DNA of 64,000 bases, from contig NZ_JAFIDJ010000002.1 in NCBI RefSeq assembly GCF_017051705.1, positions 268,384 to 332,383 of the forward strand. The letters run 5' to 3'. The translations under genes were made by a program, and so were the position numbers. Under the pieces are notes generated by a model that ran no database searches, was not told the DNA's origin, and saw nothing but the letters and a program-made list of their open reading frames with translations. Source of the stretch: Algoriphagus lutimaris. Lineage in GTDB: Bacteria; Bacteroidota; Bacteroidia; Cytophagales; Cyclobacteriaceae. Positions within the stretch are counted from its first letter, which is position 1. Each line of letters starts with the position of its first letter. Of this stretch, positions 1-64,000 are shown piece by piece.

Positions 1-335
1 AACGGCTACTGATTCTGACCAACCTGATAAAAAAGGGGATTTGATTGACGATTCAACTGCACCATCAGACAAAACAGATGCACCACCAAGTGATACTGAA
101 AACAAGCATTCTGAGGAAGATCAATCAGATATAAATAAGGATACAGCTAATCAATTAATGGTAGAATCAGCAACAGAAGAGGACTCATCCGTTAATAAAG
201 ATAAAACGGCTACTGATTCTGACCAACCTGATAAAAAAGGGGATTTGATTGACGATTCAACTGCACCATCAGACAAAACAGATGCACCACCAAGTGATAC
301 TGAAAACAAGCATTCTGAGGAAGATCAATCAGATA
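1..335 (+). repeat. 204-bp in-frame tandem repeat
   Basis: Bases 1-131 and 205-335 are identical; the first difference is t132 versus c336. The period is 204 bp, exactly 68 codons. More copies may lie left of the window. Near-perfect identity at the DNA level points to recent duplication or ongoing homogenisation. Confidence 0.9.
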
Positions 336-418
336 CAAATCAAGAAGTAAAAAAAGCAAAAGCTAAAGACCCGATTTCTGGTAACAAAAATGGTACTCTC
401 CCAATTTTTCCAGAATAA
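2..418 (+). CDS. C-terminal part of an acidic repeat protein
   Basis: The reading frame is open from the window edge, so the true start lies upstream. The visible 138 residues are extremely hydrophilic (Asp, Glu, Ser, Thr, Lys, Pro), with no membrane segment and no recognisable catalytic motif, and look intrinsically disordered. They contain two copies of a 68-residue unit that starts TATDSDQPDKKGDLIDDST; the second copy runs into a short unique tail ending in LPIFPE. I do not recognise the family. It could be the disordered tail of a mobilisation or surface protein, but nothing in the visible part shows this. Confidence 0.6.
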   Translation, partial: TATDSDQPDKKGDLIDDSTAPSDKTDAPPSDTENKHSEEDQSDINKDTANQLMVESATEEDSSVNKDKTATDSDQPDKKGDLIDDSTAPSDKTDAPPSDTENKHSEEDQSDTNQEVKKAKAKDPISGNKNGTLPIFPE

Positions 419-621
419 ATAAAACCAGTTTGTAAAGCCTATTATCATTTATCTGCTTAACATAAATTAGAATGTAATCATTAATAGGTATTAGTTAAGC
501 AATTTTAGTGAGTTTAATGTAATGGTATTAATACTGGAGATTGCACTGAGAAAAATAAGTTTATGATTTAACCGTACTCATTTATGTGCTAAACAATGGA
601 AAATCAGAAATATGAAAGCTA

Positions 622-2475
622 ATGAGTAAACTAAGCAATAAAATTGAAGCCCACGACCGATCTATTTCAGAAGTATTGGACGATAAAAAGTATACAGTAG
701 ATTACTTTCAGCGTGAATACAAATGGGAAGAACGGCACATTGAACAATTGGTTTCTGACTTAACTTCTTCATTCCTGAATGAATACAAGCCTGAGCACAA
801 AAGAAAAGATATAGAGAACTATAATTCCTACTATTTGGGTCCTTTTGTAGTGAGTGTCAAAGATGGACAACGCAGTATTATTGATGGACAACAACGACTC
901 ACATCTCTTACTTTACTTCTGATCTACTTGAACAACCTTCAAAAAGAACTTGGAATAAATGAAAAATTAGAATCCCTCATATTTTCAGAGAAGTACGGCG
1001 AAATGTCCTTCAATATTCAAGTAGATGAACGCATTGCCTGTATGGAATCACTTTTTAAGTCAGGCGAATATGAACAAAAAGAAACGGATGACGAGTCTAC
1101 GTTAAATATGGCAAGTCGCTATACTGATATAGAAAATGCTTTTCCGGAAGAAATAAAAAATAGTGTGCTTCCCTTCTTTATTGATTGGTTGAAATACAAT
1201 GTTGTGTTAGTGGAGATCATTGCCTATTCAGATGAGAACGCCTACACTATTTTTGAAACAATGAATGACCGGGGTCTAAATCTTACCCCAACAGAAATGC
1301 TAAAAGGCTTCATTCTATCGAAATTTGAAGACAGTAAAAAGCGTCAAAAAGCAAATGAACTTTGGAAATTATCTATGCAGGATCTTCATGCCTTTGATAA
1401 AGACGAGGATCAACGCTTTATACAAGCCTGGTTTAGAGCACAATATGCGGAAACCATCAGACCAGGAAAGGCGGGTTCAAAAAACGAAGATTTCGAGAAA
1501 ATAGGTACCAGGTTCCACAGTTGGTTCAGAGACAATTTAGACAAAGTTGATATCGAACAAGACGACTCAGAGGGATTTCAGCTTTTTATTGATCGGGACT
1601 TCAAATTCTTTTTTAATGCCTACAAGCACATTTTATCGGCCGAACGTAAACTAAATGAAAAACTTCAACACGTTTTCTATATTAAAAGATGGGGTATTGC
1701 AAATTCGCTTAGTTATCCATTGCTACTTTCTTCATTGAAAACAACAGATAATTCTGAAATTGTAATGGAGAAAATAGATTTAGTCGCTAGATATATTGAA
1801 ACATTCGTTGTTCGAAGATCTGTAAACTTCAGGAAGTTTGCTTCAAGCTCCATTCGGTATACTATGTACACTTTAGCTAAAGAAATTAGGAGAACCGAAG
1901 TACACGAACTCAAAGCTGTATTAAAGAGAAAATTGAATGAAATGGAGGAATCTTGGACAGGTGTTCAAAATTTCCGTTTGCACGGTCAAAATAGGGTTTT
2001 TGTGAAGTTCTTACTTTCAAGAATTACATCCTATGTGGAACAGCAATCAGGTTTCAATTCATCATTTGAAAAATACTATCATAATCCAGGAGGAAAATCC
2101 TTCGAAGTAGAGCACATCTGGGCAGACAAATATTTCAACCACCAAGATGAATTTGAACAAGAATACGAATTTCAAGAATATCGTAATAGAATTGGTGCCC
2201 TGGTGCTTTTACCAAGAGGAACAAATCAATCTTTCGGTGCAAAACCATATAGTAAGAAGTTGAGTCATTATATTAAAGAAAATTTGTTGGTTCAAAGTCT
2301 TTGCCCGCTTACATATCAGAACAACCCAAATTTCATTTCGATGAAGAATAAATTAGCCCTCCCCTTCAAGGCTCATGAAGAATTTAAAAAGGCTGACATC
2401 TCAGATAGACAAAAGCTGTATCAGGCCATCTGCGAATCAATTTGGGGTATAGAAATTTATTTTTATGAGAATTAA
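622..2475 (+). CDS. DUF262/DUF1524 GmrSD-like nuclease
   Basis: The 617-residue protein has the two-part layout of GmrSD-type (type IV) restriction enzymes in one chain. The N-terminal DUF262 (ParB-like) part shows Q30-R-E-Y-K-W, YYLGPFVV at 70-77 and the DGQQR motif at 88-92; in this family that half binds and hydrolyses nucleotide. The C-terminal DUF1524 part has an HNH-like nuclease signature: EVEHIW with E497 and H498, then N522 in NRIGALVLLP and N535 in TNQSF. All expected key residues are present, so the protein looks intact. The ATG at 622 has no upstream in-frame rival. The last 11 bp overlap the ATPase gene, so the two are probably translated together. No methyltransferase lies nearby, as expected for modification-dependent or abortive defence. 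The target is unknown. Confidence 0.85.
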   Translation: MSKLSNKIEAHDRSISEVLDDKKYTVDYFQREYKWEERHIEQLVSDLTSSFLNEYKPEHKRKDIENYNSYYLGPFVVSVKDGQRSIIDGQQRLTSLTLLLIYLNNLQKELGINEKLESLIFSEKYGEMSFNIQVDERIACMESLFKSGEYEQKETDDESTLNMASRYTDIENAFPEEIKNSVLPFFIDWLKYNVVLVEIIAYSDENAYTIFETMNDRGLNLTPTEMLKGFILSKFEDSKKRQKANELWKLSMQDLHAFDKDEDQRFIQAWFRAQYAETIRPGKAGSKNEDFEKIGTRFHSWFRDNLDKVDIEQDDSEGFQLFIDRDFKFFFNAYKHILSAERKLNEKLQHVFYIKRWGIANSLSYPLLLSSLKTTDNSEIVMEKIDLVARYIETFVVRRSVNFRKFASSSIRYTMYTLAKEIRRTEVHELKAVLKRKLNEMEESWTGVQNFRLHGQNRVFVKFLLSRITSYVEQQSGFNSSFEKYYHNPGGKSFEVEHIWADKYFNHQDEFEQEYEFQEYRNRIGALVLLPRGTNQSFGAKPYSKKLSHYIKENLLVQSLCPLTYQNNPNFISMKNKLALPFKAHEEFKKADISDRQKLYQAICESIWGIEIYFYEN

Positions 2476-3970
2476 AAAAGTTGAAATAAAGGATTACAAA
2501 GCATTTTACGGTAAGAATGAGTTCAGTGTAGATGGTAAAAACCTGTTTATCTATGGTGAAAATGGTAGTGGTAAGAGTTCTTTTTACTATGCTTTAAAAG
2601 ATTTTTTCCAGTCTTCGACTGAGGTCTTAAATTACAATGAAACCGAAAACATTTTCCTTACAAAAGCTCAAAAAGGTAAAGGCTATATCGAAGTAACCTT
2701 CAATCCTGATAAGGATGGAACAGCTTCCGATAAAAAATATTTTTTAAAGAAAAGCTCGAAAAACACCTATGTAGCAGGAGATACAAGTATTAGGGATGCT
2801 ATCAAGCTAAAAAGCTTCCTTACTTATAAACACCTTCTAGGTATTCATTCGATCAAAAAGGATAAGGAAATAGACCTATTCGATTTGCTGGTAAAAGGAG
2901 TACTAAAGCATTTTAAAAGTATAGCTATTACTGGCAGTAAAGAATTAGGAGAGCTTTGGGAAGATGTTGAAAAAGCAATATCCAAACAAACTGAAGGAAC
3001 GGCTTACAATATCACTCAAAAGAAAACTGATGTTCAAAAGACAATCAACGTTTTTGATACAGCATTCAAGAAACTCTTTGCTGAAAATAGTATTGAAAAC
3101 ATTCTAAAATACGCCCAACCTATTTTGGACAAATTTGGCCACAACATTGAATTGAAACTAAATTACACCCAAGCAAAGCCAACACTAGATTACAAATCGG
3201 TTGAACGCAATCATGTTAGAGTCAAGATCAAATTTCTAGGCAAAGAGATTGATAAACCGCATATATTTCTGAATGAAGCAAGACTTTCTGCAATTGCCAT
3301 TTCTATTTACCTCGGAATGGTAAAAAGGCATATTCAGGGAATACCTTGCAAGGTTCTATTTCTGGATGACATCTTTATTGGTTTGGATATATCCAACAGA
3401 TTACCGCTATTAGAAATACTCAGAACGGACTTTACCAACTATCAGGTATTTATCACTACTTACGACAAGCCGTGGTATGAATTTGTAAAAACCAATTATT
3501 TACACAATAACAATAACTGGAAATGCTTTGAGATTTATGCAGGTCGATCCAAAAAGGGATTCACAATTCCAGTAGTAAAGGAAATAAAAGCCCGAGGAAA
3601 TAATGACCATTTAGATTACTACATTCAAAAGGGAGAGAATTATCATAATTCTGGAGACAATAAAGCTGCGGGGGTCTATTTGCGTTCAGCGTTTGAAGCA
3701 ATTTTAAAGCAATTCTGCTTTGGAAAAGTTACTGTGAAATTTGTGGTGGATCAAAGTAAACTTACAGCAAATGATTTTTGGACTGCCACAAAAAACCATA
3801 GCACTGCAAATACAAGATTAACACAACCAACAGTGAGTGAAATTGATAATCTCATCCCTTTGGTCTTGAACCCTCTCAATCATAATGACATTAACAAAAA
3901 CGAACACAGCATTGAGATAGGAAGAACGATTAGAGTACTTAAAACCTTAAAAACAGAACTTAGGGTTTAA
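2465..3970 (+). CDS. SMC/RecF-like AAA ATPase, nuclease partner
   Basis: This 501-residue protein starts with a RecF/SMC-type N-terminal strand pattern and Walker A GENGSGKSS (31-39). An ABC-signature-like stretch LNEARLSAIAISIYLG (269-284), Walker B LFLDDIFIGLD (298-308) and an H-loop position TTYD (331-334) follow. The middle (about 140-230) is helical but short, so there is no long SMC coiled coil. Residues 380-501 form a separate helical domain (YIQKGENYHNSGDNKAAGVY, then NPLNHND) that looks HEPN- or DUF4145-like; that assignment is tentative. The start codon lies inside the nuclease gene. ATPase-HNH pairs are a recurring defence design (Septu, for example), but here the partner is DUF262/DUF1524. 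Inferred role: sensing or gating the nuclease. Confidence 0.8.
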   Translation: MRIKKVEIKDYKAFYGKNEFSVDGKNLFIYGENGSGKSSFYYALKDFFQSSTEVLNYNETENIFLTKAQKGKGYIEVTFNPDKDGTASDKKYFLKKSSKNTYVAGDTSIRDAIKLKSFLTYKHLLGIHSIKKDKEIDLFDLLVKGVLKHFKSIAITGSKELGELWEDVEKAISKQTEGTAYNITQKKTDVQKTINVFDTAFKKLFAENSIENILKYAQPILDKFGHNIELKLNYTQAKPTLDYKSVERNHVRVKIKFLGKEIDKPHIFLNEARLSAIAISIYLGMVKRHIQGIPCKVLFLDDIFIGLDISNRLPLLEILRTDFTNYQVFITTYDKPWYEFVKTNYLHNNNNWKCFEIYAGRSKKGFTIPVVKEIKARGNNDHLDYYIQKGENYHNSGDNKAAGVYLRSAFEAILKQFCFGKVTVKFVVDQSKLTANDFWTATKNHSTANTRLTQPTVSEIDNLIPLVLNPLNHNDINKNEHSIEIGRTIRVLKTLKTELRV

Positions 3971-3976
3971 AAGCTT

Positions 3977-4019
3977 ATAATCAGATTTATAGTTATTTTT
4001 AGTAAACCAATCTGATTAT
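3977..4019. promoter_or_regulatory. 11-bp inverted repeat over a start codon
   Basis: ATAATCAGATT (3977-3987) and its perfect complement AATCTGATTAT (4009-4019) are separated by 21 AT-rich bases. The right arm includes the first two bases of the terminase-like gene's ATG. It could be an operator or an RNA hairpin that hides the start codon. There is no T-tract, so it does not look like a terminator for the ATPase gene. Confidence 0.5.
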
Positions 4020-4479
4020 GAAACAATCATCTAAAATCAATTGCGAGGAGTCACATCTTTCCGACAAGGAACTAAGATTTGCCAATTATTACTTAGGCGA
4101 AGCAAATTTAAACGCTACAGAAGCAGCCAAACTTGCAGGATACAGCCCAAATACTGCACGACAACAAGGCTCTAGGATGTTGACAAATGTTAACATTAAA
4201 AAATACATTCAATCCAAATCCTCCGAAATACTAGAAAGTATAGGAGTCACCCAAGAAAAGGTTTTAGCAGAAATCGTAAAAATTGCATTCGCTGATATTA
4301 CTGATTTTTTTAATGATGATTGGAGCCTTAAACAAGTAAGCGAAATTCCAAAAGAAAAATCTGCAGCAATAAAATCTCTGAGAAAAACTGAAACAGGTGT
4401 TTCAATCCTAATTCATGATAAAGAAAAAGCTCTTTCACTTCTTTGGGAATTGGTAAAAGATGATGCCCCAACCCGATAA
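4018..4479 (+). CDS. Phage terminase small subunit-like protein
   Basis: The 153-residue protein matches the terminase small-subunit layout (Terminase_2 type). An N-terminal helix-turn-helix reads NATEAAKLAGYSPNTARQQG at about 29-48, then a central helix pair (VTQEKVLAEIVKIAFADITDFF), then a short C-terminal part ending in a KEKALSLLWELV helix. In phages this subunit recognises the packaging site and works with the large terminase ATPase. Here there is no large terminase, portal or capsid gene, so it is an orphan, either a prophage relic or a DNA-binding protein reused by the element. It follows the ATPase gene by 47 bp and carries its own inverted repeat at the start codon. Confidence 0.75.
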   Translation: MKQSSKINCEESHLSDKELRFANYYLGEANLNATEAAKLAGYSPNTARQQGSRMLTNVNIKKYIQSKSSEILESIGVTQEKVLAEIVKIAFADITDFFNDDWSLKQVSEIPKEKSAAIKSLRKTETGVSILIHDKEKALSLLWELVKDDAPTR

Positions 4480-4480
4480 A

Positions 4481-4501
4481 GTGTACCCCAGAGTGTACCC
4501 C
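4481..4501 (+). repeat. Paired GTGTACCCC direct repeats
   Basis: GTGTACCCC occurs at 4481-4489 and 4493-4501, spaced 12 bp start to start, just outside the tRNA 3' flank. Short direct repeats at this position are typical of integrase arm sites or attachment-site flanks, but no integrase is visible and the role is inferred. Confidence 0.35.
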
Positions 4502-4510
4502 AAAAAAAGA

Positions 4511-4541
4511 AAACCCCAAATACTGAACGTATAAGGGGTTT
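4511..4541 (-). terminator. Terminator of the initiator tRNA
   Basis: On the minus strand AAACCCC pairs with GGGGTTT across a 17-nt loop, followed by a run of T (TTTTCTTTTTTT). It lies 5 bp beyond the tRNA 3' end. Confidence 0.6.
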
Positions 4542-4545
4542 TTAG

Positions 4546-4618
<73 letters not shown>

Positions 4619-4637
4619 ATATGTCTTTTGCTTGATT

Positions 4638-4687
4638 GAGCTCTACGAGCTACCTCCCGATAGCTATCGTGGATGCTCCATCTCGCG
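4638..4687 (-). pseudogene. Broken 5'-half copy of the initiator tRNA
   Basis: On the minus strand the segment matches the tRNA 5' half and its flank (ATATCGCG-a-GATGGAGCA, then GGTAGCTCGT). In place of the D-loop bases it carries an insert with the 12-bp palindrome CGATAGCTATCG (4658-4669). The anticodon and 3' half are missing. It lies between the tRNA promoter and the functional tRNA, so it would be transcribed in the precursor 5' leader. Confidence 0.7.
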
Positions 4688-4752
4688 ATATATTTTTAAG
4701 CTTTAAAGCTAATTATTCTGTTCTGAATCTGCCCTTGTGGCGAATTGTGATA

Positions 4753-4783
4753 CAAAAGTAGTGGTTTAAATTTCAAATGCAAA
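4753..4783 (-). promoter_or_regulatory. Bacteroidota-type promoter for the tRNA
   Basis: On the minus strand a -33 TTTG (4780-4783) is followed after 19 nt by the -7 box TACTTTTG (4753-4760). This matches the Bacteroidota sigma consensus TTTG-N19-21-TAnnTTTG. The next gene on this strand is the tRNA, giving a leader of roughly 125-130 nt that contains the broken tRNA copy. Confidence 0.65.
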
Positions 4784-4978
4784 ATACCAAACCAAAAAAA
4801 ATTTGTAATAACTAGATTTCACCCTTTTTCCATCCAATTAAGATAAAAACAATTTCCCCCAAGCCCCTCAAGAGCAATCTGTTTAGCCATCCAGGAAAAA
4901 CTTCTTTAAATCTTTTAAAAATCACCAAATTTTATTTTGCTGAAAACCCAAAAACTCCTGTATTGTCTAAAAATCAAG

Positions 4979-4986
4979 TACCTTTG
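4979..4986 (+). promoter_or_regulatory. -7 box TACCTTTG before era
   Basis: TACCTTTG fits TAnnTTTG and ends 16 nt before the era ATG at 5003. No clear -33 TTTG stands at the usual distance. Confidence 0.5.
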
Positions 4987-5002
4987 TGGAAAATTTCTCA
5001 GA

Positions 5003-5896
5003 ATGACTCAAGAAAAACACCAAGCTGGATTTGTCAATATTATTGGCAAACCCAATGTAGGAAAATCTACATTGATGAATATCCTTGTTGGAGAAAGGCT
5101 TTCCATCATTTCCTCGAAAGCCCAAACTACCAGGCATAGAATCTTAGGCTTGACCAATTCTGAGAATTACCAAATTGTATTTTCTGATACTCCCGGGATG
5201 CTCAAGCCTCAGTATGAGCTACACAAAAACATGATGAGTTTTGTCAACATCTCCCTAGAAGATGCGGACATCATCTTGTTTGTCACGGACCTGTATGAAA
5301 CAGATGAGGAAATTGAGGAAGTGATTGAGAAAATCAATCAATCCGGAATCCCAGTCATCCTTGTGATCAATAAAATAGACCTAGCCAAAGAAGGTCAATT
5401 GGATACAGTTACTGAATACTGGACTTCCAGGATCAAATCTTCAGTAGTAATCCCGATTTCTGCCGGTGAGAAATTCAACACGGACAAAATTTTACAAGAA
5501 ATTCTAGCTAGACTACCTGAGCACCCGGCTTTTTACGATAAGGAGGAACTAACTGACCGCTCAGAAAGGTTCTTTGCCTCTGAGATTATCCGTGAGAAAA
5601 TCTTCAAAAACTATAAAAAAGAAATCCCTTACAGTTCCGAGGTAAACATTGAAGAATTTCATGTAAAGAATAAAATCATCCGAATCCGAGCGACCATTTA
5701 CGTAGAAAGAGATAGTCAAAAAGGGATTATCATCGGTGAAAAAGGGAAAGCTCTTAAAAAAGTAGGAATTGAAGCGAGAGAGGAGCTAGAAAAATTCTTT
5801 GGCAAGCAAGTCATGCTCGAAACCTTTGTGAAGGTGGAGTCAGACTGGAGAAAAAATAAATTGAAACTGAAAAAATTTGGGTACGACCCAACTTGA
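5003..5896 (+). CDS. era: GTPase Era
   Basis: Era is an essential GTPase that binds the 3' end of 16S rRNA and assists 30S subunit assembly. The 297-residue product has G1 GKPNVGKST (15-23), a G2-type TTRHR, G3 DTPGM and G4 NKID. Its C-terminal KH domain has the GEKG loop (GIIIGEKGKALKKVG). ATG 5003 is chosen over a more upstream in-frame start because MTQEKHQAGF is the normal Era N-terminus and the -7 box lies between the two. der follows 2 bp after the stop codon, so the two assembly GTPases are co-transcribed. Confidence 0.95.
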   Translation: MTQEKHQAGFVNIIGKPNVGKSTLMNILVGERLSIISSKAQTTRHRILGLTNSENYQIVFSDTPGMLKPQYELHKNMMSFVNISLEDADIILFVTDLYETDEEIEEVIEKINQSGIPVILVINKIDLAKEGQLDTVTEYWTSRIKSSVVIPISAGEKFNTDKILQEILARLPEHPAFYDKEELTDRSERFFASEIIREKIFKNYKKEIPYSSEVNIEEFHVKNKIIRIRATIYVERDSQKGIIIGEKGKALKKVGIEAREELEKFFGKQVMLETFVKVESDWRKNKLKLKKFGYDPT

Positions 5897-5898
5897 TT

Positions 5899-7212
5899 AT
5901 GGCAAATATTGTAGCAATTGTAGGTAGACCCAACGTAGGCAAGTCTACTTTATTTAATAGACTGGTAGAGGAGAGAAAAGCGATCGAGGACAACATGAGT
6001 GGTGTGACCCGAGATCGTCATTATGGCCATGCTCAATGGATCGGTAAATTTTTCTCAGTCATCGATACTGGCGGATATGTGACCGGTTCGGATGACATTT
6101 ACGAAGCTGAGATTAGAAAGCAAGTAAAACTTGCCGTAGAAGAATCAAATGTAATCCTATTTGTGGTGGATTGCCACGACGGATTAACTGATTTAGATAT
6201 GGAGTTTGCGAATGAACTGAGAGGTACGGAGAAGCCCATTTACATTGTAGCCAACAAAGCAGATAATCAAGACCTCAGCTTTATGTCTGCTGAGTTCTAT
6301 TCTTTAGGAATCAGTGACTTTGAGGTATTTCCAATTGCTGCTGCCAGTGGTAGCGGAACAGGAGATTTATTGGATAAGGTTGTCGAACATTTTGAAGATG
6401 AAGGAACAGAAGACCCAGATGCCGGCATCCCTAAAATCTCCATTCTAGGAAGGCCCAATGTGGGTAAATCTTCTTTCTTGAATGCCTTACTAGGAAAAGA
6501 AAGATCGATCGTCACCAATGAAGCAGGTACAACCAGGGATGCTATCCATACGAGGTACAAGCTTTTCGGCCAAGACTTTATCATCACTGATACTGCAGGG
6601 ATTCGGAAAAAAGCCAAAGTTCATGAAGACATTGAGTTTTATTCCGTGATGAGATCTTTGAGAACTTTGGAAGAATCCGATGTAATCATCGTCATGGTAG
6701 ATGCTACCAGAGGTTTAGAGGCTCAGGATATTAACTTGATTTCTTTAGGTATCAAAAATAATAAAGGTATCATGATCATGGTCAATAAATGGGATCTGAT
6801 TGAAAAGGACCATAAGACCATGAACAAAGTGAAGGAAGATATGCTGGAGCGCTTGGGAGAAAACAAGTGGATTCCAATAATTTTTACATCAGTGACAGAG
6901 AAGCAACGGATTTTTCAGGCGATTGAACTGGCAGTAAAAGTTTATGAAAACAAAACCCGGAAAGTACAGACTTCTAAACTGAATGATGTCATGCTTCCTG
7001 AAATAGAAAAATATCCTCCACCAGCATGGAAAGGGAAGTACATTAAAATTAAGTATGTCACGCAGTTACCGACCAAAAACCCTGTTTTTGCGTTCTTTTG
7101 CAACCTCCCTCAATACATCAAATCTCCTTACACGAGGTACTTGGAAAATCGTTTAAGAGAGAACTTTGAATTCGACGGAGTACCTGTAAAAATTATTTAT
7201 AAAAACAAGTAA
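5899..7212 (+). CDS. der: GTPase Der (EngA)
   Basis: Der is a double GTPase needed for 50S subunit maturation. The 437-residue protein has two G domains in tandem, with GRPNVGKST at 9-17 and GRPNVGKSS at 184-192, each followed by DTGG/DTAG and NKxD motifs. A C-terminal KH-like domain covers about 350-437. Length and order are standard. The ATG at 5899 lies 2 bp after the era stop; the in-frame TTG just upstream is unlikely to be used. Confidence 0.96.
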   Translation: MANIVAIVGRPNVGKSTLFNRLVEERKAIEDNMSGVTRDRHYGHAQWIGKFFSVIDTGGYVTGSDDIYEAEIRKQVKLAVEESNVILFVVDCHDGLTDLDMEFANELRGTEKPIYIVANKADNQDLSFMSAEFYSLGISDFEVFPIAAASGSGTGDLLDKVVEHFEDEGTEDPDAGIPKISILGRPNVGKSSFLNALLGKERSIVTNEAGTTRDAIHTRYKLFGQDFIITDTAGIRKKAKVHEDIEFYSVMRSLRTLEESDVIIVMVDATRGLEAQDINLISLGIKNNKGIMIMVNKWDLIEKDHKTMNKVKEDMLERLGENKWIPIIFTSVTEKQRIFQAIELAVKVYENKTRKVQTSKLNDVMLPEIEKYPPPAWKGKYIKIKYVTQLPTKNPVFAFFCNLPQYIKSPYTRYLENRLRENFEFDGVPVKIIYKNK

Positions 7213-7288
7213 AAAATATTTAAACGGTCTCTTGTTTAATTGCGAAATCCTATAATACTTTGTGCTGTAATTAAGAAAATCACAACAA

Positions 7289-7486
7289 ATGAAAAAAGTA
7301 TTTGCAATTTTCGCAATCTCCAGCGTAATGTTCGCTACTTCTTGCGGTAACAAAGAAGTGAAAGAAGAGACTGTAGAAGTAACTGAAACAGTAGAAACTG
7401 TTGAAGAAGAAGTGATCATTGAAGAGTCTACTTCTGACTCTACTGAAGTTGTAATCGTTGAAGAAACGGTTGAAGAAGTAAAATAA
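7289..7486 (+). CDS. Small acidic lipoprotein
   Basis: The product is 65 residues. A signal segment MKKVFAIFAISSVMFATSC ends in a lipobox-like ATSC with C19 as the lipid-attachment cysteine. The rest is nearly all Glu, Val and Thr (repeats of VEET/ETVE) and is strongly acidic. It stands alone, with a terminator just downstream. I know no function for it; similar small acidic lipoproteins are common in Cytophagales. Confidence 0.75.
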   Translation: MKKVFAIFAISSVMFATSCGNKEVKEETVEVTETVETVEEEVIIEESTSDSTEVVIVEETVEEVK

Positions 7487-7508
7487 AAGAAACCACTTCT
7501 TAAAATTG

Positions 7509-7539
7509 AGAGTCCTGAAATTTCGGGACTCTTTTTTTT
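7509..7539 (+). terminator. Rho-independent terminator
   Basis: AGAGTCCTG (7509-7517) pairs with CGGGACTCT (7524-7532, one G-T pair) around loop AAATTT, followed by eight T. It terminates the acidic lipoprotein gene and lies just before the SprT-like gene. Confidence 0.85.
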
Positions 7540-7551
7540 GTATTTTACGCC

Positions 7552-8175
7552 ATGCTTGCTCCCTCAAAATTGGAAGAAGTTTTTTCAAAACACCTACCTG
7601 CAAATGCGGTTAACCCTTGTCTTAAACTTTGGGAAGAAAAACCATTCCATTTTAAAATTACGTCTAGTAGAAAAACCAAACTCGGAGACTTTAGATACAG
7701 GAAGGACCAGCAGTTCCAGACCATTACTTTAAATGCTGATCTGAACCCTTACCAGTTTCTTTTAACTTTTGTCCATGAGGTAGCCCACTTACATGCATTT
7801 CAAAAATTCGGATATGCTATTGCCCCTCATGGGAGAGAATGGAAGTCTACGTTCCAACAACTTCTTTTTCCTTTTTTGATGGAAAATATCTTTCCGATAG
7901 ATATTCTAATTCCTCTCAAAAAACACATGAGAAACCCAAAGGCAAGTTCGGCTTCGGATCTGTTTTTGATGAAGGAAATGAGTAAATATGACAAGCATCT
8001 AACAGGAAATGCCACCTTCTTTTTATCTGACCTAAAACCAGGAAGTAACTTTACTATTTCTGGAAGAGTGTTCAGAAAAGGTGAAACTAGAAGAACACGA
8101 GTCCTTTGTGAGGAGGTGAATACTGGAAAAAAATACTTGATTGCTCAATTGGCAAAAATACAGCCGTTGGAATAG
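7552..8175 (+). CDS. SprT-like zinc metalloprotease
   Basis: The 207-residue protein has an N-terminal SprT-like fold with the zinc motif HEVAH (H75, E76, H79) and a likely third ligand H93 in PHGREWK. The C-terminal part (about 145-207) is a beta-rich extension (GSNFTISGRVFRKGETRRTR) of unknown role that replaces the Cys-rich zinc ribbon of some SprT proteins. In eukaryotes the SprT/Spartan family clears DNA-protein crosslinks; in bacteria the role is largely unproven. The gene converges with scpB. Confidence 0.85.
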   Translation: MLAPSKLEEVFSKHLPANAVNPCLKLWEEKPFHFKITSSRKTKLGDFRYRKDQQFQTITLNADLNPYQFLLTFVHEVAHLHAFQKFGYAIAPHGREWKSTFQQLLFPFLMENIFPIDILIPLKKHMRNPKASSASDLFLMKEMSKYDKHLTGNATFFLSDLKPGSNFTISGRVFRKGETRRTRVLCEEVNTGKKYLIAQLAKIQPLE

Positions 8176-8217
8176 AAGCAGTAACTAACTCGTCAACCAA
8201 CACCACTATGTTTTGAA

Positions 8218-8778
8218 TTACTCTTTCTCCTCTCCAATCTGGTTTTCAGGTTGGGAAAAATCTTTAGGTTGAGGAAGATCCTGAATGGAATTAATGCCAA
8301 AATACTCCATGAACTTGTCGGATGTACCAAAAAGTAACGGCCTGCCTATCCCATCGGACTTACCTTTGACTTCCACCAATTCTTTCTCCAATAACTTTTG
8401 AACTGAATAATCAGAATTCACCCCTCTTATTTGCTCAATATCCCCTTTGGTAACAGGCTGCTTATAAGCAATAATAGAAAGGGTTTCCAACTGAGCGGTG
8501 GACAATCTTTTTTGGGATTGTTGCTTGAGCAAAATACTAATACTAGTCTGGTAGGCAGGTTTGGTTAGGAATTGATAGCCTCCACCGAGATTTTCCAATG
8601 CAAAAGAAAACTCTTCTGAGTCGTACTTTTCCTTTAACTCTTCAATAGCATTTTGGACATGATCTTTGGGCACCTCTGCCTCAAACATTTCTGTAAGACA
8701 TTTCCCAATTTCATCTACCCCCAATGGGGAAGGGGCACAAAATATCAATGCTTCAATATGCCTATGAAGAAATTCCAA
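8218..8778 (-). CDS. scpB: Segregation and condensation protein B
   Basis: ScpB is the winged-helix kleisin partner in the Smc-ScpAB condensin. The 186-residue product has two winged-helix domains; the second contains the family stretch STAQLETLSIIAYKQPVTKG followed by RGVNSDYSVQKLLEK. The start codon is a TTG at 8778: a stop (TGA) stands two codons upstream and no ATG is available. It lies 8 bp after the DksA-like gene, so the two form an operon. scpA is not in the window. Confidence 0.92.
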   Translation of the reverse strand: MEFLHRHIEALIFCAPSPLGVDEIGKCLTEMFEAEVPKDHVQNAIEELKEKYDSEEFSFALENLGGGYQFLTKPAYQTSISILLKQQSQKRLSTAQLETLSIIAYKQPVTKGDIEQIRGVNSDYSVQKLLEKELVEVKGKSDGIGRPLLFGTSDKFMEYFGINSIQDLPQPKDFSQPENQIGEEKE

Positions 8779-8786
8779 AGATCAGA

Positions 8787-9170
8787 TTACTTTTTAGCTA
8801 GTTTCGCTTCAATTGAATGCATGGTATGAGGAACCGCTTTTAATCGCTCCTTGGAAATTAATTTACCAGTATCCACGCAGACACCATAAGTTCCATTTTT
8901 AATACGGATTAATGCATTCTCCAAATTGATAATGAACTTTTGTTGCCTAGCGGCCAATTGATTGAGGCTTTCTCGTTCTAGCGTGTCTGCACCATCTTCA
9001 AGCAATTTTGATGTTGAGGCAGTAAAATCAGTCCCACTATCATTTTTCTTGCTCAAAGTTTCCTTTAACGAATGTAATTCTTCCTTAGCTACTGACAACT
9101 TCTGAAGAATGATCTCTTCGAATTCTTTTAGCTCACTCGCAGAGTAAGCAGTCTTACCTTCCTGACTCAT
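8787..9170 (-). CDS. TraR/DksA-like regulator lacking the zinc cysteines
   Basis: The 127-residue protein has the DksA coiled coil (about 10-90) and the C-terminal globule ending GTYGVCVDTGKLISKERLKA, the usual place of a C4 zinc finger. Only one cysteine (in GVC) remains, so zinc binding by four cysteines is not possible. Some Bacteroidota DksA-like proteins share this cysteine-poor form. The inferred role is binding the RNA polymerase secondary channel. It is the first gene of an operon with scpB. Confidence 0.85.
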   Translation of the reverse strand: MSQEGKTAYSASELKEFEEIILQKLSVAKEELHSLKETLSKKNDSGTDFTASTSKLLEDGADTLERESLNQLAARQQKFIINLENALIRIKNGTYGVCVDTGKLISKERLKAVPHTMHSIEAKLAKK

Positions 9171-9411
9171 AATACGCTGGGATTAGATGATATACTTGGG
9201 ACGAATAATTTCAATAAATGTTCCCTAAAATACATTTAGCTGGCTTAAATACAAAGATTATATAGCGAGAAGAATTTAAAAAAAGCAGCAAATGAAAATT
9301 AAACCATATTAAAAAATAAAAACACTTCTCATTATCAAGCTATTATAAATTTCAGGGCTTTTTTACAAGTTGGATTTATTGATAAATATGATTTTAATCA
9401 GAAGGAAGCAG

Positions 9412-9441
9412 CATAAAAAAAGCTGTTATGCAACAGCTTTC
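9412..9441 (-). terminator. Terminator overlapping a stop codon
   Basis: On the minus strand AAAGCTGTT and AACAGCTTT pair around loop GCAT and run into seven T. The TAA stop of the 56-residue ORF (9426-9428) lies inside the hairpin. Confidence 0.8.
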
Positions 9442-9596
9442 TCTTCATTTAAAATTTTCTCTAATCTTTTTTGCAGCACCAGAAGATCCACGTCCATTCT
9501 ATACTTCATCAGCAAATATTGATGTACTTCTTTATGGTCTTTTCCTTGTTGTATGCAAAGATTCTGTAGGGCAAGGGTAATGAGGTCTCTTTCCAT
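9426..9596 (-). CDS. Small 56-residue protein
   Basis: An ATG at 9596 opens a 56-codon frame starting MERDLITLALQNLCIQQGKD and ending KILNEEKAVA. It is helical and charged, with no signal or membrane segment. A rho-independent terminator starting at its stop codon supports it as a real transcription unit. It stands between the DksA-like gene and the lamin-tail gene. I do not recognise the family. Confidence 0.55.
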   Translation of the reverse strand: MERDLITLALQNLCIQQGKDHKEVHQYLLMKYRMDVDLLVLQKRLEKILNEEKAVA

Positions 9597-9663
9597 AGTT
9601 CTCCATTTATTATATCTAATTTATTTATTTTTCCTGTCAACTAATAGAAATATTTCAAGAAAG

Positions 9664-12177
9664 TTAAAATTGAGTCGCTACCACCATCGTTTTTCTAAAT
9701 CTGATCACCTCTCCCTGTAAATCAAATAGTTCCACCAACAAAACATAATAACCCGGCCTTACTTTTCTTCCTGAATCATCCGTACCACTCCAATTATACA
9801 TTCCTGAATTTCCCAAAATCGCATTTCGATCCAATACTTTAACAATTCTACCCCCGACATCATATATTTCAAAGGTCCCAACCCAACCAGGTTGGTCCAA
9901 TTCGTAGGATATTACAGTGAAGGTATTCCCATTATTTCCTTCCGGATCAAATACCTCTGGACTAATGGTGATCAGCTGTGATTCAAACTCTCCAGTAAAT
10001 GAATTGGAGTTTTTCTTGCCAGGGGTTCCATAGTCCTCTACCCCAGATGCGGAATGCCAATTACTTTTTAAATTGGATGGAGCGTTAATGGATATCCTTT
10101 CCAAGGACACTCCTTTGGGATCTCTCATTAAAGGATGATGCATTTCTTCATCAAAGGAAAATTCTTCCAATAATTCTTGTTTCTCCGAAAACAGCACTAC
10201 TGTCCCTCCACTAATTGGATAACTGGGTAGGATTGTCACCTGAAGAAAATTCCCAATTGACGATTTCGGAAAATCCTGTTTAAGCAAAATCGTATCTGTG
10301 GTAATAGCCAAATAGGATTGAGGAGGGAAAATAAATCCGGATTCACTAATCTTCTTGAGTTGATCCGGAAGACCATTTGCATCCAGATTTCCCAACTGAA
10401 GGTCCCCGATTTGCAAGTAATTCGAACTCCTATTGTATAGCTCTACAAACTTCGGCCTTCCAGATTGAGGATTAAATAATAGCTCATTGATGATCACATC
10501 TCCTGCAAGAGGGATAGTTGACAAAATCACAGTTGCTATTGGGCTTTTTAAGCCATTCCCCGCACAATCAAGAACAGAATACAGGCTCACTCTATATTCA
10601 ATAGATTTAGCCGCTGCACTTTTCAATTCTAGCTTTAATGTACTAGCCTCATTCAAATAAACCGTATCAATATCCAATTCAGGTTGATTTTTAATTTCCT
10701 CGAAGCTCCATTTGATTGGTTCGGAAAATTGTACCTGCAGGGTCAAGGAGTCCAAAAACTTAATTTCTTGAACCCAAGGCAAAACCTCATCGGGACTTAA
10801 ATCAAATACCGAGTTTCTACTTCCAGGTGTGCCTCGAAATAGGGAATTAGAAACTTTAAGAAAGGTGGATTGCTCACAGTCCAAAAATGGATTTACCACC
10901 TCTAAGCTAAACCCTGAATTCCTTAATTCAGGGTCATCCCAACTCTCTGAAGAATAACTTATACGATCAACCAGATCTCCCTCCCTACCTTTTAATTCCA
11001 ATTGATCTCCTGCATTTAATAGGGTTGGCCAAGATCCCACAGGAATTAGAGTTCCAAATTCTCTCATTTCTTGTTGTTGGTTGGAAGGCACTAGTAGAAT
11101 TAACTCCTCGGGATCAATCCAAACATCAGATAGTTCAACCGTATTTCTGGAATTAGACCACGCCATGCCCTTGGTACGAATCGGATAATCCAGGTTATTT
11201 CTCAACTCCACATATTCCACATTAGGCAAATCCAAATCTGCTTTTGGAGCAGGCATAATCTCATTAATGACAAGGGATTTGTAAGGGATTAATATGGGGT
11301 TATGGTACCGAAAACTGAGTAAAGTATCCTTGATAAAATTCCCCGCTAAATCAGGTATTTGAGAAACTTGAAGATCAAGCTCTTCTCCATGAACAAGAGG
11401 GCTTGAAAAAGTCAAAGTAGCCAAAGAATCACTCTCTAATCTCACCAAATCGGGCTCTTGACCATCCAGTTTATAATTGAGTTGGATAATAGAAAATACA
11501 GGATCAATGGCTTCGGAAAATTCAACCTGAATTTCATTATCATTAAAACCACGAACCATTTGAACGCTCGGAGGCAAGGTGTCTTCAGCTATATCTCCAA
11601 ACACAAAATCATCCAATAGCCAGCGAGCACAAGTCCCAGCTCCATTTCCATAACGTACCTCTAGCTTAAAAAATAGTAAATCACTCCCCTTAAATTGATC
11701 CGGCATATGAATTTCAAAAAGACGAAATTCCTGTTCCTCATTTGGAAATTCTTCAAGGGAACCTAAAATCTGGGGAGTTGAAAAATTCTCATTTAAACTA
11801 TTAGACCAAGAAAAGTATACTTCGGCAGCCCTGCTTCCATTTCCATTCTTACTGGATTTGGCCAAAAATTGGATTTTTGGAGCAGTAAATTCTGAAACGG
11901 AAAGCCTGACTATTAACTCACCATTAAAGGTTGAAATTGGTTGAACCGCTAAGGCATGGGATTGATTAACTCCATGACCTTTCTCCTGAAAGATTCTAGA
12001 ACTGGAATTCCTTACCTCATTCCCATACCATCCTGGTAAAAATTGGGATGGAAAGCTTACCGGATTAAAATCAAGTTCGAAGGCTTGAGTTTGTGCATGA
12101 ACTTCTGACGCTTGGTATAAAAGCAGTGCAAAAAAAAGATGAACCAATAAATTAGAATCCAAAAATAAAGACTTCAT
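9664..12177 (-). CDS. Secreted lamin-tail-domain protein
   Basis: The 837-residue protein begins with a signal peptide (about 1-29, cleaved after VHAQ). It contains two bacterial Ig-like modules (VQMVRGFNDNEIQVEFSEAI near 210; a second near 470-550) and two lamin-tail domains (from about 300, SLVINEIMP; from about 560, DVIINELLFNPQSGRPKFVE). A C-terminal beta domain covers about 760-837 (GRIVKVLDRN, then GYYVLLVELFD) and resembles FlgD-like or type IX secretion sorting domains. Proteins of this build are exported to the surface of Bacteroidota; the exact function is unknown. It stands alone, divergent from asd. Confidence 0.8.
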   Translation of the reverse strand: MKSLFLDSNLLVHLFFALLLYQASEVHAQTQAFELDFNPVSFPSQFLPGWYGNEVRNSSSRIFQEKGHGVNQSHALAVQPISTFNGELIVRLSVSEFTAPKIQFLAKSSKNGNGSRAAEVYFSWSNSLNENFSTPQILGSLEEFPNEEQEFRLFEIHMPDQFKGSDLLFFKLEVRYGNGAGTCARWLLDDFVFGDIAEDTLPPSVQMVRGFNDNEIQVEFSEAIDPVFSIIQLNYKLDGQEPDLVRLESDSLATLTFSSPLVHGEELDLQVSQIPDLAGNFIKDTLLSFRYHNPILIPYKSLVINEIMPAPKADLDLPNVEYVELRNNLDYPIRTKGMAWSNSRNTVELSDVWIDPEELILLVPSNQQQEMREFGTLIPVGSWPTLLNAGDQLELKGREGDLVDRISYSSESWDDPELRNSGFSLEVVNPFLDCEQSTFLKVSNSLFRGTPGSRNSVFDLSPDEVLPWVQEIKFLDSLTLQVQFSEPIKWSFEEIKNQPELDIDTVYLNEASTLKLELKSAAAKSIEYRVSLYSVLDCAGNGLKSPIATVILSTIPLAGDVIINELLFNPQSGRPKFVELYNRSSNYLQIGDLQLGNLDANGLPDQLKKISESGFIFPPQSYLAITTDTILLKQDFPKSSIGNFLQVTILPSYPISGGTVVLFSEKQELLEEFSFDEEMHHPLMRDPKGVSLERISINAPSNLKSNWHSASGVEDYGTPGKKNSNSFTGEFESQLITISPEVFDPEGNNGNTFTVISYELDQPGWVGTFEIYDVGGRIVKVLDRNAILGNSGMYNWSGTDDSGRKVRPGYYVLLVELFDLQGEVIRFRKTMVVATQF

Positions 12178-12356
12178 AGTTTATTAATTAAAAAATTAAT
12201 AATTAAATATAATGATGAATATTAAACTATTAGTAGATTCAGAATAGAATTTTAACTCGAGTTTGATAATTTTTTTTAGCAGATTATCCTGAAAATGAAC
12301 CCATAGCCATTACTTTTGCAATCCAAAATAAAAACAACCTATTAAAAACCAGTCTG

Positions 12357-13346
12357 ATGAAATTAGCAGTGGTAGGAGCTACCGGTTTGGTGGGCTCCGA
12401 AATCTTAGAGGTGCTGGATGAGCACAATTTCCCTTTTGACGAACTTCTATTAGTTGCTTCTGAGCGATCTGTAGGTAAACAGATTGAGTACAAGGGTAAA
12501 CAGTATACTGTGATAGGACTTGCCGAAGCTGTTTCATTAAAACCTGAAATTGCAATTTTCTCAGCTGGCGGAGGCACCTCTTTGGAATGGGCTCCGAAAT
12601 TCGCTGAAGTTGGAACCATCGTAGTAGACAATTCTTCTGCATGGAGAATGGACCCAAGCAAGAAGTTGGTGGTACCCGAAATCAACGCAAAAGAACTGAC
12701 CTCAGAAGATAAAATCATCGCAAATCCAAACTGCTCTACCATCCAAATGGTATTGGCATTGGAACCTTTGCGTCAGCGATATGGAATCAAGAGAATCGTA
12801 GTTTCCACCTACCAGTCAGTGACAGGAACAGGAAAGGCTGCAGTAGATCAAATGATGGCAGAACGTGCAGGAGAGGCCCCTGAAATGGTCTATCCTCACA
12901 AGATAGATATGAACGTGCTTCCTCATATTGATGTATTCCAACCAAATGGATATACTAAAGAGGAAATGAAGATGATCAACGAAACCAAAAAGATCTTTTC
13001 TGATGATAGTATTCAGGTAACCGCCACTACCGTTCGAATCCCTACTATGGGCGGACATTCTGAGGCTGTAAACGTGGAGTTCAAAGAGGATTTTGATCTG
13101 GATGAAGTAAGAAAATTACTTTCCGAAACTCCTGGAATCATTGTTCAGGACGATCCTGCCAACTTTGTATACCCCATGCCTATCCATGCTCATAAGAAGG
13201 ATGAAGTGTTTGTAGGAAGGTTAAGAAGAGACGAATCTCAGGCAAATACCTTGAATATGTGGATCGTGGCTGATAACCTTCGAAAAGGCGCAGCAACTAA
13301 CGCAGTTCAAATCGCGGAGTATTTAAAAGAACATAGCCTAGTTTGA
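12357..13346 (+). CDS. asd: Aspartate-semialdehyde dehydrogenase
   Basis: Asd reduces aspartyl phosphate to the semialdehyde with NADPH, on the path to lysine, diaminopimelate, threonine and methionine. The 329-residue product has the Rossmann start AVVGATGLVGSE (4-15), the catalytic C126 in NPNCST and the substrate region with MGGHSE. Length and motifs are standard. The stop codon TGA overlaps the ATG of the downstream methyltransferase by one base, so translation is probably coupled. Confidence 0.96.
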   Translation: MKLAVVGATGLVGSEILEVLDEHNFPFDELLLVASERSVGKQIEYKGKQYTVIGLAEAVSLKPEIAIFSAGGGTSLEWAPKFAEVGTIVVDNSSAWRMDPSKKLVVPEINAKELTSEDKIIANPNCSTIQMVLALEPLRQRYGIKRIVVSTYQSVTGTGKAAVDQMMAERAGEAPEMVYPHKIDMNVLPHIDVFQPNGYTKEEMKMINETKKIFSDDSIQVTATTVRIPTMGGHSEAVNVEFKEDFDLDEVRKLLSETPGIIVQDDPANFVYPMPIHAHKKDEVFVGRLRRDESQANTLNMWIVADNLRKGAATNAVQIAEYLKEHSLV

Positions 13347-14533
13347 TGAACTGGGAAGAAGTGCATAGTACAGAATTTCAAAAATTTGTGCAGGATCATC
13401 TCCAGGAAGATCCTGCACTTTTACTTTTTAAGTACCAAGGAAAACCAAATTTTGACCTGAAAGCTGCAGTTCATCAAATCGCAGCTAGACAGAAAATTTC
13501 CAAGAAGCTTCCCTCCTGGGCAAAAGACCCAAACCTTGTGTTTCCTGCCAGTATTTCCCTAGAGCAATCATCATCAGAAGAGACTGCCTTATTCAAATCC
13601 AAAGGTCTTTCGGGAAAATGGATGATCGATTTGACAGGTGGGTTTGGCGTGGATTCCTTTTATTTAAGTCAAGGTTTTGAAAAAGGAACCTATTGTGAAT
13701 ATCAAGAGGAGCTTGCCCAAATCGTTTCTAAAAATCTGGAATACCTTGCTCCTGGCAAATTCGAAATTGTAACGGGAGATGGACTAGCTTTTTTATTATC
13801 CAACAAACGGAACTATGACCTCATCTATGTGGATCCGGCTAGAAGAGGAAAAGGCAATCAGAAGTTATATAAACTCCAAGACTGTCAGCCTGATGTAGTT
13901 TCTGTTTGGGACCAGCTTAAAGAAAAAGCACAGCAAATCTTGATCAAAGCTTCTCCCATGCTGGATATTTCCCAAGCATTTTTAGAATTACCAGACCTTC
14001 AACTGATTCAAATCGTCTCTTCAAAAAATGAGGTCAAGGAACTTCTGCTACATTGGAAAAAAGGTGGAAACTTTTCCGAGAAAAGAATTGAAGCTCATGA
14101 TTTAGGAAGCAACCAACCAACTTTTTCCTTCTCCATGGAGCAGGAAGAAAAAGCTGTGTCTGAATTCGGAGAGATCACCGAATATCTAATTGAACCGATG
14201 AGTGGAATTCTGAAAGCTGGAGCATTCAAGCTTTTCGGAAATCAATTCAAATTGAAAAAACTCGAGCCAAACAGCCACATTTATACAAGTGACTTCCTTC
14301 CTGAAAACATTCCAGGTAGAGTTTTTAAAGTCATTCAGGAAGTCTCGGCAAATAAAAAAGAAATCAAGAAACTTTTTCCAAAGGGGAAAGCAAATGTGAT
14401 CACCCGAAACTATCTCCAAGGTGCAAACGATTTGAAAAAGAAATTAGGATTAAAAGATGGAGGCGAGGACTTTTTAATAGGAACTAAAACCAGCGGTGGC
14501 TATAAATTAGTCTGGTGTAAAAGAGTTAAATAG
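13346..14533 (+). CDS. Class I SAM methyltransferase with THUMP-like domain
   Basis: The 395-residue protein has SAM motif I DLTGGFG (95-101) and motif IV DLIYVDPARRGKG (about 158-170). A C-terminal part (about 270-395) looks like the THUMP-like and ferredoxin-like domains of the PG_1098-type methyltransferases of Bacteroidota. Such proteins are thought to modify RNA, but the substrate is not established. The start is ATG 13346, overlapping the asd stop (TGATG); the in-frame TTG just before it is unlikely. Confidence 0.85.
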   Translation: MNWEEVHSTEFQKFVQDHLQEDPALLLFKYQGKPNFDLKAAVHQIAARQKISKKLPSWAKDPNLVFPASISLEQSSSEETALFKSKGLSGKWMIDLTGGFGVDSFYLSQGFEKGTYCEYQEELAQIVSKNLEYLAPGKFEIVTGDGLAFLLSNKRNYDLIYVDPARRGKGNQKLYKLQDCQPDVVSVWDQLKEKAQQILIKASPMLDISQAFLELPDLQLIQIVSSKNEVKELLLHWKKGGNFSEKRIEAHDLGSNQPTFSFSMEQEEKAVSEFGEITEYLIEPMSGILKAGAFKLFGNQFKLKKLEPNSHIYTSDFLPENIPGRVFKVIQEVSANKKEIKKLFPKGKANVITRNYLQGANDLKKKLGLKDGGEDFLIGTKTSGGYKLVWCKRVK

Positions 14534-14978
14534 GGTCGTCCTTACAGGACTTTACTATGCCCATTCATTTTTACATTTCTACCAATCCCAAATCCCGAAG
14601 GGATTTTATACAAAGAGGATTATTGGCATAGAAAACTTGTCTTATTTATTTTTAATAATTAATTTTATAGTTTTAATTCTGTGCCGTAGGCACGCCAGCT
14701 TGTTAGAATAATTAATAAAAATAAATATTAAATGCCGTAGGCATGATCCATTTATTCTTTTTGATGATTATTAAACATTTTTTTCAGTTCCCTCATTCAT
14801 TTAAAAAACATTTTTAGGGCAAATACCTATACCAAATCTCATCTACCAAGAGTCATAAACTATATAGTAAATCAAAAGACTCATCATCAAAAAATCGATT
14901 TTTTGAATGAGTATAAAAATATACTTACTGAATTAGAGGTTGAGTTTGACCTAAATTACATATTCAAAGAACCCACAT
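14534..14978. repeat. Gene-free region with REP-like palindromes
   Basis: This 445-bp stretch holds no convincing gene. It contains three short palindromes of one style: ATCCCGAAGGGAT (14592-14604), GTGCCGTAGGCAC (14681-14693) and ATGCCGTAGGCAT (14732-14744). Two share the core TGCCGTAGGCA and the AT-rich DNA around them (TTTTTAATAATTAA and AATTAATAAAAA) is itself roughly inverted. This resembles small dispersed palindromic elements of Bacteroidota genomes. Their other copies cannot be checked here. Confidence 0.6.
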
Positions 14979-15005
14979 AAAAAAAGTGAAGGATTAATCC
15001 TTCAC
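14979..15005 (-). terminator. Terminator overlapping the DUF4834 stop codon
   Basis: On the minus strand GTGAAGGA and TCCTTCAC pair around TTAA and run into seven T. The loop contains the stop codon of the DUF4834 gene (14994-14996). Confidence 0.85.
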
Positions 15006-15251
15006 TTCTTCAAAATCGACGTAGTCACCGCCTTTAATATCTTTCTGCCTTTTCTCTTTAAACTGCTTAGGAACATAATCCACTACCACTTCATCTTTTG
15101 GTCTAGAAGCGTGAGCCTGCGCCCTCTGCTGTTCTTTTGCAGCTTCGTTTACCTGTTGGGCAAATTTAGCCAACTTAGATCTGAGAAAGTATCGGATTAG
15201 CTGGCCCAAAAGCCAGCCAACTCCAAGAACTATGATAAGAAATTTTATCAA
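14994..15251 (-). CDS. DUF4834 family membrane protein
   Basis: The 85-residue protein has one N-terminal membrane helix (IKFLIIVLGVGWLLGQLIRY, 2-21), a charged coiled region and a conserved C-terminal tail KGGDYVDFEEVKD typical of DUF4834. The function is unknown. The start is a TTG at 15251, since a stop lies three codons upstream and no ATG is present. It follows carB by 24 bp on the same strand and may be co-transcribed. Confidence 0.8.
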   Translation of the reverse strand: MIKFLIIVLGVGWLLGQLIRYFLRSKLAKFAQQVNEAAKEQQRAQAHASRPKDEVVVDYVPKQFKEKRQKDIKGGDYVDFEEVKD

Positions 15252-15275
15252 AACTAATTATATTTTTAATCAGGG

Positions 15276-18095
15276 TTATCTACTCAAATACAAGTTACGT
15301 TCTGAGTAAATCTTCAAGAAATAATCATCCATCAGGTCATCGATAAAGTAAATCGCTTCCCCAGTAGATTTCATTTCAGGTCCCAATTCTTTGTTAACAT
15401 TCGGGAATTTATGGAATGAGAAAACAGGTTCCTTGATTGCATAACCTTTTTTGTAAGGTTTGAATTCAAAATCTGTTACTTTATTCTCTCCAAGCATCAC
15501 CTTTACGGCGTAATTTACATAAGGTTCTTTATATGCCTTACAAATAAAAGGAACGGTTCTAGACGCTCTCGGGTTTGCCTCAATGATGAATACTTTATCA
15601 TTTTTGATAGCAAACTGAATGTTGATCAAACCTACTGTCTTCAATGCCAAGGCAATTTTTTCAGTATACGTTTCAATCTGACGGATTACCAAATCTCCCA
15701 AATTATAAGGAGGAAGTACCGCATAAGAGTCCCCAGAGTGGATACCCGCAGGCTCGATATGCTGCATAATTCCAATGATGTATACATTCTCTCCATCACA
15801 GATCGCATCTGCTTCCGCTTCAATTGCACCTTCCAAGAAATGATCCAGAAGAATCTCATTGTTTGGAATATCTCTTAAGACTTCCACCACGTGCTCTTCC
15901 AGTTCCTTCTCATTGATCACAATCTTCATCCCTTGTCCACCCAATACATAACTTGGACGAACCAATAATGGGAACCCGATCGTCTTACAAAGCTCTAAGG
16001 CCTCGTCTGTAGAATGGACTGTTCCAAATTCAGGATAAGGAACATCATTTTCTTTCAACAGGGTAGAGAATCTTCCTCTGTCTTCTGCAAGATCCAATGC
16101 TTCGAAACTGGTACCAATGATTTTGATTCCGTATTTCTCTAATTTCTCTGCCAATTTTAGGGCAGTTTGTCCACCCAATTGAACAATTACACCTTCAGGT
16201 TTCTCGTGCAAGATGATCTCATAAATATGCTCCCAGAATACTGGCTCAAAATAAAGCTTATCCGCCACATCAAAGTCTGTAGACACCGTCTCTGGGTTAC
16301 AGTTAATCATGATAGTCTCATAGCCACATTCTTTGGCTGCAAGCACCCCATGCACGCAGGAGTAATCAAATTCAATCCCTTGACCTACACGGTTTGGACC
16401 TGAACCTAACACAACTACTTTTTTACGGTCAGTTTTTATAGATTCATTTTCCTCACCAAATGTAGAATAGTAATATGGGGTTTGCGCCTCAAATTCCGCA
16501 GCACAAGTATCTACAAGTTTATAAACTCGCTTGATACCCATTTCATCATAGCGCTTATTAAATACTTCACTTTCCAAGCAACCGAGTAAATGCGCCAACT
16601 GACGATCCGCATATCCTCTTTTCTTGGCCATATCCATAATTTCATATGGAATGTTATTCACATTATATTTTCCAATCTCTTCTTCAAGATGGATTAGTTC
16701 TTCAATTTGTCTTAGGAACCACTTATCGATTTTTGTCAAATCGTAAATTGTCCTGAATGAAATACCCAATTTGAAGGCATCATAAATATGGAACAATCTA
16801 TTCCAACTTGGATTGGCTAAAGAATACAAGATTTTTTCCTGATCTCTTAACTCTTTTCCATCAGCCCCCAATCCATTACGTTTGATCTCAAGGGATTGAC
16901 AAGCTTTTTGTAAGGCCTCTTGGAAATTTCTACCGATTCCCATTACCTCACCTACTGCTTTCATAGAAAGACCCAATCTTCTATCAGATCCTTTGAATTT
17001 GTCAAAGTTCCAACGGGGCACCTTTACGATCACATAATCGATTGAAGGTTCAAAGTAAGCAGAGGTAGTACCTGTGATGGAGTTTGGCAACTCATCCAAA
17101 TTATATCCGATTGCCAATTTAGCAGCCACTTTAGCGATTGGATAACCAGTCGCTTTAGATGCCAAAGCAGAAGAACGAGAAACCCTAGGGTTAATTTCAA
17201 TCCCGATGATGGTTTCGTTGTCAGGGCTAACTGAGAATTGTACGTTACATCCACCCGCAAAATTACCGATGCTATTCATCATGGTAATTGCATAGTTTCT
17301 CATGCGCTGATACACTGTATCAGGCAAAGTCATGGCAGGAGCCACAGTGATAGAATCTCCAGTGTGAACACCCATTGGGTCAAAGTTCTCAATGGAACAG
17401 ATCACAATCATGTTCCCGATATTATCCCTCATGACCTCCAGCTCGTACTCTTTCCACCCCATTATACTTTGCTCGATCAACACTTCATGAACTGGAGAAG
17501 CCTGAAGACCTGCACTCAATAGTTTCTCAAAATCTTCAGCTTTTTCCACGAAAGCTCCTCCTGCCCCACCAAGGGTATAAGAAGCTCTAATAATCAAGGG
17601 AAAGCCAATCTCCTGAGCAATTTCTTTACCTTGAAGAAAGGAAGTAGCAGTATCACCTTTACAGACACCCACTCCAATTTTCTTCATCAATTCTTTAAAC
17701 TTCTCACGATCTTCTGCAGTATCGATGGCATCGATATCTACACCGATCATACGGGTATTGAATTTTTTCCAGATACCTGCTTTCTCACAATCAATTGCCA
17801 AATTCAAGGCTGTCTGACCACCCATGGTAGGTAAAACTGCATCAATATCCGGATGCTCTGTCAAAATCTTGATAATGGATTTTTTCTCCAGTGGAAGCAA
17901 ATACACGTGATCTGCTGTCACCGGGTCAGTCATGATGGTGGCAGGATTGGAATTGATCAATGTCACGATAATTCCTTCTTCTCGAAGGGACCTAGCAGCC
18001 TGGGAACCAGAATAGTCAAACTCACAAGCTTGACCGATGACGATGGGACCAGAACCGATAATTAATACGTGCTTGATGCTACTGTCTTTTGGCAT
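15276..18095 (-). CDS. carB: Carbamoyl-phosphate synthase large subunit, no MGS domain
   Basis: CarB makes carbamoyl phosphate from bicarbonate, ammonia (from CarA) and two ATP for pyrimidines and arginine. The 939-residue chain has both ATP-grasp halves: the first starts SGPIVIGQACEFDYSG and has EINPRVSRSSALASKATGYP; the second starts GSGPNRVGQGIEFDYS and has EANPRASRTVPFICKAY. Typical CarB is about 1,070 residues; this one ends right after the second carboxylate domain (GPEMKSTGEAIYFIDD). It therefore lacks the C-terminal MGS-like allosteric domain that binds UMP and ornithine in enteric enzymes. This form is known in Bacteroidota and is not a truncation by frameshift as far as can be seen. 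carA is not in the window. Confidence 0.95.
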   Translation of the reverse strand: MPKDSSIKHVLIIGSGPIVIGQACEFDYSGSQAARSLREEGIIVTLINSNPATIMTDPVTADHVYLLPLEKKSIIKILTEHPDIDAVLPTMGGQTALNLAIDCEKAGIWKKFNTRMIGVDIDAIDTAEDREKFKELMKKIGVGVCKGDTATSFLQGKEIAQEIGFPLIIRASYTLGGAGGAFVEKAEDFEKLLSAGLQASPVHEVLIEQSIMGWKEYELEVMRDNIGNMIVICSIENFDPMGVHTGDSITVAPAMTLPDTVYQRMRNYAITMMNSIGNFAGGCNVQFSVSPDNETIIGIEINPRVSRSSALASKATGYPIAKVAAKLAIGYNLDELPNSITGTTSAYFEPSIDYVIVKVPRWNFDKFKGSDRRLGLSMKAVGEVMGIGRNFQEALQKACQSLEIKRNGLGADGKELRDQEKILYSLANPSWNRLFHIYDAFKLGISFRTIYDLTKIDKWFLRQIEELIHLEEEIGKYNVNNIPYEIMDMAKKRGYADRQLAHLLGCLESEVFNKRYDEMGIKRVYKLVDTCAAEFEAQTPYYYSTFGEENESIKTDRKKVVVLGSGPNRVGQGIEFDYSCVHGVLAAKECGYETIMINCNPETVSTDFDVADKLYFEPVFWEHIYEIILHEKPEGVIVQLGGQTALKLAEKLEKYGIKIIGTSFEALDLAEDRGRFSTLLKENDVPYPEFGTVHSTDEALELCKTIGFPLLVRPSYVLGGQGMKIVINEKELEEHVVEVLRDIPNNEILLDHFLEGAIEAEADAICDGENVYIIGIMQHIEPAGIHSGDSYAVLPPYNLGDLVIRQIETYTEKIALALKTVGLINIQFAIKNDKVFIIEANPRASRTVPFICKAYKEPYVNYAVKVMLGENKVTDFEFKPYKKGYAIKEPVFSFHKFPNVNKELGPEMKSTGEAIYFIDDLMDDYFLKIYSERNLYLSR

Positions 18096-18248
18096 TACAA
18101 AAGGGGAATAGAGAGATGAAATTACTTACGTCCAAATTGGGGCAAAATTAGAAAAAAATTCCCGAAGGGGAAGGATAAATCCAGATTAAAATGGAAAAGT
18201 CCCCTCAATGAGCTCAACAAAAGTGACTTATCAATTGAAACTAAAGGA

Positions 18249-18734
18249 TCATTCTTTCCAACGAAAGCTTTTCTGGTCAATCGCACGCATGGTACAAAGA
18301 ATACCATCCAAATGATCATACTCGTGCTGAATCAATTCAGATTCGGCTCCTGAAACCTCCCATTCTTGTTCCTCCCAATTTTCATCCCGGTATTTCAAAG
18401 TCAAAGCTTGATGTCTTCTCACCTTGACCAAAAGATTTGGAAAACTCATGCAATCATCCCAAAGTTCAAACTGTTCCTCACTCTTATCTATCAGCTCAGG
18501 ATTCAAAATCACATACGGCTTATCTAGATTAAGATAAAACATACGTTTCAAAACTCCCAGTTGTGGAGCAGCGATTCCCCTTCCAAAACCATAGACTTTT
18601 CGGATATCTTCCATGGCTTCGTGTAGCTGCTGAGTCCATTCTGGAACAAGTGCTAAATCTGATTCTAATACCGGCGCACAGACCTCATAAAGTCTGGGAT
18701 CTCCGAGTTTGAGAATATCATGGATGGTTTTCAT
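18249..18734 (-). CDS. Peptide deformylase-like protein with altered motif 2
   Basis: Deformylase removes the N-formyl group from nascent proteins. The 161-residue protein has motif 1 GRGIAAPQ (51-58) and motif 3 QHEYDH (136-141, with H137, E138 and H141). Motif 2 reads DDCMS (93-97) instead of EGCLS. The metal-binding Cys (C95) and both His are kept, so it may be active. The motif-2 change suggests a paralogue of the main Def or a divergent branch. It is divergent from the ABC-F gene. Confidence 0.8.
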   Translation of the reverse strand: MKTIHDILKLGDPRLYEVCAPVLESDLALVPEWTQQLHEAMEDIRKVYGFGRGIAAPQLGVLKRMFYLNLDKPYVILNPELIDKSEEQFELWDDCMSFPNLLVKVRRHQALTLKYRDENWEEQEWEVSGAESELIQHEYDHLDGILCTMRAIDQKSFRWKE

Positions 18735-18798
18735 AATTTGAAAATAGCTTTTCTATTGAAACTTAGGAAGTCATAGGTAAACTCCTTATGCTTTTCCC

Positions 18799-18806
18799 TA
18801 CTTTTG
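18799..18806 (+). promoter_or_regulatory. -7 box TACTTTTG, 4 nt before the ATG
   Basis: TACTTTTG ends 4 nt before the ABC-F start codon at 18811. Transcription would begin at or next to the ATG, which implies a leaderless mRNA. Confidence 0.6.
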
Positions 18807-18810
18807 CGGC

Positions 18811-20721
18811 ATGAATTACCTTTCGGTCGAAAATCTCAGTAAAGCGTTCGGGGAACGCAAGCTATTTTCCAATATCTCTTTTGGCATTTCCCAAGGACAA
18901 AAAATCGCATTAGTCGGCATCAATGGTGCAGGTAAATCCACCTTGATGAAAATTATCATGGGTTTAGAAATCCCAGACACAGGAAACGTAGCTATCAATC
19001 AACAAGTAAAAGTGGCCTACGTTCACCAAAACCCAGTTTTTGAGGGAAGCCTGAGCATATACCAAACGATATTCGATCAAAGTAATTCTGAAGTGCTGCA
19101 AGTCATTGAGGATTATCATAAAGCCATGCTGGAAGCAGAACGAGGCGTTGATAACTCCGAAAAAATGGCAGGTTTATTTGAAAAAATGGATGCATTTCAA
19201 GCTTGGGATTTCGAATACCAAGTCAAAGAAGTGCTTGGTAAATTAGGCCTCCACGACACTGATATTCCAGTAGGCACTCTTTCTGGAGGACAGCGTAAGC
19301 GAGTAGCTTTGGCCAAAGCCATCCTAGAAAAGCCAGACTTACTGCTTCTTGATGAACCTACCAACCACTTGGACTTGGAAACCATCGAATGGCTGGAAGA
19401 TTATTTGGCAAAGGCCAATTTGGCCCTTTTTATGGTCACTCACGACCGATATTTCTTGGAGAAAGTAACCAATGAAATCCTTGAACTGGACCAGGGAAAA
19501 GTTCACCGCTACTTGGGAAATTATGGCTACTTCTTAGACAAGAAGGCGGAGCGGATGATGCAGGAAGATGTGGAGTTGGAAAAAGCGAAAAGTCTTTATA
19601 AAAAGGAGCTGGAATGGATTCGTAGACAGCCTAAGGCTAGAGGAACCAAAGCCAAATACCGCGTGGATGCGTTTGAGGAAACGAAAGAAAAGGCTTCTCA
19701 AAAGCGAGAAGAACGTGATATCCAACTGACTGTGACTACCCAGCGATTGGGCAACAAGATTATTGAGATCGAAAAGATGCAAAAGTCTTTTGGAGATAAA
19801 ACCATTGTCAAGGACTTCTCATATACTTTTAGGAAGAAAGACCGCATAGGAATTGTGGGGCCCAATGGAGCCGGTAAGACCACCTTTCTGAATATGATTA
19901 CAGGCCAACTGGAACCAGATGCAGGAAAAATATCCATTGGTCAGACCACTGCTTTTGGCTATTACAGACAGGAGGAAAGTTCATTTGATGAAGAAAAACG
20001 TCTGATTGATATTGTCAAAGAAGTAGCCGAAGTGGTGAATATTGCAGGAGGAGCAACGATCACTGTCTCTCAATTTTTAACCCAGTTTGGTTTCCCTCCT
20101 AAACAACAACATACTCCAATCGCCAAGTTGAGCGGTGGGGAGCGTAGAAGACTTCAATTATTGATGGTTTTGATCAAGAATCCAAACTTCTTGATTCTCG
20201 ATGAACCTACCAATGATCTGGATTTGATGACCTTAAATACTTTGGAGGAGTTTTTGGACACATTCCCTGGCTGTTTGATCATTGTGTCCCACGATCGATA
20301 TTTTATGGATCGATTGGTAGAACATTTATTTGTTTTTGAAGGAGAAGGAGAAATCAAAGACTTCCCAGGCAACTATACTGATTTTAGAGAGTGGGAAAAG
20401 GAGAATAAGAACCAAGTATCGAGTATCAAGAATTATGAGTCTGAGAATAAAGTTGCCGAAACTAAATTAGAGGCTTCGACTCCGCTCAGCGAGACAAAAG
20501 CAAAAGCAAGCTATAAGCAAAAGCAGGAATTCAAGGAAGTAAATGCTTCTATTGCAAAATTGGAAGAAGAAAAAGCCGGGATCACCGATAAAATTTCTGC
20601 TGGCATTGAAGATCATGAGGAATTGATCAAACAGTCCAACCGAATTGCTGAAATAGATGCTGAGTTAGAAGAGCTGGAATTGACTTGGTTGGAATTAAGT
20701 GAATTGGATGGGATAGAATAA
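18811..20721 (+). CDS. uup: ABC-F ATPase, Uup-like
   Basis: ABC-F proteins are soluble twin-ATPase proteins that act on ribosomes. The 636-residue product has two nucleotide-binding domains. The first has Walker A GINGAGKST (about 37-45), LSGGQRKR and LLLLDEPTNHLD; the second has GPNGAGKTT, LSGGERRR and LDEPTNDLD. A linker with RRQPKARGTKAKYRVD joins them, and a C-terminal coiled coil (about 565-636, KQEFKEVNASIAKLEEEKAG) is typical of Uup. Uup is linked to ribosome function and DNA-junction stability. The symbol follows the coiled-coil tail and linker and is less certain than the family. Confidence 0.88.
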   Translation: MNYLSVENLSKAFGERKLFSNISFGISQGQKIALVGINGAGKSTLMKIIMGLEIPDTGNVAINQQVKVAYVHQNPVFEGSLSIYQTIFDQSNSEVLQVIEDYHKAMLEAERGVDNSEKMAGLFEKMDAFQAWDFEYQVKEVLGKLGLHDTDIPVGTLSGGQRKRVALAKAILEKPDLLLLDEPTNHLDLETIEWLEDYLAKANLALFMVTHDRYFLEKVTNEILELDQGKVHRYLGNYGYFLDKKAERMMQEDVELEKAKSLYKKELEWIRRQPKARGTKAKYRVDAFEETKEKASQKREERDIQLTVTTQRLGNKIIEIEKMQKSFGDKTIVKDFSYTFRKKDRIGIVGPNGAGKTTFLNMITGQLEPDAGKISIGQTTAFGYYRQEESSFDEEKRLIDIVKEVAEVVNIAGGATITVSQFLTQFGFPPKQQHTPIAKLSGGERRRLQLLMVLIKNPNFLILDEPTNDLDLMTLNTLEEFLDTFPGCLIIVSHDRYFMDRLVEHLFVFEGEGEIKDFPGNYTDFREWEKENKNQVSSIKNYESENKVAETKLEASTPLSETKAKASYKQKQEFKEVNASIAKLEEEKAGITDKISAGIEDHEELIKQSNRIAEIDAELEELELTWLELSELDGIE

Positions 20722-20881
20722 AGCGAAAGCGAAATATAGCTTCGCTGAGATACGCCTGCCGCGATTTAAGTATAGCATGATATTTTGGATTAAACCTTAG
20801 ACGAGAGTAGCTACGCCTGAAACCTTGGCTTTTTATTTATTTCGAACCTAAATGGAGCATTTATTTATGGATTTTAATTCA

Positions 20882-20901
20882 GAATTCAGAATTCTGAATT
20901 C
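20882..20901. repeat. 20-bp perfect palindrome of EcoRI-like words
   Basis: GAATTCAGAATTCTGAATTC (20882-20901) is a perfect palindrome, and the ATTCA word repeats just before it. It lies between the convergent ABC-F and AlkD genes. There is no T-tract, so terminator activity is doubtful. The rest of this roughly 190-bp gap also holds a weak AGCGAA/TTCGCT hairpin at its left end. Confidence 0.6.
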
Positions 20902-20913
20902 ATACTTAATATT

Positions 20914-21630
20914 TCAAATCCTGCCTTTCAAAAAATCTTGCCTTACCTTCTCATCAAACTTTTCGATTGCATAGCGTAAGGCGGTTCTAGGCATTTTTTG
21001 GTAGTGCTTTTTCAAAAACTCATATTCGACTTCATAATCCTGATTCCCAATTTCACGAAGCATCCAACCAAGTGCTTTGTGCATGAGATCATGGGGATGA
21101 TCCAGGAACTTTTCAGCCAAGGCTAATGCATCCTTAAACTCTCCTCTTTTGATCCAATAATAGGTACTAACCATAGCTACTCGCTGGCTCCAAAGGTGAT
21201 CTTTCGAAGCGAGTTCGTAAAAAAGAGATTTATCCTTATTCAGATAGTAATGTCCTAAAATATGATGGCAAGAGCTATCGACCAGGTCCCAATTATTTAC
21301 CCATTGAAGGTTTACCAAATAAAAATCAACCAACTTTTTTCGCTCTTCATCAGATTTTAGCTTTTCATAACGATAGACCAAAATCATCACTCCAGTCAAT
21401 CTCACCTCATGATAGGCATCATACATCAAGGTTTCTATTTCCTTGAGGCTGATTTCTTTGTATACAGACTTAGCGATTTTCCGTTGCTCAGGAACTTTCA
21501 CTCCTAGGAACTGATCTCCTTCCCCATATTCACCAGGCCCTGATTTGAAAAATCTCGGAAAAAAAGCAGCCTTTTCTGGGATGGCTTTATCAGCCAAAGC
21601 TGCTTTGATTTGTTCAACAAGTAAAGTCAT
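20914..21630 (-). CDS. AlkD-like DNA alkylation repair protein
   Basis: The 238-residue protein is an all-helical HEAT-like repeat protein of the AlkD family, DNA glycosylases that excise alkylated bases such as 7-methylguanine. Family landmarks include FFKSGPGEYGEGDQFLGV near 28-45, VRLTGVMILVYRY, and the tryptophan-rich stretch VNNWDLVDSS near 110-120. Length is normal for the family. It stands alone, downstream of a TonB-receptor remnant and converging with the ABC-F gene. Confidence 0.9.
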   Translation of the reverse strand: MTLLVEQIKAALADKAIPEKAAFFPRFFKSGPGEYGEGDQFLGVKVPEQRKIAKSVYKEISLKEIETLMYDAYHEVRLTGVMILVYRYEKLKSDEERKKLVDFYLVNLQWVNNWDLVDSSCHHILGHYYLNKDKSLFYELASKDHLWSQRVAMVSTYYWIKRGEFKDALALAEKFLDHPHDLMHKALGWMLREIGNQDYEVEYEFLKKHYQKMPRTALRYAIEKFDEKVRQDFLKGRI

Positions 21631-21683
21631 TCTTAAAGTTAAATGAAGATTGATTAAGAATCATCTCCCATATCATCTCCCAC

Positions 21684-21886
21684 TCATCTTCTGCTTTGTC
21701 CACCACTCTTTTCTTTAAGCCCTCCAAAACGAAAGGTAAAAAAAGGGCATCAATTCTGGATTCATTCTGGAACTTATGGAACTGTGTGAGTCGCTTATCA
21801 TTTGTGGTAATCTTTAAATTACGGGTATGGAAGATATCACTTACATTCAAACTAACGGTGGCTTGATTAGACTCATAAATATTGTT
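21684..21886 (-). pseudogene. C-terminal remnant of an outer-membrane beta-barrel receptor
   Basis: Read on the minus strand from 21886 this gives NNIYESNQATVSLNVSDIFH, then TRNLKITTNDKR and a WESR-like NESRIDA. This is the classic last-strands pattern of TonB-dependent and outer-membrane beta-barrel proteins. A T7 tract (21738-21744) then breaks the frame. Adding one T continues as FFTFRFGGLKEKSGGQSRR and a stop at 21684, exactly the barrel ending and basic tail expected. No start codon and no upstream barrel remain (a stop stands at 21887-21889), so it is a decayed relic. Confidence 0.75.
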
Positions 21887-22146
21887 TTAACAGCATAAAA
21901 AAACGTATACCGGGGCTCTAATAAACTAGTATCCAAGTAATAAATTGATTTAGCTATATTTAAAACTAAATCAACGAGTTATTTTGAAAATTGCGGACAA
22001 TGGGAAAGGATTTGATTTTTTTGAAAGGTTTGTGACTTCCAGAGTCTAGCTCTAAAAACATTAAAGGATAGAATCGCTTCTATTACTGGAAGCATGAAAG
22101 TAACAAGTCAAAAAAGGAAACTACACCAGTTTAAGTTTCAATACCT

Positions 22147-22776
22147 ATGTCTAAGCCAACAGTAGTAATTGCAGACGATCATCCTTTATTATTGAAAGGT
22201 CTCCAAGAGTTTTTGGAGGAAAACAATATTGATGTATTGGATTCAGCCAGTAATGGGAAAGATGCATTAGAAAAAATCCTAAAGCATCATCCACAACTTG
22301 CAATTTTGGATATGGAAATGCCTTATTTTTCAGGCCTAGAGATTGCCGCTAAATGTAAGAAACTGCAAGTTCCTACCAAGATTATTTTATTGACACTACA
22401 TAAAGAATTGTATTTGTACCACCAAGCAAAGGAACTGAACCTTTCCGGCTACATTTTAAAAGAATTTGCATTAGGAGAACTATCCAAAGCCATTGATTCC
22501 GTATTACAAGGGAATCATTTTTTCAGTGAAAAGATTTTTGAAAACAAAGAAATTGGCAATTTGGAATCTGAGCAGACCCAATTAACTCCTTCTGAAAAGA
22601 AAATTTTAAGGCTAATTGCTAATGGACATTCTACCAAAGAAATTGCAGAGAAATTATTTATCGCGGAACGCACAGTTGATAAGCACAGAAGCAATATGAT
22701 TGTGAAGCTCAAACTGGAAAAAAAGCACAATTCCCTTCTTCTCTGGGCTCAAAAAAATAAGGAAATCATCAATTGA
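22147..22776 (+). CDS. NarL/LuxR-type response regulator
   Basis: The 209-residue protein has a receiver domain with acidic pocket D10-D11, phospho-acceptor D55 (in LAILDMEMP), T83 and K105. A C-terminal LuxR-type helix-turn-helix follows (about 145-205; LTPSEKKILRLIANGHSTKE). All phosphorylation residues are present. No histidine kinase is next to it, so it is an orphan in this window. Its targets are unknown. Confidence 0.92.
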   Translation: MSKPTVVIADDHPLLLKGLQEFLEENNIDVLDSASNGKDALEKILKHHPQLAILDMEMPYFSGLEIAAKCKKLQVPTKIILLTLHKELYLYHQAKELNLSGYILKEFALGELSKAIDSVLQGNHFFSEKIFENKEIGNLESEQTQLTPSEKKILRLIANGHSTKEIAEKLFIAERTVDKHRSNMIVKLKLEKKHNSLLLWAQKNKEIIN

Positions 22777-22890
22777 AATACCAATTTTTGCAGTTCCTAT
22801 TTTAAAAAATAGGTATTAATACGTATTGAGAAGTGCTGATTTTTAATCTAGTTTTGATTAATCAAATCAGTTAAACCAACTTTTTACGTC

Positions 22891-23166
22891 ATGAAAGTAT
22901 CCACATCAAGAGGAAATTTTAAAATCATTCAAACTGTCAAAAATCAAGATGAACTCCTAATTCTTGGCTCTTGGAATGATCTTGTAAACAACTTTGAAAG
23001 CAGCCGAATTTTTTTAGTTAATAAGCCTGATAGCTTGTTTGGTATTTATGTGTGCAAACAAGAATGTACAGATTTTTTAGGCGAGCTGCTTTTGTCAATT
23101 AACTATAACGAATGGGAAGACTTCAAATTGGGAGAAATAAATGCTTATAGAACGTATTTAGCGTAA
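22891..23166 (+). CDS. Hypothetical 91-residue protein
   Basis: The small soluble protein starts MKVSTSRGNFKIIQTVKNQD and ends GEINAYRTYLA. It has mixed alpha/beta character and two cysteines (VCKQEC). There is no signal, no membrane helix and no family I recognise. It follows the response regulator gene by 114 bp on the same strand and converges with the phosphorylase gene 6 bp away. Confidence 0.55.
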   Translation: MKVSTSRGNFKIIQTVKNQDELLILGSWNDLVNNFESSRIFLVNKPDSLFGIYVCKQECTDFLGELLLSINYNEWEDFKLGEINAYRTYLA

Positions 23167-23172
23167 GGGTGA

Positions 23173-24036
23173 TTATTTTTTAACAAGCAACTTCAGTGCT
23201 GCGCGGATCAAGGAATCCACGGTTTTTTCAGCCACTTTATCAAACTCTTTAAGTTTTCTATTCGCAACAATCGCATTTAGGCTAAGCACCTGATGCCCCA
23301 ATAAAGCTCCCATAGCATAATACCCCGCCGTCTCCATTTCAAAATTAGTCAATCTTTCACCCTCAATTTCCATTTCTGCCAGACGGTCTAGCATCTGATC
23401 AATTGCTGGTTTTAATTTGACTGTTCTTCCTTGTGGTGCATAGAATCCTGGACAGGTTAGGGTAATTCCTTTCAAAAATTCCGGTCCCAGTTTAGATAGT
23501 AAATTTGGACTGCATTCTGCTTGATAGGGAACAAAACCCAAATTCAATTCCTGATGGATTGCTTCTCCCCAAACTTGAGAGCTGCTTAATGCAGGATAAA
23601 ATTGCATCAACGTATCCAATCCTACTGCTTTTGAAGAGGCCAATAAGGAGCCCACAGGAATATCCTTTTGCATAGCTCCTGAAGTGCCAATTCTAACTAT
23701 CTGAAGACTTTGGTGTGTAGGTTTGAGGGTTCGGGTTTGTAAGTCAATATTAACCAAGGCATCGAGTTCTGTCATTAAAATCTCGATATTGTCAGTTCCC
23801 ATCCCAGTACTCATGACTGTCACTCGCTCCCCAGCAATCCTTCCGGTGTGAGTCACAAACTCCCTCTTTCTTGTCTGAAATTCAATCTCATCAAAATATT
23901 GAGAAACCAGAGGAACTCTGTCTGGGTCACCTACAGTAAAAACAAAAGAAGCCAGATTTTCTGGCTTCAAATGTAAATGATATACGCTTCCATCAGCGTT
24001 AAGTATTAGTTCGGATTCAGGAATTCGTTGGCTCAC
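23173..24036 (-). CDS. Nucleoside phosphorylase (uridine phosphorylase-like)
   Basis: The 287-residue protein belongs to the PNP/UDP phosphorylase family. Landmarks are the phosphate-binding VGDPDRV near 36-42, STGMGTDN near 76-83, RIGTSGAMQKDIPVG, and the C-terminal NFEMETAGYYAMGALLGHQV. Members split nucleosides to base and ribose 1-phosphate in salvage; the closest match by motif is uridine phosphorylase. The start is a GTG at 24036, overlapping the end of trhO by 20 bp, which suggests translational coupling. Confidence 0.85.
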   Translation of the reverse strand: MSQRIPESELILNADGSVYHLHLKPENLASFVFTVGDPDRVPLVSQYFDEIEFQTRKREFVTHTGRIAGERVTVMSTGMGTDNIEILMTELDALVNIDLQTRTLKPTHQSLQIVRIGTSGAMQKDIPVGSLLASSKAVGLDTLMQFYPALSSSQVWGEAIHQELNLGFVPYQAECSPNLLSKLGPEFLKGITLTCPGFYAPQGRTVKLKPAIDQMLDRLAEMEIEGERLTNFEMETAGYYAMGALLGHQVLSLNAIVANRKLKEFDKVAEKTVDSLIRAALKLLVKK

Positions 24037-25012
24037 CCTCTAATTTAGTAATTTGATTTTTATTGCCAGAACGTTTTAATCCTTTGTAAGGATTATATCC
24101 ATTGGTATTTTTTTGGTAATAACCTGTTCCGTCATAGGTTCTTTTTTCAGGATGATCTTTACACTCATCCGAACACGCACCTTCCATTTTCCATCCACAT
24201 TCCTCACAAATGGCAACATGGGCATTACAAGATGGGTTTGCGCAGTTGACCATTCTGTCAGAAGCAGTACCGCAAACATGGCAAGTCGAAATTACTTTTG
24301 GATTCACCTTATTTACATCCACTGCAATTCTGTTATCAAAAACATAGCATTTCCCTTCAAAATCTTCTCCTCCAGCTTCCATTCCATACTTGATGATCCC
24401 TCCATGAAGTTGGTACACATCCTCAAAGCCTTGTTCCAATAAGAAAGCTGATGCTTTTTCACACTTGATCCCTCCAGTACAATAGGTCAGGACTTTTTTG
24501 TTTTTCAAGTGTTCCAATTCCTTTACTTTTTCGGGAAAATCCCGGAAGTTGTCAATATCCAAGGTAAGGGCATTTTTGAATCTCCCTAACTCATGTTCGT
24601 AGTTAGAGCGAACATCCAAAATGACTACGTCCTCCTGATCTTTCAATTTTTTAAATTCTTCCGGATCAAGGTGTTTCCCAGTTTTGACATTTGGATCCAA
24701 ATGTCTCAATGCAGAATGAACAATCTCAGGTTTGTACCTTACATGAATCTTGGTAAATGCATGTTTGTCATGTTCATCGATTTTAAATTCAGTTTTGGCA
24801 AATCTTGGGTCTGCATGAACGTAGGCCATGTATTTTTCACAGTCTTCCTTCAGACCGGAAACTGTACCATTCAATCCTTCATCTGAGATAATGATCCTAC
24901 CACGGATGTTGTTTTCTACACAAAACAAGTGATGCTGCTCCCGATATTCTTCAGGATTTTCAATTTTGGCGTAGCAATAATAAAGGAGGATGTAATAATT
25001 GTTATTTTCCAT
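24017..25012 (-). CDS. trhO: tRNA uridine 5-hydroxylase TrhO (YceA)
   Basis: TrhO hydroxylates U34 of certain tRNAs using oxygen. The 331-residue protein has the N-terminal acylphosphatase-like domain (RGRIIISDEGLNGTVSG near 38-53). The rhodanese domain follows, with the active-site cysteine C178 in YCTGGIKCEKA (second Cys C184). The C-terminal tail (about 240-295) has many cysteines in CxxC-type pairs (CHVCG, CEECG), consistent with a zinc-binding extension. It overlaps the phosphorylase gene downstream. Confidence 0.92.
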   Translation of the reverse strand: MENNNYYILLYYCYAKIENPEEYREQHHLFCVENNIRGRIIISDEGLNGTVSGLKEDCEKYMAYVHADPRFAKTEFKIDEHDKHAFTKIHVRYKPEIVHSALRHLDPNVKTGKHLDPEEFKKLKDQEDVVILDVRSNYEHELGRFKNALTLDIDNFRDFPEKVKELEHLKNKKVLTYCTGGIKCEKASAFLLEQGFEDVYQLHGGIIKYGMEAGGEDFEGKCYVFDNRIAVDVNKVNPKVISTCHVCGTASDRMVNCANPSCNAHVAICEECGWKMEGACSDECKDHPEKRTYDGTGYYQKNTNGYNPYKGLKRSGNKNQITKLEGEPTNS

Positions 25013-25081
25013 AACTAAAGCCCTGTTTCGGCAGGGTGTTTAAGGATGTATAAGTTTGTACTGATAAATTAAAAGGCAAAT

Positions 25082-25720
25082 TTAAGATTTAATTTTTGCA
25101 GCAGGGTTACCAAAAACTGTTTCATTGTCTCCAACAGAAGAAATTACCACTGAACCGGCTCCTACTCTCGCATTTTTTCCGATGGTTACTCCAGAGACGA
25201 TGGTCACTCCAGAACCGATAAATGCTCCTTCTCCTATGGTTACTTCAGAATTGATAATAGAACCTGCCCCTATTTGAACAAAATCTCCCAACTTCGCTTT
25301 GTGATCTATGATCGCACCGGTATTCAAAATACAGTGTTGACCGATCTCTGCTCCTGTTCCAACAGTAACTTTGGCATTGATAAAGTTTCCATGACCAATA
25401 AGCGCATCGGTAGAAATATAAGCTGTTTGGTGAATTGCGTTGATCGGCTGAACCTTTCTTCGCTCGTTCAACAATTTCACAAGAAATTTTCTATACTTGA
25501 CATCATCTACTGCCACAAAAGCCTCCGCTTTTTTCCCTACTAGTTTTAAAAACCCATCATCTTCAGGATTCCCTAAAACAGAAACGGTATTGATTTCAGT
25601 GCCATGAAGCTTTTCATCTTCATCCAGAAAACCATATACCACGACATCATTGCTGTTAAATATTTCAAGAGCGGGATGAGCAATACCGGTTGCTCCCAAA
25701 ATAATTACTGGTTTTTCCAT
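25082..25720 (-). CDS. NeuD/PglD-like sugar O-acyltransferase
   Basis: The 212-residue protein has an N-terminal Rossmann-like PglD_N domain (PVIILGATGIAHPALEIF) and a C-terminal left-handed beta helix. The helix is built from hexapeptide repeats (IGHGNFINAKVTVGTGAEIG, then IGEGAFIGSGVTIVSGVTIG). These enzymes transfer acetyl groups to amino sugars in glycan synthesis. ATG 25720 is chosen over an in-frame TTG at 25744; a TACTTTTG box (25743-25750) lies just upstream. A weak CCCTG/CAGGG hairpin near 25022-25040 may end it. Confidence 0.85.
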   Translation of the reverse strand: MEKPVIILGATGIAHPALEIFNSNDVVVYGFLDEDEKLHGTEINTVSVLGNPEDDGFLKLVGKKAEAFVAVDDVKYRKFLVKLLNERRKVQPINAIHQTAYISTDALIGHGNFINAKVTVGTGAEIGQHCILNTGAIIDHKAKLGDFVQIGAGSIINSEVTIGEGAFIGSGVTIVSGVTIGKNARVGAGSVVISSVGDNETVFGNPAAKIKS

Positions 25721-25775
25721 AGTATTTTCCTTTTCGGACTGCAAAAGTACGGTAAATCATATGCTTACGCAAAAA

Positions 25776-27071
25776 TCATTTGCTTTCTCTCTTTACCAAG
25801 CTCTGGGCGATTTTACATTGAAGACACTTTTTGGGTAGGCAATAATTTTTGTATAAACCCAACATCCCCTGGGTATCAAAAGCGTTGGAAGGAATCCAGT
25901 TGGCAGTTTGAAATTTCTTAATAATCCTATTATCCTCAGGAGCCACCTCCTGAAGTAAATCAAAACAGCGTTCTTTCCATTCCGATTGCTGGAAATACCT
26001 CCCATAGGCAAACCACAAAGGCAAAACATAATTGATTATTAACAACTGCAACACTGTATTGGAAACTCCATTAGAAACTTTTCTAGAAGCTGGCTTTCCA
26101 AAAGAATAATGATGTAACCAGTAATCACTTGGCTTAACTTGAAGCAGCTTTTTAAACGAGAAGAAATCTCTTGAATCTTCTAATATTGCCCTCAACAAAC
26201 TCGGTGCATTAGATAAAATAGCCGCAAGTTGCGCAATTCTCAGTGTTGGAAAATTGCTAGGTCTGGTTCCCATAAAGGACCAATGCTGACGGCTCAAGGA
26301 ACGCTCCCATCTATATTTCCTCTGTATAAATTCCGACTCCTTTATCAAATATTGTACATAAGGCTCTTTTGAATCCTCCGGTAACAATCCCGCTTGTCCG
26401 AATAATATGGCTTCCAATACAGCTAGCTTATCCCGGTGTTTCATCAGGATTTTATAGGGTACTAACTTAGCCAACTCAGTCATTCCTTTACTGTTAGTTT
26501 TGAATCCAAAAGTGGTAAATAACCACTGGTAGGCAGTTTCCTCCCAATCTCCTTTGTTTTCCTCCAACAGATTTAAAATTGATTGAGACTTTTCTTGAAG
26601 TCGTTCTACCAAGGATTTTTCCAAACTCGAAAAGCGAATGATCTCTTGGACCTGGTACACAGCATGAGCACAGGGAAGCTCTGATTGATAGTCCAATAAA
26701 CGCTCGTAGTTTCTCCAGATATTTAAAAATATTTTCCCTTTCAATTCAACAGTAGGAATTAAGGTCCCATCATTACGTAATACGGCTTTGTCATTTTCCC
26801 ATACTACATGCAGGACTACAGAATTATATGCGGGATTCTCCTCATGATCATGGTTTTTCCAATCGGAAGCATATTTATGGACCTCTACATGACCATGCAA
26901 GGTAACCCCATCTATCATGACCACAGAATCTAAAAAATCGGGCCCTTCCGCTAGATTATGGAAGCCAATTTGGATCACCTGAACTTGTTCCTGATTGGTA
27001 GTTTGGAAATCTCTTTTTTCGAAATATTGAAATTTCCAGACGAGCTGTAAAAAATCTTCTCTGAAATTCAT
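25776..27071 (-). CDS. DUF2851 family protein
   Basis: The 431-residue protein matches the DUF2851 family of Bacteroidota. It begins MNFREDFLQLVWKFQYF, then has the typical GFHNLAEGPDFLDSVVMIDG and LHGHVEVHKYASDWKNHDHE. It ends with a Cys cluster (CLPKKCLQC). There is no signal peptide or membrane segment. The function is unknown; the GHVEVH and HDHE stretches resemble metal-binding sites but this is a guess. ATG 27071 is preferred over GTG 27080. Confidence 0.85.
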   Translation of the reverse strand: MNFREDFLQLVWKFQYFEKRDFQTTNQEQVQVIQIGFHNLAEGPDFLDSVVMIDGVTLHGHVEVHKYASDWKNHDHEENPAYNSVVLHVVWENDKAVLRNDGTLIPTVELKGKIFLNIWRNYERLLDYQSELPCAHAVYQVQEIIRFSSLEKSLVERLQEKSQSILNLLEENKGDWEETAYQWLFTTFGFKTNSKGMTELAKLVPYKILMKHRDKLAVLEAILFGQAGLLPEDSKEPYVQYLIKESEFIQRKYRWERSLSRQHWSFMGTRPSNFPTLRIAQLAAILSNAPSLLRAILEDSRDFFSFKKLLQVKPSDYWLHHYSFGKPASRKVSNGVSNTVLQLLIINYVLPLWFAYGRYFQQSEWKERCFDLLQEVAPEDNRIIKKFQTANWIPSNAFDTQGMLGLYKNYCLPKKCLQCKIAQSLVKRESK

Positions 27072-27114
27072 AAAAATCACCTAAAGTCTTCTTTAAATTA
27101 AAAAAACTTTATAA

Positions 27115-27142
27115 AAATAAAAAGCCAGTAAAAACTGGCTTT
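27115..27142 (-). terminator. Terminator of pyrF
   Basis: AAAGCCAGT (27121-27129) and ACTGGCTTT (27134-27142) pair around AAAA, followed on the minus strand by TTTTTATTTTT. It lies 25 bp after the pyrF stop. Confidence 0.75.
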
Positions 27143-27166
27143 AAAAACAATTAATAATCTTCTGTT

Positions 27167-27982
27167 TTATAGGTAAGTGTCCAATAGACGGGACATTTCT
27201 TCCTGTAGTTTTTGGGATTCAGACCTAGCCGACTTACCAAAATCTTTATCTTGAGATGCATAAATAATCCCACGGCTTGAATTCACGAGCAAACCACAGG
27301 AAGAATTCATTCCATATTTTGCAACATCAGACAGGCTACCGCCTTGAGCTCCTACCCCTGGCACTAAAAAGAAATGATCCGGAACCAATCTCCTTACCTC
27401 TCCAATCAACTCTCCACGTGTAGCTCCTACCACATACATCATATTATCTGAATTCCCCCATTGCTTGCTTTTCTCTAACACAGTTTGATACAATGGCTTG
27501 CCGGTTTCATCCTTAATGAGTTGAAAATCCATTGATCCGGCATTAGAAGTAAGCGCCAAAAGAATGACCCATTTATTTTCAAATTCTAAAAATGGAGTCA
27601 CACTATCTACCCCCATGTAAGGAGCCACTGTTACCGAGTCAAAGTCCATTTTTTCGAAAAAGGCTTTAGCATACAATTTAGAGGTATTCCCAATATCTCC
27701 CCTTTTTGCATCTGCAATTGTAAAAATTTCTTTGGGGATTAATTCATTTACTTTTTGGAGCGTTTCCCAACCCTGCTGACCTAAGGCTTCAAAAAAAGCG
27801 ATATTTGGCTTGTATGCTACTGCAAAATCAGCTGTCTGCTCTATGATTTCTTTACAGAAAGTGAAAATTGGATCTTTCTCCGTCTTAAGATGTGCTGGAA
27901 TTTTCTGGATATCTGCATCGAGCCCTACACATAGAAAGGATGACTTTTTCTGAATTTGGGAAAATAGCTCGGCTTTGTTCAT
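27167..27982 (-). CDS. pyrF: Orotidine 5'-phosphate decarboxylase
   Basis: PyrF makes UMP in the last step of de novo pyrimidine synthesis. The 271-residue protein is the longer (type 2) bacterial form, with LCVGLDAD near 17-24, the catalytic DAKRGDIGN (91-99; K93, D96), [10 protein letters not shown] and the phosphate-binding PGVGAQGG. It has its own -7 box and terminator, so it is a monocistronic unit separate from carB. Confidence 0.95.
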
Positions 27983-28000
27983 GAATTATAGGATTTTGGG

Positions 28001-28008
28001 CAAAGGTA
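28001..28008 (-). promoter_or_regulatory. -7 box TACCTTTG before pyrF
   Basis: On the minus strand TACCTTTG lies 18 nt before the pyrF ATG. It overlaps the region around ATG 28013 of the opposite strand, which argues against that ATG as the start of the neighbouring gene. Confidence 0.55.
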
Positions 28009-28046
28009 AGAAATGCTGTTTAGCTATTTTTGGGAAAAGTTAATTT

Positions 28047-28456
28047 ATGAAGACAGTCCTTCTTACTTTCTTATTTTTTTATGCTTCACATTAACATTTG
28101 GGCAAGAACTCCTTGGGAATTGGAAATGGATCGAAAATTCAGAGGAAAGGTCCTTTAGGGTAACCTTATTCAATGATCAAGATAAATCAAAATCACTCAT
28201 TAAAGGAATCCATTGTGGAGAATATTACAATGGAGGCCGGGTAGATTGTGCTTCAACAGTTTCCATCATTTTAAAACCGGAGAAACTTCCAAATAGGTGG
28301 AGTGGAAGCATCAAAAGTAACTTTTCAGGAGAGACTTCCGAGATTAGAGTTACTTATATACCCCATAAAGGTCAATTGAGCTGGGAAATAAAAAAGGCCT
28401 TAGGTCAATTCTATTTTCCTTATGACGCAATCCTTATAAAAGAAAACAGTTTATAA
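28047..28456 (+). CDS. Secreted hypothetical protein with an apparent frameshift
   Basis: ATG 28047 begins a perfect signal-peptide start (MKTVLLTFLFF) but the frame ends soon after a T7 tract at 28074-28080. With one extra T the product would read MKTVLLTFLFFLCFTLTFGQ and continue into the long frame ELLGNWKWIENSEE, 136 residues in all and ending at 28456. The alternative is an unbroken frame from ATG 28013, but its N-terminus is less natural and sits on the pyrF promoter. I do not recognise the mature domain (a beta-rich protein with two Cys). Either a base is missing in the sequence or the gene is a recent pseudogene or phase-variable. Confidence 0.6.
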
Positions 28457-29347
28457 ATCTGATACTATTTTATCTTCAAATTCCACCTTGATCATGGAAC
28501 CTGCGAGAGAAACAAATGCAGAAATCAAGAAAAAAATCAAACTAAAAGCAACTGCAGTGGCTTCATTTATCCCTGCATAGGTATGTGCATAAATGAACAC
28601 CAGTTCACGAGCCCCAACCCCACCAATGGTTAAAGGAAGCACGGCAACGATAGAAGAAAGTAAAAATACCAGTTGATAGGCTAAGAAGTTTGTTTCTACT
28701 CCTAAGGCAATCAAAATAAATACGGCACAAACCAACTGAGAAATCTGTCCTAACATGGACCAAATGTTAGACTTTATAAATGACGGTAAAAAAGATTTGA
28801 AGAAAAGCTTTTGAACCATCCAAAATGCTGGGAATACCAACACTAAAGCAATTATAATCAATACTTCCCAAGGTACTTGGGATTCAAATGGAAGCTCTAA
28901 ATCTACCGGAAGTACTAGGAAAAGTAACAGAAACACAATGGCAACCAATCCTCCTAATCGGTCCAATAGAGAAGCTTGTATCAGCGATTTAACAGAAGCT
29001 TTATAATTCTTATTGAGTAAATAGATTTTGTAACCATCTCCTCCAATTCCTCCAGGAAGAAATAGGTTATAAAACATGCCTACCAGATACAATCTGAAAT
29101 TCAACTTTTCAGATATATTCAATCCAATATTTCTGAAATAAAGATTCAACCTTAATGCTGTAAAAACTTTACTTAGTACAAATAAGATCAGGGCAGGCAA
29201 TAACCAAAACCAATGAATGGACTTGGTGATCAACCAGAGTTCCTCGGTGTCAATTTTTCGGAACACCAAGAAAATCGCCAAACCCGTCAAAAGAAGTTTT
29301 AGTCCAGTTTTGAGTTTTTTTCCTAATGTACTTACTTTTTTTTCCAA
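28451..29347 (-). CDS. Flippase-like integral membrane protein (UPF0104 / LPG-synthase TM family)
   Basis: The 298-residue protein has about eight membrane helices and the family motif YNLFLPGGIGGDGYKIY (about 93-109), followed by SLLDRLGG and GGVGARELVF. Relatives include lysylphosphatidylglycerol synthase membrane domains and AglD-like proteins; the transported lipid is unknown. The start is TTG 29347, because a stop lies three codons upstream. It follows the GT2 gene by 59 bp on the same strand, which suggests a joint role in lipid-linked sugar handling. Confidence 0.82.
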   Translation of the reverse strand: MEKKVSTLGKKLKTGLKLLLTGLAIFLVFRKIDTEELWLITKSIHWFWLLPALILFVLSKVFTALRLNLYFRNIGLNISEKLNFRLYLVGMFYNLFLPGGIGGDGYKIYLLNKNYKASVKSLIQASLLDRLGGLVAIVFLLLFLVLPVDLELPFESQVPWEVLIIIALVLVFPAFWMVQKLFFKSFLPSFIKSNIWSMLGQISQLVCAVFILIALGVETNFLAYQLVFLLSSIVAVLPLTIGGVGARELVFIYAHTYAGINEATAVAFSLIFFLISAFVSLAGSMIKVEFEDKIVSDL

Positions 29348-29406
29348 GGGAAGTCAGGTCTATTCTTCTGAATTGAACAGCTCAACGAATAGGGAATAAA
29401 ACAGTC

Positions 29407-30360
29407 TTATGCTGTCAATACTTCCCCTTGATAAACTGATTTAATGGTATAGGTAGTTTTATTTTGAGACTCAAAATAAGTTCTGACGATGATCTCAGCA
29501 ATAATTCCAGTCGTGATAAATTGAATACCTCCAAGCACCAAAATAAAACCTAAAATCATGATTGGCCTTCCCCAGATATCCTCTCCCATTATTTTCAACA
29601 CTAGCAGGTAAATATTGATTAGAAATCCTATTAGGAAAGCGATAATCCCTATTCCACCAAACAAGTGAATGGGACGCTGGAAATACTTTTGAAAAAACAG
29701 CATCAAGATCAGATCAGCCATTACTTTAAAGGTTCGGCTCAATCCATATTTAGACTCTCCATGGATTCTAGGGTGATGCTTCACATCCATTTCGGTCATC
29801 CTTGCCCCCTGTTGCTTGGCAAGAACTGGAATAAAACGGTGCAATTCTCCATATAACCCCATTCCTTGAGCAATCTCTGCTTTGTAGACTCTAAGTGTAC
29901 AGCCATAATCATTCAAATAGACTTTGGTAGTATTTCGGATCACCCAGTTTGCGATTTTGCTCGGAATCTTCCTTAAAACAAACCCGTCTTTTCTATTTGC
30001 CCTTCTTCCAGCTACCACATCCCAGTCCTCATCAATCGCTTTTTGAAGCATAATAGGAATGTCAGTCGGGTCATTTTGCAAATCCCCATCCATGGTAGAG
30101 ATATACTCTCCTGTGGCCATATCTATTCCTGCTGCCAATGCGGTGGTCTGACCATAATTCCGATTAAAAATAATCAGTTTAGTCCGATCATTTGCATACT
30201 TTTTCACTTCAGCCACTGTCTTATCAGTAGAACCATCCTCTATTAGAATGACCTCATAGTCGATTTCGGAAAGTGCAGAATAGGTAGCTTCTAATAAGGG
30301 CTTGATGTTTTCTTCTTCGTTGTAGATGGTAATAACTACAGACAACCGGGGCTTGCTCAT
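29407..30360 (-). CDS. Family 2 glycosyltransferase, membrane-anchored
   Basis: The enzyme resembles DPM1/ArnC/GtrB-type polyprenyl-phosphate glycosyltransferases. It has an N-terminal GT-A domain with VVITIYNEEENI, EDGSTDKT and the metal-binding DGDLQNDP, then GRRANRKDG and YGESKYGLSR-like HGESKYGLSR. Two C-terminal membrane helices follow (GGIGIIAFLIGFLINIYLLV and ILGFILVLGGIQFITTGIIA). It probably supplies a lipid-linked sugar to the GT39 enzymes nearby. ATG 30360 or ATG 30366 could be the start; a TATTTTTG box stands at 30376-30383. Confidence 0.88.
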   Translation of the reverse strand: MSKPRLSVVITIYNEEENIKPLLEATYSALSEIDYEVILIEDGSTDKTVAEVKKYANDRTKLIIFNRNYGQTTALAAGIDMATGEYISTMDGDLQNDPTDIPIMLQKAIDEDWDVVAGRRANRKDGFVLRKIPSKIANWVIRNTTKVYLNDYGCTLRVYKAEIAQGMGLYGELHRFIPVLAKQQGARMTEMDVKHHPRIHGESKYGLSRTFKVMADLILMLFFQKYFQRPIHLFGGIGIIAFLIGFLINIYLLVLKIMGEDIWGRPIMILGFILVLGGIQFITTGIIAEIIVRTYFESQNKTTYTIKSVYQGEVLTA

Positions 30361-30441
30361 GATCATAAATTTGGTCAAAAATACGGCAAAATACTTCCGT
30401 TGGCAATAAACTGCTTATCGGCTTTCGGATGCCAACGAAAA

Positions 30442-30475
30442 TTTGGTGTGACAAAGTTCATTCATCTTATCTTTG
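30442..30475 (+). promoter_or_regulatory. Promoter with -7 box 4 nt before the ATG
   Basis: TTTG (30442-30445) and TATCTTTG (30468-30475) are 22 nt apart, close to the Bacteroidota consensus. The box ends 4 nt before ATG 30480, implying a leaderless transcript. Confidence 0.65.
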
Positions 30476-30479
30476 CAAG

Positions 30480-32159
30480 ATGTTTTCAAAAGAGCTTCAA
30501 ATTAATCCATGGGTATTGATGGCTGCCTTTACTATTTTGGTTGGACCATTTGCCCTAAGTTTTCATATGCATTTCCCGGACGAAATGTATTATAGTGATG
30601 CTGCTGTTAAAATGATGCAAAATGGAGACTACCTCACCACTTATCTCGGAAACGGAGAGTTGAGGTTTCGAAAACCCATAGGAACTTACTGGGTGGTTTT
30701 AGCTGGGTTTAAATTATTTGGAGTCAGTGCTTTTTCATCAAGAATCTTCTTTTTATTAGCTGGCTCTATGACAATCGGAATCACCTATATGGTGGCAAAA
30801 GTCTTATTCTCAGACAAAAAAATTGCAGGTCTTTCTGCCTTGATCATCGCTTCCAATATAGTTTTGATATTTGCCTCGACTCGCTCCATTCCTGACGTAT
30901 TGTTAGGCCTCACTATGTCCGCTAGTGCTATTGGTTTTGCTGGATTGATGCGATATGGAGATCATACTCCAAAAAAGTACATATGGATATTATATATCAG
31001 TTTGGCTTTGGCCTTTGAGGTAAAAGGACTACCTGCCGCCGCTTTAGGAGGAATTGGAATACTTTACCTACTGTTCAATCCATGGAAAAAAATATCCTGG
31101 AAGACTTTCCTTCATTTACCTTCTCTACTTATCGCCATTTTTATCGGACTCTTCTGGTTTGTGGCCATGTGGAAAATCCATGGACCTACTTACCTGGATA
31201 GCTTTTTGGAAGATCAAGTAGGAGGAAGAGTAGCATCACGCTACTTACTTATTCTGAAAAATGGCGCACTTGCCACTGCCATTCTATTTGCGATTTATCT
31301 GCCTTGGGGGATCTATTCCTTCCCGAAATTCAAAGAGACCATTCAGAAAACTTGGAAAGAGAATGCTGTATTCTTTGGATTCGCCGTTCTGTGGGGACTT
31401 GCGATATTGGGAATGGGAGCTATGACTACCAAATTCTATGAGCGCTACTTACTCCCAGTTGCCCCGGTTTTAGCCATCTTTCTCAGTTGGATCCTAGTAA
31501 AAGCTGATTTCCAAATTCGTCAAAAAGGTTTGAAGATAGGCACTGGTTTTTTCATCCTATTATCGCTCATAGTAGGAATAGCTGGACTTTGGATCAATTT
31601 CCAATTAGGTAGTACCTTTTGGATTTACTTGCAACTAACAATTGGATTCACTCTTATAATTTATTTAGCCCGATCAGTTTATAAAGAAAGGCAGCTTCCA
31701 TGGGGATTATCCCTATCGGTTTTACTTGTTTTCTTTCTCTTATCTACTGTCACTGCAAAAATCTCCCTACCAGAGCAAGGAGCCCAAGTTCAAGCATATG
31801 CGTCTTCCCAAGGGATTGATCCTGCAAATGAAATCGGTTTTATCGGCAACATTCATGTCAGCAGCAAGATTCGGGTTTACTTAGGCCCAGATTATTACAT
31901 GACTGATATTACTGGTGAGAAATCCTTGAGTGAGCAAGAACTATTGGACCGATCATCTATTTACCCCAACTTAATAGTCGAAGACAAATACCTTCAGAAA
32001 CTCCCACTTCAAAATTTTGATGTTAAAGTTGCTTCTTTGAATTGGGATTCGAAAAAGATTCCATTTTTACTTCAGCATCTGGGAGATCCCAAATTTGAAG
32101 AACTTTTAAAAGAAAATGGGAAAGTCTACTACTGGCTTCAGAAAAAAGGGGATCAATAG
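30480..32159 (+). CDS. GT39-type (ArnT/PMT-like) membrane glycosyltransferase
   Basis: The 559-residue protein has about twelve membrane helices and the first-loop motif FHMHFPDEMYYSDAA with an acidic pair (DE) as in ArnT/PMT enzymes. RFRKPIGTYWVV (substrate loop) follows, and a soluble C-terminal domain (about 440-559) ends the chain. Such enzymes move a sugar from a polyprenyl phosphate to lipid A or protein. ATG 30480 is preferred over an in-frame ATG at 30429 because the promoter lies between them. The 3' end overlaps the next gene tail-to-tail by 7 bp. Confidence 0.85.
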   Translation: MFSKELQINPWVLMAAFTILVGPFALSFHMHFPDEMYYSDAAVKMMQNGDYLTTYLGNGELRFRKPIGTYWVVLAGFKLFGVSAFSSRIFFLLAGSMTIGITYMVAKVLFSDKKIAGLSALIIASNIVLIFASTRSIPDVLLGLTMSASAIGFAGLMRYGDHTPKKYIWILYISLALAFEVKGLPAAALGGIGILYLLFNPWKKISWKTFLHLPSLLIAIFIGLFWFVAMWKIHGPTYLDSFLEDQVGGRVASRYLLILKNGALATAILFAIYLPWGIYSFPKFKETIQKTWKENAVFFGFAVLWGLAILGMGAMTTKFYERYLLPVAPVLAIFLSWILVKADFQIRQKGLKIGTGFFILLSLIVGIAGLWINFQLGSTFWIYLQLTIGFTLIIYLARSVYKERQLPWGLSLSVLLVFFLLSTVTAKISLPEQGAQVQAYASSQGIDPANEIGFIGNIHVSSKIRVYLGPDYYMTDITGEKSLSEQELLDRSSIYPNLIVEDKYLQKLPLQNFDVKVASLNWDSKKIPFLLQHLGDPKFEELLKENGKVYYWLQKKGDQ

Positions 32160-33661
32160 GTTTCAGGAATAAAGGGATCAAACTCTTTTAAGTCTTTCCA
32201 AACTTGAATAGTAGCAGTTCTCAATGGTTCTCCCTTAAAGTATACCTCAAACTTCTCCTCGTATAGCAAAGAGTCAAATTGAGCGAACATACCCAGAGAG
32301 TCATAATTCCAGCTGACAAAAATCCCCACCTTGTTCTGTCCCAAAAACTGCTCCATTCCAGGCCAAAGATCAAATTGGTTTCTTCTTGCACCCATGTTTA
32401 ACATATAGGGCTGCGGATGATCTTTTAGATAAAAAGACATTTCTGAGGCCATGTGATAGGTTTCAGAAAAGACAAAAGGAGCCGACAAAGCCAAACTATC
32501 CTGTAAAAAACCAACTCTTTCGGCAAGCGGATCGTAGCCAGACATCCTTCTAAAAAATTGGCTTTCACCTTTTTTAATGAGTGGAATTGATTTGAAAAAA
32601 GTGAAGTCAGGAAGAATGAGTAATAAGGATAGACCAATACTGATTCCAATACTCCAATTGCGAAAATTCTTCCATTTAACTGATTGGTTTAAAACCCATT
32701 CACTCATAATAATCGGCAATCCCACATAGGAGAAAACTGGCCAATTCACTAGAACCTCTGTGAAAAAGCTTAAAAAAGAGAAACTGATAAATGTGAGTAA
32801 AGCAGGTAGAATGATGTAAAACTTATCTTGGCTTCTAAATTTCAAGACACTCTTGATGGAGCAAAATAGGATTGGCAACAAGAATATAGAGAGCATAGCC
32901 AATTGACCACCTAAAAATTCGAAAAATTGAGCGACAGATTTCCCTAAAGAGGCTGTAGTCACTTCATTACCTCCAGCCCAAGCTAGGTTGGCCAGATGCT
33001 TGAAGGTATAAAAGTCATTTTGAAAATTCCATACCAGAATCGGAATAAATGCCAAGGACATGATCAGGAAGAAAAGTAGCATGTCTCTCCACTTTTTGCT
33101 CAGCTTTCCTTCTTGCAAAATGAATAAAAAAAGGAATGGAAACACCAGAACCATCATAGCCTTAGCCATCAGTCCCAAAGCAGCTGCCAAACCAGCTAGT
33201 ATCCACCAATTAAGCTTACTTTCTTTCAGGGCTCTATAAAGTAAATACATGGTCAAAGACCAGAAAAAAGTAAGAGAGGTATCTGTAGTGTGAAAAGAAG
33301 AAACTATCCACCAAAAAGGCATTGCCTGTAAAAGGATGGAAGCCCAAAAGCCAACCTTCTCATTGTATAGATAAGATCCGAATTTATAAGTCACCAAAGC
33401 AGTCCCCAGACCAAAAAGTATTGGGTTGATACGAACGCCCAATTCGGTAACTCCAAAAATGGAGGTACTGATATAATTTAAAAAGGCCACCAAAGGCGGT
33501 TTGGAATAATAATGCCAAGCTAAGTTTTTTGACCAAAGCCAGTACTGGGCTTCTTCCGTAAACAAATCGAGTTCAGGCCGAAAAACGAAGGCTATTTTTG
33601 CCAAAATGATAGCCAGGTTGACTATCCAAAATGCCGATTTATAGGAAAAGTTGGATTTCAT
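32153..33661 (-). CDS. GT39-type membrane glycosyltransferase
   Basis: This is a second member of the family, 502 residues, with about ten membrane helices. The start of the catalytic loop reads LDLFTEEAQYWLWSKNLAWH, then YYSKPPLVAFLNY and SFHTTDTSL. A C-terminal soluble part follows. It is convergent with the first GT39 gene (7-bp overlap at the 3' ends). Substrates are unknown; the two enzymes plus GT2 and the flippase-like protein may form a glycan pathway. Confidence 0.85.
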   Translation of the reverse strand: MKSNFSYKSAFWIVNLAIILAKIAFVFRPELDLFTEEAQYWLWSKNLAWHYYSKPPLVAFLNYISTSIFGVTELGVRINPILFGLGTALVTYKFGSYLYNEKVGFWASILLQAMPFWWIVSSFHTTDTSLTFFWSLTMYLLYRALKESKLNWWILAGLAAALGLMAKAMMVLVFPFLFLFILQEGKLSKKWRDMLLFFLIMSLAFIPILVWNFQNDFYTFKHLANLAWAGGNEVTTASLGKSVAQFFEFLGGQLAMLSIFLLPILFCSIKSVLKFRSQDKFYIILPALLTFISFSFLSFFTEVLVNWPVFSYVGLPIIMSEWVLNQSVKWKNFRNWSIGISIGLSLLLILPDFTFFKSIPLIKKGESQFFRRMSGYDPLAERVGFLQDSLALSAPFVFSETYHMASEMSFYLKDHPQPYMLNMGARRNQFDLWPGMEQFLGQNKVGIFVSWNYDSLGMFAQFDSLLYEEKFEVYFKGEPLRTATIQVWKDLKEFDPFIPETY

Positions 33662-33689
33662 GGGAAAAAGCTCTCAAGAAAAAGGAAAA

Positions 33690-33711
33690 CCCTCGGAGTT
33701 CCGAGGGTTTA
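33690..33711 (-). terminator. Hairpin after hpf
   Basis: AACCCTCGGA and TCCGAGGGTT pair around a 2-nt centre, with a short TTTT on the minus strand. It lies about 20 bp after the hpf stop. Confidence 0.6.
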
Positions 33712-33730
33712 TAAAAGATTTTAGGGTTTA

Positions 33731-34048
33731 CTATTGCCTTACGAGAACAACCTTTTCTTTGTACTTTTTAATTTGCCTTCTTAACCCTTCTATCGCTTCA
33801 TCAGCGGCCCCTTCGAAAGAATCTGACTGATTCTTTGCAAAAAACTGCTTCCCTGGCACATTTAATTTGATTTCAACAATCTTGTTTTCATTGTTGTCAT
33901 TCTTATCGAGCCTCATAAAAACCTCTCCGTCTATGATTCGATCATAAAAGGTCTCCAGCTTGTCTGCTTTTCTTTGAATAAAATCGATCAATTTTCGATC
34001 AGCATCGAAGTGGATTGAGTGCATCTGCAGTTTCATTTTGATTTGCAT
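33731..34048 (-). CDS. hpf: Ribosome hibernation promoting factor, short form
   Basis: Short HPF/RaiA-type proteins bind the 30S A and P sites and help form inactive ribosomes in stationary phase. The 105-residue product has the beta-alpha-beta-beta-beta-alpha layout, with MHSIHFDADRKLIDFIQRKA, then FMRLDKNDN, then a final helix EAIEGLRRQIKKYKEK. ATG 34036 (MKLQMHS) is an alternative start and may be the real one. It follows xerC by 23 bp. Confidence 0.9.
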   Translation of the reverse strand: MQIKMKLQMHSIHFDADRKLIDFIQRKADKLETFYDRIIDGEVFMRLDKNDNNENKIVEIKLNVPGKQFFAKNQSDSFEGAADEAIEGLRRQIKKYKEKVVLVRQ

Positions 34049-34071
34049 TTAATGGTTGAACAATAATTTAT

Positions 34072-34956
34072 TTACGCTTTAGGATGTGCCTGTTCAAACA
34101 CAGCCTTGAGTTTTTCTAACGAATTGTGAGTATACACCTGCGTCGCCGCAAGGTTGGAATGCCCAAGTAAATCTTTAACAGCATTCAAATCTGCTCCCTT
34201 GTTGAGTAGATGAGTCGAAAAAGTATGGCGCAGGATATGAGGACTGCGCTTGGAAGTCTGTGCAAAAAGGTCTAGATACTGTCTGACTACACGGTATATC
34301 ATCATAGGGTAACTTGGCTTTCCGTGATTTGTAACAATAAAATAGTCACTTTGAGCAACATTTGAAAACCTTTGCTCAAATACTTTTTTATACAAAATGA
34401 TATTTCGAACAAGCCCCTTTGTAAGAGGTATTATTCTTTCCTTTTTTCGCTTTCCTAAAACTTTTACCACTTCCTCTTGAAGATTTATATTTTCCCATTT
34501 CAATCCGGTGAGCTCAGAAAGTCTCACTCCTGTCAGGTACAAAAACTCCATCACCATTCGGTCTCTATTACCTTCAAATGTTTCTTCATAAACACTTTCC
34601 TCTAGAACGGAGGAAATGGTGGTTTCTTGAAGAAATTCGGGTAATTTTTTCGGGTTTTTAAGGGATTTTAACTTGTAGGTAGGATCCTTTGAAATAAGCC
34701 TGGAGCGAAGCAAAAATTTATAAAAAGAACGCAGGGTAGCGATTTTCCTGTTAACAGTAGTGGTACTCAGACCGTTCTCTACCAATTCTATCACCCATGC
34801 CCTAATTTCAGAATGATCGGACATCAAAATATCCTTCCTTTCAAAAGCGGTGGAAACGAACTCCTCAAATTGCTCCAAGTCTTTTTGATAGGCCAATACG
34901 GTATGTTGACTGGATTTTTTCTCGAATTCTAAATAATTAATAAATGAGTCGATCAT
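34072..34956 (-). CDS. xerC: Tyrosine recombinase XerC/XerD-like
   Basis: The 294-residue protein has a SAM-like core-binding domain (1-95) and the catalytic set R145 (TGVRLSEL), K170-172 region, H240, R243 (HILRHTF), H266 (LLGHS) and nucleophile Y275 (TQVYTH). It resolves chromosome dimers at dif with its partner. All residues are present and the length is standard. The xerC-hpf order is common in Bacteroidota, so this is a housekeeping recombinase and not an element integrase. XerC versus XerD cannot be decided by eye. Confidence 0.92.
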   Translation of the reverse strand: MIDSFINYLEFEKKSSQHTVLAYQKDLEQFEEFVSTAFERKDILMSDHSEIRAWVIELVENGLSTTTVNRKIATLRSFYKFLLRSRLISKDPTYKLKSLKNPKKLPEFLQETTISSVLEESVYEETFEGNRDRMVMEFLYLTGVRLSELTGLKWENINLQEEVVKVLGKRKKERIIPLTKGLVRNIILYKKVFEQRFSNVAQSDYFIVTNHGKPSYPMMIYRVVRQYLDLFAQTSKRSPHILRHTFSTHLLNKGADLNAVKDLLGHSNLAATQVYTHNSLEKLKAVFEQAHPKA

Positions 34957-35117
34957 GTACTGAGATTACTTATTTAAGGTACATGAAAAAAAATGAAATA
35001 AGTAATGAAAATGAAAGGAAATATTACTGATATAAATCAGCGAGAAAACAGGCCTCCTTGTCCATAACCTAGAGCCATTCACATCCTTCTTTAAAATGAC
35101 CCTATTAGAATTCGAAA

Positions 35118-35157
35118 TACAAAAAAAGCGCACTTACCGAAGTTAGTACGCTTTTAT
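35118..35157 (-). terminator. Terminator of rpsU
   Basis: On the minus strand AAAGCGTACTAAC and GTAAGTGCGCTTT pair imperfectly around a TTCG tetraloop, followed by seven T. Confidence 0.75.
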
Positions 35158-35176
35158 ATGTTTTTGTCAAAAACGA

Positions 35177-35371
35177 TTACTTATTAGCTTCCTCTTGAAG
35201 TTTTTGCTTATAAGACGCTTTGATGACCTGTGCTCTTCTTTTTACAGAAGGTTTTGTGAACGCTTGTCTAGCTCTAAGTTCTCTGACTGCACCAGTCTTG
35301 TCAAACTTCTTTTTGAAACGCTTTAGCGCTTTTTCGATAGATTCGTTCTCTTTTACGTTTACTACGATCAT
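35177..35371 (-). CDS. rpsU: 30S ribosomal protein bS21
   Basis: The 64-residue protein starts MIVVNVKENESIEKALKRFK and ends in the basic helix of bS21, with KFDKTGAVRELRARQ in between. ATG 35371 is chosen because it follows a strong Shine-Dalgarno; the in-frame upstream codons are outside the transcript predicted from the TACCTTTG box. In Bacteroidia, bS21 helps to hide the 16S anti-Shine-Dalgarno, and rpsU is a known exception that keeps a strong Shine-Dalgarno, which permits autoregulation. Confidence 0.96.
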   Translation of the reverse strand: MIVVNVKENESIEKALKRFKKKFDKTGAVRELRARQAFTKPSVKRRAQVIKASYKQKLQEEANK

Positions 35372-35378
35372 ATTTTTA

Positions 35379-35389
35379 CACCTCCTTTC
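35379..35389 (-). promoter_or_regulatory. Strong Shine-Dalgarno of rpsU
   Basis: On the minus strand GAAAGGAGGTG is an 11-nt match to the expected Bacteroidota 16S 3' tail, placed 7 nt before the ATG. Most genes in the window have no such site. Confidence 0.9.
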
Positions 35390-35396
35390 GCGACTG

Positions 35397-35404
35397 CAAA
35401 GGTA
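35397..35404 (-). promoter_or_regulatory. -7 box TACCTTTG before rpsU
   Basis: TACCTTTG on the minus strand lies 8 nt upstream of the Shine-Dalgarno; an ATTG about 18 nt further up may be the -33 element. The leader would be about 20 nt, just enough to carry the Shine-Dalgarno. Confidence 0.6.
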
Positions 35405-35521
35405 TGGATAATACTTTAGAAACAATAACATTCCTCTAAATTATCCTTATCAATGTTTTGACCTTGAAGTTCATATTCAATTAACTATTTTCGGGGCTTA
35501 AAAAAGAAATTCAATTACCCC

Positions 35522-36862
35522 ATGTTATTTAGAAAAACAGCTTCTCTACTAATTCTGACTTTTTGCCTGATCACATTTCTTACCTCCAAACCAGCTATTT
35601 CACAGGAAAACCCCAATAAAATGGAGTGGTTTAAGGATGCAAAACTAGGAATCTTTATCCACTGGGGTATTTACTCGGTCAATGGAATTGATGAATCCTG
35701 GTCTTTTTTCAACGACTACATCAAGTACGAGGATTATATGAAGCAGTTGGACAGATTCACAGCTTCCAATTATGACCCAGAAAAATGGGCTAGATTAATT
35801 AAAGCAAGTGGTGCTAAATATGCGGTTCTCACTACCAAACACCATGATGGGGTTGCACTTTGGGACACCAAGGCAAGCGATCTCTCGGTAGTTCAAAAAT
35901 CTCCTGCTGGAAGGGATTTGGTAGGGCCTTTTATGAATGCTTTGGAAAAAGAAGGAATTAAAAAAGGAATCTATTTCTCTGTACTGGATTGGTCCCATCC
36001 AGATTATGACAGGAATACTCGTGAATCATTTCGATACAAAAATGATCCGGAAAGATTCCGTAAGTTCACTGATTTCAACTTTGCTCAGTTGAGTGAACTT
36101 TCTTCCCAATATAGTCCCGATTTATATTGGTTTGATGGGGATTGGGAACATAGTCCAGAAGAGTGGAGAAGTGCTGAATTGAAAGAAAAATTATTGGGCT
36201 ATAATCCCAACCTGATTATCAACTCCCGGTTGGGCCCTGGATTTGGAGACTATGCTACGCCTGAACAAGGAGTCCCTGTTTCAAGACCCGACAGTGAATA
36301 TTGGGAATTGTGTATGACCATGAATAACAGCTGGGGATATCAAGGAAATGACCATGCCTATAAATCTCCCAGTGAACTCTTAAGAATCTTTGTGGATTGC
36401 CTACACATGGGCGGCAACCTATTAATGGACTTCGGCCCAAAGGCGGATGGCTCTATTCCCGAAGAAGCAGAAAATATTTTAACCGAATTTGCGCGCTGGA
36501 CTTCCAAACATGAATCAGCCATTTACGAAACCCAGGCGGGAATTCCTGATGGTCATGTCTATGCTCCTACCACCTTATCGAAGGATAAGACCATCCTGTA
36601 TATCTATCTGGATTATAAAGTGAATGAATCACTTGCTATCAAAGGCCTGAAAAATAAAATCCAGCGTGTCTGGGTGGTTGGAAATGGAACCAAATTGCAA
36701 TCTAGGGAAGTGGGAAAAATGTACTGGAGTTCTGTCCCTGGCATGAAATACATTGATATACCTGACAATGTTTATGATAAAGACATTACTGTATTAGCTG
36801 TGCTATTGGATGGCCCTGTGGATTTGTATCGTGAAAAAGGTCAGGTGATTGAGAGTAATTAA
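35522..36862 (+). CDS. Alpha-L-fucosidase (GH29), secreted
   Basis: The 446-residue protein has a signal peptide (about 1-28, LTSKPAISQ) and a GH29 catalytic domain. Landmarks are KLGIFIHWGIYSV, TTKHHDGVALWD (HH substrate contacts near 101-102), and the likely nucleophile D205 in YWFDGDW. A C-terminal beta-sandwich lies at about 345-446. It releases alpha-L-fucose from glycans in the periplasm or outside the cell. It stands alone without SusCD-like partners or sulfatases, so it is not part of a visible polysaccharide locus. Confidence 0.93.
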   Translation: MLFRKTASLLILTFCLITFLTSKPAISQENPNKMEWFKDAKLGIFIHWGIYSVNGIDESWSFFNDYIKYEDYMKQLDRFTASNYDPEKWARLIKASGAKYAVLTTKHHDGVALWDTKASDLSVVQKSPAGRDLVGPFMNALEKEGIKKGIYFSVLDWSHPDYDRNTRESFRYKNDPERFRKFTDFNFAQLSELSSQYSPDLYWFDGDWEHSPEEWRSAELKEKLLGYNPNLIINSRLGPGFGDYATPEQGVPVSRPDSEYWELCMTMNNSWGYQGNDHAYKSPSELLRIFVDCLHMGGNLLMDFGPKADGSIPEEAENILTEFARWTSKHESAIYETQAGIPDGHVYAPTTLSKDKTILYIYLDYKVNESLAIKGLKNKIQRVWVVGNGTKLQSREVGKMYWSSVPGMKYIDIPDNVYDKDITVLAVLLDGPVDLYREKGQVIESN

Positions 36863-37011
36863 GAAGTCGGGAAGTTGGAAGCAAGCAGTTCGATGAATGA
36901 TTTGAATTGAAAAAAGAAAATAGAAAGGCTTCCCGTTTCAAAAATAATAATCAACACCCGACCTGATTGAGCGGGGCCTTTCTTTTTGGTGAACACGAAA
37001 TATTTTAAAAT

Positions 37012-37042
37012 AAAAAAGTCCAACTCGAACAAGTTGGACTTT
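37012..37042 (-). terminator. Terminator of atpC
   Basis: AAAGTCCAACT (37015-37025) and AGTTGGACTTT (37032-37042) pair around CGAACA, with a T run on the minus strand. A second long-loop hairpin (about 36926-36985) may end the fucosidase gene on the plus strand. Confidence 0.85.
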
Positions 37043-37064
37043 CTTTATATCTAATCAAATTAGC

Positions 37065-37310
37065 TTAAGCCTCTACTTTTTCGGCTAGCAATACTATCAC
37101 ATTATCTTTTACTTCCACAACTCCACCATCCACAACCATGGATTGCTTGCCTTCTGCAGTGGTAAAGGAAACAGTTCCTTTTGCCAAAGCAGATACGATC
37201 GGAGCGTGATTATTCAGCACCTGAAATGCACCTCCGGCACCTGGGAAACTGGCCTCGGTCACTTCACCCTGAAATACTTTTTTGTCCGGTGTGACGATTT
37301 CTAAATGCAT
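37065..37310 (-). CDS. atpC: ATP synthase epsilon subunit
   Basis: The 81-residue product is the beta-barrel domain only (MHLEIVTPDKKVFQGEV, then LNNHAPIVSALAKGTVSF). The usual C-terminal helical hairpin that regulates ATP hydrolysis is absent, as in other short Bacteroidota epsilon subunits. ATG 37310 is chosen over an upstream in-frame codon because MHLEIV is the family start. It follows atpD by 64 bp. Confidence 0.92.
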   Translation of the reverse strand: MHLEIVTPDKKVFQGEVTEASFPGAGGAFQVLNNHAPIVSALAKGTVSFTTAEGKQSMVVDGGVVEVKDNVIVLLAEKVEA

Positions 37311-37374
37311 CTGATTCGGATTTATATAAAAGCAAGCGGCCAAGAATCACCTAAGCCGTCGCTCTATTTTCTAA

Positions 37375-38928
<1,554 letters not shown>

Positions 38929-39031
38929 TTAACCAATAAAGCCTAATCCCAAAGGATATTTGGGAAATAATCCGAAGCTTATCAATTATTTGTTAAGTAT
39001 TTGCTCCAAAAATGCACCTATAGTCAAAAAA

Positions 39032-39517
39032 TCACTCCATTACTCTCCGCGCAAATAAAAATACCTTGGACCAATACCGGTTACTCAAATAATCTTCCGA
39101 AACCCCCAAAGAAGTGGAAGAATGTATAAATCGTACATCATTTTTGCTGACTTCAGTCACAATTCCGGCATGGGTCACCCTGTTTTTTCTTCTTCCAGTA
39201 GCAAAAAACAACAAGTCCCCCCGCTGTAAATCTCTTTGATTAATTTTTTTTCCTACTTGACTCTGATCCGCAGAAACTCGAGGCATTGTGACTCCAATAG
39301 AGTAATAGGCATGGTACACTAAAGCCGAACAATCCATTCCTGCTCTACTCGTACCTCCATATTTATAAGGGGTCCCGGTATAGCTTCTAGCGGTGGAAAT
39401 CACTACATCAAACGGATCCGATGCCGCTTTCTTTTTTGATGCACAGGAAAAGGCCAAAAAGGCCAGAATTGGAATCCAATAAAGAAAGGAAGAAAATCTT
39501 TGCTTAATCATTCGCAT
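39032..39517 (-). CDS. NlpC/P60 (C40) lipoprotein peptidase
   Basis: The protein has a lipoprotein signal ending LAFSC (C25, counted from ATG 39517) and one NlpC/P60 domain with catalytic C63 (MDCSALVYH), H116 (THAGIV) and H132 (FIHSS). Such enzymes cut peptide links in peptidoglycan during growth or turnover. ATG 39517 gives a normal lipoprotein signal; ATG 39511 is also possible, and a longer frame from 39559 would bury the signal. About 161 residues. Confidence 0.9.
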   Translation of the reverse strand: MRMIKQRFSSFLYWIPILAFLAFSCASKKKAASDPFDVVISTARSYTGTPYKYGGTSRAGMDCSALVYHAYYSIGVTMPRVSADQSQVGKKINQRDLQRGDLLFFATGRRKNRVTHAGIVTEVSKNDVRFIHSSTSLGVSEDYLSNRYWSKVFLFARRVME

Positions 39518-39618
39518 AATTACTCTTTCAAGTATATGATTCTCGAACGAAGGAATCAACCCTAATATATCAAAAACAACCTATCATTTCGTTATATTCG
39601 TAGTTTGAAGCGAAGGAT

Positions 39619-39858
39619 ATGAGTAGAGAAGAATTTACAAACCTCCCTTTCCATAAAAAAATCAACACCTTATATACAGAAGGTACATTTGTCGTGGGTA
39701 TTCGTTATTACCGACATAAAGTAAACTTGTACCTTTTGAATAATGAATACGTCGAAGTTTTTTACAATCACAAATTGGACAAAATCGATAAAATTGACTT
39801 TTTACCCAGGAATCATTCTAGAATGAAATTTTATCTAGATCAAATTAAACTGGCTTAA
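39619..39858 (+). CDS. Small hypothetical protein
   Basis: The 79-residue protein starts MSREEFTNLPFHKKINTLYT and has many Tyr, Lys and His (GIRYYRHKVNLYLLNNEYVE). It has no signal or membrane helix. Single-domain proteins of this kind recur in Cytophagales, but I cannot name a family or function. It precedes ddl with a repeat-rich gap between. Confidence 0.6.
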   Translation: MSREEFTNLPFHKKINTLYTEGTFVVGIRYYRHKVNLYLLNNEYVEVFYNHKLDKIDKIDFLPRNHSRMKFYLDQIKLA

Positions 39859-39862
39859 AAAA

Positions 39863-39988
39863 TCCCGCAGATATCCGCAGAAAAGGACGCTGATCCAAGC
39901 TAATTTTTATTCTTCTACCCTATAACAACTCTTACTTTAGCGAAAATCTGCGGTATTTATCTCCGAGAATCTGCGGGGAACTGCGGGA
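39863..39988. repeat. Inverted cluster of CTGCGG-type repeats
   Basis: The outer arms TCCCGCAG (39863-39870) and CTGCGGGA (39981-39988) are exact complements. Inside are further CCGCAGA and TCTGCGG words, including two near-direct copies (39946-39953 and 39970-39976). This resembles dispersed CTGCGGG repeats of Bacteroidota intergenic DNA; the function is unknown. Confidence 0.6.
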
Positions 39989-40033
39989 AATAAAAGAAAA
40001 TTCAAGTAATTCGTAGTTCTAATTTTTATCCCA

Positions 40034-41017
40034 ATGAAGAAGAAAATAGCTCTTGTGACCGGAGGATTTACCGGAGAGTCGGTCATATCATTAAAAAGTG
40101 CGGCAGTTGTTGAAAAAACCATAGACAGAGACCTTTATGATATTTATAAAATCCTGATTTACCCTGGCGACTGGTATTTTTTAAACGAGTCGGGAATTAA
40201 AATCCCTGTCAACTTGAATGACTTTAGTATTGAGTTGGAGGGGCAAAAAATCATCTTTGACGGAGTATTCAATATCCTTCATGGTTCACCTGGGGAGGAC
40301 GGAAAGCTTGCCGGATATTTTGATATGATTGGCATCCCATATACTACTTGTGATCAACTGACTTCAGCCATTACCATGAATAAGGGCTATACCAAGGCAA
40401 TAGTAGATGACATCGAGGAATTATACATTGCAAAATCTCTCCAACTTTTTGAGAACTCCTCCGAGAATCGAGAAAAAGTCGCAAATGAGTTAACCTTACC
40501 CTTATTTATCAAACCAAACAATGGGGGAAGCTCCATTGGCATGAGCAAAGTCAAAACTTGGGAGGAGTTACCAGAAGCCTTGGAGAAAGCTTTTGCTGAA
40601 GACAAACAGGTGTTAGTGGAAGAGTTCGTCTCAGGAAGAGAATTTTCTATCGGTTGCTTCAAAGGCAAAGGCAATATCCAGGTATTACCAGCTACGGAAA
40701 TAGTGAGCAGCAAAGAGTTTTTTGATTATGAGGCGAAATACGTAGCAGGTGTTACAGAAGAAATTACTCCTGGCAGGATGAACGAAGAAGAGGTAGATAG
40801 AGTCAATCGCATCATCCCAAAGATTTATGAAAAATTGAACTGCAAAGGTGCTGTTAGAATCGATTATTTTCTTCAAAAAGAATCTGGGAAATTCTACTTT
40901 ATAGAGATCAATACAGTGCCAGGTCAAACTGAAACAAGTCTAATTTCCCAACAGGTCCGCGCGATTGGGATGGAGGTAAAAGACTTCTACACTCAGATAA
41001 TTGAAGAAATGTTTTAA
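40034..41017 (+). CDS. ddl: D-alanine--D-alanine ligase
   Basis: Ddl makes D-Ala-D-Ala for the cell wall with ATP. The 327-residue ATP-grasp protein has VTGGFTGESVISLKSA at the N-terminus, the loop LHGSPGEDGKLAGYFDMIGI, FIKPNNGGSSIGMSKV and the metal-binding FIEINTVPGQTE. Length is normal. The start is ATG 40034. Confidence 0.95.
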   Translation: MKKKIALVTGGFTGESVISLKSAAVVEKTIDRDLYDIYKILIYPGDWYFLNESGIKIPVNLNDFSIELEGQKIIFDGVFNILHGSPGEDGKLAGYFDMIGIPYTTCDQLTSAITMNKGYTKAIVDDIEELYIAKSLQLFENSSENREKVANELTLPLFIKPNNGGSSIGMSKVKTWEELPEALEKAFAEDKQVLVEEFVSGREFSIGCFKGKGNIQVLPATEIVSSKEFFDYEAKYVAGVTEEITPGRMNEEEVDRVNRIIPKIYEKLNCKGAVRIDYFLQKESGKFYFIEINTVPGQTETSLISQQVRAIGMEVKDFYTQIIEEMF

Positions 41018-41238
41018 GATCCTCAAATTCTAATCTTAAGCACCCCTTAGGAAGAATATCGAATTTTGGAATAACATTTGGACCATTTAGGCAAGAAATA
41101 ATTAATAATTCATTGATCAAGCCTTCAGGAGCTAAAAAGTAGCTTTCAAGGTAATTAGCATGTATTGCATGTGAAAATAAATCCCCATTTCCGGGAAAAT
41201 TTTGGTCTGTGAACTTCATCCTAAAACCCAAATTCGAT

Positions 41239-41724
41239 ATGAAAAATTACATGTTTGTAATGGTGCTTTTTGGATTGATTGTGAGTTGCGGTCCATCTGA
41301 TAGGCAAGAAGAAAAGTTGAAAGACCTTATTGCGGAATGGAAAAATACGTCTGAAAAAGTAGCAGATCTTTCTGAGCAAGTAGGGAATCAAATGTATTTA
41401 TTGAAAACGAAAAAAGAAGAAAATGGAATTTCCGAAATGATTCCTGTTCGTTTTCAGGGTGAGGAGAGTAATTGTGAAACTGCCTATGAAACTCTTCGTG
41501 AGGATATTGATGAGTTTATTGTCGACTGGAAAGAAAACTCTCTAAAAGTTGACGAACTTACAAATAACATGGCAATAGGAAAATGGACTATTGAAGATGA
41601 TGAAAATCTCAAAGCCTTAGATTTAGAGGTTAAAGAAAGAGATGTTGACATCGAACAATGGTTGAATCAATTGGAGGAATTGAAGGAAAATTGCGGAATC
41701 AATACAGAGCCTTCGAATTCCTAA
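41239..41724 (+). CDS. Lipoprotein with coiled-coil region
   Basis: From ATG 41239 the product has a lipoprotein signal MKNYMFVMVLFGLIVSC (C17 for lipid attachment). About 140 charged, helical residues with coiled-coil heptads follow (LKDLIAEWKNTSEKVADLSE, then LEVKERDVDIEQWLNQLEEL) and two further Cys. I do not recognise the family. The ATG at 41209 is too far upstream for a lipoprotein signal. It is convergent with metK, and a shared terminator follows. Confidence 0.7.
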   Translation: MKNYMFVMVLFGLIVSCGPSDRQEEKLKDLIAEWKNTSEKVADLSEQVGNQMYLLKTKKEENGISEMIPVRFQGEESNCETAYETLREDIDEFIVDWKENSLKVDELTNNMAIGKWTIEDDENLKALDLEVKERDVDIEQWLNQLEELKENCGINTEPSNS

Positions 41725-41757
41725 ATTCTGCTCTTTAATAAGTAAATATTGAAACAA

Positions 41758-41788
41758 AAAAGCCTTCTGAGCAATTCAGAAGGCTTTT
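41758..41788. terminator. Bidirectional terminator
   Basis: AAAAGCCTTCTGA (41758-41770) and TCAGAAGGCTTTT (41776-41788) pair perfectly around GCAAT. An A run on the left and a T run on the right serve the lipoprotein gene and metK. Confidence 0.9.
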
Positions 41789-41792
41789 CGTT

Positions 41793-43046
41793 TTATAACC
41801 CGAAAGCGGATTTAATCTTATCTACAAAATCTAATTTTTCCCATGTAAAGAGCTCTACTTCCAAGGTAATCTCATCTCTATAAGGAGAAAGGAAAGTTTT
41901 TGAAACGACCTCATTTTGTCTTCCCATATGACCATATGCAGCAGTTTCCTCATAAATCGGATTTCTCAACTTCAATCGTTGTTCGATTGCATAAGGTCGC
42001 ATATCAAATAACTCTTCTACTTTCTTTGCAATTTCCCCATCATGCATATCTACTTTAGCAGTGCCATAAGTATTTACATAAATACCCATTGGTGCAGCTA
42101 CTCCAATTGCATAAGAAACTTGAACTAAGATCTCATCAGCAACTCCAGCAGCCACCATATTTTTGGCAATATGTCGGGTGGCATAGGCAGCAGATCTATC
42201 TACCTTAGAAGGATCTTTTCCAGAGAATGCACCTCCACCATGAGCCCCTTTACCTCCGTAAGTATCCACGATGATTTTTCTTCCAGTTAATCCAGTATCC
42301 CCATGAGGACCACCAATTACGAATTTACCTGTTGGGTTGATGTGGTATTTAATATCGTCTGTAAATAACTTCTGAATTTCAGGCTTTAATTGTGCGATCA
42401 CCCTTGGAATCAGAATAGAAACTATATCTGATTTGATCTTGGCAAGCATAGCTTCTTCCTCATCAAAATCATCATGCTGAGTAGAAACTACAATAGCTTC
42501 AATTCTCTGGGGTACATTGTCATCAGAATATTCGATAGTCACCTGCGCTTTGGAGTCTGGTCTCAAATAGGTGATCTCTTTATTTTCTCTTCTTAATTCA
42601 GCCAATTCCCGAAGGATCATATGAGAAAGATCTAGTGCCAAAGGCATGTAGTTCTCAGTCTCATTAGTTGCATATCCAAACATCATTCCCTGATCACCAG
42701 CTCCTTGTTCTTCAGGACTCTTTCGATCTACTCCTTGATTAATGTCTTGGGATTGTTCATGAATAGCAGATAAAACACCGCAGGAATTACCTTCAAACAT
42801 GTAATCGGATTTGGTATAACCAATACGGTTAATTACATCTCGGGCGATTTTCTGAACGTCCAAATAAATATCGGATTTTACCTCTCCGGCCAAGACTACT
42901 TGTCCTGTAGTCACCAAAGTTTCACAAGCAACCTTAGAATTAGGATCAAATGCCAAAAAATTATCAATTAATGCGTCGGAAATTTGATCCGCAATTTTAT
43001 CTGGATGCCCCTCAGAGACTGACTCTGAGGTAAATAAATATGCCAT
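41793..43046 (-). CDS. metK: S-adenosylmethionine synthetase
   Basis: MetK makes SAM from methionine and ATP. The 417-residue product has [18 protein letters not shown] at the N-terminus, [12 protein letters not shown] (ATP site) and [16 protein letters not shown] (phosphate site). It runs as a single gene behind a TATTTTTG box. No recognisable SAM riboswitch is present in the upstream 240 bp. Confidence 0.97.
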
Positions 43047-43081
43047 AAATATTAATTTGTAATGCGTTTTTTAAGCAAGCA

Positions 43082-43089
43082 CAAAAATA
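43082..43089 (-). promoter_or_regulatory. -7 box TATTTTTG before metK
   Basis: On the minus strand TATTTTTG lies 35 nt before the metK ATG. No convincing -33 TTTG is seen at the usual spacing. Confidence 0.45.
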
Positions 43090-43284
43090 CAGGAACTGTA
43101 CGAAATAAAAAATCGAAGTAAAAGGTCCTTCAATTTGTTTTTAAGGGAGATAATGGGACATTCTCTTTCCCCGCAAAGATTAGCCTTAGTCACCCATCAA
43201 GTTAATTAACAGCCTCTCTAATAGAAACTGGATTTACCAACTCTATACATTATCTTACTTTTTAATTGAAAACCTCTTCCTACT

Positions 43285-44919
43285 ATGAAGCTTAAAATTT
43301 TACTTTTCACCTCCCTAACCTTTTTTTCCTTTCTGCTCTTGCATAGCCAAGCAATGGCAACAGAACCGATATCATCCTATAACGAATTAGTTGCTCTCTT
43401 TAAAACATGGAGAACATTTGAAACTCCACCATTACATGAAGGAGCGCCTGATTACCGGAAGGAAACTTTTGAAAAAAGACAAACTCAGTTTAAGGAAATC
43501 CAAACTCAATTTTCCCAACTCGATACTTCTGATTGGTCTATTTCAGAACAAGTGGACTATCGAATTGTACAAGCAGAATTAAATGGGTATGATTTTAATC
43601 AACGCATCCTTAAACCTTGGGAAAGAGATCCTGCTTTTTATAAAACTATCTGGACAGAAAGAAGTGATGTTCCTGCCCATGAAGGACCTACCCATCATGG
43701 GGTTTTAGAACTTTGGCAATACGAATTTCCTTTGCAAGGAGAGGCTCTTTCGGAATTTATAGGTGAGATTAAAATCATTCCTGCTTTAAACCAACAAGCC
43801 AAACAAAACCTAACGGGAAATGCCAGAGAACTGTGGGCTGCAGGCATTCCTTCTATCGCTACACAGATCAATGATCTGGATAATATATTGAAACTAGAAG
43901 GAGTTTCTGATCAGCCGGAATTAGTAAAAGCCATTAACGAAGCAAAAAGTGCTACCCAAGACCTGGTCACTTGGTTAGAGAAAGAAGCTTTGACCAAAAC
44001 CGGAGAATCCGGTATAGGAAAAGAAAATTACACCTGGTATTTACAAAATGTACATTTAGTACCCTTAACCTGGGAAGATGAGGTAATGATCTTGAAACGG
44101 GAGTTAGCAAGAGCTTGGTCTTCCTTGAAACTTGAAGAGTACAGAAACGCTGGACTGCCCGAGCTGAAAGATGCAAATTCCCCCGAGGAATTTGACCTCA
44201 TGGCCGAGGAATCAGTAAAAAGTATCCTGACATTCTTAGATGAAAAAGACATCGTCACAGTTAAAGACTATTTTGAACCAGCACTTAGAGAACACATGGG
44301 TTCATTTATTCCTAAAGAAAAACGAAACTTCTTTACCATAGGAATGCATTATGATCCACGTCCCCTTTATTCTCACTTTTACCATTGGTTTGAATTAGCT
44401 AGGATGGATAATGAACCTCATCCTAGTGAAATCCGAAAAAATCCCTTGCTATATAATATTTGGGATTCAAGAAATGAAGGAACAGCCACTGCCGTAGAGG
44501 AAATTTTTATGGATGCTGGACTGTATGAAGACTCCCCGCGATCCAGGGAAATTGTCTACATCATGATCGCACAAAGAGCCGCACGAGGTTTGGGTTCGCT
44601 TTATGCACAAGCCAATGAAATGACCATGGTAGAAGCTGGAGGGATCCATTCCAATTATACCCCTCGCGGGTGGATGAAAACCGAAAAAGAATTACTCCTT
44701 TTTGAACAACATTTATATATGAGACAACCAGGCTATGGAAGTAGTTATATCACAGGGAAGTATTTACTTGAAAATGCATTGGCTGATTATTTCAGAATCA
44801 ATGAAGGCAGGTCTTTTCCGTTAAAAGAATTCTTTGACAAACTCAATTCAATTGGAAGCATTCCTATCTCACTTGGGCATTGGGAAATGACAGGTATTGA
44901 TCAACAACCTAGCAGATAA
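43285..44919 (+). CDS. DUF885-like protein without the zinc motif, secreted
   Basis: The 544-residue protein has a signal peptide (about 1-26, LLLHSQAMA). Its C-terminal half follows the DUF885 peptidase pattern, with [16 protein letters not shown], then [12 protein letters not shown] and [20 protein letters not shown]. The usual HExxH-type zinc motif of the family (HEAxPGH) cannot be found; the equivalent stretch reads [12 protein letters not shown]. It is therefore probably a non-catalytic or differently acting relative, perhaps a binding protein. It is not in an obvious operon. Confidence 0.7.
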
Positions 44920-44943
44920 AACTTAATTTCAATCCAAAGGGCT

Positions 44944-45519
44944 TTAACGATTTGTGACTAGCCCTTTGGTGATTTTATTCATTGCTTTCACCTTATGTTG
45001 AAAGTCTCCTTTTAAGGTATCTCGATAGGCATTCAGGTTATTCAATAACTCATCCATCTCTTCTGGAAGTACCTCTTCAAATAATTGCCTTAATCTCTTC
45101 GCTGCCGTAGGGGATTTACCATTGGTACTGATCGCAATTTTTAAATTGCCTTTGGTCACAATTCCTCCTAAATAAAAGTCACAGAGGGCAGGCGTATCCG
45201 CTACATTGACTAATAAAAATCGCTCCTTTGCCTGATCATGGATCAGTTTATTTACTGCCTTATCATCTGTAGCCGCAATTACTACGTGCTTTGCTCCCAA
45301 ATATTTTTCGTCATAGGCATCAGTGATCATGGAAACAGTTTCTGCCGTCGAAGCCAATCCCAAAAAAGAAGGTGAAAACTCCTTTGCCACTGCAGTGACC
45401 TGGGCATTGGGACTTGACTTCAAAAGAAATTCTAATTTTTCAGTACCCACATTCCCTCCACCAACGAGAAGGATATTGAGTTCATGAACTTTTAGAAAAA
45501 CAGGGTAAAGATGATTCAT
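44944..45519 (-). CDS. Siroheme synthase, precorrin-2 dehydrogenase/ferrochelatase domain
   Basis: This 191-residue protein corresponds to the N-terminal (CysG-B/Met8-like) half of siroheme synthase. It has the NAD-binding stretch LNILLVGGGNVGTEKLEFLL, then AATDDKAVN and ISTNGKSPTAAKRLRQ. It oxidises precorrin-2 and inserts iron to give siroheme, the cofactor of the sulfite reductase nearby. ATG 45519 (MNHLYPVFLK) is chosen over ATG 45555. The methyltransferase half is a separate gene (cobA) just upstream. Confidence 0.9.
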   Translation of the reverse strand: MNHLYPVFLKVHELNILLVGGGNVGTEKLEFLLKSSPNAQVTAVAKEFSPSFLGLASTAETVSMITDAYDEKYLGAKHVVIAATDDKAVNKLIHDQAKERFLLVNVADTPALCDFYLGGIVTKGNLKIAISTNGKSPTAAKRLRQLFEEVLPEEMDELLNNLNAYRDTLKGDFQHKVKAMNKITKGLVTNR

Positions 45520-45670
45520 TGAGATTCTAGGGTTTATTATTGGATGATTATTCAAAAGATAGGAAATCTATCTTGGAATAGGCCGTTTCTTGATAAAGAA
45601 GACTACAAGCCCCCTAAACATTAGAAACAAGGAAGGCGATAAATCACCTGTCACTTAATCTATCATTAGT

Positions 45671-46441
45671 CTAAGCATTAAATTTTACTACCTCTCTGTA
45701 CAGCTCTGCTAATTTTTGACTTTCTCTTACTACTTCTCCCAAAATGATAATAGCAGGTGCTTTTATATGTTTATCGAAAGCCTTTTGGGCAATATCCTCA
45801 ATGACCCCTGCGACAATTTTCTCCTCAATAGTAGTCCCACTTTGAATAATCGCTACTGGCAACTCAGATTTCCCAAAATCTTGATATATCCTTACTATTT
45901 CATTTAGTTTTTTGGTTCCCATCAAAACTACCACTGTAGCGGTGGATTGTGCAGCTAATGCAAGGTCTTTGGAAAGCTCTCCTTGCGAAGTTGTTCCAGT
46001 CACCACCCAAAAACTTTCTGAAACGCCACGTTTGGTTACGGGAATTCCTGCAGCCGTTGGTACAGCAATAGCCGAGGTTATTCCTGGCACCACTTCAGTT
46101 TTTATCCCAAAGGTTTCAATGTAATCCAGTTCTTCTGACCCTCTCCCAAAAACAAATGGATCTCCCCCTTTCAATCGAACCACATGACCGTGTTGAATCG
46201 CCATACTCACACAAAGTTCATTGGTATCCTGCTGAGGCATGGAGTGTTTACCCACCCTTTTTCCAACATATATTTTAATGGCGGTCTCCGGTGCGTGCTT
46301 CAATAAAGCAGGATCAATCAAGGCATCGTAAAGAACCACGTCAGCCTGATTCAATGCCAATACTCCCTTGAGGGTGATCAGGTCCGGATCTCCCGGACCC
46401 GCCCCCACAAGGGTTACTTTAGGGTTTAAATTTTTGTTCAT
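45671..46441 (-). CDS. cobA: Uroporphyrinogen-III C-methyltransferase
   Basis: CobA (SUMT) adds two methyl groups to uroporphyrinogen III to give precorrin-2. The 256-residue product has LVGAGPGDPDLITLKG, then YVGKRVGKHSMPQ, RLKGGDPFVFGRGSEE and PGITSAIAVPTAAGIPVTKR. Its ATG overlaps the stop codon of the sulfite reductase gene (ATGA), so the siroheme methylase is translationally coupled to the siroheme enzyme. Confidence 0.96.
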   Translation of the reverse strand: MNKNLNPKVTLVGAGPGDPDLITLKGVLALNQADVVLYDALIDPALLKHAPETAIKIYVGKRVGKHSMPQQDTNELCVSMAIQHGHVVRLKGGDPFVFGRGSEELDYIETFGIKTEVVPGITSAIAVPTAAGIPVTKRGVSESFWVVTGTTSQGELSKDLALAAQSTATVVVLMGTKKLNEIVRIYQDFGKSELPVAIIQSGTTIEEKIVAGVIEDIAQKAFDKHIKAPAIIILGEVVRESQKLAELYREVVKFNA

Positions 46442-48537
46442 GCTTCTACCTCTTCCTCTCTGTAGCTTTTCAGTAAGTCATAGATTTCCAAAGCTTGAGC
46501 AGCATAAGCTTTCGCAAACTCTTCCTTAGGTTCATATTTATTGATCTGATAAACTTTCTCTGCGAAAGTCCCTCCTAAATCAATCTTCCCATTTTCGACA
46601 AAGTTTTGATCAAACTTTGCGATGATATTAGCATAACTATTCGTGGTTACATTTTCACCTAATAAGATGGCTTTTGCAGCATTAATTAAGCCTGCATAGT
46701 GATGATAAATACTATCTGACCATCTACCTTCTTCCAGAGCTTCTTTTCCAAGATCTATTTTCTCGTAAGCTTCCAATAGCAAGGTGGCCACCAAGTCCAA
46801 TACCACTCCGGCACATTCTCCAACCCCTACAGCAACTTTATACTCTTCGGTATTTCCCCAGTCTATAAAATCAGCTGGAGTTACGGTGGAAGCATCACCC
46901 AATTCTTTTAGAAGTTCATAAAAATAAATCTGCCCTTTTTCATCATAATATGACAAGAAGTCTTTTCCAGCAGCATTTTCTTCAAAATCATTCAATAAAA
47001 TACGTAATGCTTCTGGCCCTCTTTTACTAGGAATTTTGGTCACTTTATCCGCAAATCTGCCATTACCATCTCCAAGATTTCCGCCTCCTAGCAGCACTTG
47101 TAAAGCGGGAATTACCACTTTTCCAGCTTTCATGGACATTCCCTGGAAACCTATATGTGCCATATTGTGCTGCCCACAGGCATTCATACAACCTGAGATC
47201 TTAATGACCAGGTCTTTGTTTTTCAAATACTGAGGGTATTCCGCCAAAATCACTTTCTCCAATTCAGCAGCAATCCCGGTAGAACTTGCAATTCCCAGAT
47301 TACAGGTATCGGTCCCTGGACATGCTGTAATATCCGCCAAAGAGTTATATCCCCCTTCAGCCAAACCGATTTTCTTTAATTCCTGATGGAAATATGGAGC
47401 TAAATCCTCTCTCACATCACGTATCAAGAAATTCTGTCGAAGTGTAAAACGAAGCTCAGAATTAGCATAGGTTTCCACCAAATCTGCCAATTTTCTTGCT
47501 TGATCGATGTAAAAATCACCCAAGGGAACCCGTACCCCAATAGAAACAAAACCCTCTTGCTTTTGAGGTAAGACATTGGTTAATTTCCAAAGCTCATAAT
47601 CCAAGCCTGGCTCTGCATCTAATTTAGCTTCAGGTGCATTGGGTAGGGTTTGGACAGCATCATAAGTAGCTGCATCAATAGGATAGGTAGAAAAAGGCAA
47701 TGCTTTCTTTTCCTGTTCTACTAATTCCAGAAATGCTTCCAAGCCCAAATCCTTTACCAAGAACTTCATTCTCGCTTTATTTCTTCTTGCCCTTTCACCG
47801 TGACGGTCAAAAATCCTCAATACCGCCTCAATAAATGGGATAATCTGATCTGTTTCCAGAAAATCATATACTGCATCGGCATGTCTAGGTTGAGAACCTA
47901 ATCCTCCTCCTAACAAGACTTTAAATCCACGAACTTCTTGTCCATTGACTGTTTTCATTTTTGGAATGAACCCCAAATCATGTAGATAGCTCAAGCCAGT
48001 ATCCTCATCTGAGGAAGAGAAAGCCATTTTAAACTTTCTTCCCATTTCCTGGCAAATTGGATTTCTCAAAAAGTATTTGAAGGTAGCATCGGCATAGGGA
48101 GTCACATCAAATGGTTCATTCGGATCAATACCTGCAGTCTCTGATGCAGTGACATTCCTAACGGTATTTCCACATGCTTCCCGCAAGGTCACATCATCCT
48201 TCTCTAATTCAGCCCAGAGTTCAGGGGTTCTATCCAAACTCACATAGTGAATCTGAATATCCTGACGAGTGGTAATATGTAATCTTCCGGTAGAATATTC
48301 TTCAGAAACTTTTGAGATTCTTCTTAGCTGATCCGAACTCACCCTACCATAGGGTAATTTGATTCGGATCATCTGAACCCCCTGCTGTCTTTGCCCATAT
48401 ACACCTCTGGCAAGACGCAGGCTTCTGAATTTCTCTTCATCAATTTTACCATCTTTAAACAGCGCTATTTTACGCTCTAACTCGATGATATCTTTTTCTA
48501 CAATAGGATTTTCTAATTCGGTTCTAAAGCTTTGCAT
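46438..48537 (-). CDS. Siroheme sulfite reductase with C-terminal extension
   Basis: The 699-residue protein carries the nitrite/sulfite reductase repeats (RGVYGQRQQGVQMIRIKLP, then GRLHITTRQDIQIHYV) and the siroheme/4Fe-4S cysteines C406, C412 (ACPGTDTC) and C450, C454 (SGCMNACGQH). It reduces sulfite to sulfide; cysDNH next door favours sulfite over nitrite. Residues from about 560 on form an extra helical domain (DLVATLLLEAYEKIDLGKEA, then HHYAGLINAAKAILLGE) that looks HEPN-like and is absent from the enteric enzyme. The electron donor cannot be read from the sequence. Confidence 0.9.
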   Translation of the reverse strand: MQSFRTELENPIVEKDIIELERKIALFKDGKIDEEKFRSLRLARGVYGQRQQGVQMIRIKLPYGRVSSDQLRRISKVSEEYSTGRLHITTRQDIQIHYVSLDRTPELWAELEKDDVTLREACGNTVRNVTASETAGIDPNEPFDVTPYADATFKYFLRNPICQEMGRKFKMAFSSSDEDTGLSYLHDLGFIPKMKTVNGQEVRGFKVLLGGGLGSQPRHADAVYDFLETDQIIPFIEAVLRIFDRHGERARRNKARMKFLVKDLGLEAFLELVEQEKKALPFSTYPIDAATYDAVQTLPNAPEAKLDAEPGLDYELWKLTNVLPQKQEGFVSIGVRVPLGDFYIDQARKLADLVETYANSELRFTLRQNFLIRDVREDLAPYFHQELKKIGLAEGGYNSLADITACPGTDTCNLGIASSTGIAAELEKVILAEYPQYLKNKDLVIKISGCMNACGQHNMAHIGFQGMSMKAGKVVIPALQVLLGGGNLGDGNGRFADKVTKIPSKRGPEALRILLNDFEENAAGKDFLSYYDEKGQIYFYELLKELGDASTVTPADFIDWGNTEEYKVAVGVGECAGVVLDLVATLLLEAYEKIDLGKEALEEGRWSDSIYHHYAGLINAAKAILLGENVTTNSYANIIAKFDQNFVENGKIDLGGTFAEKVYQINKYEPKEEFAKAYAAQALEIYDLLKSYREEEVEA

Positions 48538-48553
48538 GGCTTTACTGTTTTTA

Positions 48554-48563
48554 CCCTATAGGG
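48554..48563. promoter_or_regulatory. CCCTATAGGG palindrome before sulfite reductase
   Basis: CCCTATAGGG (10 bp, perfect) lies 17 bp upstream of the reductase ATG. It shares CCCTA half-sites with the palindromes near the Rrf2 and DUF2061 starts, so it is a candidate Rrf2 operator. Confidence 0.5.
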
Positions 48564-48587
48564 ATAGTGGTTAAAAGGTATGAGGAA

Positions 48588-48611
48588 ACGTCCGGTGTTT
48601 TTCCCGGACGT
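48588..48611 (-). promoter_or_regulatory. GC-rich hairpin between cysN and sulfite reductase
   Basis: ACGTCCGG (48588-48595) and CCGGACGT (48604-48611) pair around 8 nt. No T-tract follows on the minus strand, so it may be a processing or mRNA-stability element rather than a terminator. Confidence 0.5.
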
Positions 48612-48672
48612 CTTAATTTCTATAAATCAACTTCATTAAAGCTTATTACCAAGGTCTATTTTAAAACAAGTT

Positions 48673-49929
48673 TCAATCGATAAAGCCAACTGAAACGGTA
48701 TCAAATTCACCTTCTTCAATCAGGATAAAGCTTCCATTTGACTTATTCTCTCTATAGGAGTCAAAATGTATAGGTTTACTCAGCCTAAATTTCACCTTTC
48801 CTATATCATTCAATTTCAATTGATCTGCCTCCTCAGAACCAGAAAAATCTGTATGAATTTTAGATTCAATTTGATCCACTTTTGCCAATACTCGATTGAC
48901 TCCGTGCTGCAAAATATACTTAGCTCCTACTCGAAGACCTTTGCTATTTACCTGACAAATAGTGGCCGAAATCTGCTTTTCACTTCTTGGAACAGCATCA
49001 CTCTTGACTAACATATCACCTCGGCTCAAATCTACTTCTGAATTCAAAGTCACTGTAATTGAACTTCCTGGCGTCGCCTCATCCAGCTCTCGGTCAAAGA
49101 AGTGTATACTTTTGATAGAGGAAGTATTCATAGAGGGGAGTAAAGTCACTTCATCTCCAACTTTCAAACTTCCACCATACAATTTTCCGGAGAATCCTCT
49201 AAAGTCATGGAAGGCTTCTGTTTTAGGTCGGATCACATATTGTACGGGAAATCTAGCTACCGAGCTTTCCTGTAAATCCTCCGGTTCTAATACCTCCAAG
49301 TGATCCAATAAGGAATTTCCAATGTACCAAGGCATTTCCTCAGACTTTCTGGCAATATTTTCACCATTTAAAGCCGACACAGGAATGAATGTGATTTGAT
49401 CTTCTGAGAAATCAGATTTTGCTACCAATTCATCAAAATCCTTTTTGATATTTAGAAACACTTCCTCGTCATAATTGACCAAATCCATTTTGTTGATAGC
49501 AACCACTACATGGCTCATTCTAAGCAAATTGGAAATAAAGAAATGTCTATAAGTTTGCTCGATTACACCTTTACGGGCATCAATGAGAATAATAGCCACT
49601 TGGGAAGTGGAAGCACCCGTCACCATATTTCGGGTATATTCCACATGTCCAGGAGTATCTGCGACGATGAAATTTGTTTTCTCCGTATTAAAATAAATAT
49701 GGGCCACATCGATGGTAATCCCTTGCTCACGCTCTGCCACCAAACCATCCGTAGCCAAAGAAAAATCAAGGTAATCGTATCCTCGCTGCTTGGAGCTACG
49801 TTCGATTGCTTCAATTTTATCAGTAGTCAAGGACTTGGTATCGAATAATAATCGTCCGATCAGTGTGCTTTTGCCATCATCCACAGAGCCGGCAGTAGCG
49901 ATTTTGATAAGTTTTCTATTTTCAGACAT
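48673..49929 (-). CDS. cysN: Sulfate adenylyltransferase subunit 1
   Basis: CysN is the GTPase subunit that drives APS formation by CysD. The 418-residue product has GSVDDGKSTLIGRLL (P-loop), the switch region EREQGITID, DTPGH, NKMD, and an EF-Tu-like domain 2 and 3. It lacks a fused APS kinase (CysC) domain, which fits the APS-reductase-type CysH below. It follows cysD. Confidence 0.96.
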   Translation of the reverse strand: MSENRKLIKIATAGSVDDGKSTLIGRLLFDTKSLTTDKIEAIERSSKQRGYDYLDFSLATDGLVAEREQGITIDVAHIYFNTEKTNFIVADTPGHVEYTRNMVTGASTSQVAIILIDARKGVIEQTYRHFFISNLLRMSHVVVAINKMDLVNYDEEVFLNIKKDFDELVAKSDFSEDQITFIPVSALNGENIARKSEEMPWYIGNSLLDHLEVLEPEDLQESSVARFPVQYVIRPKTEAFHDFRGFSGKLYGGSLKVGDEVTLLPSMNTSSIKSIHFFDRELDEATPGSSITVTLNSEVDLSRGDMLVKSDAVPRSEKQISATICQVNSKGLRVGAKYILQHGVNRVLAKVDQIESKIHTDFSGSEEADQLKLNDIGKVKFRLSKPIHFDSYRENKSNGSFILIEEGEFDTVSVGFID

Positions 49930-50004
49930 TTTGTTCGTTTTTTTGATAGTAAAAGACCATGGTTGTGTCTACTTTGTACTTGGTGTATTCTAATTAGTAC
50001 AATT

Positions 50005-50904
50005 CTAGAAGTATCCGACTTTCTTTCTGGTTTCCATCGCCGCTTCGGAGCGCTTATCGTCAATTCTAGCTCCTCTTTCAGAAATAGTGGACTCCCTGAT
50101 TTCGCCTACTACATCCTCTAATGAAACTGCTTCAGAAAGTACTGCTGCGGTACAGGTCATATCGCCTACGGTTCTGAATCGCACCATTTTTACTATCACC
50201 TCCTCATGCTCTTCCCTGTACACATGCTCATTGGCGGTCCATATCATTCCATCTCTTAAGAAAACTTCCCGTTCATGCGCAAAGTAGATCGATGGAATTT
50301 CAATATTTTCTGTTTTGATATACTCCCAAACATCCAATTCAGTCCAATTGGAAATTGGAAAACACCTAACATTTTGACCTACATGAATTTTCCCATTGAG
50401 CATATCAAAAAGTTCAGGACGTTGATTTTTTTCATCCCATTGCCCAAAGTCGTCTCTGACAGAGAAAACCCGTTCTTTGGCCCTGGCTTTTTCCTCATCC
50501 CTTCTCGCACCACCGATACAAGCATCAAATTTGAATTCTTCGATTGCATCCAAAAGGGTGGTTGTTTGAAGGGAATTTCGGCTAGAATACCTGCCTCGTT
50601 CCTCCCGAACTTTTCCTTGATCGATGGAATCCTGAACATTTCTTACAATTAATTCCAGACCCAATTCATCCACCAATTTGTCTCGAAACTCAATAGTTTC
50701 AGGGAAATTATGCCCTGTGTCCACATGTAATAATGGAAAAGGAATCTTCGCTGGATAAAAAGCTTTTTGAGCTAATCTTACTAATGTAATCGAGTCTTTT
50801 CCGCCTGAAAAAAGCAAAACCGGACGCTCAAATTGAGCTGCCACTTCACGAATGATGTGGATCGATTCTGCTTCTTTTGGATTAGGTATTAATAGGTTGT
50901 TCAT
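50005..50904 (-). CDS. cysD: Sulfate adenylyltransferase subunit 2
   Basis: CysD is the adenylyl-transferring subunit, a PP-loop ATP pyrophosphatase. The 299-residue product has LLFSGGKDSITLVRLAQKAF (PP motif), VDTGHNFPETIEFRD, the RRDEEKARAKER stretch and the conserved tail IDDKRSEAAMETRKKVGYF. It works in a complex with CysN, immediately downstream. Confidence 0.97.
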   Translation of the reverse strand: MNNLLIPNPKEAESIHIIREVAAQFERPVLLFSGGKDSITLVRLAQKAFYPAKIPFPLLHVDTGHNFPETIEFRDKLVDELGLELIVRNVQDSIDQGKVREERGRYSSRNSLQTTTLLDAIEEFKFDACIGGARRDEEKARAKERVFSVRDDFGQWDEKNQRPELFDMLNGKIHVGQNVRCFPISNWTELDVWEYIKTENIEIPSIYFAHEREVFLRDGMIWTANEHVYREEHEEVIVKMVRFRTVGDMTCTAAVLSEAVSLEDVVGEIRESTISERGARIDDKRSEAAMETRKKVGYF

Positions 50905-51054
50905 GATATTTATGATTTACGAAGTACGATTTACGAGGTAAAATTGCACTTCAAATTTCATCGATTAACAGGTCATTTTGTCTTCGACTTCGCTCAGAAT
51001 GACTAGACTTTCGTCAGTTTTGAATCTTTTGTCTTGTGTCTTAATTCTAAAATC

Positions 51055-51759
51055 TCACTTGGCATGTAGCCCACATTCTTTTTTGGAGTCTTCCCACCAC
51101 CATCTTCCTGCTCTTGCATCTTCGCCTTCCATAATTGCTCTTGTACAAGGCGCGCAGCCAATACTGATAAATCCTTTATCATGTAGAGGATTGTAAGGGA
51201 TACTCTTCTCGGAGATATAAGCTATCATCTTTTCAAAAGTCCAATCCAATAAGGGATTGAATTTTAAGATCTGATTTCCTTCATCCCATTCAATTCGCTT
51301 CATATCAGATCTATTGGCAGACTGCTCTGCACGAAGTCCAGTCACCCAAACCTCATTTCCTGCCAATGCCCTTTTTAAGGGCTCCACTTTACGGACAAAG
51401 CAACAAGACTTTCTATTTTCTACAGACTCATAAAAACCATTGATCCCGATCTCGGAAACCAATTTTTCCACTGACTCGGTAGTTGGATAATACACCTTGA
51501 TTTGTTGCTTGTACTTTGCCTCCGTCCTAGAAAGCAATTCCAATGTTTCTGGAAATAATCTTCCTGTGTCCAAAGAAAATATAGAAATAGGCAAATGTGC
51601 ATCGGCAATCAGCTGGGTAATCACTTGATCCTCCTGCCCCAAGGAGGTGGAGAAAGTTACTTTTCCCGGAAATAGATCAGCAATGAGTGCCAACCCTTCC
51701 TGTGCACTCAGTTGATTTAACTGAGCTTCCAGTTCATGCATATTCTTTTTGAGTGTCAT
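51055..51759 (-). CDS. cysH: APS-type phosphoadenylyl/adenylyl-sulfate reductase
   Basis: The 234-residue protein has the PP-loop-like SLGQEDQVITQL, C119-C120 (KSCCFVRKVEPL), C202-C205 (GCAPC) and the tail ECGLH (C229). The CC plus CxxC pattern binds a 4Fe-4S cluster and marks the APS-reducing type, rather than the PAPS-only enteric enzyme. No cysC is in the window, in line with direct APS reduction. The first ATG (51759) overlaps the DUF2061 gene by 26 bp; ATG 51741 is an alternative. Confidence 0.93.
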   Translation of the reverse strand: MTLKKNMHELEAQLNQLSAQEGLALIADLFPGKVTFSTSLGQEDQVITQLIADAHLPISIFSLDTGRLFPETLELLSRTEAKYKQQIKVYYPTTESVEKLVSEIGINGFYESVENRKSCCFVRKVEPLKRALAGNEVWVTGLRAEQSANRSDMKRIEWDEGNQILKFNPLLDWTFEKMIAYISEKSIPYNPLHDKGFISIGCAPCTRAIMEGEDARAGRWWWEDSKKECGLHAK

Positions 51760-52006
51760 CTTCTTTTGCTTTAGGTGCAGCTTCCCAAACTCGCTCGTGT
51801 AAATAGTATAAAATGATTTTAGAGAACACTTCCACAGAACCTATTGATATGGCCATTACAAATTGCCCGGTGACGAAATAGGAAATGATAATCGTATCAA
51901 TCGTCCCTACAATTCTCCAAGAAATTGACTTGAGCAGACTCTTTGCATTGCTGTCTTTTCCAGACTTGTTGCTAAATAGTTTCTTAAGAGGTTGATCTAA
52001 AATCAT
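51734..52006 (-). CDS. DUF2061 membrane protein
   Basis: The 90-residue protein has the DUF2061 core KSLLKSISWRIVGTIDTIII with two membrane helices, then EVFSKIILYYLHERVWE. The family is small, found beside sulfate-assimilation genes in Bacteroidota, and of unknown function; a role in sulfur or anion handling is a guess from context. It is the first gene of the operon, behind a -7 box and a palindrome. Confidence 0.85.
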   Translation of the reverse strand: MILDQPLKKLFSNKSGKDSNAKSLLKSISWRIVGTIDTIIISYFVTGQFVMAISIGSVEVFSKIILYYLHERVWEAAPKAKEDDTQKEYA

Positions 52007-52031
52007 ATCAGGTTTATACGAGCGTAAAGCA

Positions 52032-52069
52032 CAAAAGTATATAAACCCTATTTAATTTATAGGGTTTAT
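52032..52069 (-). promoter_or_regulatory. Promoter and palindrome before the sulfate operon
   Basis: The -7 box TACTTTTG (52032-52039, minus) is followed upstream by an 11-bp inverted repeat, ATAAACCCTAT (52041-52051) and ATAGGGTTTAT (52059-52069), around seven AT bases. The repeat covers the region between -7 and -33, a good place for a repressor. The Rrf2 gene next door is the natural candidate. Confidence 0.7.
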
Positions 52070-52081
52070 GGTAAAAAAATT

Positions 52082-52498
52082 TTAACCTGTCTTCAAAATA
52101 TCCTCTAACGTTTTGTTTTCCAGTATTTTAAGAGTCTCATCTCGAACCTGCACCATGACTTTATTAATCCCACAAAGCGCTTCACTTTTACATTCAGCAC
52201 AGGGTTCATAGTAATTCAAACTCACACATGGAAGCAATGCAATGGGTCCATCTAAAAGCCTGATTACTTTAGATAATGGAATATCCTTAGGTTCTTTGAT
52301 CAAGTAATAACCTCCTCCTTTACCTTTTTTACTCCCAAGCATCCCAGCCTTTTTCAATTCCAGCAGAATATTTTCCAAAAACTTATGAGAAATCCCATGT
52401 TCCTCAGCTATATCATGGATCAATACTGTTTTTTCATCTTTGTGCTTACCCAGGTAAGTCAAAGCATGTAGCGCATATTTGGTCTTTTTTGAAAGCAT
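52082..52498 (-). CDS. Rrf2-family transcription regulator
   Basis: The 138-residue protein has the Rrf2 winged helix (MLSKKTKYALHALTYLGKHK, then SHKFLENILLELKKAGMLGS, wing KGGGYYLI). A C-terminal cysteine set C92, C97, C100, C106-like (PCVSLNYYEPCAECKSEALC) could hold an Fe-S cluster, as in IscR. Relatives sense iron-sulfur status, nitric oxide or cysteine supply (CymR). The position before the cys operon suggests control of sulfate assimilation. ATG 52498 is chosen over the in-frame TTG at 52504. Confidence 0.9.
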   Translation of the reverse strand: MLSKKTKYALHALTYLGKHKDEKTVLIHDIAEEHGISHKFLENILLELKKAGMLGSKKGKGGGYYLIKEPKDIPLSKVIRLLDGPIALLPCVSLNYYEPCAECKSEALCGINKVMVQVRDETLKILENKTLEDILKTG

Positions 52499-52501
52499 GG
52501 A

Positions 52502-52544
52502 CAAAAATAAGTTATTTCAGGTAATACCCTAGTATGGAACTAGG
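52502..52544 (-). promoter_or_regulatory. rrf2 promoter with inverted repeat
   Basis: TATTTTTG (52502-52509, minus) ends 3 nt before the rrf2 ATG. CCTAG (52528-52532) and CTAGG (52540-52544) form an inverted repeat upstream, preceded by TACC, similar to the two other CCCTA palindromes. It may permit autoregulation. Confidence 0.55.
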
Positions 52545-52561
52545 CTTTTATAAATATGATA

Positions 52562-52590
52562 AAAAAAACGGGTATGCAAGCACACCCGTT
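52562..52590 (-). terminator. Terminator of htpG
   Basis: AAACGGGT (52565-52572) and ACCCGTTT (52583-52590) pair, followed by a run of T on the minus strand. Confidence 0.8.
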
Positions 52591-52617
52591 TAAGATTTCA
52601 TATTAAAACTCGCTTAT

Positions 52618-54504
52618 TTAAAGCAATTCCACACTTCTCTTTACAAATGCAGTCAAGTCTTTGCCTGTTAACAAGCCTTGAGAAAGTTTCGCCAAATCAA
52701 AGGCTTGCTTAGCCAATTTGGTTTTCTCTTCTTCTGTTTCTGCTTTTAAGACTTTATCTACCACTGGATGGTTTCCGTTGATCGCTACTTTGTAAGCATC
52801 GGGAAGCTGTCCGTAGAAGCCCATTCCTCCACCACCTGTAGCTGCCATGTCTTTCATTCTTCGCATAAACTCTTCCATGGTAATGGTTACAGGAAGTTCC
52901 TCTGGACTTAAACCTTCTACCTCTACTGAGTAAGTCTTGTTATTGATCGCCTTCTCAAAGATCTCCTTTACTTCTTTGCTCTGATCTTCAGTAAGCAAAT
53001 TAGAATAGGTATCTTCTTTTTGGATCAATTTCTCCACGACATCAGAGTCCACTCTCTTCAAAGAAGTCTTTTCCAATTTGGACTCTAAGTTTTGGATAAA
53101 GTGACTATCAATAGGTGAATCCATCACCAGTACATCATAATCCTTCTTATTGGCAGATTGGATAAAGCTATCTTGCTTTTCTACATCTGTAGCATACAAG
53201 ACGATGGTTTGCTCATTTTTATCTGTTTGGATAGGCTTTACTTTAGATTGGTATTCTTCTAAAGTAAAGTACTCACCCTTGGTATTTTTAAGCAAGGCAA
53301 AGTCTTTTCCTTTTTCATAGAACTTCTCTTCGGAAATCATTCCGTATTTCACGAACAAGCCGATATCATCCCACTTCTCCTCATAAGCTTTTCTGTCTTT
53401 CTTGAAAAGCTCAGCCAACTTGTCAGCCACTTTCTTAGTAATGTAAGAGTTGATCTTCTTCACATTTCCGTCGGCCTGCAAGAAGCTTCTAGACACGTTC
53501 AAAGGAATATCCGGAGAATCAATCACCCCATGAAGCAACATCAAGAATTCAGGAACGATATCCTTCACTTCGTCCGTAATGAATACCTGGCGAGAGAATA
53601 GCTTGATCTTATTTCTCTGAAGCTCAAATTCATTTTTAACTTTTGGGAAATAGAGCACTCCAGTCAAATTGAATGGGTAATCCACATTCAAATGAATCCA
53701 GAAAAGTGGATCCTCTGACATTGGATACAGCTCTTTGTAGAACTTCAGATAATCCTCGTCTGTCAAATCACTTGGAGACTTGGTCCAGATTGGCTCAGTA
53801 GTATTGATGATATTATCAACTTCAACTGATTTCCATTTCTTTTCTCCTTTGTCATCTACTCCATCTTCAACAGATTCGGTCTTAGTACCAAACTTAATCG
53901 GCACAGGAAGGAATTTCGCATATTTATCTAGGATACCTTGAAGCTTCCATTTATCCAGGAATTCTTCAGAATCCTTGTTGATATGAAGAATGACGTCTGT
54001 TCCCCGTTCTTTTCTTTTCCCTTTGGAAATTTCAAAAGAAGTTGAACCATCACAAGTCCATTTTGCGGCCTCAGCACCTTCTTGATAAGAAAGGGTGTTG
54101 ATCTCCACTTTATCAGCAACCATAAAAGCTGAGTAGAAACCTAAACCAAATTTACCGATGATCTCATTGGCATCTTTGGCATCTTTAAATTTCTCCACAA
54201 ACTCTTCTGCTCCAGAGAAGGCCACTTGGTTGATGTACTTTTTAATTTCCTCAGCGGTCATCCCTAGACCACGGTCAGAAATGGTAATGGTCTTTTTCTT
54301 TTCGTCAAACTTTACCTCCACGGTCGTGTCACCTAGTTCGCCTGAATACTGACCTAATGTCGCTAATCGTTTGATTTTTTGAGTTGCATCCACTGCATTC
54401 GATACGAGTTCACGAAGAAAAATCTCATTGTCAGAATAGAGAAACTTCTTGATTATTGGGAAAATATTCTCGGTATGAATCGAGATGGTGCCTTTTTCCT
54501 GCAT
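52618..54504 (-). CDS. htpG: Hsp90-type chaperone HtpG
   Basis: HtpG is the bacterial Hsp90, an ATP-dependent dimeric chaperone. The 628-residue product has ELVSNAVDATQKIKRLA, then ISDRGLGMTAEE, IGKFGLGFYSAFMVAD (ATP site) and the later SRSFLQADGNVKKI. Length matches the family. It is a single gene with its own terminator, divergent from ccmB. Confidence 0.97.
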   Translation of the reverse strand: MQEKGTISIHTENIFPIIKKFLYSDNEIFLRELVSNAVDATQKIKRLATLGQYSGELGDTTVEVKFDEKKKTITISDRGLGMTAEEIKKYINQVAFSGAEEFVEKFKDAKDANEIIGKFGLGFYSAFMVADKVEINTLSYQEGAEAAKWTCDGSTSFEISKGKRKERGTDVILHINKDSEEFLDKWKLQGILDKYAKFLPVPIKFGTKTESVEDGVDDKGEKKWKSVEVDNIINTTEPIWTKSPSDLTDEDYLKFYKELYPMSEDPLFWIHLNVDYPFNLTGVLYFPKVKNEFELQRNKIKLFSRQVFITDEVKDIVPEFLMLLHGVIDSPDIPLNVSRSFLQADGNVKKINSYITKKVADKLAELFKKDRKAYEEKWDDIGLFVKYGMISEEKFYEKGKDFALLKNTKGEYFTLEEYQSKVKPIQTDKNEQTIVLYATDVEKQDSFIQSANKKDYDVLVMDSPIDSHFIQNLESKLEKTSLKRVDSDVVEKLIQKEDTYSNLLTEDQSKEVKEIFEKAINNKTYSVEVEGLSPEELPVTITMEEFMRRMKDMAATGGGGMGFYGQLPDAYKVAINGNHPVVDKVLKAETEEEKTKLAKQAFDLAKLSQGLLTGKDLTAFVKRSVELL

Positions 54505-54667
54505 GGCTATAAATTTGTTAAGTTAAACACAATGTTTTTTGGGCTACGGATTGCAACAGTTGTTCCAGTTGAAAAAAAGTGACAAGATGACAGAAATTTA
54601 AATCAGAAATTTTAAGGTAGAAGCTTGAAAAATCTCCTCATATGTCTCCCGAATCTAACTTCTGACT

Positions 54668-54675
54668 TATCTTTG
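54668..54675 (+). promoter_or_regulatory. -7 box TATCTTTG, 4 nt before the ccmB ATG
   Basis: TATCTTTG ends 4 nt before ATG 54680, the same spacing as at 18799 and 30468, implying a leaderless transcript. Confidence 0.6.
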
Positions 54676-54679
54676 GCCG

Positions 54680-55345
54680 ATGTTAAAAGAAATCTCCATT
54701 TTAATCCAAAAAGAACTGACCCTTGAATGGCGCCAGAAATACGCGTTGAATGGAATTCTTTTATATGTAGTTTCTGCAGTTTTTATCACCTACCTCAGTG
54801 TTGGAGCAAAGCAAGGCAATATTTCATCTCCTACCTGGAATGCACTTTATTGGATTATCATTCTTTTTTCTGCGGTGAACGCAGTGGCCAAGAGTTTTGT
54901 ACAGGAACACCAAGGGAGGCAGCTTTATTATTACATGATCGCTTCACCTGAGTCCATCATTTTATCCAAAATCATCTACAATACCGGTTTGACTTTGGTA
55001 CTGGCCCTTTTGGGATATGGTGTTTTTTCTATTATTCTTGGAAATCCCGTTCTAGATCAGGGCTTGTTTCTTTTGAATTTGATATTAGGAGCCATGGGTT
55101 TTTCAGCCAGCTTGACCATGGTCAGTGGAATAGCTTCGAAAGCCGGGAATAATGCAACTTTAATGGCAATTCTGAGCTTTCCGGTCATTATTCCTATTCT
55201 GTTGATGGCGATCCGAATTTCAAAAAATGCCATGGACGGATTGGACTGGAGTGTCAGTGCAGATAAAATTATATCCCTTTTTGCCATCAATGCCATCGTG
55301 GCGGCAGCTGCCTATATTTTATTTCCTTATTTGTGGAGATCCTGA
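54680..55345 (+). CDS. ccmB: Heme exporter membrane protein CcmB
   Basis: CcmB is the membrane subunit that, with the ATPase CcmA and with CcmC and CcmD, hands heme to CcmE for cytochrome c maturation. The 221-residue product has six membrane helices; it begins LIQKELTLEWRQKYALNGIL and carries the family EHQGRQLYYYMIASPE. ccmA is not adjacent and is not in this window. Confidence 0.9.
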   Translation: MLKEISILIQKELTLEWRQKYALNGILLYVVSAVFITYLSVGAKQGNISSPTWNALYWIIILFSAVNAVAKSFVQEHQGRQLYYYMIASPESIILSKIIYNTGLTLVLALLGYGVFSIILGNPVLDQGLFLLNLILGAMGFSASLTMVSGIASKAGNNATLMAILSFPVIIPILLMAIRISKNAMDGLDWSVSADKIISLFAINAIVAAAAYILFPYLWRS

Positions 55346-55523
55346 TCAAAGAGATCTACAAATAGATTATCTGAAATTCATCCAAAAAGTTTAAGTCAAG
55401 CTTAGGGACTAATTTCCTTTATAGGTTTTACTAAATGATCCCCCATTTCAAAAGACTTTAGAAAAAGCAGCGAAATCAGGAACTTATGACTTATTTTTGC
55501 GCTTGAATTAGCAAAAATACCCT

Positions 55524-56198
55524 ATGCGCCAAAGTTGGTGGAAAATCCTTACCATCGCCCTGCTGCTGTATACCTTGATTGCAGGTTTGCTGATGGATGT
55601 ACCACGTCTCCCGATTCTAAACGAAACGATCAGAGCACTGCATTTCCATGTGACCATGTGGTTTGGAATGATCTTGATGCTGGTAGTTTCCGTATTCTAC
55701 AGTATCAAATACCTCCGAACCAATGACATCAAGAATGATGACATGGCAATTGAATTTGCAGGAGCGGCCATTTTATTCGGAGTATTAGGAATCGTGACCG
55801 GCATGCTTTGGGCCAAATTTACTTGGGGAGATTATTGGAGTGGAGATCCAAAACAAAATGCAGCAGCCATTGGTATCCTGATGTATTTTGCCTATTTGAT
55901 TTTGCGTAATTCACTGACTGACACTCAACAAAGAGCTAGGATAGGTGCCATTTACAACATCTTTGCTTTTGCTGCATTTATTCCTCTAATATTTGTACTT
56001 CCAAGGTTGACAGATAGCCTTCACCCGGGCAATGGTGGAAACCCAGGATTTAATGCATATGACCTAGACTCTAAACTTCGAATGGTTTTTTATCCGGCTA
56101 TCATAGGTTGGACACTTTTAGGCAGCTGGATCGCAACTGTTCGTGTGAGAATGCGTAGGGTGGAAAGGATACTTGAAGACCGAATGATTAATTCCTGA
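55524..56198 (+). CDS. ccmC: Heme handling protein CcmC
   Basis: CcmC presents heme to CcmE. The 224-residue, six-helix product has the tryptophan-rich loop TWGDYWSGDPKQN (the WWD-like region) and nearby His residues that bind heme in the family (HFHVTMWF near the start). Length is shorter than the enteric protein, typical for the group. The ccmD-like gene follows 3 bp after the stop. Confidence 0.88.
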   Translation: MRQSWWKILTIALLLYTLIAGLLMDVPRLPILNETIRALHFHVTMWFGMILMLVVSVFYSIKYLRTNDIKNDDMAIEFAGAAILFGVLGIVTGMLWAKFTWGDYWSGDPKQNAAAIGILMYFAYLILRNSLTDTQQRARIGAIYNIFAFAAFIPLIFVLPRLTDSLHPGNGGNPGFNAYDLDSKLRMVFYPAIIGWTLLGSWIATVRVRMRRVERILEDRMINS

Positions 56199-56201
56199 TC
56201 G

Positions 56202-56444
56202 ATGAAAAAATTACTGATTATAGCTTTTATGATTTTCTCATTTGGTGCAATGGCCCAAGAGAAGATTCCCGTTACTGAATCTGACTATTCTAACAACACT
56301 GTTGAAATGGCTGATTCCATGAGAGCAGATGGAAAAATTTATGTGTTGGTAGGTATAATTGTCTTGATATTCGCTGGAATCACTATCTACTTGATCAGCA
56401 CAGATCGAAAGATCAGCAGACTAGAAAAAAATATTCAATCCTAA
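56202..56444 (+). CDS. CcmD-like small membrane protein
   Basis: The 80-residue protein has an N-terminal signal-like helix (MKKLLIIAFMIFSFGAMAQ) and one further membrane helix (about 46-65), then a short charged tail with RKISRLEKNIQS. Position between ccmC and ccmE and size suggest the CcmD role (a helper for CcmC and CcmE). Sequence alone would not prove it. Confidence 0.65.
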   Translation: MKKLLIIAFMIFSFGAMAQEKIPVTESDYSNNTVEMADSMRADGKIYVLVGIIVLIFAGITIYLISTDRKISRLEKNIQS

Positions 56445-56456
56445 CATTCAGAAAAC

Positions 56457-56873
56457 ATGAAAAAGGGACATTTAATAGGAATTGGGATTATTGCCATTGC
56501 CATTGTCATCATTATGACCTCCATCGGCGATGCCAGTAGTTATGAAAGTTTCAATACTGCTTTGGAAATGAAGCATGATGGAAATGACAAACCGATTCAC
56601 GTAGTAGGACAATTGAAGAAAGACCAAACAGGAGCTGTTACGGGCTTGAATGTTAGAGAAGACAAAACCTCATTTACCTTTGTATTAGTCGATAATGACG
56701 GCACTGAACAGGAAGTTTTTTACAACGAGCCTGTCCCTGCAGATTTCACCCGATCTGAATCCGTGGTTGTAATCGGACAATACAAAACAGATGATATTTT
56801 CATCGCAGATAAGATCCTGATGAAATGCCCATCTAAATATCAGGAAACAGATGTACAGGCTGCGGGAATGTGA
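56457..56873 (+). CDS. ccmE: Heme chaperone CcmE with CxxxY motif
   Basis: CcmE carries heme covalently from CcmC to CcmF. The 138-residue product has one N-terminal membrane helix (about 5-22) and an OB-fold beta barrel (VVGQLKKDQTGAV, then FTFVLVDNDGTEQEVFYNEP). The usual heme-binding HxxxY at the C-terminal end reads C124-P-S-K-Y128. A CxxxY form of CcmE is known from Desulfovibrio and archaea and needs a somewhat different maturation route. No other His is near that position. Confidence 0.9.
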   Translation: MKKGHLIGIGIIAIAIVIIMTSIGDASSYESFNTALEMKHDGNDKPIHVVGQLKKDQTGAVTGLNVREDKTSFTFVLVDNDGTEQEVFYNEPVPADFTRSESVVVIGQYKTDDIFIADKILMKCPSKYQETDVQAAGM

Positions 56874-56898
56874 GAAGTGTAGATAGAATAAAAACCCC

Positions 56899-59418
56899 AT
56901 GATCAATACCTTTATCGGAAATCTTGGCCACATGATGACCATCGTGGCCTTTGTCAGTGCATTGGTTACGGCCTATGCTTACATCCAATATTTCCGTGCA
57001 AACGAACTAGAAAAAGCAAGCTGGAGGAAATTCAGTAGAATCAGTTTTTTAATCCATGGCGTATCAGCCACGTTGATTGCGGTTTCACTTTTTGAAATCA
57101 TTTACAATCACCGGTTTGAATATTTCTACGCATATTCGCACAGTTCAAAAGCCCTACCAGTCCATTACATGATCTCCAGTTTCTGGGAAGGTCAAGAAGG
57201 AGCGTTTATCCTTTGGATCTTCTGGAATGTGATACTGGGGGCTGTGTTAATAAAAACCAATAAATTCTGGGAAGCGCCTGTTATGGTTGTGTTTGCATTG
57301 GTACAGGCATTTTTGGTATCCATGATTTTAGGAGTGGTCATTGGGGACTTGAAAATAGGAAGTTCGCCCTTCATTCTGCTTCGGGATGCTACTCAAGCAC
57401 CTATTTTCCAAGTAAACCCAGACTTCGTACCGGAAGACGGAACTGGACTCAACCCATTACTTCAAAATATTTGGATGGTCATCCATCCACCCACCCTTTT
57501 CCTAGGGTATGCTTCTACCCTTGTCCCATTCGCTTTTTTGATGGGAGGATTAGTGATGAAAAGATACTCAGAGTGGATTCGTCCAGCATTACCTTGGGCT
57601 ATTTTCTCTGCCATGATCCTAGGAATGGGAATCATAATGGGGGCCTATTGGGCTTATGTGACGCTTAACTTTGGAGGGTACTGGAACTGGGATCCAGTAG
57701 AAAACGCTGTGTATGTGCCTTGGCTAATCTTAGTGGCTGCCATTCACACTATGATCACTTTCAAGAAAAGTGCTACTGCTCTGAAAACTTCCATCATATT
57801 GGTGATATCGACCTTCATCCTGGTATTGTATGCCACTTTCTTGGTAAGGTCAGGCGTATTGGGAGATGCTTCGGTACACTCCTTTACCGACCTAGGATTA
57901 TCAGGTCAGTTGTTAATCTACATGCTGTTCTTTTTGGTAGTAGCCATAGTACTTTCTGTCAGAGCCTGGAAACATATCCCAAGTTCAGAAAAAGAAGCTT
58001 CCGTATACTCCCGGGAATTCTGGGTTTTCATTGGTGCAACTACTTTAGCTTTAATGGCATTCCAAGTGATTTTACCTACATCTATTCCTGTTTGGAATAC
58101 CTTGGTAGAAAGCTTTGGTGGAATCTCCAATATGGCGCCTCCTGCTGATCAAATTGAATTCTACACGAAGTTTCAATTATGGTTTGCAGTAGCTTTGTCC
58201 CTTTTGACTGCAGTAGGACAATTCTTCTGGTGGCAAAAAATGGACAAGCAGAAGTTGAAAGAAACATTGGTGACGCCTTATATCGTTTCCGTGTTGATTT
58301 CTGCTGTGATCATAGTATTGGCCAAAGTTTACGACTGGAAATACATCATTATTATTCTGGCAGGAACCTTTACCATTGTGGCCAACTCTGTGATTTTGGC
58401 AAAGATTCTCAAGAAATCTACTTTCAAATTAGCAGGTGGATCTCTAGCACATATTGGCTTAGGAATGGTTTTGATTGGAATCATGTTTAGCTCCGGTTAC
58501 TCAGATGTTATCTCCATCAACATGTCAGGGCTAACTTATAGCAATAGCTGGGAAGATGAATTGAACAAGGAACATGTTTTGCTTTGGATCAATAAACCTA
58601 CTCAGATGAAAGACTATACGGTCACGTATAGAGGCCGACAAAAGAAAGTAGTGGGAGTTCCTGAATACGTTCCTGCAAAAATCCTGGAAACTACCGGTTT
58701 GGTAAACAAATCCGTAGCATTGGAATCCTATAAGGACTATTTCCAAAAAGGGGATACGGTTAATTTGGTGTTGGAAGAAAATGATTATTTCAAAATCGAC
58801 TATTACCAAAACAATACGCTACAATTTTCCTTGAACCCTATGTCTCAATTCAATGCGGGCATGGGAGGTTTGATCTCTTCTCCGGATTCTAAGATTTATT
58901 TCGACAAGGATCTTTATACCTATGTAGCCGCTATGAATGACTACGAAGACCCTGACTGGAAAGAGGATGAAATCTATGAAGTAGCTCCTGGAGAGCAGTT
59001 CCATGTAGCTGATTTCGTTACCTATTTTGATGGTGCGGAGGTATTGCAGGAACTAGAAGACTATGTCTTACAAGAAGGAGATGTAGCTGTGAAAGCCAAG
59101 CTTAGAATATTGGATTACGATGTAGAAAAAGTATTGGAACCCACCTTTATCATCAGAAATAGCCAAGTCGGTAAAATCCCATTAGTTGATTCTGAATTAG
59201 GAATTAAAATTTCTTTGGAAAACATTCTTCCAGAGGAGAATAAATTCGTCTTCAAGGTCAATCAATACCAGAAAGATTATGTGGTCATGAAAGCCATTGT
59301 TAAACCTTATATCAATGTGTTGTGGATGGGTACCATCATTATGTTGACAGGTTTTACCGTAGCCATTTTTAGAAGATTTGATGAATTCAAGAAAATGAGA
59401 GATAAAGGCTTGGAATAG
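56899..59418 (+). CDS. ccmF: Cytochrome c heme lyase CcmF
   Basis: CcmF joins heme to the apocytochrome in the periplasm. The 839-residue product has about fourteen membrane helices and the tryptophan-rich motif GGYWNWDPVENA (W262, W264, D265) with nearby conserved His (IHPPTLFLGYAS). A large periplasmic C-terminal domain (about 540-810) follows before the last helix. It is longer than enteric CcmF (about 650), as in other Bacteroidota. It ends the ccm run. Confidence 0.93.
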   Translation: MINTFIGNLGHMMTIVAFVSALVTAYAYIQYFRANELEKASWRKFSRISFLIHGVSATLIAVSLFEIIYNHRFEYFYAYSHSSKALPVHYMISSFWEGQEGAFILWIFWNVILGAVLIKTNKFWEAPVMVVFALVQAFLVSMILGVVIGDLKIGSSPFILLRDATQAPIFQVNPDFVPEDGTGLNPLLQNIWMVIHPPTLFLGYASTLVPFAFLMGGLVMKRYSEWIRPALPWAIFSAMILGMGIIMGAYWAYVTLNFGGYWNWDPVENAVYVPWLILVAAIHTMITFKKSATALKTSIILVISTFILVLYATFLVRSGVLGDASVHSFTDLGLSGQLLIYMLFFLVVAIVLSVRAWKHIPSSEKEASVYSREFWVFIGATTLALMAFQVILPTSIPVWNTLVESFGGISNMAPPADQIEFYTKFQLWFAVALSLLTAVGQFFWWQKMDKQKLKETLVTPYIVSVLISAVIIVLAKVYDWKYIIIILAGTFTIVANSVILAKILKKSTFKLAGGSLAHIGLGMVLIGIMFSSGYSDVISINMSGLTYSNSWEDELNKEHVLLWINKPTQMKDYTVTYRGRQKKVVGVPEYVPAKILETTGLVNKSVALESYKDYFQKGDTVNLVLEENDYFKIDYYQNNTLQFSLNPMSQFNAGMGGLISSPDSKIYFDKDLYTYVAAMNDYEDPDWKEDEIYEVAPGEQFHVADFVTYFDGAEVLQELEDYVLQEGDVAVKAKLRILDYDVEKVLEPTFIIRNSQVGKIPLVDSELGIKISLENILPEENKFVFKVNQYQKDYVVMKAIVKPYINVLWMGTIIMLTGFTVAIFRRFDEFKKMRDKGLE

Positions 59419-59441
59419 CCTTAACATAAATACTTACAAAA

Positions 59442-59471
59442 AGAAAAGCCCGAATAAAATCGGGCTTTTCT
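59442..59471. terminator. Bidirectional terminator
   Basis: AGAAAAGCCCGA (59442-59453) and TCGGGCTTTTCT (59460-59471) pair perfectly. It serves the convergent ccmF and pheS genes. Confidence 0.9.
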
Positions 59472-59494
59472 GCTATCTAACATATCCTTTACAC

Positions 59495-60523
59495 TTAAAG
59501 CAAAGGGGTAAATTGTTTCAGGAATCTGACATCGTTTTCTGTGAATAAACGAAGGTCTTTGATTTGATATTTCAACATCGCAATTCGCTCAATTCCCATA
59601 CCAAAAGCAAAGCCTGTGTATTTCTTCGAGTCGATTCCACAGTTTTCCAACACATTCGGGTCTACCATTCCAGAACCTCCAATTTCAACCCAGCCAGTTC
59701 CTTTACAAACATTACAACCAGATCCTCCACAGATCAAACAAGTAATGTCAATCTCTGCACTAGGCTCCGTAAAAGGGAAATAAGAAGGTCTGAAACGTAC
59801 TTTAGTGCCTTTACCAAACATCTCTTTAGCGAAGTGGTATACGGTGTTTTTCAAGTCAGCAAAGCCCACGTTTTCATCCACATAAAGCCCTTCTACTTGA
59901 TGAAAGATACAATGTGCTCTTGCTGAAATTGCTTCATTTCTATACACTCTTCCAGGGGAAAGAGTTCTGATAGGCGGCTGTTGGTTTTCCATTACTCGCA
60001 CCTGCACAGAAGAAGTATGAGTTCTGAGCGCGATGTCTGGATTTTTCTCTATAAAGAAAGTATCCTGCATTTCACGTGCGGGGTGATTTTCAGGGAAATT
60101 CAAGGCTGTGAAATTATGCCAATCATCCTCAATCTCTGGTCCTTCTGAAAGGTTGAAACCTATCCTTTCAAAAATTTCAATAATTCGCTGTCTGGTAGCA
60201 GTAAGAGGATGAATTCCTCCCAAACCTTGATTGGAAGGAGGCAATGTCAAATCAATATCCGCAGATTTAGACTTTTTATTTGCTTCGCTTACCTTTTCGA
60301 TTAGCTCCTTAAACTTAGCTTCAGCTAGTTGCTTTACTCCATTGACCAATTGTCCGTAAGCACGCTTTTCTTCATTAGGAACCTTTCCCATACCTGCAAA
60401 AAGCTCTCCCACCACAGACTTCTTGGAGATATACTCCATTCTGTAGGCTTCCAACTCCTCTGGTGTATTCGCATCAGCCGCTGAAATGGCTGCTTTGATC
60501 GCTTCAATTTTTTCCTGATACAT
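59495..60523 (-). CDS. pheS: Phenylalanyl-tRNA synthetase alpha subunit
   Basis: PheS is the catalytic subunit that charges tRNA-Phe. The 342-residue class II product has an N-terminal coiled coil (about 1-85), the motif GFNLSEGPEIEDDWHNF, LRTHTSSVQVRVME (motif 2 region), and GFAFGMGIERIAML (motif 3). ATG 60523 (MYQEKIEAIK) is chosen over an in-frame TTG at 60541. A full consensus promoter stands upstream. pheT is not in the window. Confidence 0.95.
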   Translation of the reverse strand: MYQEKIEAIKAAISAADANTPEELEAYRMEYISKKSVVGELFAGMGKVPNEEKRAYGQLVNGVKQLAEAKFKELIEKVSEANKKSKSADIDLTLPPSNQGLGGIHPLTATRQRIIEIFERIGFNLSEGPEIEDDWHNFTALNFPENHPAREMQDTFFIEKNPDIALRTHTSSVQVRVMENQQPPIRTLSPGRVYRNEAISARAHCIFHQVEGLYVDENVGFADLKNTVYHFAKEMFGKGTKVRFRPSYFPFTEPSAEIDITCLICGGSGCNVCKGTGWVEIGGSGMVDPNVLENCGIDSKKYTGFAFGMGIERIAMLKYQIKDLRLFTENDVRFLKQFTPLL

Positions 60524-60545
60524 GCTTTGCAATTTTATCAAGCCA

Positions 60546-60578
60546 CAAAGCTAAGAGTTTTAGGATTTTTTGGACAAA
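60546..60578 (-). promoter_or_regulatory. Consensus promoter of pheS
   Basis: On the minus strand TTTG (60575-60578) and TAGCTTTG (60546-60553) are 21 nt apart, a full match to the Bacteroidota consensus. The box ends 22 nt before ATG 60523. Confidence 0.75.
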
Positions 60579-60721
60579 AAATCAGGAGGGATTGCATGCA
60601 TTTCATGATAGTCGGGGCAAGATTCTAAAAATAGTTTGAATCTCTTGCGATCCAGTTGACATAGCTACCGCGTATTTCCATTCAAATACAAATACTAAGA
60701 ATCATCAAAATTTAAAAAATC

Positions 60722-61288
60722 ATGGACATTCAAAAATTCTTCAAATTGGCTTTTGCTGCCTTTATTTTTCTATATGCAAACTCAGCTTTTGCTCAAATGG
60801 AAAAAACAGTCCTAGTCGGAGGAGCAGAAATGTATCCCTCTAAAAGCATTGTAGAAAATGCCACCAACTCCATGGATCATACCACCTTGGTAGCAGCTGT
60901 AAAAGCCGCTGGTTTGGTAGAAACTTTACAAGGAGCTGGTCCCTTTACGGTATTTGCGCCAGACAACATGGCTTTCGAAAAATTACCAGCAGGTACTATT
61001 GAAACCTTACTAAAACCTGAAAATAAAGCTCAGCTTCAAGCTGTATTGACTTATCACATAGTAGCAGGTAAAATGGGATCAAAAGATATCACAGAAGCGA
61101 TCAAAAAAGGAAATGGAAAAGCAGAATTCACCACAATTCAAGGAGGCAAATTAACCGCATGGATGAAGGGAAAAGACCTGTACATCACCGATGAAACCGG
61201 AGGCCAATCAAAAGTAACCATCGCAGACGTGTGGCAGAATAATGGCGTCATTCACTCTGTAGATGCGGTAGTACTTCCGAAAATGTAA
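60722..61288 (+). CDS. Secreted fasciclin-domain protein
   Basis: The 188-residue protein has a signal peptide (about 1-24, LYANSAFAQ) and one fasciclin (FAS1) domain: DHTTLVAAVKAAGLVETLQG, then GPFTVFAPDNMAFEKLP, LTYHIVAGKM and the final NGVIHSVDAVVLP. Such proteins are adhesion or matrix proteins. It is a single gene with a terminator, convergent with the TonB receptor. Confidence 0.93.
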   Translation: MDIQKFFKLAFAAFIFLYANSAFAQMEKTVLVGGAEMYPSKSIVENATNSMDHTTLVAAVKAAGLVETLQGAGPFTVFAPDNMAFEKLPAGTIETLLKPENKAQLQAVLTYHIVAGKMGSKDITEAIKKGNGKAEFTTIQGGKLTAWMKGKDLYITDETGGQSKVTIADVWQNNGVIHSVDAVVLPKM

Positions 61289-61310
61289 CAGATATAGTTT
61301 ACTTAATAAA

Positions 61311-61344
61311 AAAACCGACTCCATTCCTTGAGTCGGTTTTTTTA
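61311..61344 (+). terminator. Terminator after the fasciclin gene
   Basis: AAAACCGACTC (61311-61321) and GAGTCGGTTTT (61330-61340) pair around CATTCCTT, with a T run following. Confidence 0.85.
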
Positions 61345-61444
61345 ATACAGATCCTTCAGGAATTTGAGAAAAAGCAATTCTAAGATCTTAATCTGTAGCC
61401 TATTCTTTGATGGAAATCTTAACTCAAAATTCGAAATTCACATA

Positions 61445-64000
61445 TTACCAAGTTCTACTTCCTCCAGGTCTTCTGCGCTCCCAAGGGTTATTTGAAGGTT
61501 CTGGTTGTTTGAAATTACCAATGATATAAGTAAAGGTTAACATCCCATATCTCGTCAAAACATTTGTGAAAACATCGGTCACCGAAACGTCGGAAATAGT
61601 TCTTTGGATGCTATTGTTCTGGTTGAGCAAGTCAAAGATCATTACTTTCAACTCAGCTTTATTATTCTTAGCAAATCTATATCCGCCTTCAATATTCCAA
61701 AGCCAAAACGATTGATCAAATCCTTCGGACAAGCCACTGTATAAGCTATGATTGATATTATTTCCAATAAATAACTTTCCTCCATTTGGAGAATAATACA
61801 ATCTCAGATTGGACTCCTGTACGTAGAAATTATTATCCTGCGTAGTTTGAAGACTGGAATTGACAATATTATAATTACCTGTCGTACTCAAGGTGAAATC
61901 TACATTCTCACTGATGTTTGAGGTAAAGGTAATCCCTTGCCTTAAAGACAGGTTATCATTGAGATTTCTTTCCCCATTGATCAACCCAGGAATTCTATTG
62001 AAATTCACCCGGGTATTCATATTAAACTGAGTCTTGATCCCTTTTATTGGAGTTCCGTAAGTGAAGAAGAAGGTGGTTCTAAAGTTGCCGTCCAAGTTGA
62101 TGGGCTGGGTAATTTGCCCTCCAGGTCTCAACAAAATCTCTCCATTGATCAAAGTGTCTTGCGCTGTCAAAAAGGTGCTTGAACCTATGTAATTCTTCGT
62201 GCCTGAGTAATTAAAAAACATAAACATGGTGTGGTTCTTCTCCATATTTATTTTGCTCATGTTGAGGAATATATTGTGATTATAGCTTTGCCCCAGATTT
62301 GGATTCCCAACACTCAAGTTCAATGGATTTTGATTATTTACTACATTTTGAAGCTGAGACACATTTGGTTCATCGGTATTGGTTCTATACCTCATCCGGT
62401 AAGAAATTCCAGTCTCTCTATTTCTATAGCTCAAACTTGCCCCCGGCAAAATATTATTGAAGCTTCTATTGAACACTCCTGGCTCTGGAAAAAAAGCCTC
62501 ATTATCTAATTTCGCATTTTGATAATCTAGGTTGAAGTTCAAGTTTAACCCATTGTTATTGTAGGCATAGCCTGAACGTACTCGTTGGGTTATAAACTTG
62601 TTATCAAACTCATTACTCAAGGCAGTATCCAAGAGATAAATCCCTTGTTCTGCACCCAGCACATATGTCTTTTGATCTGAGTTAGATTTATTATTTCCAA
62701 CTTGATAACCAATAGTACCTATTGACTTCTCTCCCAAAGGTTCGGTCAACGTCGCATTGACCCTATAGTTAAACCCTTTGGAAAGAGTATAAGTCTCCTG
62801 TAATGTCGTATCTAAAACCTCTCTTTTATAATCTATGCTGGCAGCAAGCAAATCGGAAATTTGATCCCGATTGGACCAGGTTGTATTGATATCCGTGGAA
62901 AAAGTTCTCCCTTTTTTATCAAATTTATATCGATAGGTAATGTTGTTAGAAATATTGTAAGTCTTATTCTCAGCATTGGTAATGGATCTTAAGGCACTTA
63001 AAGAATCTCCTGTACTCGCAGTGGTCAATGCATCCCGGTCACTGTAACTAGTACTGTTTTGAATGGATACATTGGGAGTCACAATAAAGGAATTCTTGTC
63101 ATTTAAATCGGCTTCCAATCTTCCGCTAAATCGATGATTGTAATTGTCTGTAGTACTGATCAGGTTTTCCTGATAATACTGGGTCAAACTTTCATTGACC
63201 ACTGTTTCTCGATTGGTGATTTCCTGTAAATTATTTGCTGAGTTATTGAAAAAATAGCTACCTGTAAAATTCACTTTTTGCCCCCATTTATCAGAGTAAT
63301 TAAGGCCTATAGAATTGGTAGTATTGATGCCACTATTATTTCCTGCATTGAAATTATTATTTCCTCCGCCAAAGCCTCCTCGGCCTCTACCTCTATCTCC
63401 TCCTGAACTATTGGCGTTCACTCCGGCCAAATCCTGACTAGAAAAGTTTTGTTGATTGATATTATTCGCCAATCCTAAAATTGAAATTCTTCTGTCCCCA
63501 CTAAACAAGTTCAAACTTCCTCCTGCAGAATATCGATCGTCCGTTCCATACCCTCCATATACACGTCCGAATTTCCCATTTTTTCGATCTTCTCTTAAAA
63601 TGATGTTTATCGTTTTGGTATAAGACCCATCATCGAAACCTGTCAATCTACTTTGATCAGATCTTTGGTCCAACACCTCTACTCGGTCAATTGCATCGGC
63701 AGGAAGGTTCCTTAAGGCAATATTTGGATCAGAACCGAAAAACTCTCTTCCATCAACCAAAATCTTTTGCACGGTTTCCCCTTGAGCCTGAACTTCGCCA
63801 TTTTGAATGGTGACCCCTGGTAGTTTTCTAATCAGATCCTCTGCTTGGGCATTTTGTTGTGTTTTAAAGGCTGAAGCATTGAAGGAAGTGGTATCCCCTC
63901 TCATTTCCCCAACAGGAGACTGCCCCTCAATCACTACTTCTCCCAACGTCTGGGTATCTTCATTTAACACCAAGATGCCCAAATCAGCTGGTTCACGAAA
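61445..64000 (-). CDS. TonB-dependent outer-membrane receptor (5' end outside the window)
   Basis: The frame is open to the right window edge, so the signal peptide and most of the N-terminal regulatory-like domain are missing. The visible 851 residues begin FREPADLGILVLNEDTQTLG, run into a plug domain (EDLIRKLPGVTIQNGEVQAQ, then KILVDGREFFGSDP) and a large beta barrel of the OMP_b-brl_3 kind. It ends GNFKQPEPSNNPWERRRPGG then SRTW. A Gly/Arg/Asn-rich loop lies near 195-222 of the visible part. The substrate is unknown and no SusD partner follows on this side. Confidence 0.9.
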   Translation of the reverse strand, partial: FREPADLGILVLNEDTQTLGEVVIEGQSPVGEMRGDTTSFNASAFKTQQNAQAEDLIRKLPGVTIQNGEVQAQGETVQKILVDGREFFGSDPNIALRNLPADAIDRVEVLDQRSDQSRLTGFDDGSYTKTINIILREDRKNGKFGRVYGGYGTDDRYSAGGSLNLFSGDRRISILGLANNINQQNFSSQDLAGVNANSSGGDRGRGRGGFGGGNNNFNAGNNSGINTTNSIGLNYSDKWGQKVNFTGSYFFNNSANNLQEITNRETVVNESLTQYYQENLISTTDNYNHRFSGRLEADLNDKNSFIVTPNVSIQNSTSYSDRDALTTASTGDSLSALRSITNAENKTYNISNNITYRYKFDKKGRTFSTDINTTWSNRDQISDLLAASIDYKREVLDTTLQETYTLSKGFNYRVNATLTEPLGEKSIGTIGYQVGNNKSNSDQKTYVLGAEQGIYLLDTALSNEFDNKFITQRVRSGYAYNNNGLNLNFNLDYQNAKLDNEAFFPEPGVFNRSFNNILPGASLSYRNRETGISYRMRYRTNTDEPNVSQLQNVVNNQNPLNLSVGNPNLGQSYNHNIFLNMSKINMEKNHTMFMFFNYSGTKNYIGSSTFLTAQDTLINGEILLRPGGQITQPINLDGNFRTTFFFTYGTPIKGIKTQFNMNTRVNFNRIPGLINGERNLNDNLSLRQGITFTSNISENVDFTLSTTGNYNIVNSSLQTTQDNNFYVQESNLRLYYSPNGGKLFIGNNINHSLYSGLSEGFDQSFWLWNIEGGYRFAKNNKAELKVMIFDLLNQNNSIQRTISDVSVTDVFTNVLTRYGMLTFTYIIGNFKQPEPSNNPWERRRPGGSRTW

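Follow-up and report, generated by a model that had tools for sequence, protein, structure and literature searches.

The GmrSD-like nuclease gene and the overlapping SMC-like ATPase gene near the left end of the window, a 64,000-nucleotide stretch of the Algoriphagus lutimaris genome (contig NZ_JAFIDJ010000002.1), probably form the 3' end of a longer defence operon that is cut by the window edge, and the constant partner of the ATPase is a methyltransferase encoded upstream, not GmrSD. A short distance upstream in the same genome lie the genes of a PLD-SNF2 helicase (1081 residues) and of a type IIG-like N6-methyltransferase (1195 residues), the latter on the same strand and ending 5.35 kb to the left of the first base of the window. 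The first-pass annotation had stated that no methyltransferase is nearby, which is an artefact, since the window edge splits the operon and left the enzyme outside that reader's view. The operon runs from the PLD(HKD)-SNF2 helicase and the type IIG-like Eco57I/TaqI_C methyltransferase, through genes for an HSP70-like protein, an SF1 helicase and a 585-residue protein, to GmrSD and the ABC ATPase. The upstream pair matches the Pfam families PLDc_2, SNF2-rel_dom and Helicase_C, and Eco57I and TaqI_C, with the motifs HAK at 157 and NPPY at 717, respectively. The features at this end of the window are:

L029:16671-18428, ending at window base 44: 585-residue ORF with a masked stretch, preceding the ORF at 41..418
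41..418, + strand: ORF with acidic repeats, sharing 92% identity over 72 residues with the end of the preceding 585-residue ORF
622..2475, + strand: GmrSD-like (DUF262 + DUF1524/HNH) nuclease, 617 residues, recognized by Pfam, PADLOC and PDB sequence matches; exchangeable accessory gene of the operon
2465..2475, + strand: 11-bp overlap of the nuclease and ATPase genes, the same in L050
2465..3970, + strand: SMC/Rad50/RecF-like ABC ATPase, 501 residues, helical in its C-terminal region (model residues 381-498); belongs to the core of the helicase-methyltransferase-ATPase operon
4018..4479, + strand: small terminase subunit of phage type (TerS), the final gene of the integrated element and outside the defence operon (Pfam Terminase_2, 3.8e-33; PHROG 51, 4.2e-30)
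4543..4557, no strand: right copy of the 15-bp attachment repeat, at the 3' end of tRNA-Met; its left counterpart is at G000:C8:251442
4545..4618, - strand: tRNA-Met, target of the integrated element

BLAST against the other loci compared gave no homologue of the HSP70-like, SF1-helicase and 585-residue genes, so they were treated as private cargo and rejected as core members; for the first 410 residues of the 585-residue protein, the family sample likewise yielded no relative in 239 further genomes. A tandem-repeat search of window positions 1-700 found no repeats.

The operon rides on an element of about 21.5 kb at tRNA-Met that also carries the terminase small subunit. The left attachment copy lies 21.48 kb upstream of the right one, directly before a tyrosine-integrase gene, and the integration site is backed by comparison with the empty site of the sister genome G646. 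The earlier description of the pair as sitting in phage-derived DNA beside a tRNA is borne out by TerS and tRNA-Met. An ATPase homologue was not found in the eight congeners listed, in a search with G000 as positive control, and the helicase was not found in six congeners, in a search run without an internal positive control. Relatives of the ATPase were found in at least three IMG/VR loci and in five plasmid records; a phage origin of the ATPase was rejected, as tblastn at 1e-5 gave 0 matches in 50,697 phage records.

The nuclease combines in a single chain a DUF262 domain with the (I/V)DGQQR motif and a DUF1524 His-Me nuclease domain, the arrangement typical of the GmrSD family. Both Pfam matches exceed their cut-offs (GmrSD_N, E 1.5e-31, 110.5 bits against 33.2; GmrSD_C, E 1.6e-9, 38.2 bits against 23), and among the motifs Q30-R31, D88GQQR, F211ETMN and E497H498I, residues Q30, R31, D88-R92, F211, N215, E497 and H498 are invariant across seven aligned GmrSD proteins, the alignment also showing conservation of IIDGQQR, E497-H498, N535 and K546. 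It is the only protein of the whole genome with a GmrSD_N match. The best PADLOC models are those of HEC-06 (8.3e-40, 1.3e-39 and 1.8e-36, one spanning residues 1-555 of 617), a match by E-value. The AF2 model was poor (mean pLDDT 62, seven sequences) and was left out of the fold search.

The ATPase has the SMC/Rad50/RecF-type ABC head domain, with Walker A (G31ENGSGKS), a signature-like motif (L269NEARLS) and Walker B/D-loop (FLDDIFIGLD), and its match to Pfam SMC_N (E 4.8e-14) exceeds the cut-off. Residues G31-K37, L269-A272, D301, D302, L307 and D308 are invariant in 12 aligned ATPases and likewise in 37, except for S35, which is kept in at least 90% of the latter. Residues 381-498 are predicted to form helices, and the matches found in a fold search with the whole model cover mainly residues 1-382. 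HEPN-type toxins usually carry an RX4-6H motif; the conserved C-terminal residues, which include R407, E411, N469 and H473, were judged by eye not to follow this pattern, and a motif of this type was rejected. The single-chain nuclease with intact motifs, the complete ATPase motifs and the 11-bp overlap of two same-strand genes had all been read correctly from the sequence in the first-pass annotation, and the extra helical C-terminal domain proposed there agrees with the model. The overlap suggests translational coupling of GmrSD and ATPase.

Conservation across loci separates the core of the system from its accessory. The sample comprised 92 distinct related loci, the window not counted, of which 74 had at least 8 kb of upstream sequence, and the search for helicase and methyltransferase extended over eight upstream genes and no more than about 10 kb. 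With a profile generous enough to match other N6-methyltransferases, a methyltransferase was found in this range in 73 of the 74 loci, directly upstream of the ATPase in 60, and the same kind of helicase in 44. By BLAST, a methyltransferase homologue stands beside the ATPase in 13/13 loci fetched from related genomes (with one gene between in L016) and the helicase is present in 11/13. The helicase is not universal to the core, because 30 of 75 loci with 8 kb or more of upstream sequence (counting one duplicate), among them many Poribacteria loci, showed none within eight upstream genes. These counts are weighted to nearer relatives, since the GTDB scan retained the best 80 of at least 258 confirmed relatives. 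Methyltransferase and ATPase, mostly accompanied by the helicase, constitute a conserved core in many phyla, seen in Bacteroidota, Chlorobiota, Pseudomonadota, Planctomycetota, Cyanobacteriota, Fusobacteriota and others, with the helicase-less form in Poribacteria; the core ATPases are SMC/RecF-like ABC proteins of 470-660 residues.

GmrSD-type genes adjoin the ATPase in only 8/92 distinct loci, five downstream and three upstream, a count that may miss more distant members because the profile was custom-built from seeds that included some of the genes counted. The core seems not to need GmrSD, given that the remaining 84 loci have no adjacent copy (63/70 where both flanks extend for 2.5 kb or more). 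The slot between methyltransferase and ATPase, or directly after the ATPase, holds exchanged genes, including GmrSD, McrBC, SF2 helicases, Schlafen-AlbA, GHKL-ATPase (after the ATPase in L017 and L020), AIPR and others. Two swaps between relatives illustrate this: the window and L050 carry GmrSD where L051, with a helicase of 85% and an ATPase of 70% identity, carries McrB-McrC, likewise a modification-dependent restriction enzyme, and L070 and L074 carry GmrSD where their close relative L085 carries homologous McrB-McrC. In L050, the nearest relative of the pair (89% identity in GmrSD, 79-80% in the ATPase), gene order and overlap are unchanged; synonymous sites have reached or almost reached saturation (pS 0.73 and 0.82), and the low pN/pS (0.089 for GmrSD and 0.148 for the ATPase) indicates purifying selection on both genes.

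Judging from the sequences, the locus is probably a widespread helicase-methyltransferase-ATPase core that acts like a restriction system, in which GmrSD is embedded as an accessory against phages with modified DNA that escape the core. The methyltransferase would mark self DNA, and unmarked DNA would be attacked by the HKD nuclease-bearing helicase, perhaps aided by a nuclease end of the methyltransferase, while the SMC/RecF-like ATPase may serve as a DNA clamp or switch that licenses the attack. GmrSD, presumably translated together with the ATPase, would act as a type IV restriction enzyme embedded in the operon, cleaving incoming DNA whose phage base modifications blunt the core. This complementary role is suggested by the parallel with BREX, where the GmrSD homologue BrxU restricts modified-cytosine phages independently of the neighbouring BREX genes (available text of PMC12707154). 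A 39%-identical GmrSD embedded in the type I operon of L147, in the order M-S-GmrSD-R, also speaks for an accessory. Against the embedded-accessory reading, the window nuclease is no more than a distant relative of six of the eight GmrSD neighbours, those of L018, L070 and L074 being of a 465-466-residue type with a different HNH domain, and the slot genes are not all type IV enzymes. The overlap and its conservation in L050 would also fit a physical partnership of GmrSD and ATPase, and DndI, the nearest solved relative, senses the mark of its own operon, not a foreign one.

The latter behaviour inspires a different reading, on the whole unlikely, in which the mark recognized by GmrSD is the methyl mark of its own operon, by analogy with phosphorothioate sensing in SspE and DndI, and GmrSD would belong to the restriction arm of the core and not complement it; contact with marked self DNA would alter its NTPase and nuclease state, so that unmarked phage DNA would be nicked. 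DndI (9JFL, E 2.2e-10) is the sole PDB sequence match of the nuclease at E 0.01, the family profile also matches SspE, and according to the accessible part of PMC11662687 both work beside a modification system, with an aromatic pocket (Y25 in DndI) sensing the mark. F29 of the window nuclease aligns to Y25, a difference that says little because this position is F or Y in 7/7 aligned members. Against an own-mark sensor stand the 84 loci that lack an adjacent GmrSD and the presence of window GmrSD relatives in unrelated type I operons (L147 and L150). Neither these two operons nor a methyltransferase and ResIII operon with a GmrSD relative (L146) contain the ATPase.

Partnership at the gene boundary could also mean that the ATPase directly controls the adjoining nuclease, like PtuA-PtuB in Septu and retrons, sensing phage attack or inhibition of the core and unleashing a backup effector. 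Some neighbouring genes lie no more than about 20 bp from the ATPase gene or overlap it by that little, the neighbours include several nucleases or genes of abortive-infection type, the retron ATPase-HNH complexes 9n69 and 9kjx are among the structural matches, and BREX and BR loci recruit OLD-ABC and nuclease modules as backup, as the available text of PMC12839542 describes. Such control is nevertheless rather improbable: the neighbour varies between loci while the methyltransferase is nearly constant, the similarity to PtuA is weak (1.1e-5 at best), and the same slot also holds McrBC and SF2 helicases, enzymes that bring an NTPase of their own. The original proposal, that GmrSD and ATPase alone are a dedicated two-gene defence system, draws on the shared strand, the overlap and the purifying selection on the pair in L050, as well as on adjacency that was gained or lost at least six times on a tree of 84 ATPases (the window and 83 of 93 loci, those outside 440-670 residues or weaker than E 1e-60 being dropped) built by a quick search with SH-aLRT support only. 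That this recurrent, independent adjacency is a meaningless coincidence is unlikely. Yet the two genes rarely co-occur, the outcome named in advance as speaking against the proposal, the order is reversed in 5/8 adjacent loci, and in L086, where the GmrSD is 54% and the ATPase 36% identical, the pair stands in the reverse of the window order. A dedicated pair is accordingly very improbable, and a stand-alone one was rejected in view of the neighbourhood counts; what survives of the suggested candidate defence system is a locus of defence type, carried on mobile DNA, whose catalytic motifs are intact.

A supposed new two-gene system that is probably not real gives way to a conserved methyltransferase-ATPase core, mostly with a PLD-SNF2 helicase, and a swappable slot. 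If GmrSD is an embedded accessory, the GmrSD-for-McrBC swaps between near relatives offer a testable case for defence-gene embedding that covers phages the host operon cannot see. As a tentative generalization, PLD-SNF2 helicase, IIG-like methyltransferase and SMC/RecF-like ATPase might represent a widespread and so far unnamed class of immunity resembling restriction, with a built-in cargo slot, in which the boundary at the ATPase start would be a docking point for exchanging modification-dependent nucleases such as GmrSD and McrBC, so that one operon could cover unmodified and hypermodified phages and spread on terminase-carrying, satellite-like elements.

Several known systems share parts of this design. 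Hma, re-described as DUF499-centred BREX-related (BR) systems, has the same three-gene logic of helicase, methyltransferase and ATPase, and BR type 2 shares the HKD-Swi2/Snf2 helicase and N6-methyltransferase, both found here (available text of PMC12839542). BR systems use a DUF499 AAA+ ATPase, and type 2 also DUF3780, whereas the ATPase here is of the SMC/RecF-like ABC type; neither DUF499 nor DUF3780 had a Pfam match in the 12 locus proteins scanned, and BR type 2 was rejected as a name. Hma was rejected too, as the ATPase matches SMC_N and other SMC/AAA models and no DUF499, no HmaC model occurs in the best 25 of its 33 PADLOC matches, and HmaA appears only as a secondary match of the helicase (7.3e-25). 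Methyltransferase type was not used as an Hma criterion because the papers disagree on HmaB, m5C in the accessible part of PMC8565338 and N6 in that of PMC12839542. The helicase type is already on a candidate list, since its best PADLOC model is the candidate "HKD+Snf2" (C3a139, 2.5e-51), which consists of the helicase alone.

DISARM is approached by the helicase, which resembles DrmD (3e-35) and, as a helicase, DrmA (6.1e-18), and by the methyltransferase, which resembles DrmMI (4.6e-34); the name was rejected because Pfam scans of the locus found no DUF1998 (DrmB) and neither DrmB nor DrmC is among the PADLOC matches listed. The MADS mad set comprises eight genes. Its mad3 is the best PADLOC model for the ATPase (3.4e-16; 1e-10 or better in 7/12 aligned ATPases, the window's included) and mad2 matches the methyltransferase (1.4e-16), but the similarity is weak, and as only these two are among the matches listed for ten locus proteins (best 25 per protein), this name was rejected as well. 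Septu was discarded on the weak PtuA matches and on the lack of PtuB in the best 25 of the nuclease's 29 PADLOC matches. Pbe (PbeABCD) shares an HKD nuclease fused to an SF2 helicase and an ABC ATPase, as far as the available text of PMC10853773 goes, but belongs to the phosphorothioate systems, whose place is taken here by a DNA methyltransferase, and PbeC matches the ATPase at only 1.2e-6. MORC/paraMORC restriction-modification operons contain SFII helicases, some with HKD, DNA methylases, HNH nucleases and AIPR genes but are defined by GHKL ATPases and mostly cytosine methylases, and the accessible part of Iyer et al. 2008 (PMC2292703) describes no SMC/RecF-like core ATPase.

DndI, nearest to the nuclease among solved structures by sequence, likewise joins DUF262 with DGQQR to an HNH domain, but works with phosphorothioate marks, and no Dnd modification model is among the matches listed for ten locus proteins. 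GrwAB of Vibrio cholerae is a two-gene GmrSD-type system whose GrwA is a DUF262 + DUF1524 protein (accessible part of PMC12137116), and TgvAB is termed a GmrSD-type two-protein system in the available text of PMC11411939; identity with GrwAB was rejected because GrwB, as described there, is another DUF262 protein, whereas the window partner is an ABC ATPase. HEC-06, the Hma-embedded GmrSD-like single gene of PADLOC, and BrxU of BREX are, like the window nuclease, single-chain DUF262 + DUF1524 proteins in operons of the helicase-methyltransferase-ATPase type, and differ in the host operon, which here contributes an SMC-like ATPase and a IIG-like N6-methyltransferase instead of Hma or BREX parts. 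No name for the helicase-methyltransferase-ATPase core, nor a description of exactly this core, appeared in the PADLOC models and literature searched, and an earlier description is possible. Kin of the core are already known in Hma/BREX-related systems, DISARM and MADS, and the principle of embedding is already known from HEC-06 and BrxU.

The nuclease and the ATPase, which the first-pass annotation had read as genes overlapping by 11 bp and forming a candidate for an undescribed defence system, are indeed complete open reading frames with that overlap, and the catalytic motifs recognized in them are present in both proteins, with their key residues kept among relatives.

Genes of the pair (window coordinates)
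622-2475, + strand: GmrSD-like nuclease, single-chain DUF262+DUF1524 (Pfam GmrSD_N, 1.5e-31; GmrSD_C, 1.6e-9)
2465-3970, + strand: ABC-type ATPase (Pfam SMC_N, 4.8e-14)

The closest relative of the pair comes from a Bacteroidetes MAG contig (L050). It keeps both the gene order and the 11-bp overlap, at 89% identity for the GmrSD and 79% for the ATPase. Between the two, pN/pS is 0.089 (GmrSD) and 0.148 (ATPase), at pS values of 0.73 and 0.82 that place synonymous sites at or near saturation. Because order and overlap are retained, pN/pS is low and the motifs are conserved, both genes are real and maintained.

The window begins within an operon, and further same-strand genes lie in the preceding 20 kb (L029, G000:C8:250000-269900), up to a 585-aa acidic repeat protein that extends to the window edge. 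The absence of a nearby methyltransferase in the first-pass annotation arose because the window cuts this operon; a type IIG-like methyltransferase gene is present, its end 5.35 kb short of the left window edge.

Upstream genes, in order (L029 coordinates)
1644-2969, strand of the operon: tyrosine integrase
after the integrase, strand of the operon: 200-aa protein, no match
after the 200-aa protein, strand of the operon: small excisionase-like protein
after the excisionase-like gene, strand of the operon: AAA_25 protein
between the AAA_25 gene and the helicase, strand of the operon: BT4734/primase-like protein
6197-9442, strand of the operon: PLD + SNF2 helicase, 1081 aa
9445-13032, strand of the operon: Eco57I + TaqI_C methyltransferase, 1195 aa (top PADLOC model a type IIG enzyme, 6.8e-265)
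13150-18428, strand of the operon: HSP70-like protein, SF1 UvrD-like helicase and 585-aa acidic repeat protein

The last three genes separate the methyltransferase from the GmrSD here; in L050 the GmrSD directly follows the methyltransferase. Over its first 410 aa, the 585-aa protein has no relative among 239 other family genomes. By eye, window 1-345 contains two near-identical coding copies of about 200 bp of an acidic DSDQPDKKGDLIDDSTAPSD-type repeat, and Tandem Repeats Finder lists no repeat at the window start.

The helicase and the methyltransferase recur with the ATPase. In a family sample of 245 genomes, 13 carry the ATPase and 20 carry the GmrSD, the window's genome (G000) counting in both tallies; the two are present together at E 1e-10 only in G000, G001, G104 and G205. 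A methyltransferase homologue lies beside the ATPase in 13/13 fetched loci of related genomes (in L016 with one gene between; in L023 with a weak match, 4.9e-8), and the helicase is found in 11/13, L023 having no helicase match and L026 being a contig end. A further 80 loci, the best 80 of 258 from a GTDB contig scan and hence a sample, bring the total to 93, or 92 distinct once one identical ATPase is removed. In 74 of these the contig extends 8 kb or more upstream. A generous methyltransferase profile finds a same-strand gene no more than eight genes before the ATPase in 73 of the 74, and in 60 it is the immediately preceding gene; the profile of the PLD-SNF2 helicase is matched in 44. Many Poribacteria loci match the methyltransferase moderately (~1e-55) and miss the helicase, so the core class has variants. 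The same uncharacterised 189-aa gene follows the ATPase in eight Poribacteria loci (L066, L073, L080, L081, L082, L084, L092 and L123), none of them with a PLD-SNF2 helicase found before the core (in L092 there is no upstream sequence); these constitute a distinct variant of the core.

A GmrSD-type gene adjoins the ATPase in 8/92 loci (window not counted), downstream in L018, L021, L025, L076 and L086 and upstream in L050, L070 and L074, or in 7/70 with at least 2.5 kb on each side; in L058 and L087 it lies within four genes, not adjacent. On a tree of 84 ATPases, GmrSD adjacency requires seven changes, at least six of them forced by well-supported branches. The position between methyltransferase and ATPase, or directly after the ATPase, is an exchangeable slot whose contents differ from locus to locus.

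Slot genes (identified cases, no tally)
Between methyltransferase and ATPase: McrB-McrC (L051, L085)
Between methyltransferase and ATPase: SF2 helicases (L056, L060)
Between methyltransferase and ATPase: Bro-N protein (L016/L065)
Between methyltransferase and ATPase: GmrSD (window, L050, L070, L074)
Between methyltransferase and ATPase: Schlafen-AlbA proteins (L055, L061, L062; a contig end cuts the methyltransferase side in L061)
After ATPase: GHKL/HATPase proteins, labelled "paraMORC-like" by us (L017, L020)
After ATPase: AIPR (L023)
After ATPase: EVE + AAA_5 (L027)
After ATPase: DUF4062 (L028)
After ATPase: DUF1016 nuclease (L057)
After ATPase: UvrD-ankyrin (L053, L093)
After ATPase: GmrSD (five loci)

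Two exchanges of GmrSD and McrBC have occurred between close relatives. In L051, whose helicase and ATPase are 85% and 70% identical to those of the window, McrBC stands in place of the GmrSD of the window and L050, the McrC gene overlapping the ATPase start by 4 bp according to the coordinates; L085 clusters with L070 and L074 on the ATPase tree, and a homologous McrBC replaces their GmrSD. GmrSD and McrBC are described as sharing one role: both sense modified phage DNA and cut it (PMC12707154). The Schlafen-type proteins of L055, L061 and L062 are homologous and of 488 aa, with Pfam AlbA_2 and HATPase_c_4 in L062. A truncated ORF in G121 (L149:8638-8889), which over its first 54 residues matches the beginning of the window GmrSD at 91% identity, directly follows another Eco57I methyltransferase and SNF2-type helicase pair and looks like the leftover of a swapped slot gene. 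In L018, a Ser/Thr kinase gene encoding FHA and TPR domains (13638-15341) lies two genes past the GmrSD-HNH gene beside the core ATPase; MADS includes a kinase.

The GmrSD behaves as a mobile module of restriction operons, since its relatives also occur away from the ATPase: in a type I operon between HsdS and HsdR (L147, order HsdM, HsdS, GmrSD, HsdR; 39% identical), in another operon with HsdM and HsdR (L150, 30% identical across the N-terminal part), and next to genes for an N6/N4 methyltransferase and a ResIII helicase (L146, 54%). Its top PADLOC model is HEC-06 (8.3e-40), one of the Hma-embedded GmrSD-like genes, which are reported to act independently and to be antiviral in assays (PMC11411939, PMC12988326).

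The core would act in a restriction-modification-like manner, the methyltransferase protecting self DNA, the HKD-SNF2 helicase degrading unmarked DNA and the SMC/RecF-like ATPase serving as a clamp or switch. The GmrSD would add modification-dependent cleavage against phages that evade discrimination by methylation, the part played by BrxU in BREX (PMC12707154, PMC10952713), and the 11-bp overlap would couple its translation to that of the core ATPase. Alternatively, the GmrSD may read the methyl mark of its own operon, by analogy with its nearest solved structure by sequence, DndI (9JFL), a sensor of the phosphorothioate mark that DndI's own operon makes (PMC11662687).

The operon is carried by an integrated element of about 21.48 kb (G000:C8:251442-272940). 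A 15-bp repeat marks each border: one copy, at G000:C8:251442, immediately precedes the integrase, and the other, at window 4543, coincides with the 3' end of tRNA-Met. The genes for the integrase and for the excisionase-like and primase-like proteins occupy the left end, and that for a terminase small subunit the right; the terminase gene, adjoining tRNA-Met (window 4018-4618 region), bears out the earlier reading of phage-derived DNA beside a tRNA. No other phage structural genes were found among the proteins scanned, and the gene layout is phage-satellite-like. Right of tRNA-Met, the sister genome G646 shows 95% identity; left of it, its sequence resembles the region around and left of the element's left repeat (111 bp, 75%), a match pattern as expected for an empty site. 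The eight congeners listed gave no match to the ATPase; a separate search, without a positive control, found no helicase in six congeners including G646. Relatives of the terminase subunit occur in 10/234 other family genomes, and 8/11 further such loci fetched have a tRNA gene on the same 19.5-kb stretch; in G195 a terminase-subunit relative precedes, by about 0.5 kb, the helicase of another core copy (L018).

Among the PADLOC matches listed and the literature searched, of incomplete coverage, no name was found for the helicase/IIG-methyltransferase/ABC-ATPase core. Hma/BREX-related systems, DISARM and MADS each fail a defining feature here as names for the operon. The top PADLOC model for the helicase is the candidate 'HKD+Snf2' (C3a139, 2.5e-51), a protein model rather than a system definition; this match counts against full novelty of the core. 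Moreover, the logic of helicase-methyltransferase-ATPase restriction is already known from Hma (PMC8565338), since renamed DUF499-centred BREX-related systems (PMC12839542), whose type 2 combines an N6-methyltransferase and a helicase of the HKD-Swi2/Snf2 type (PMC12839542), from earlier accounts of restriction operons made up of helicase, methylase and ATPase genes (PMC2292703), and from DISARM and MADS, which share the logic of the core.
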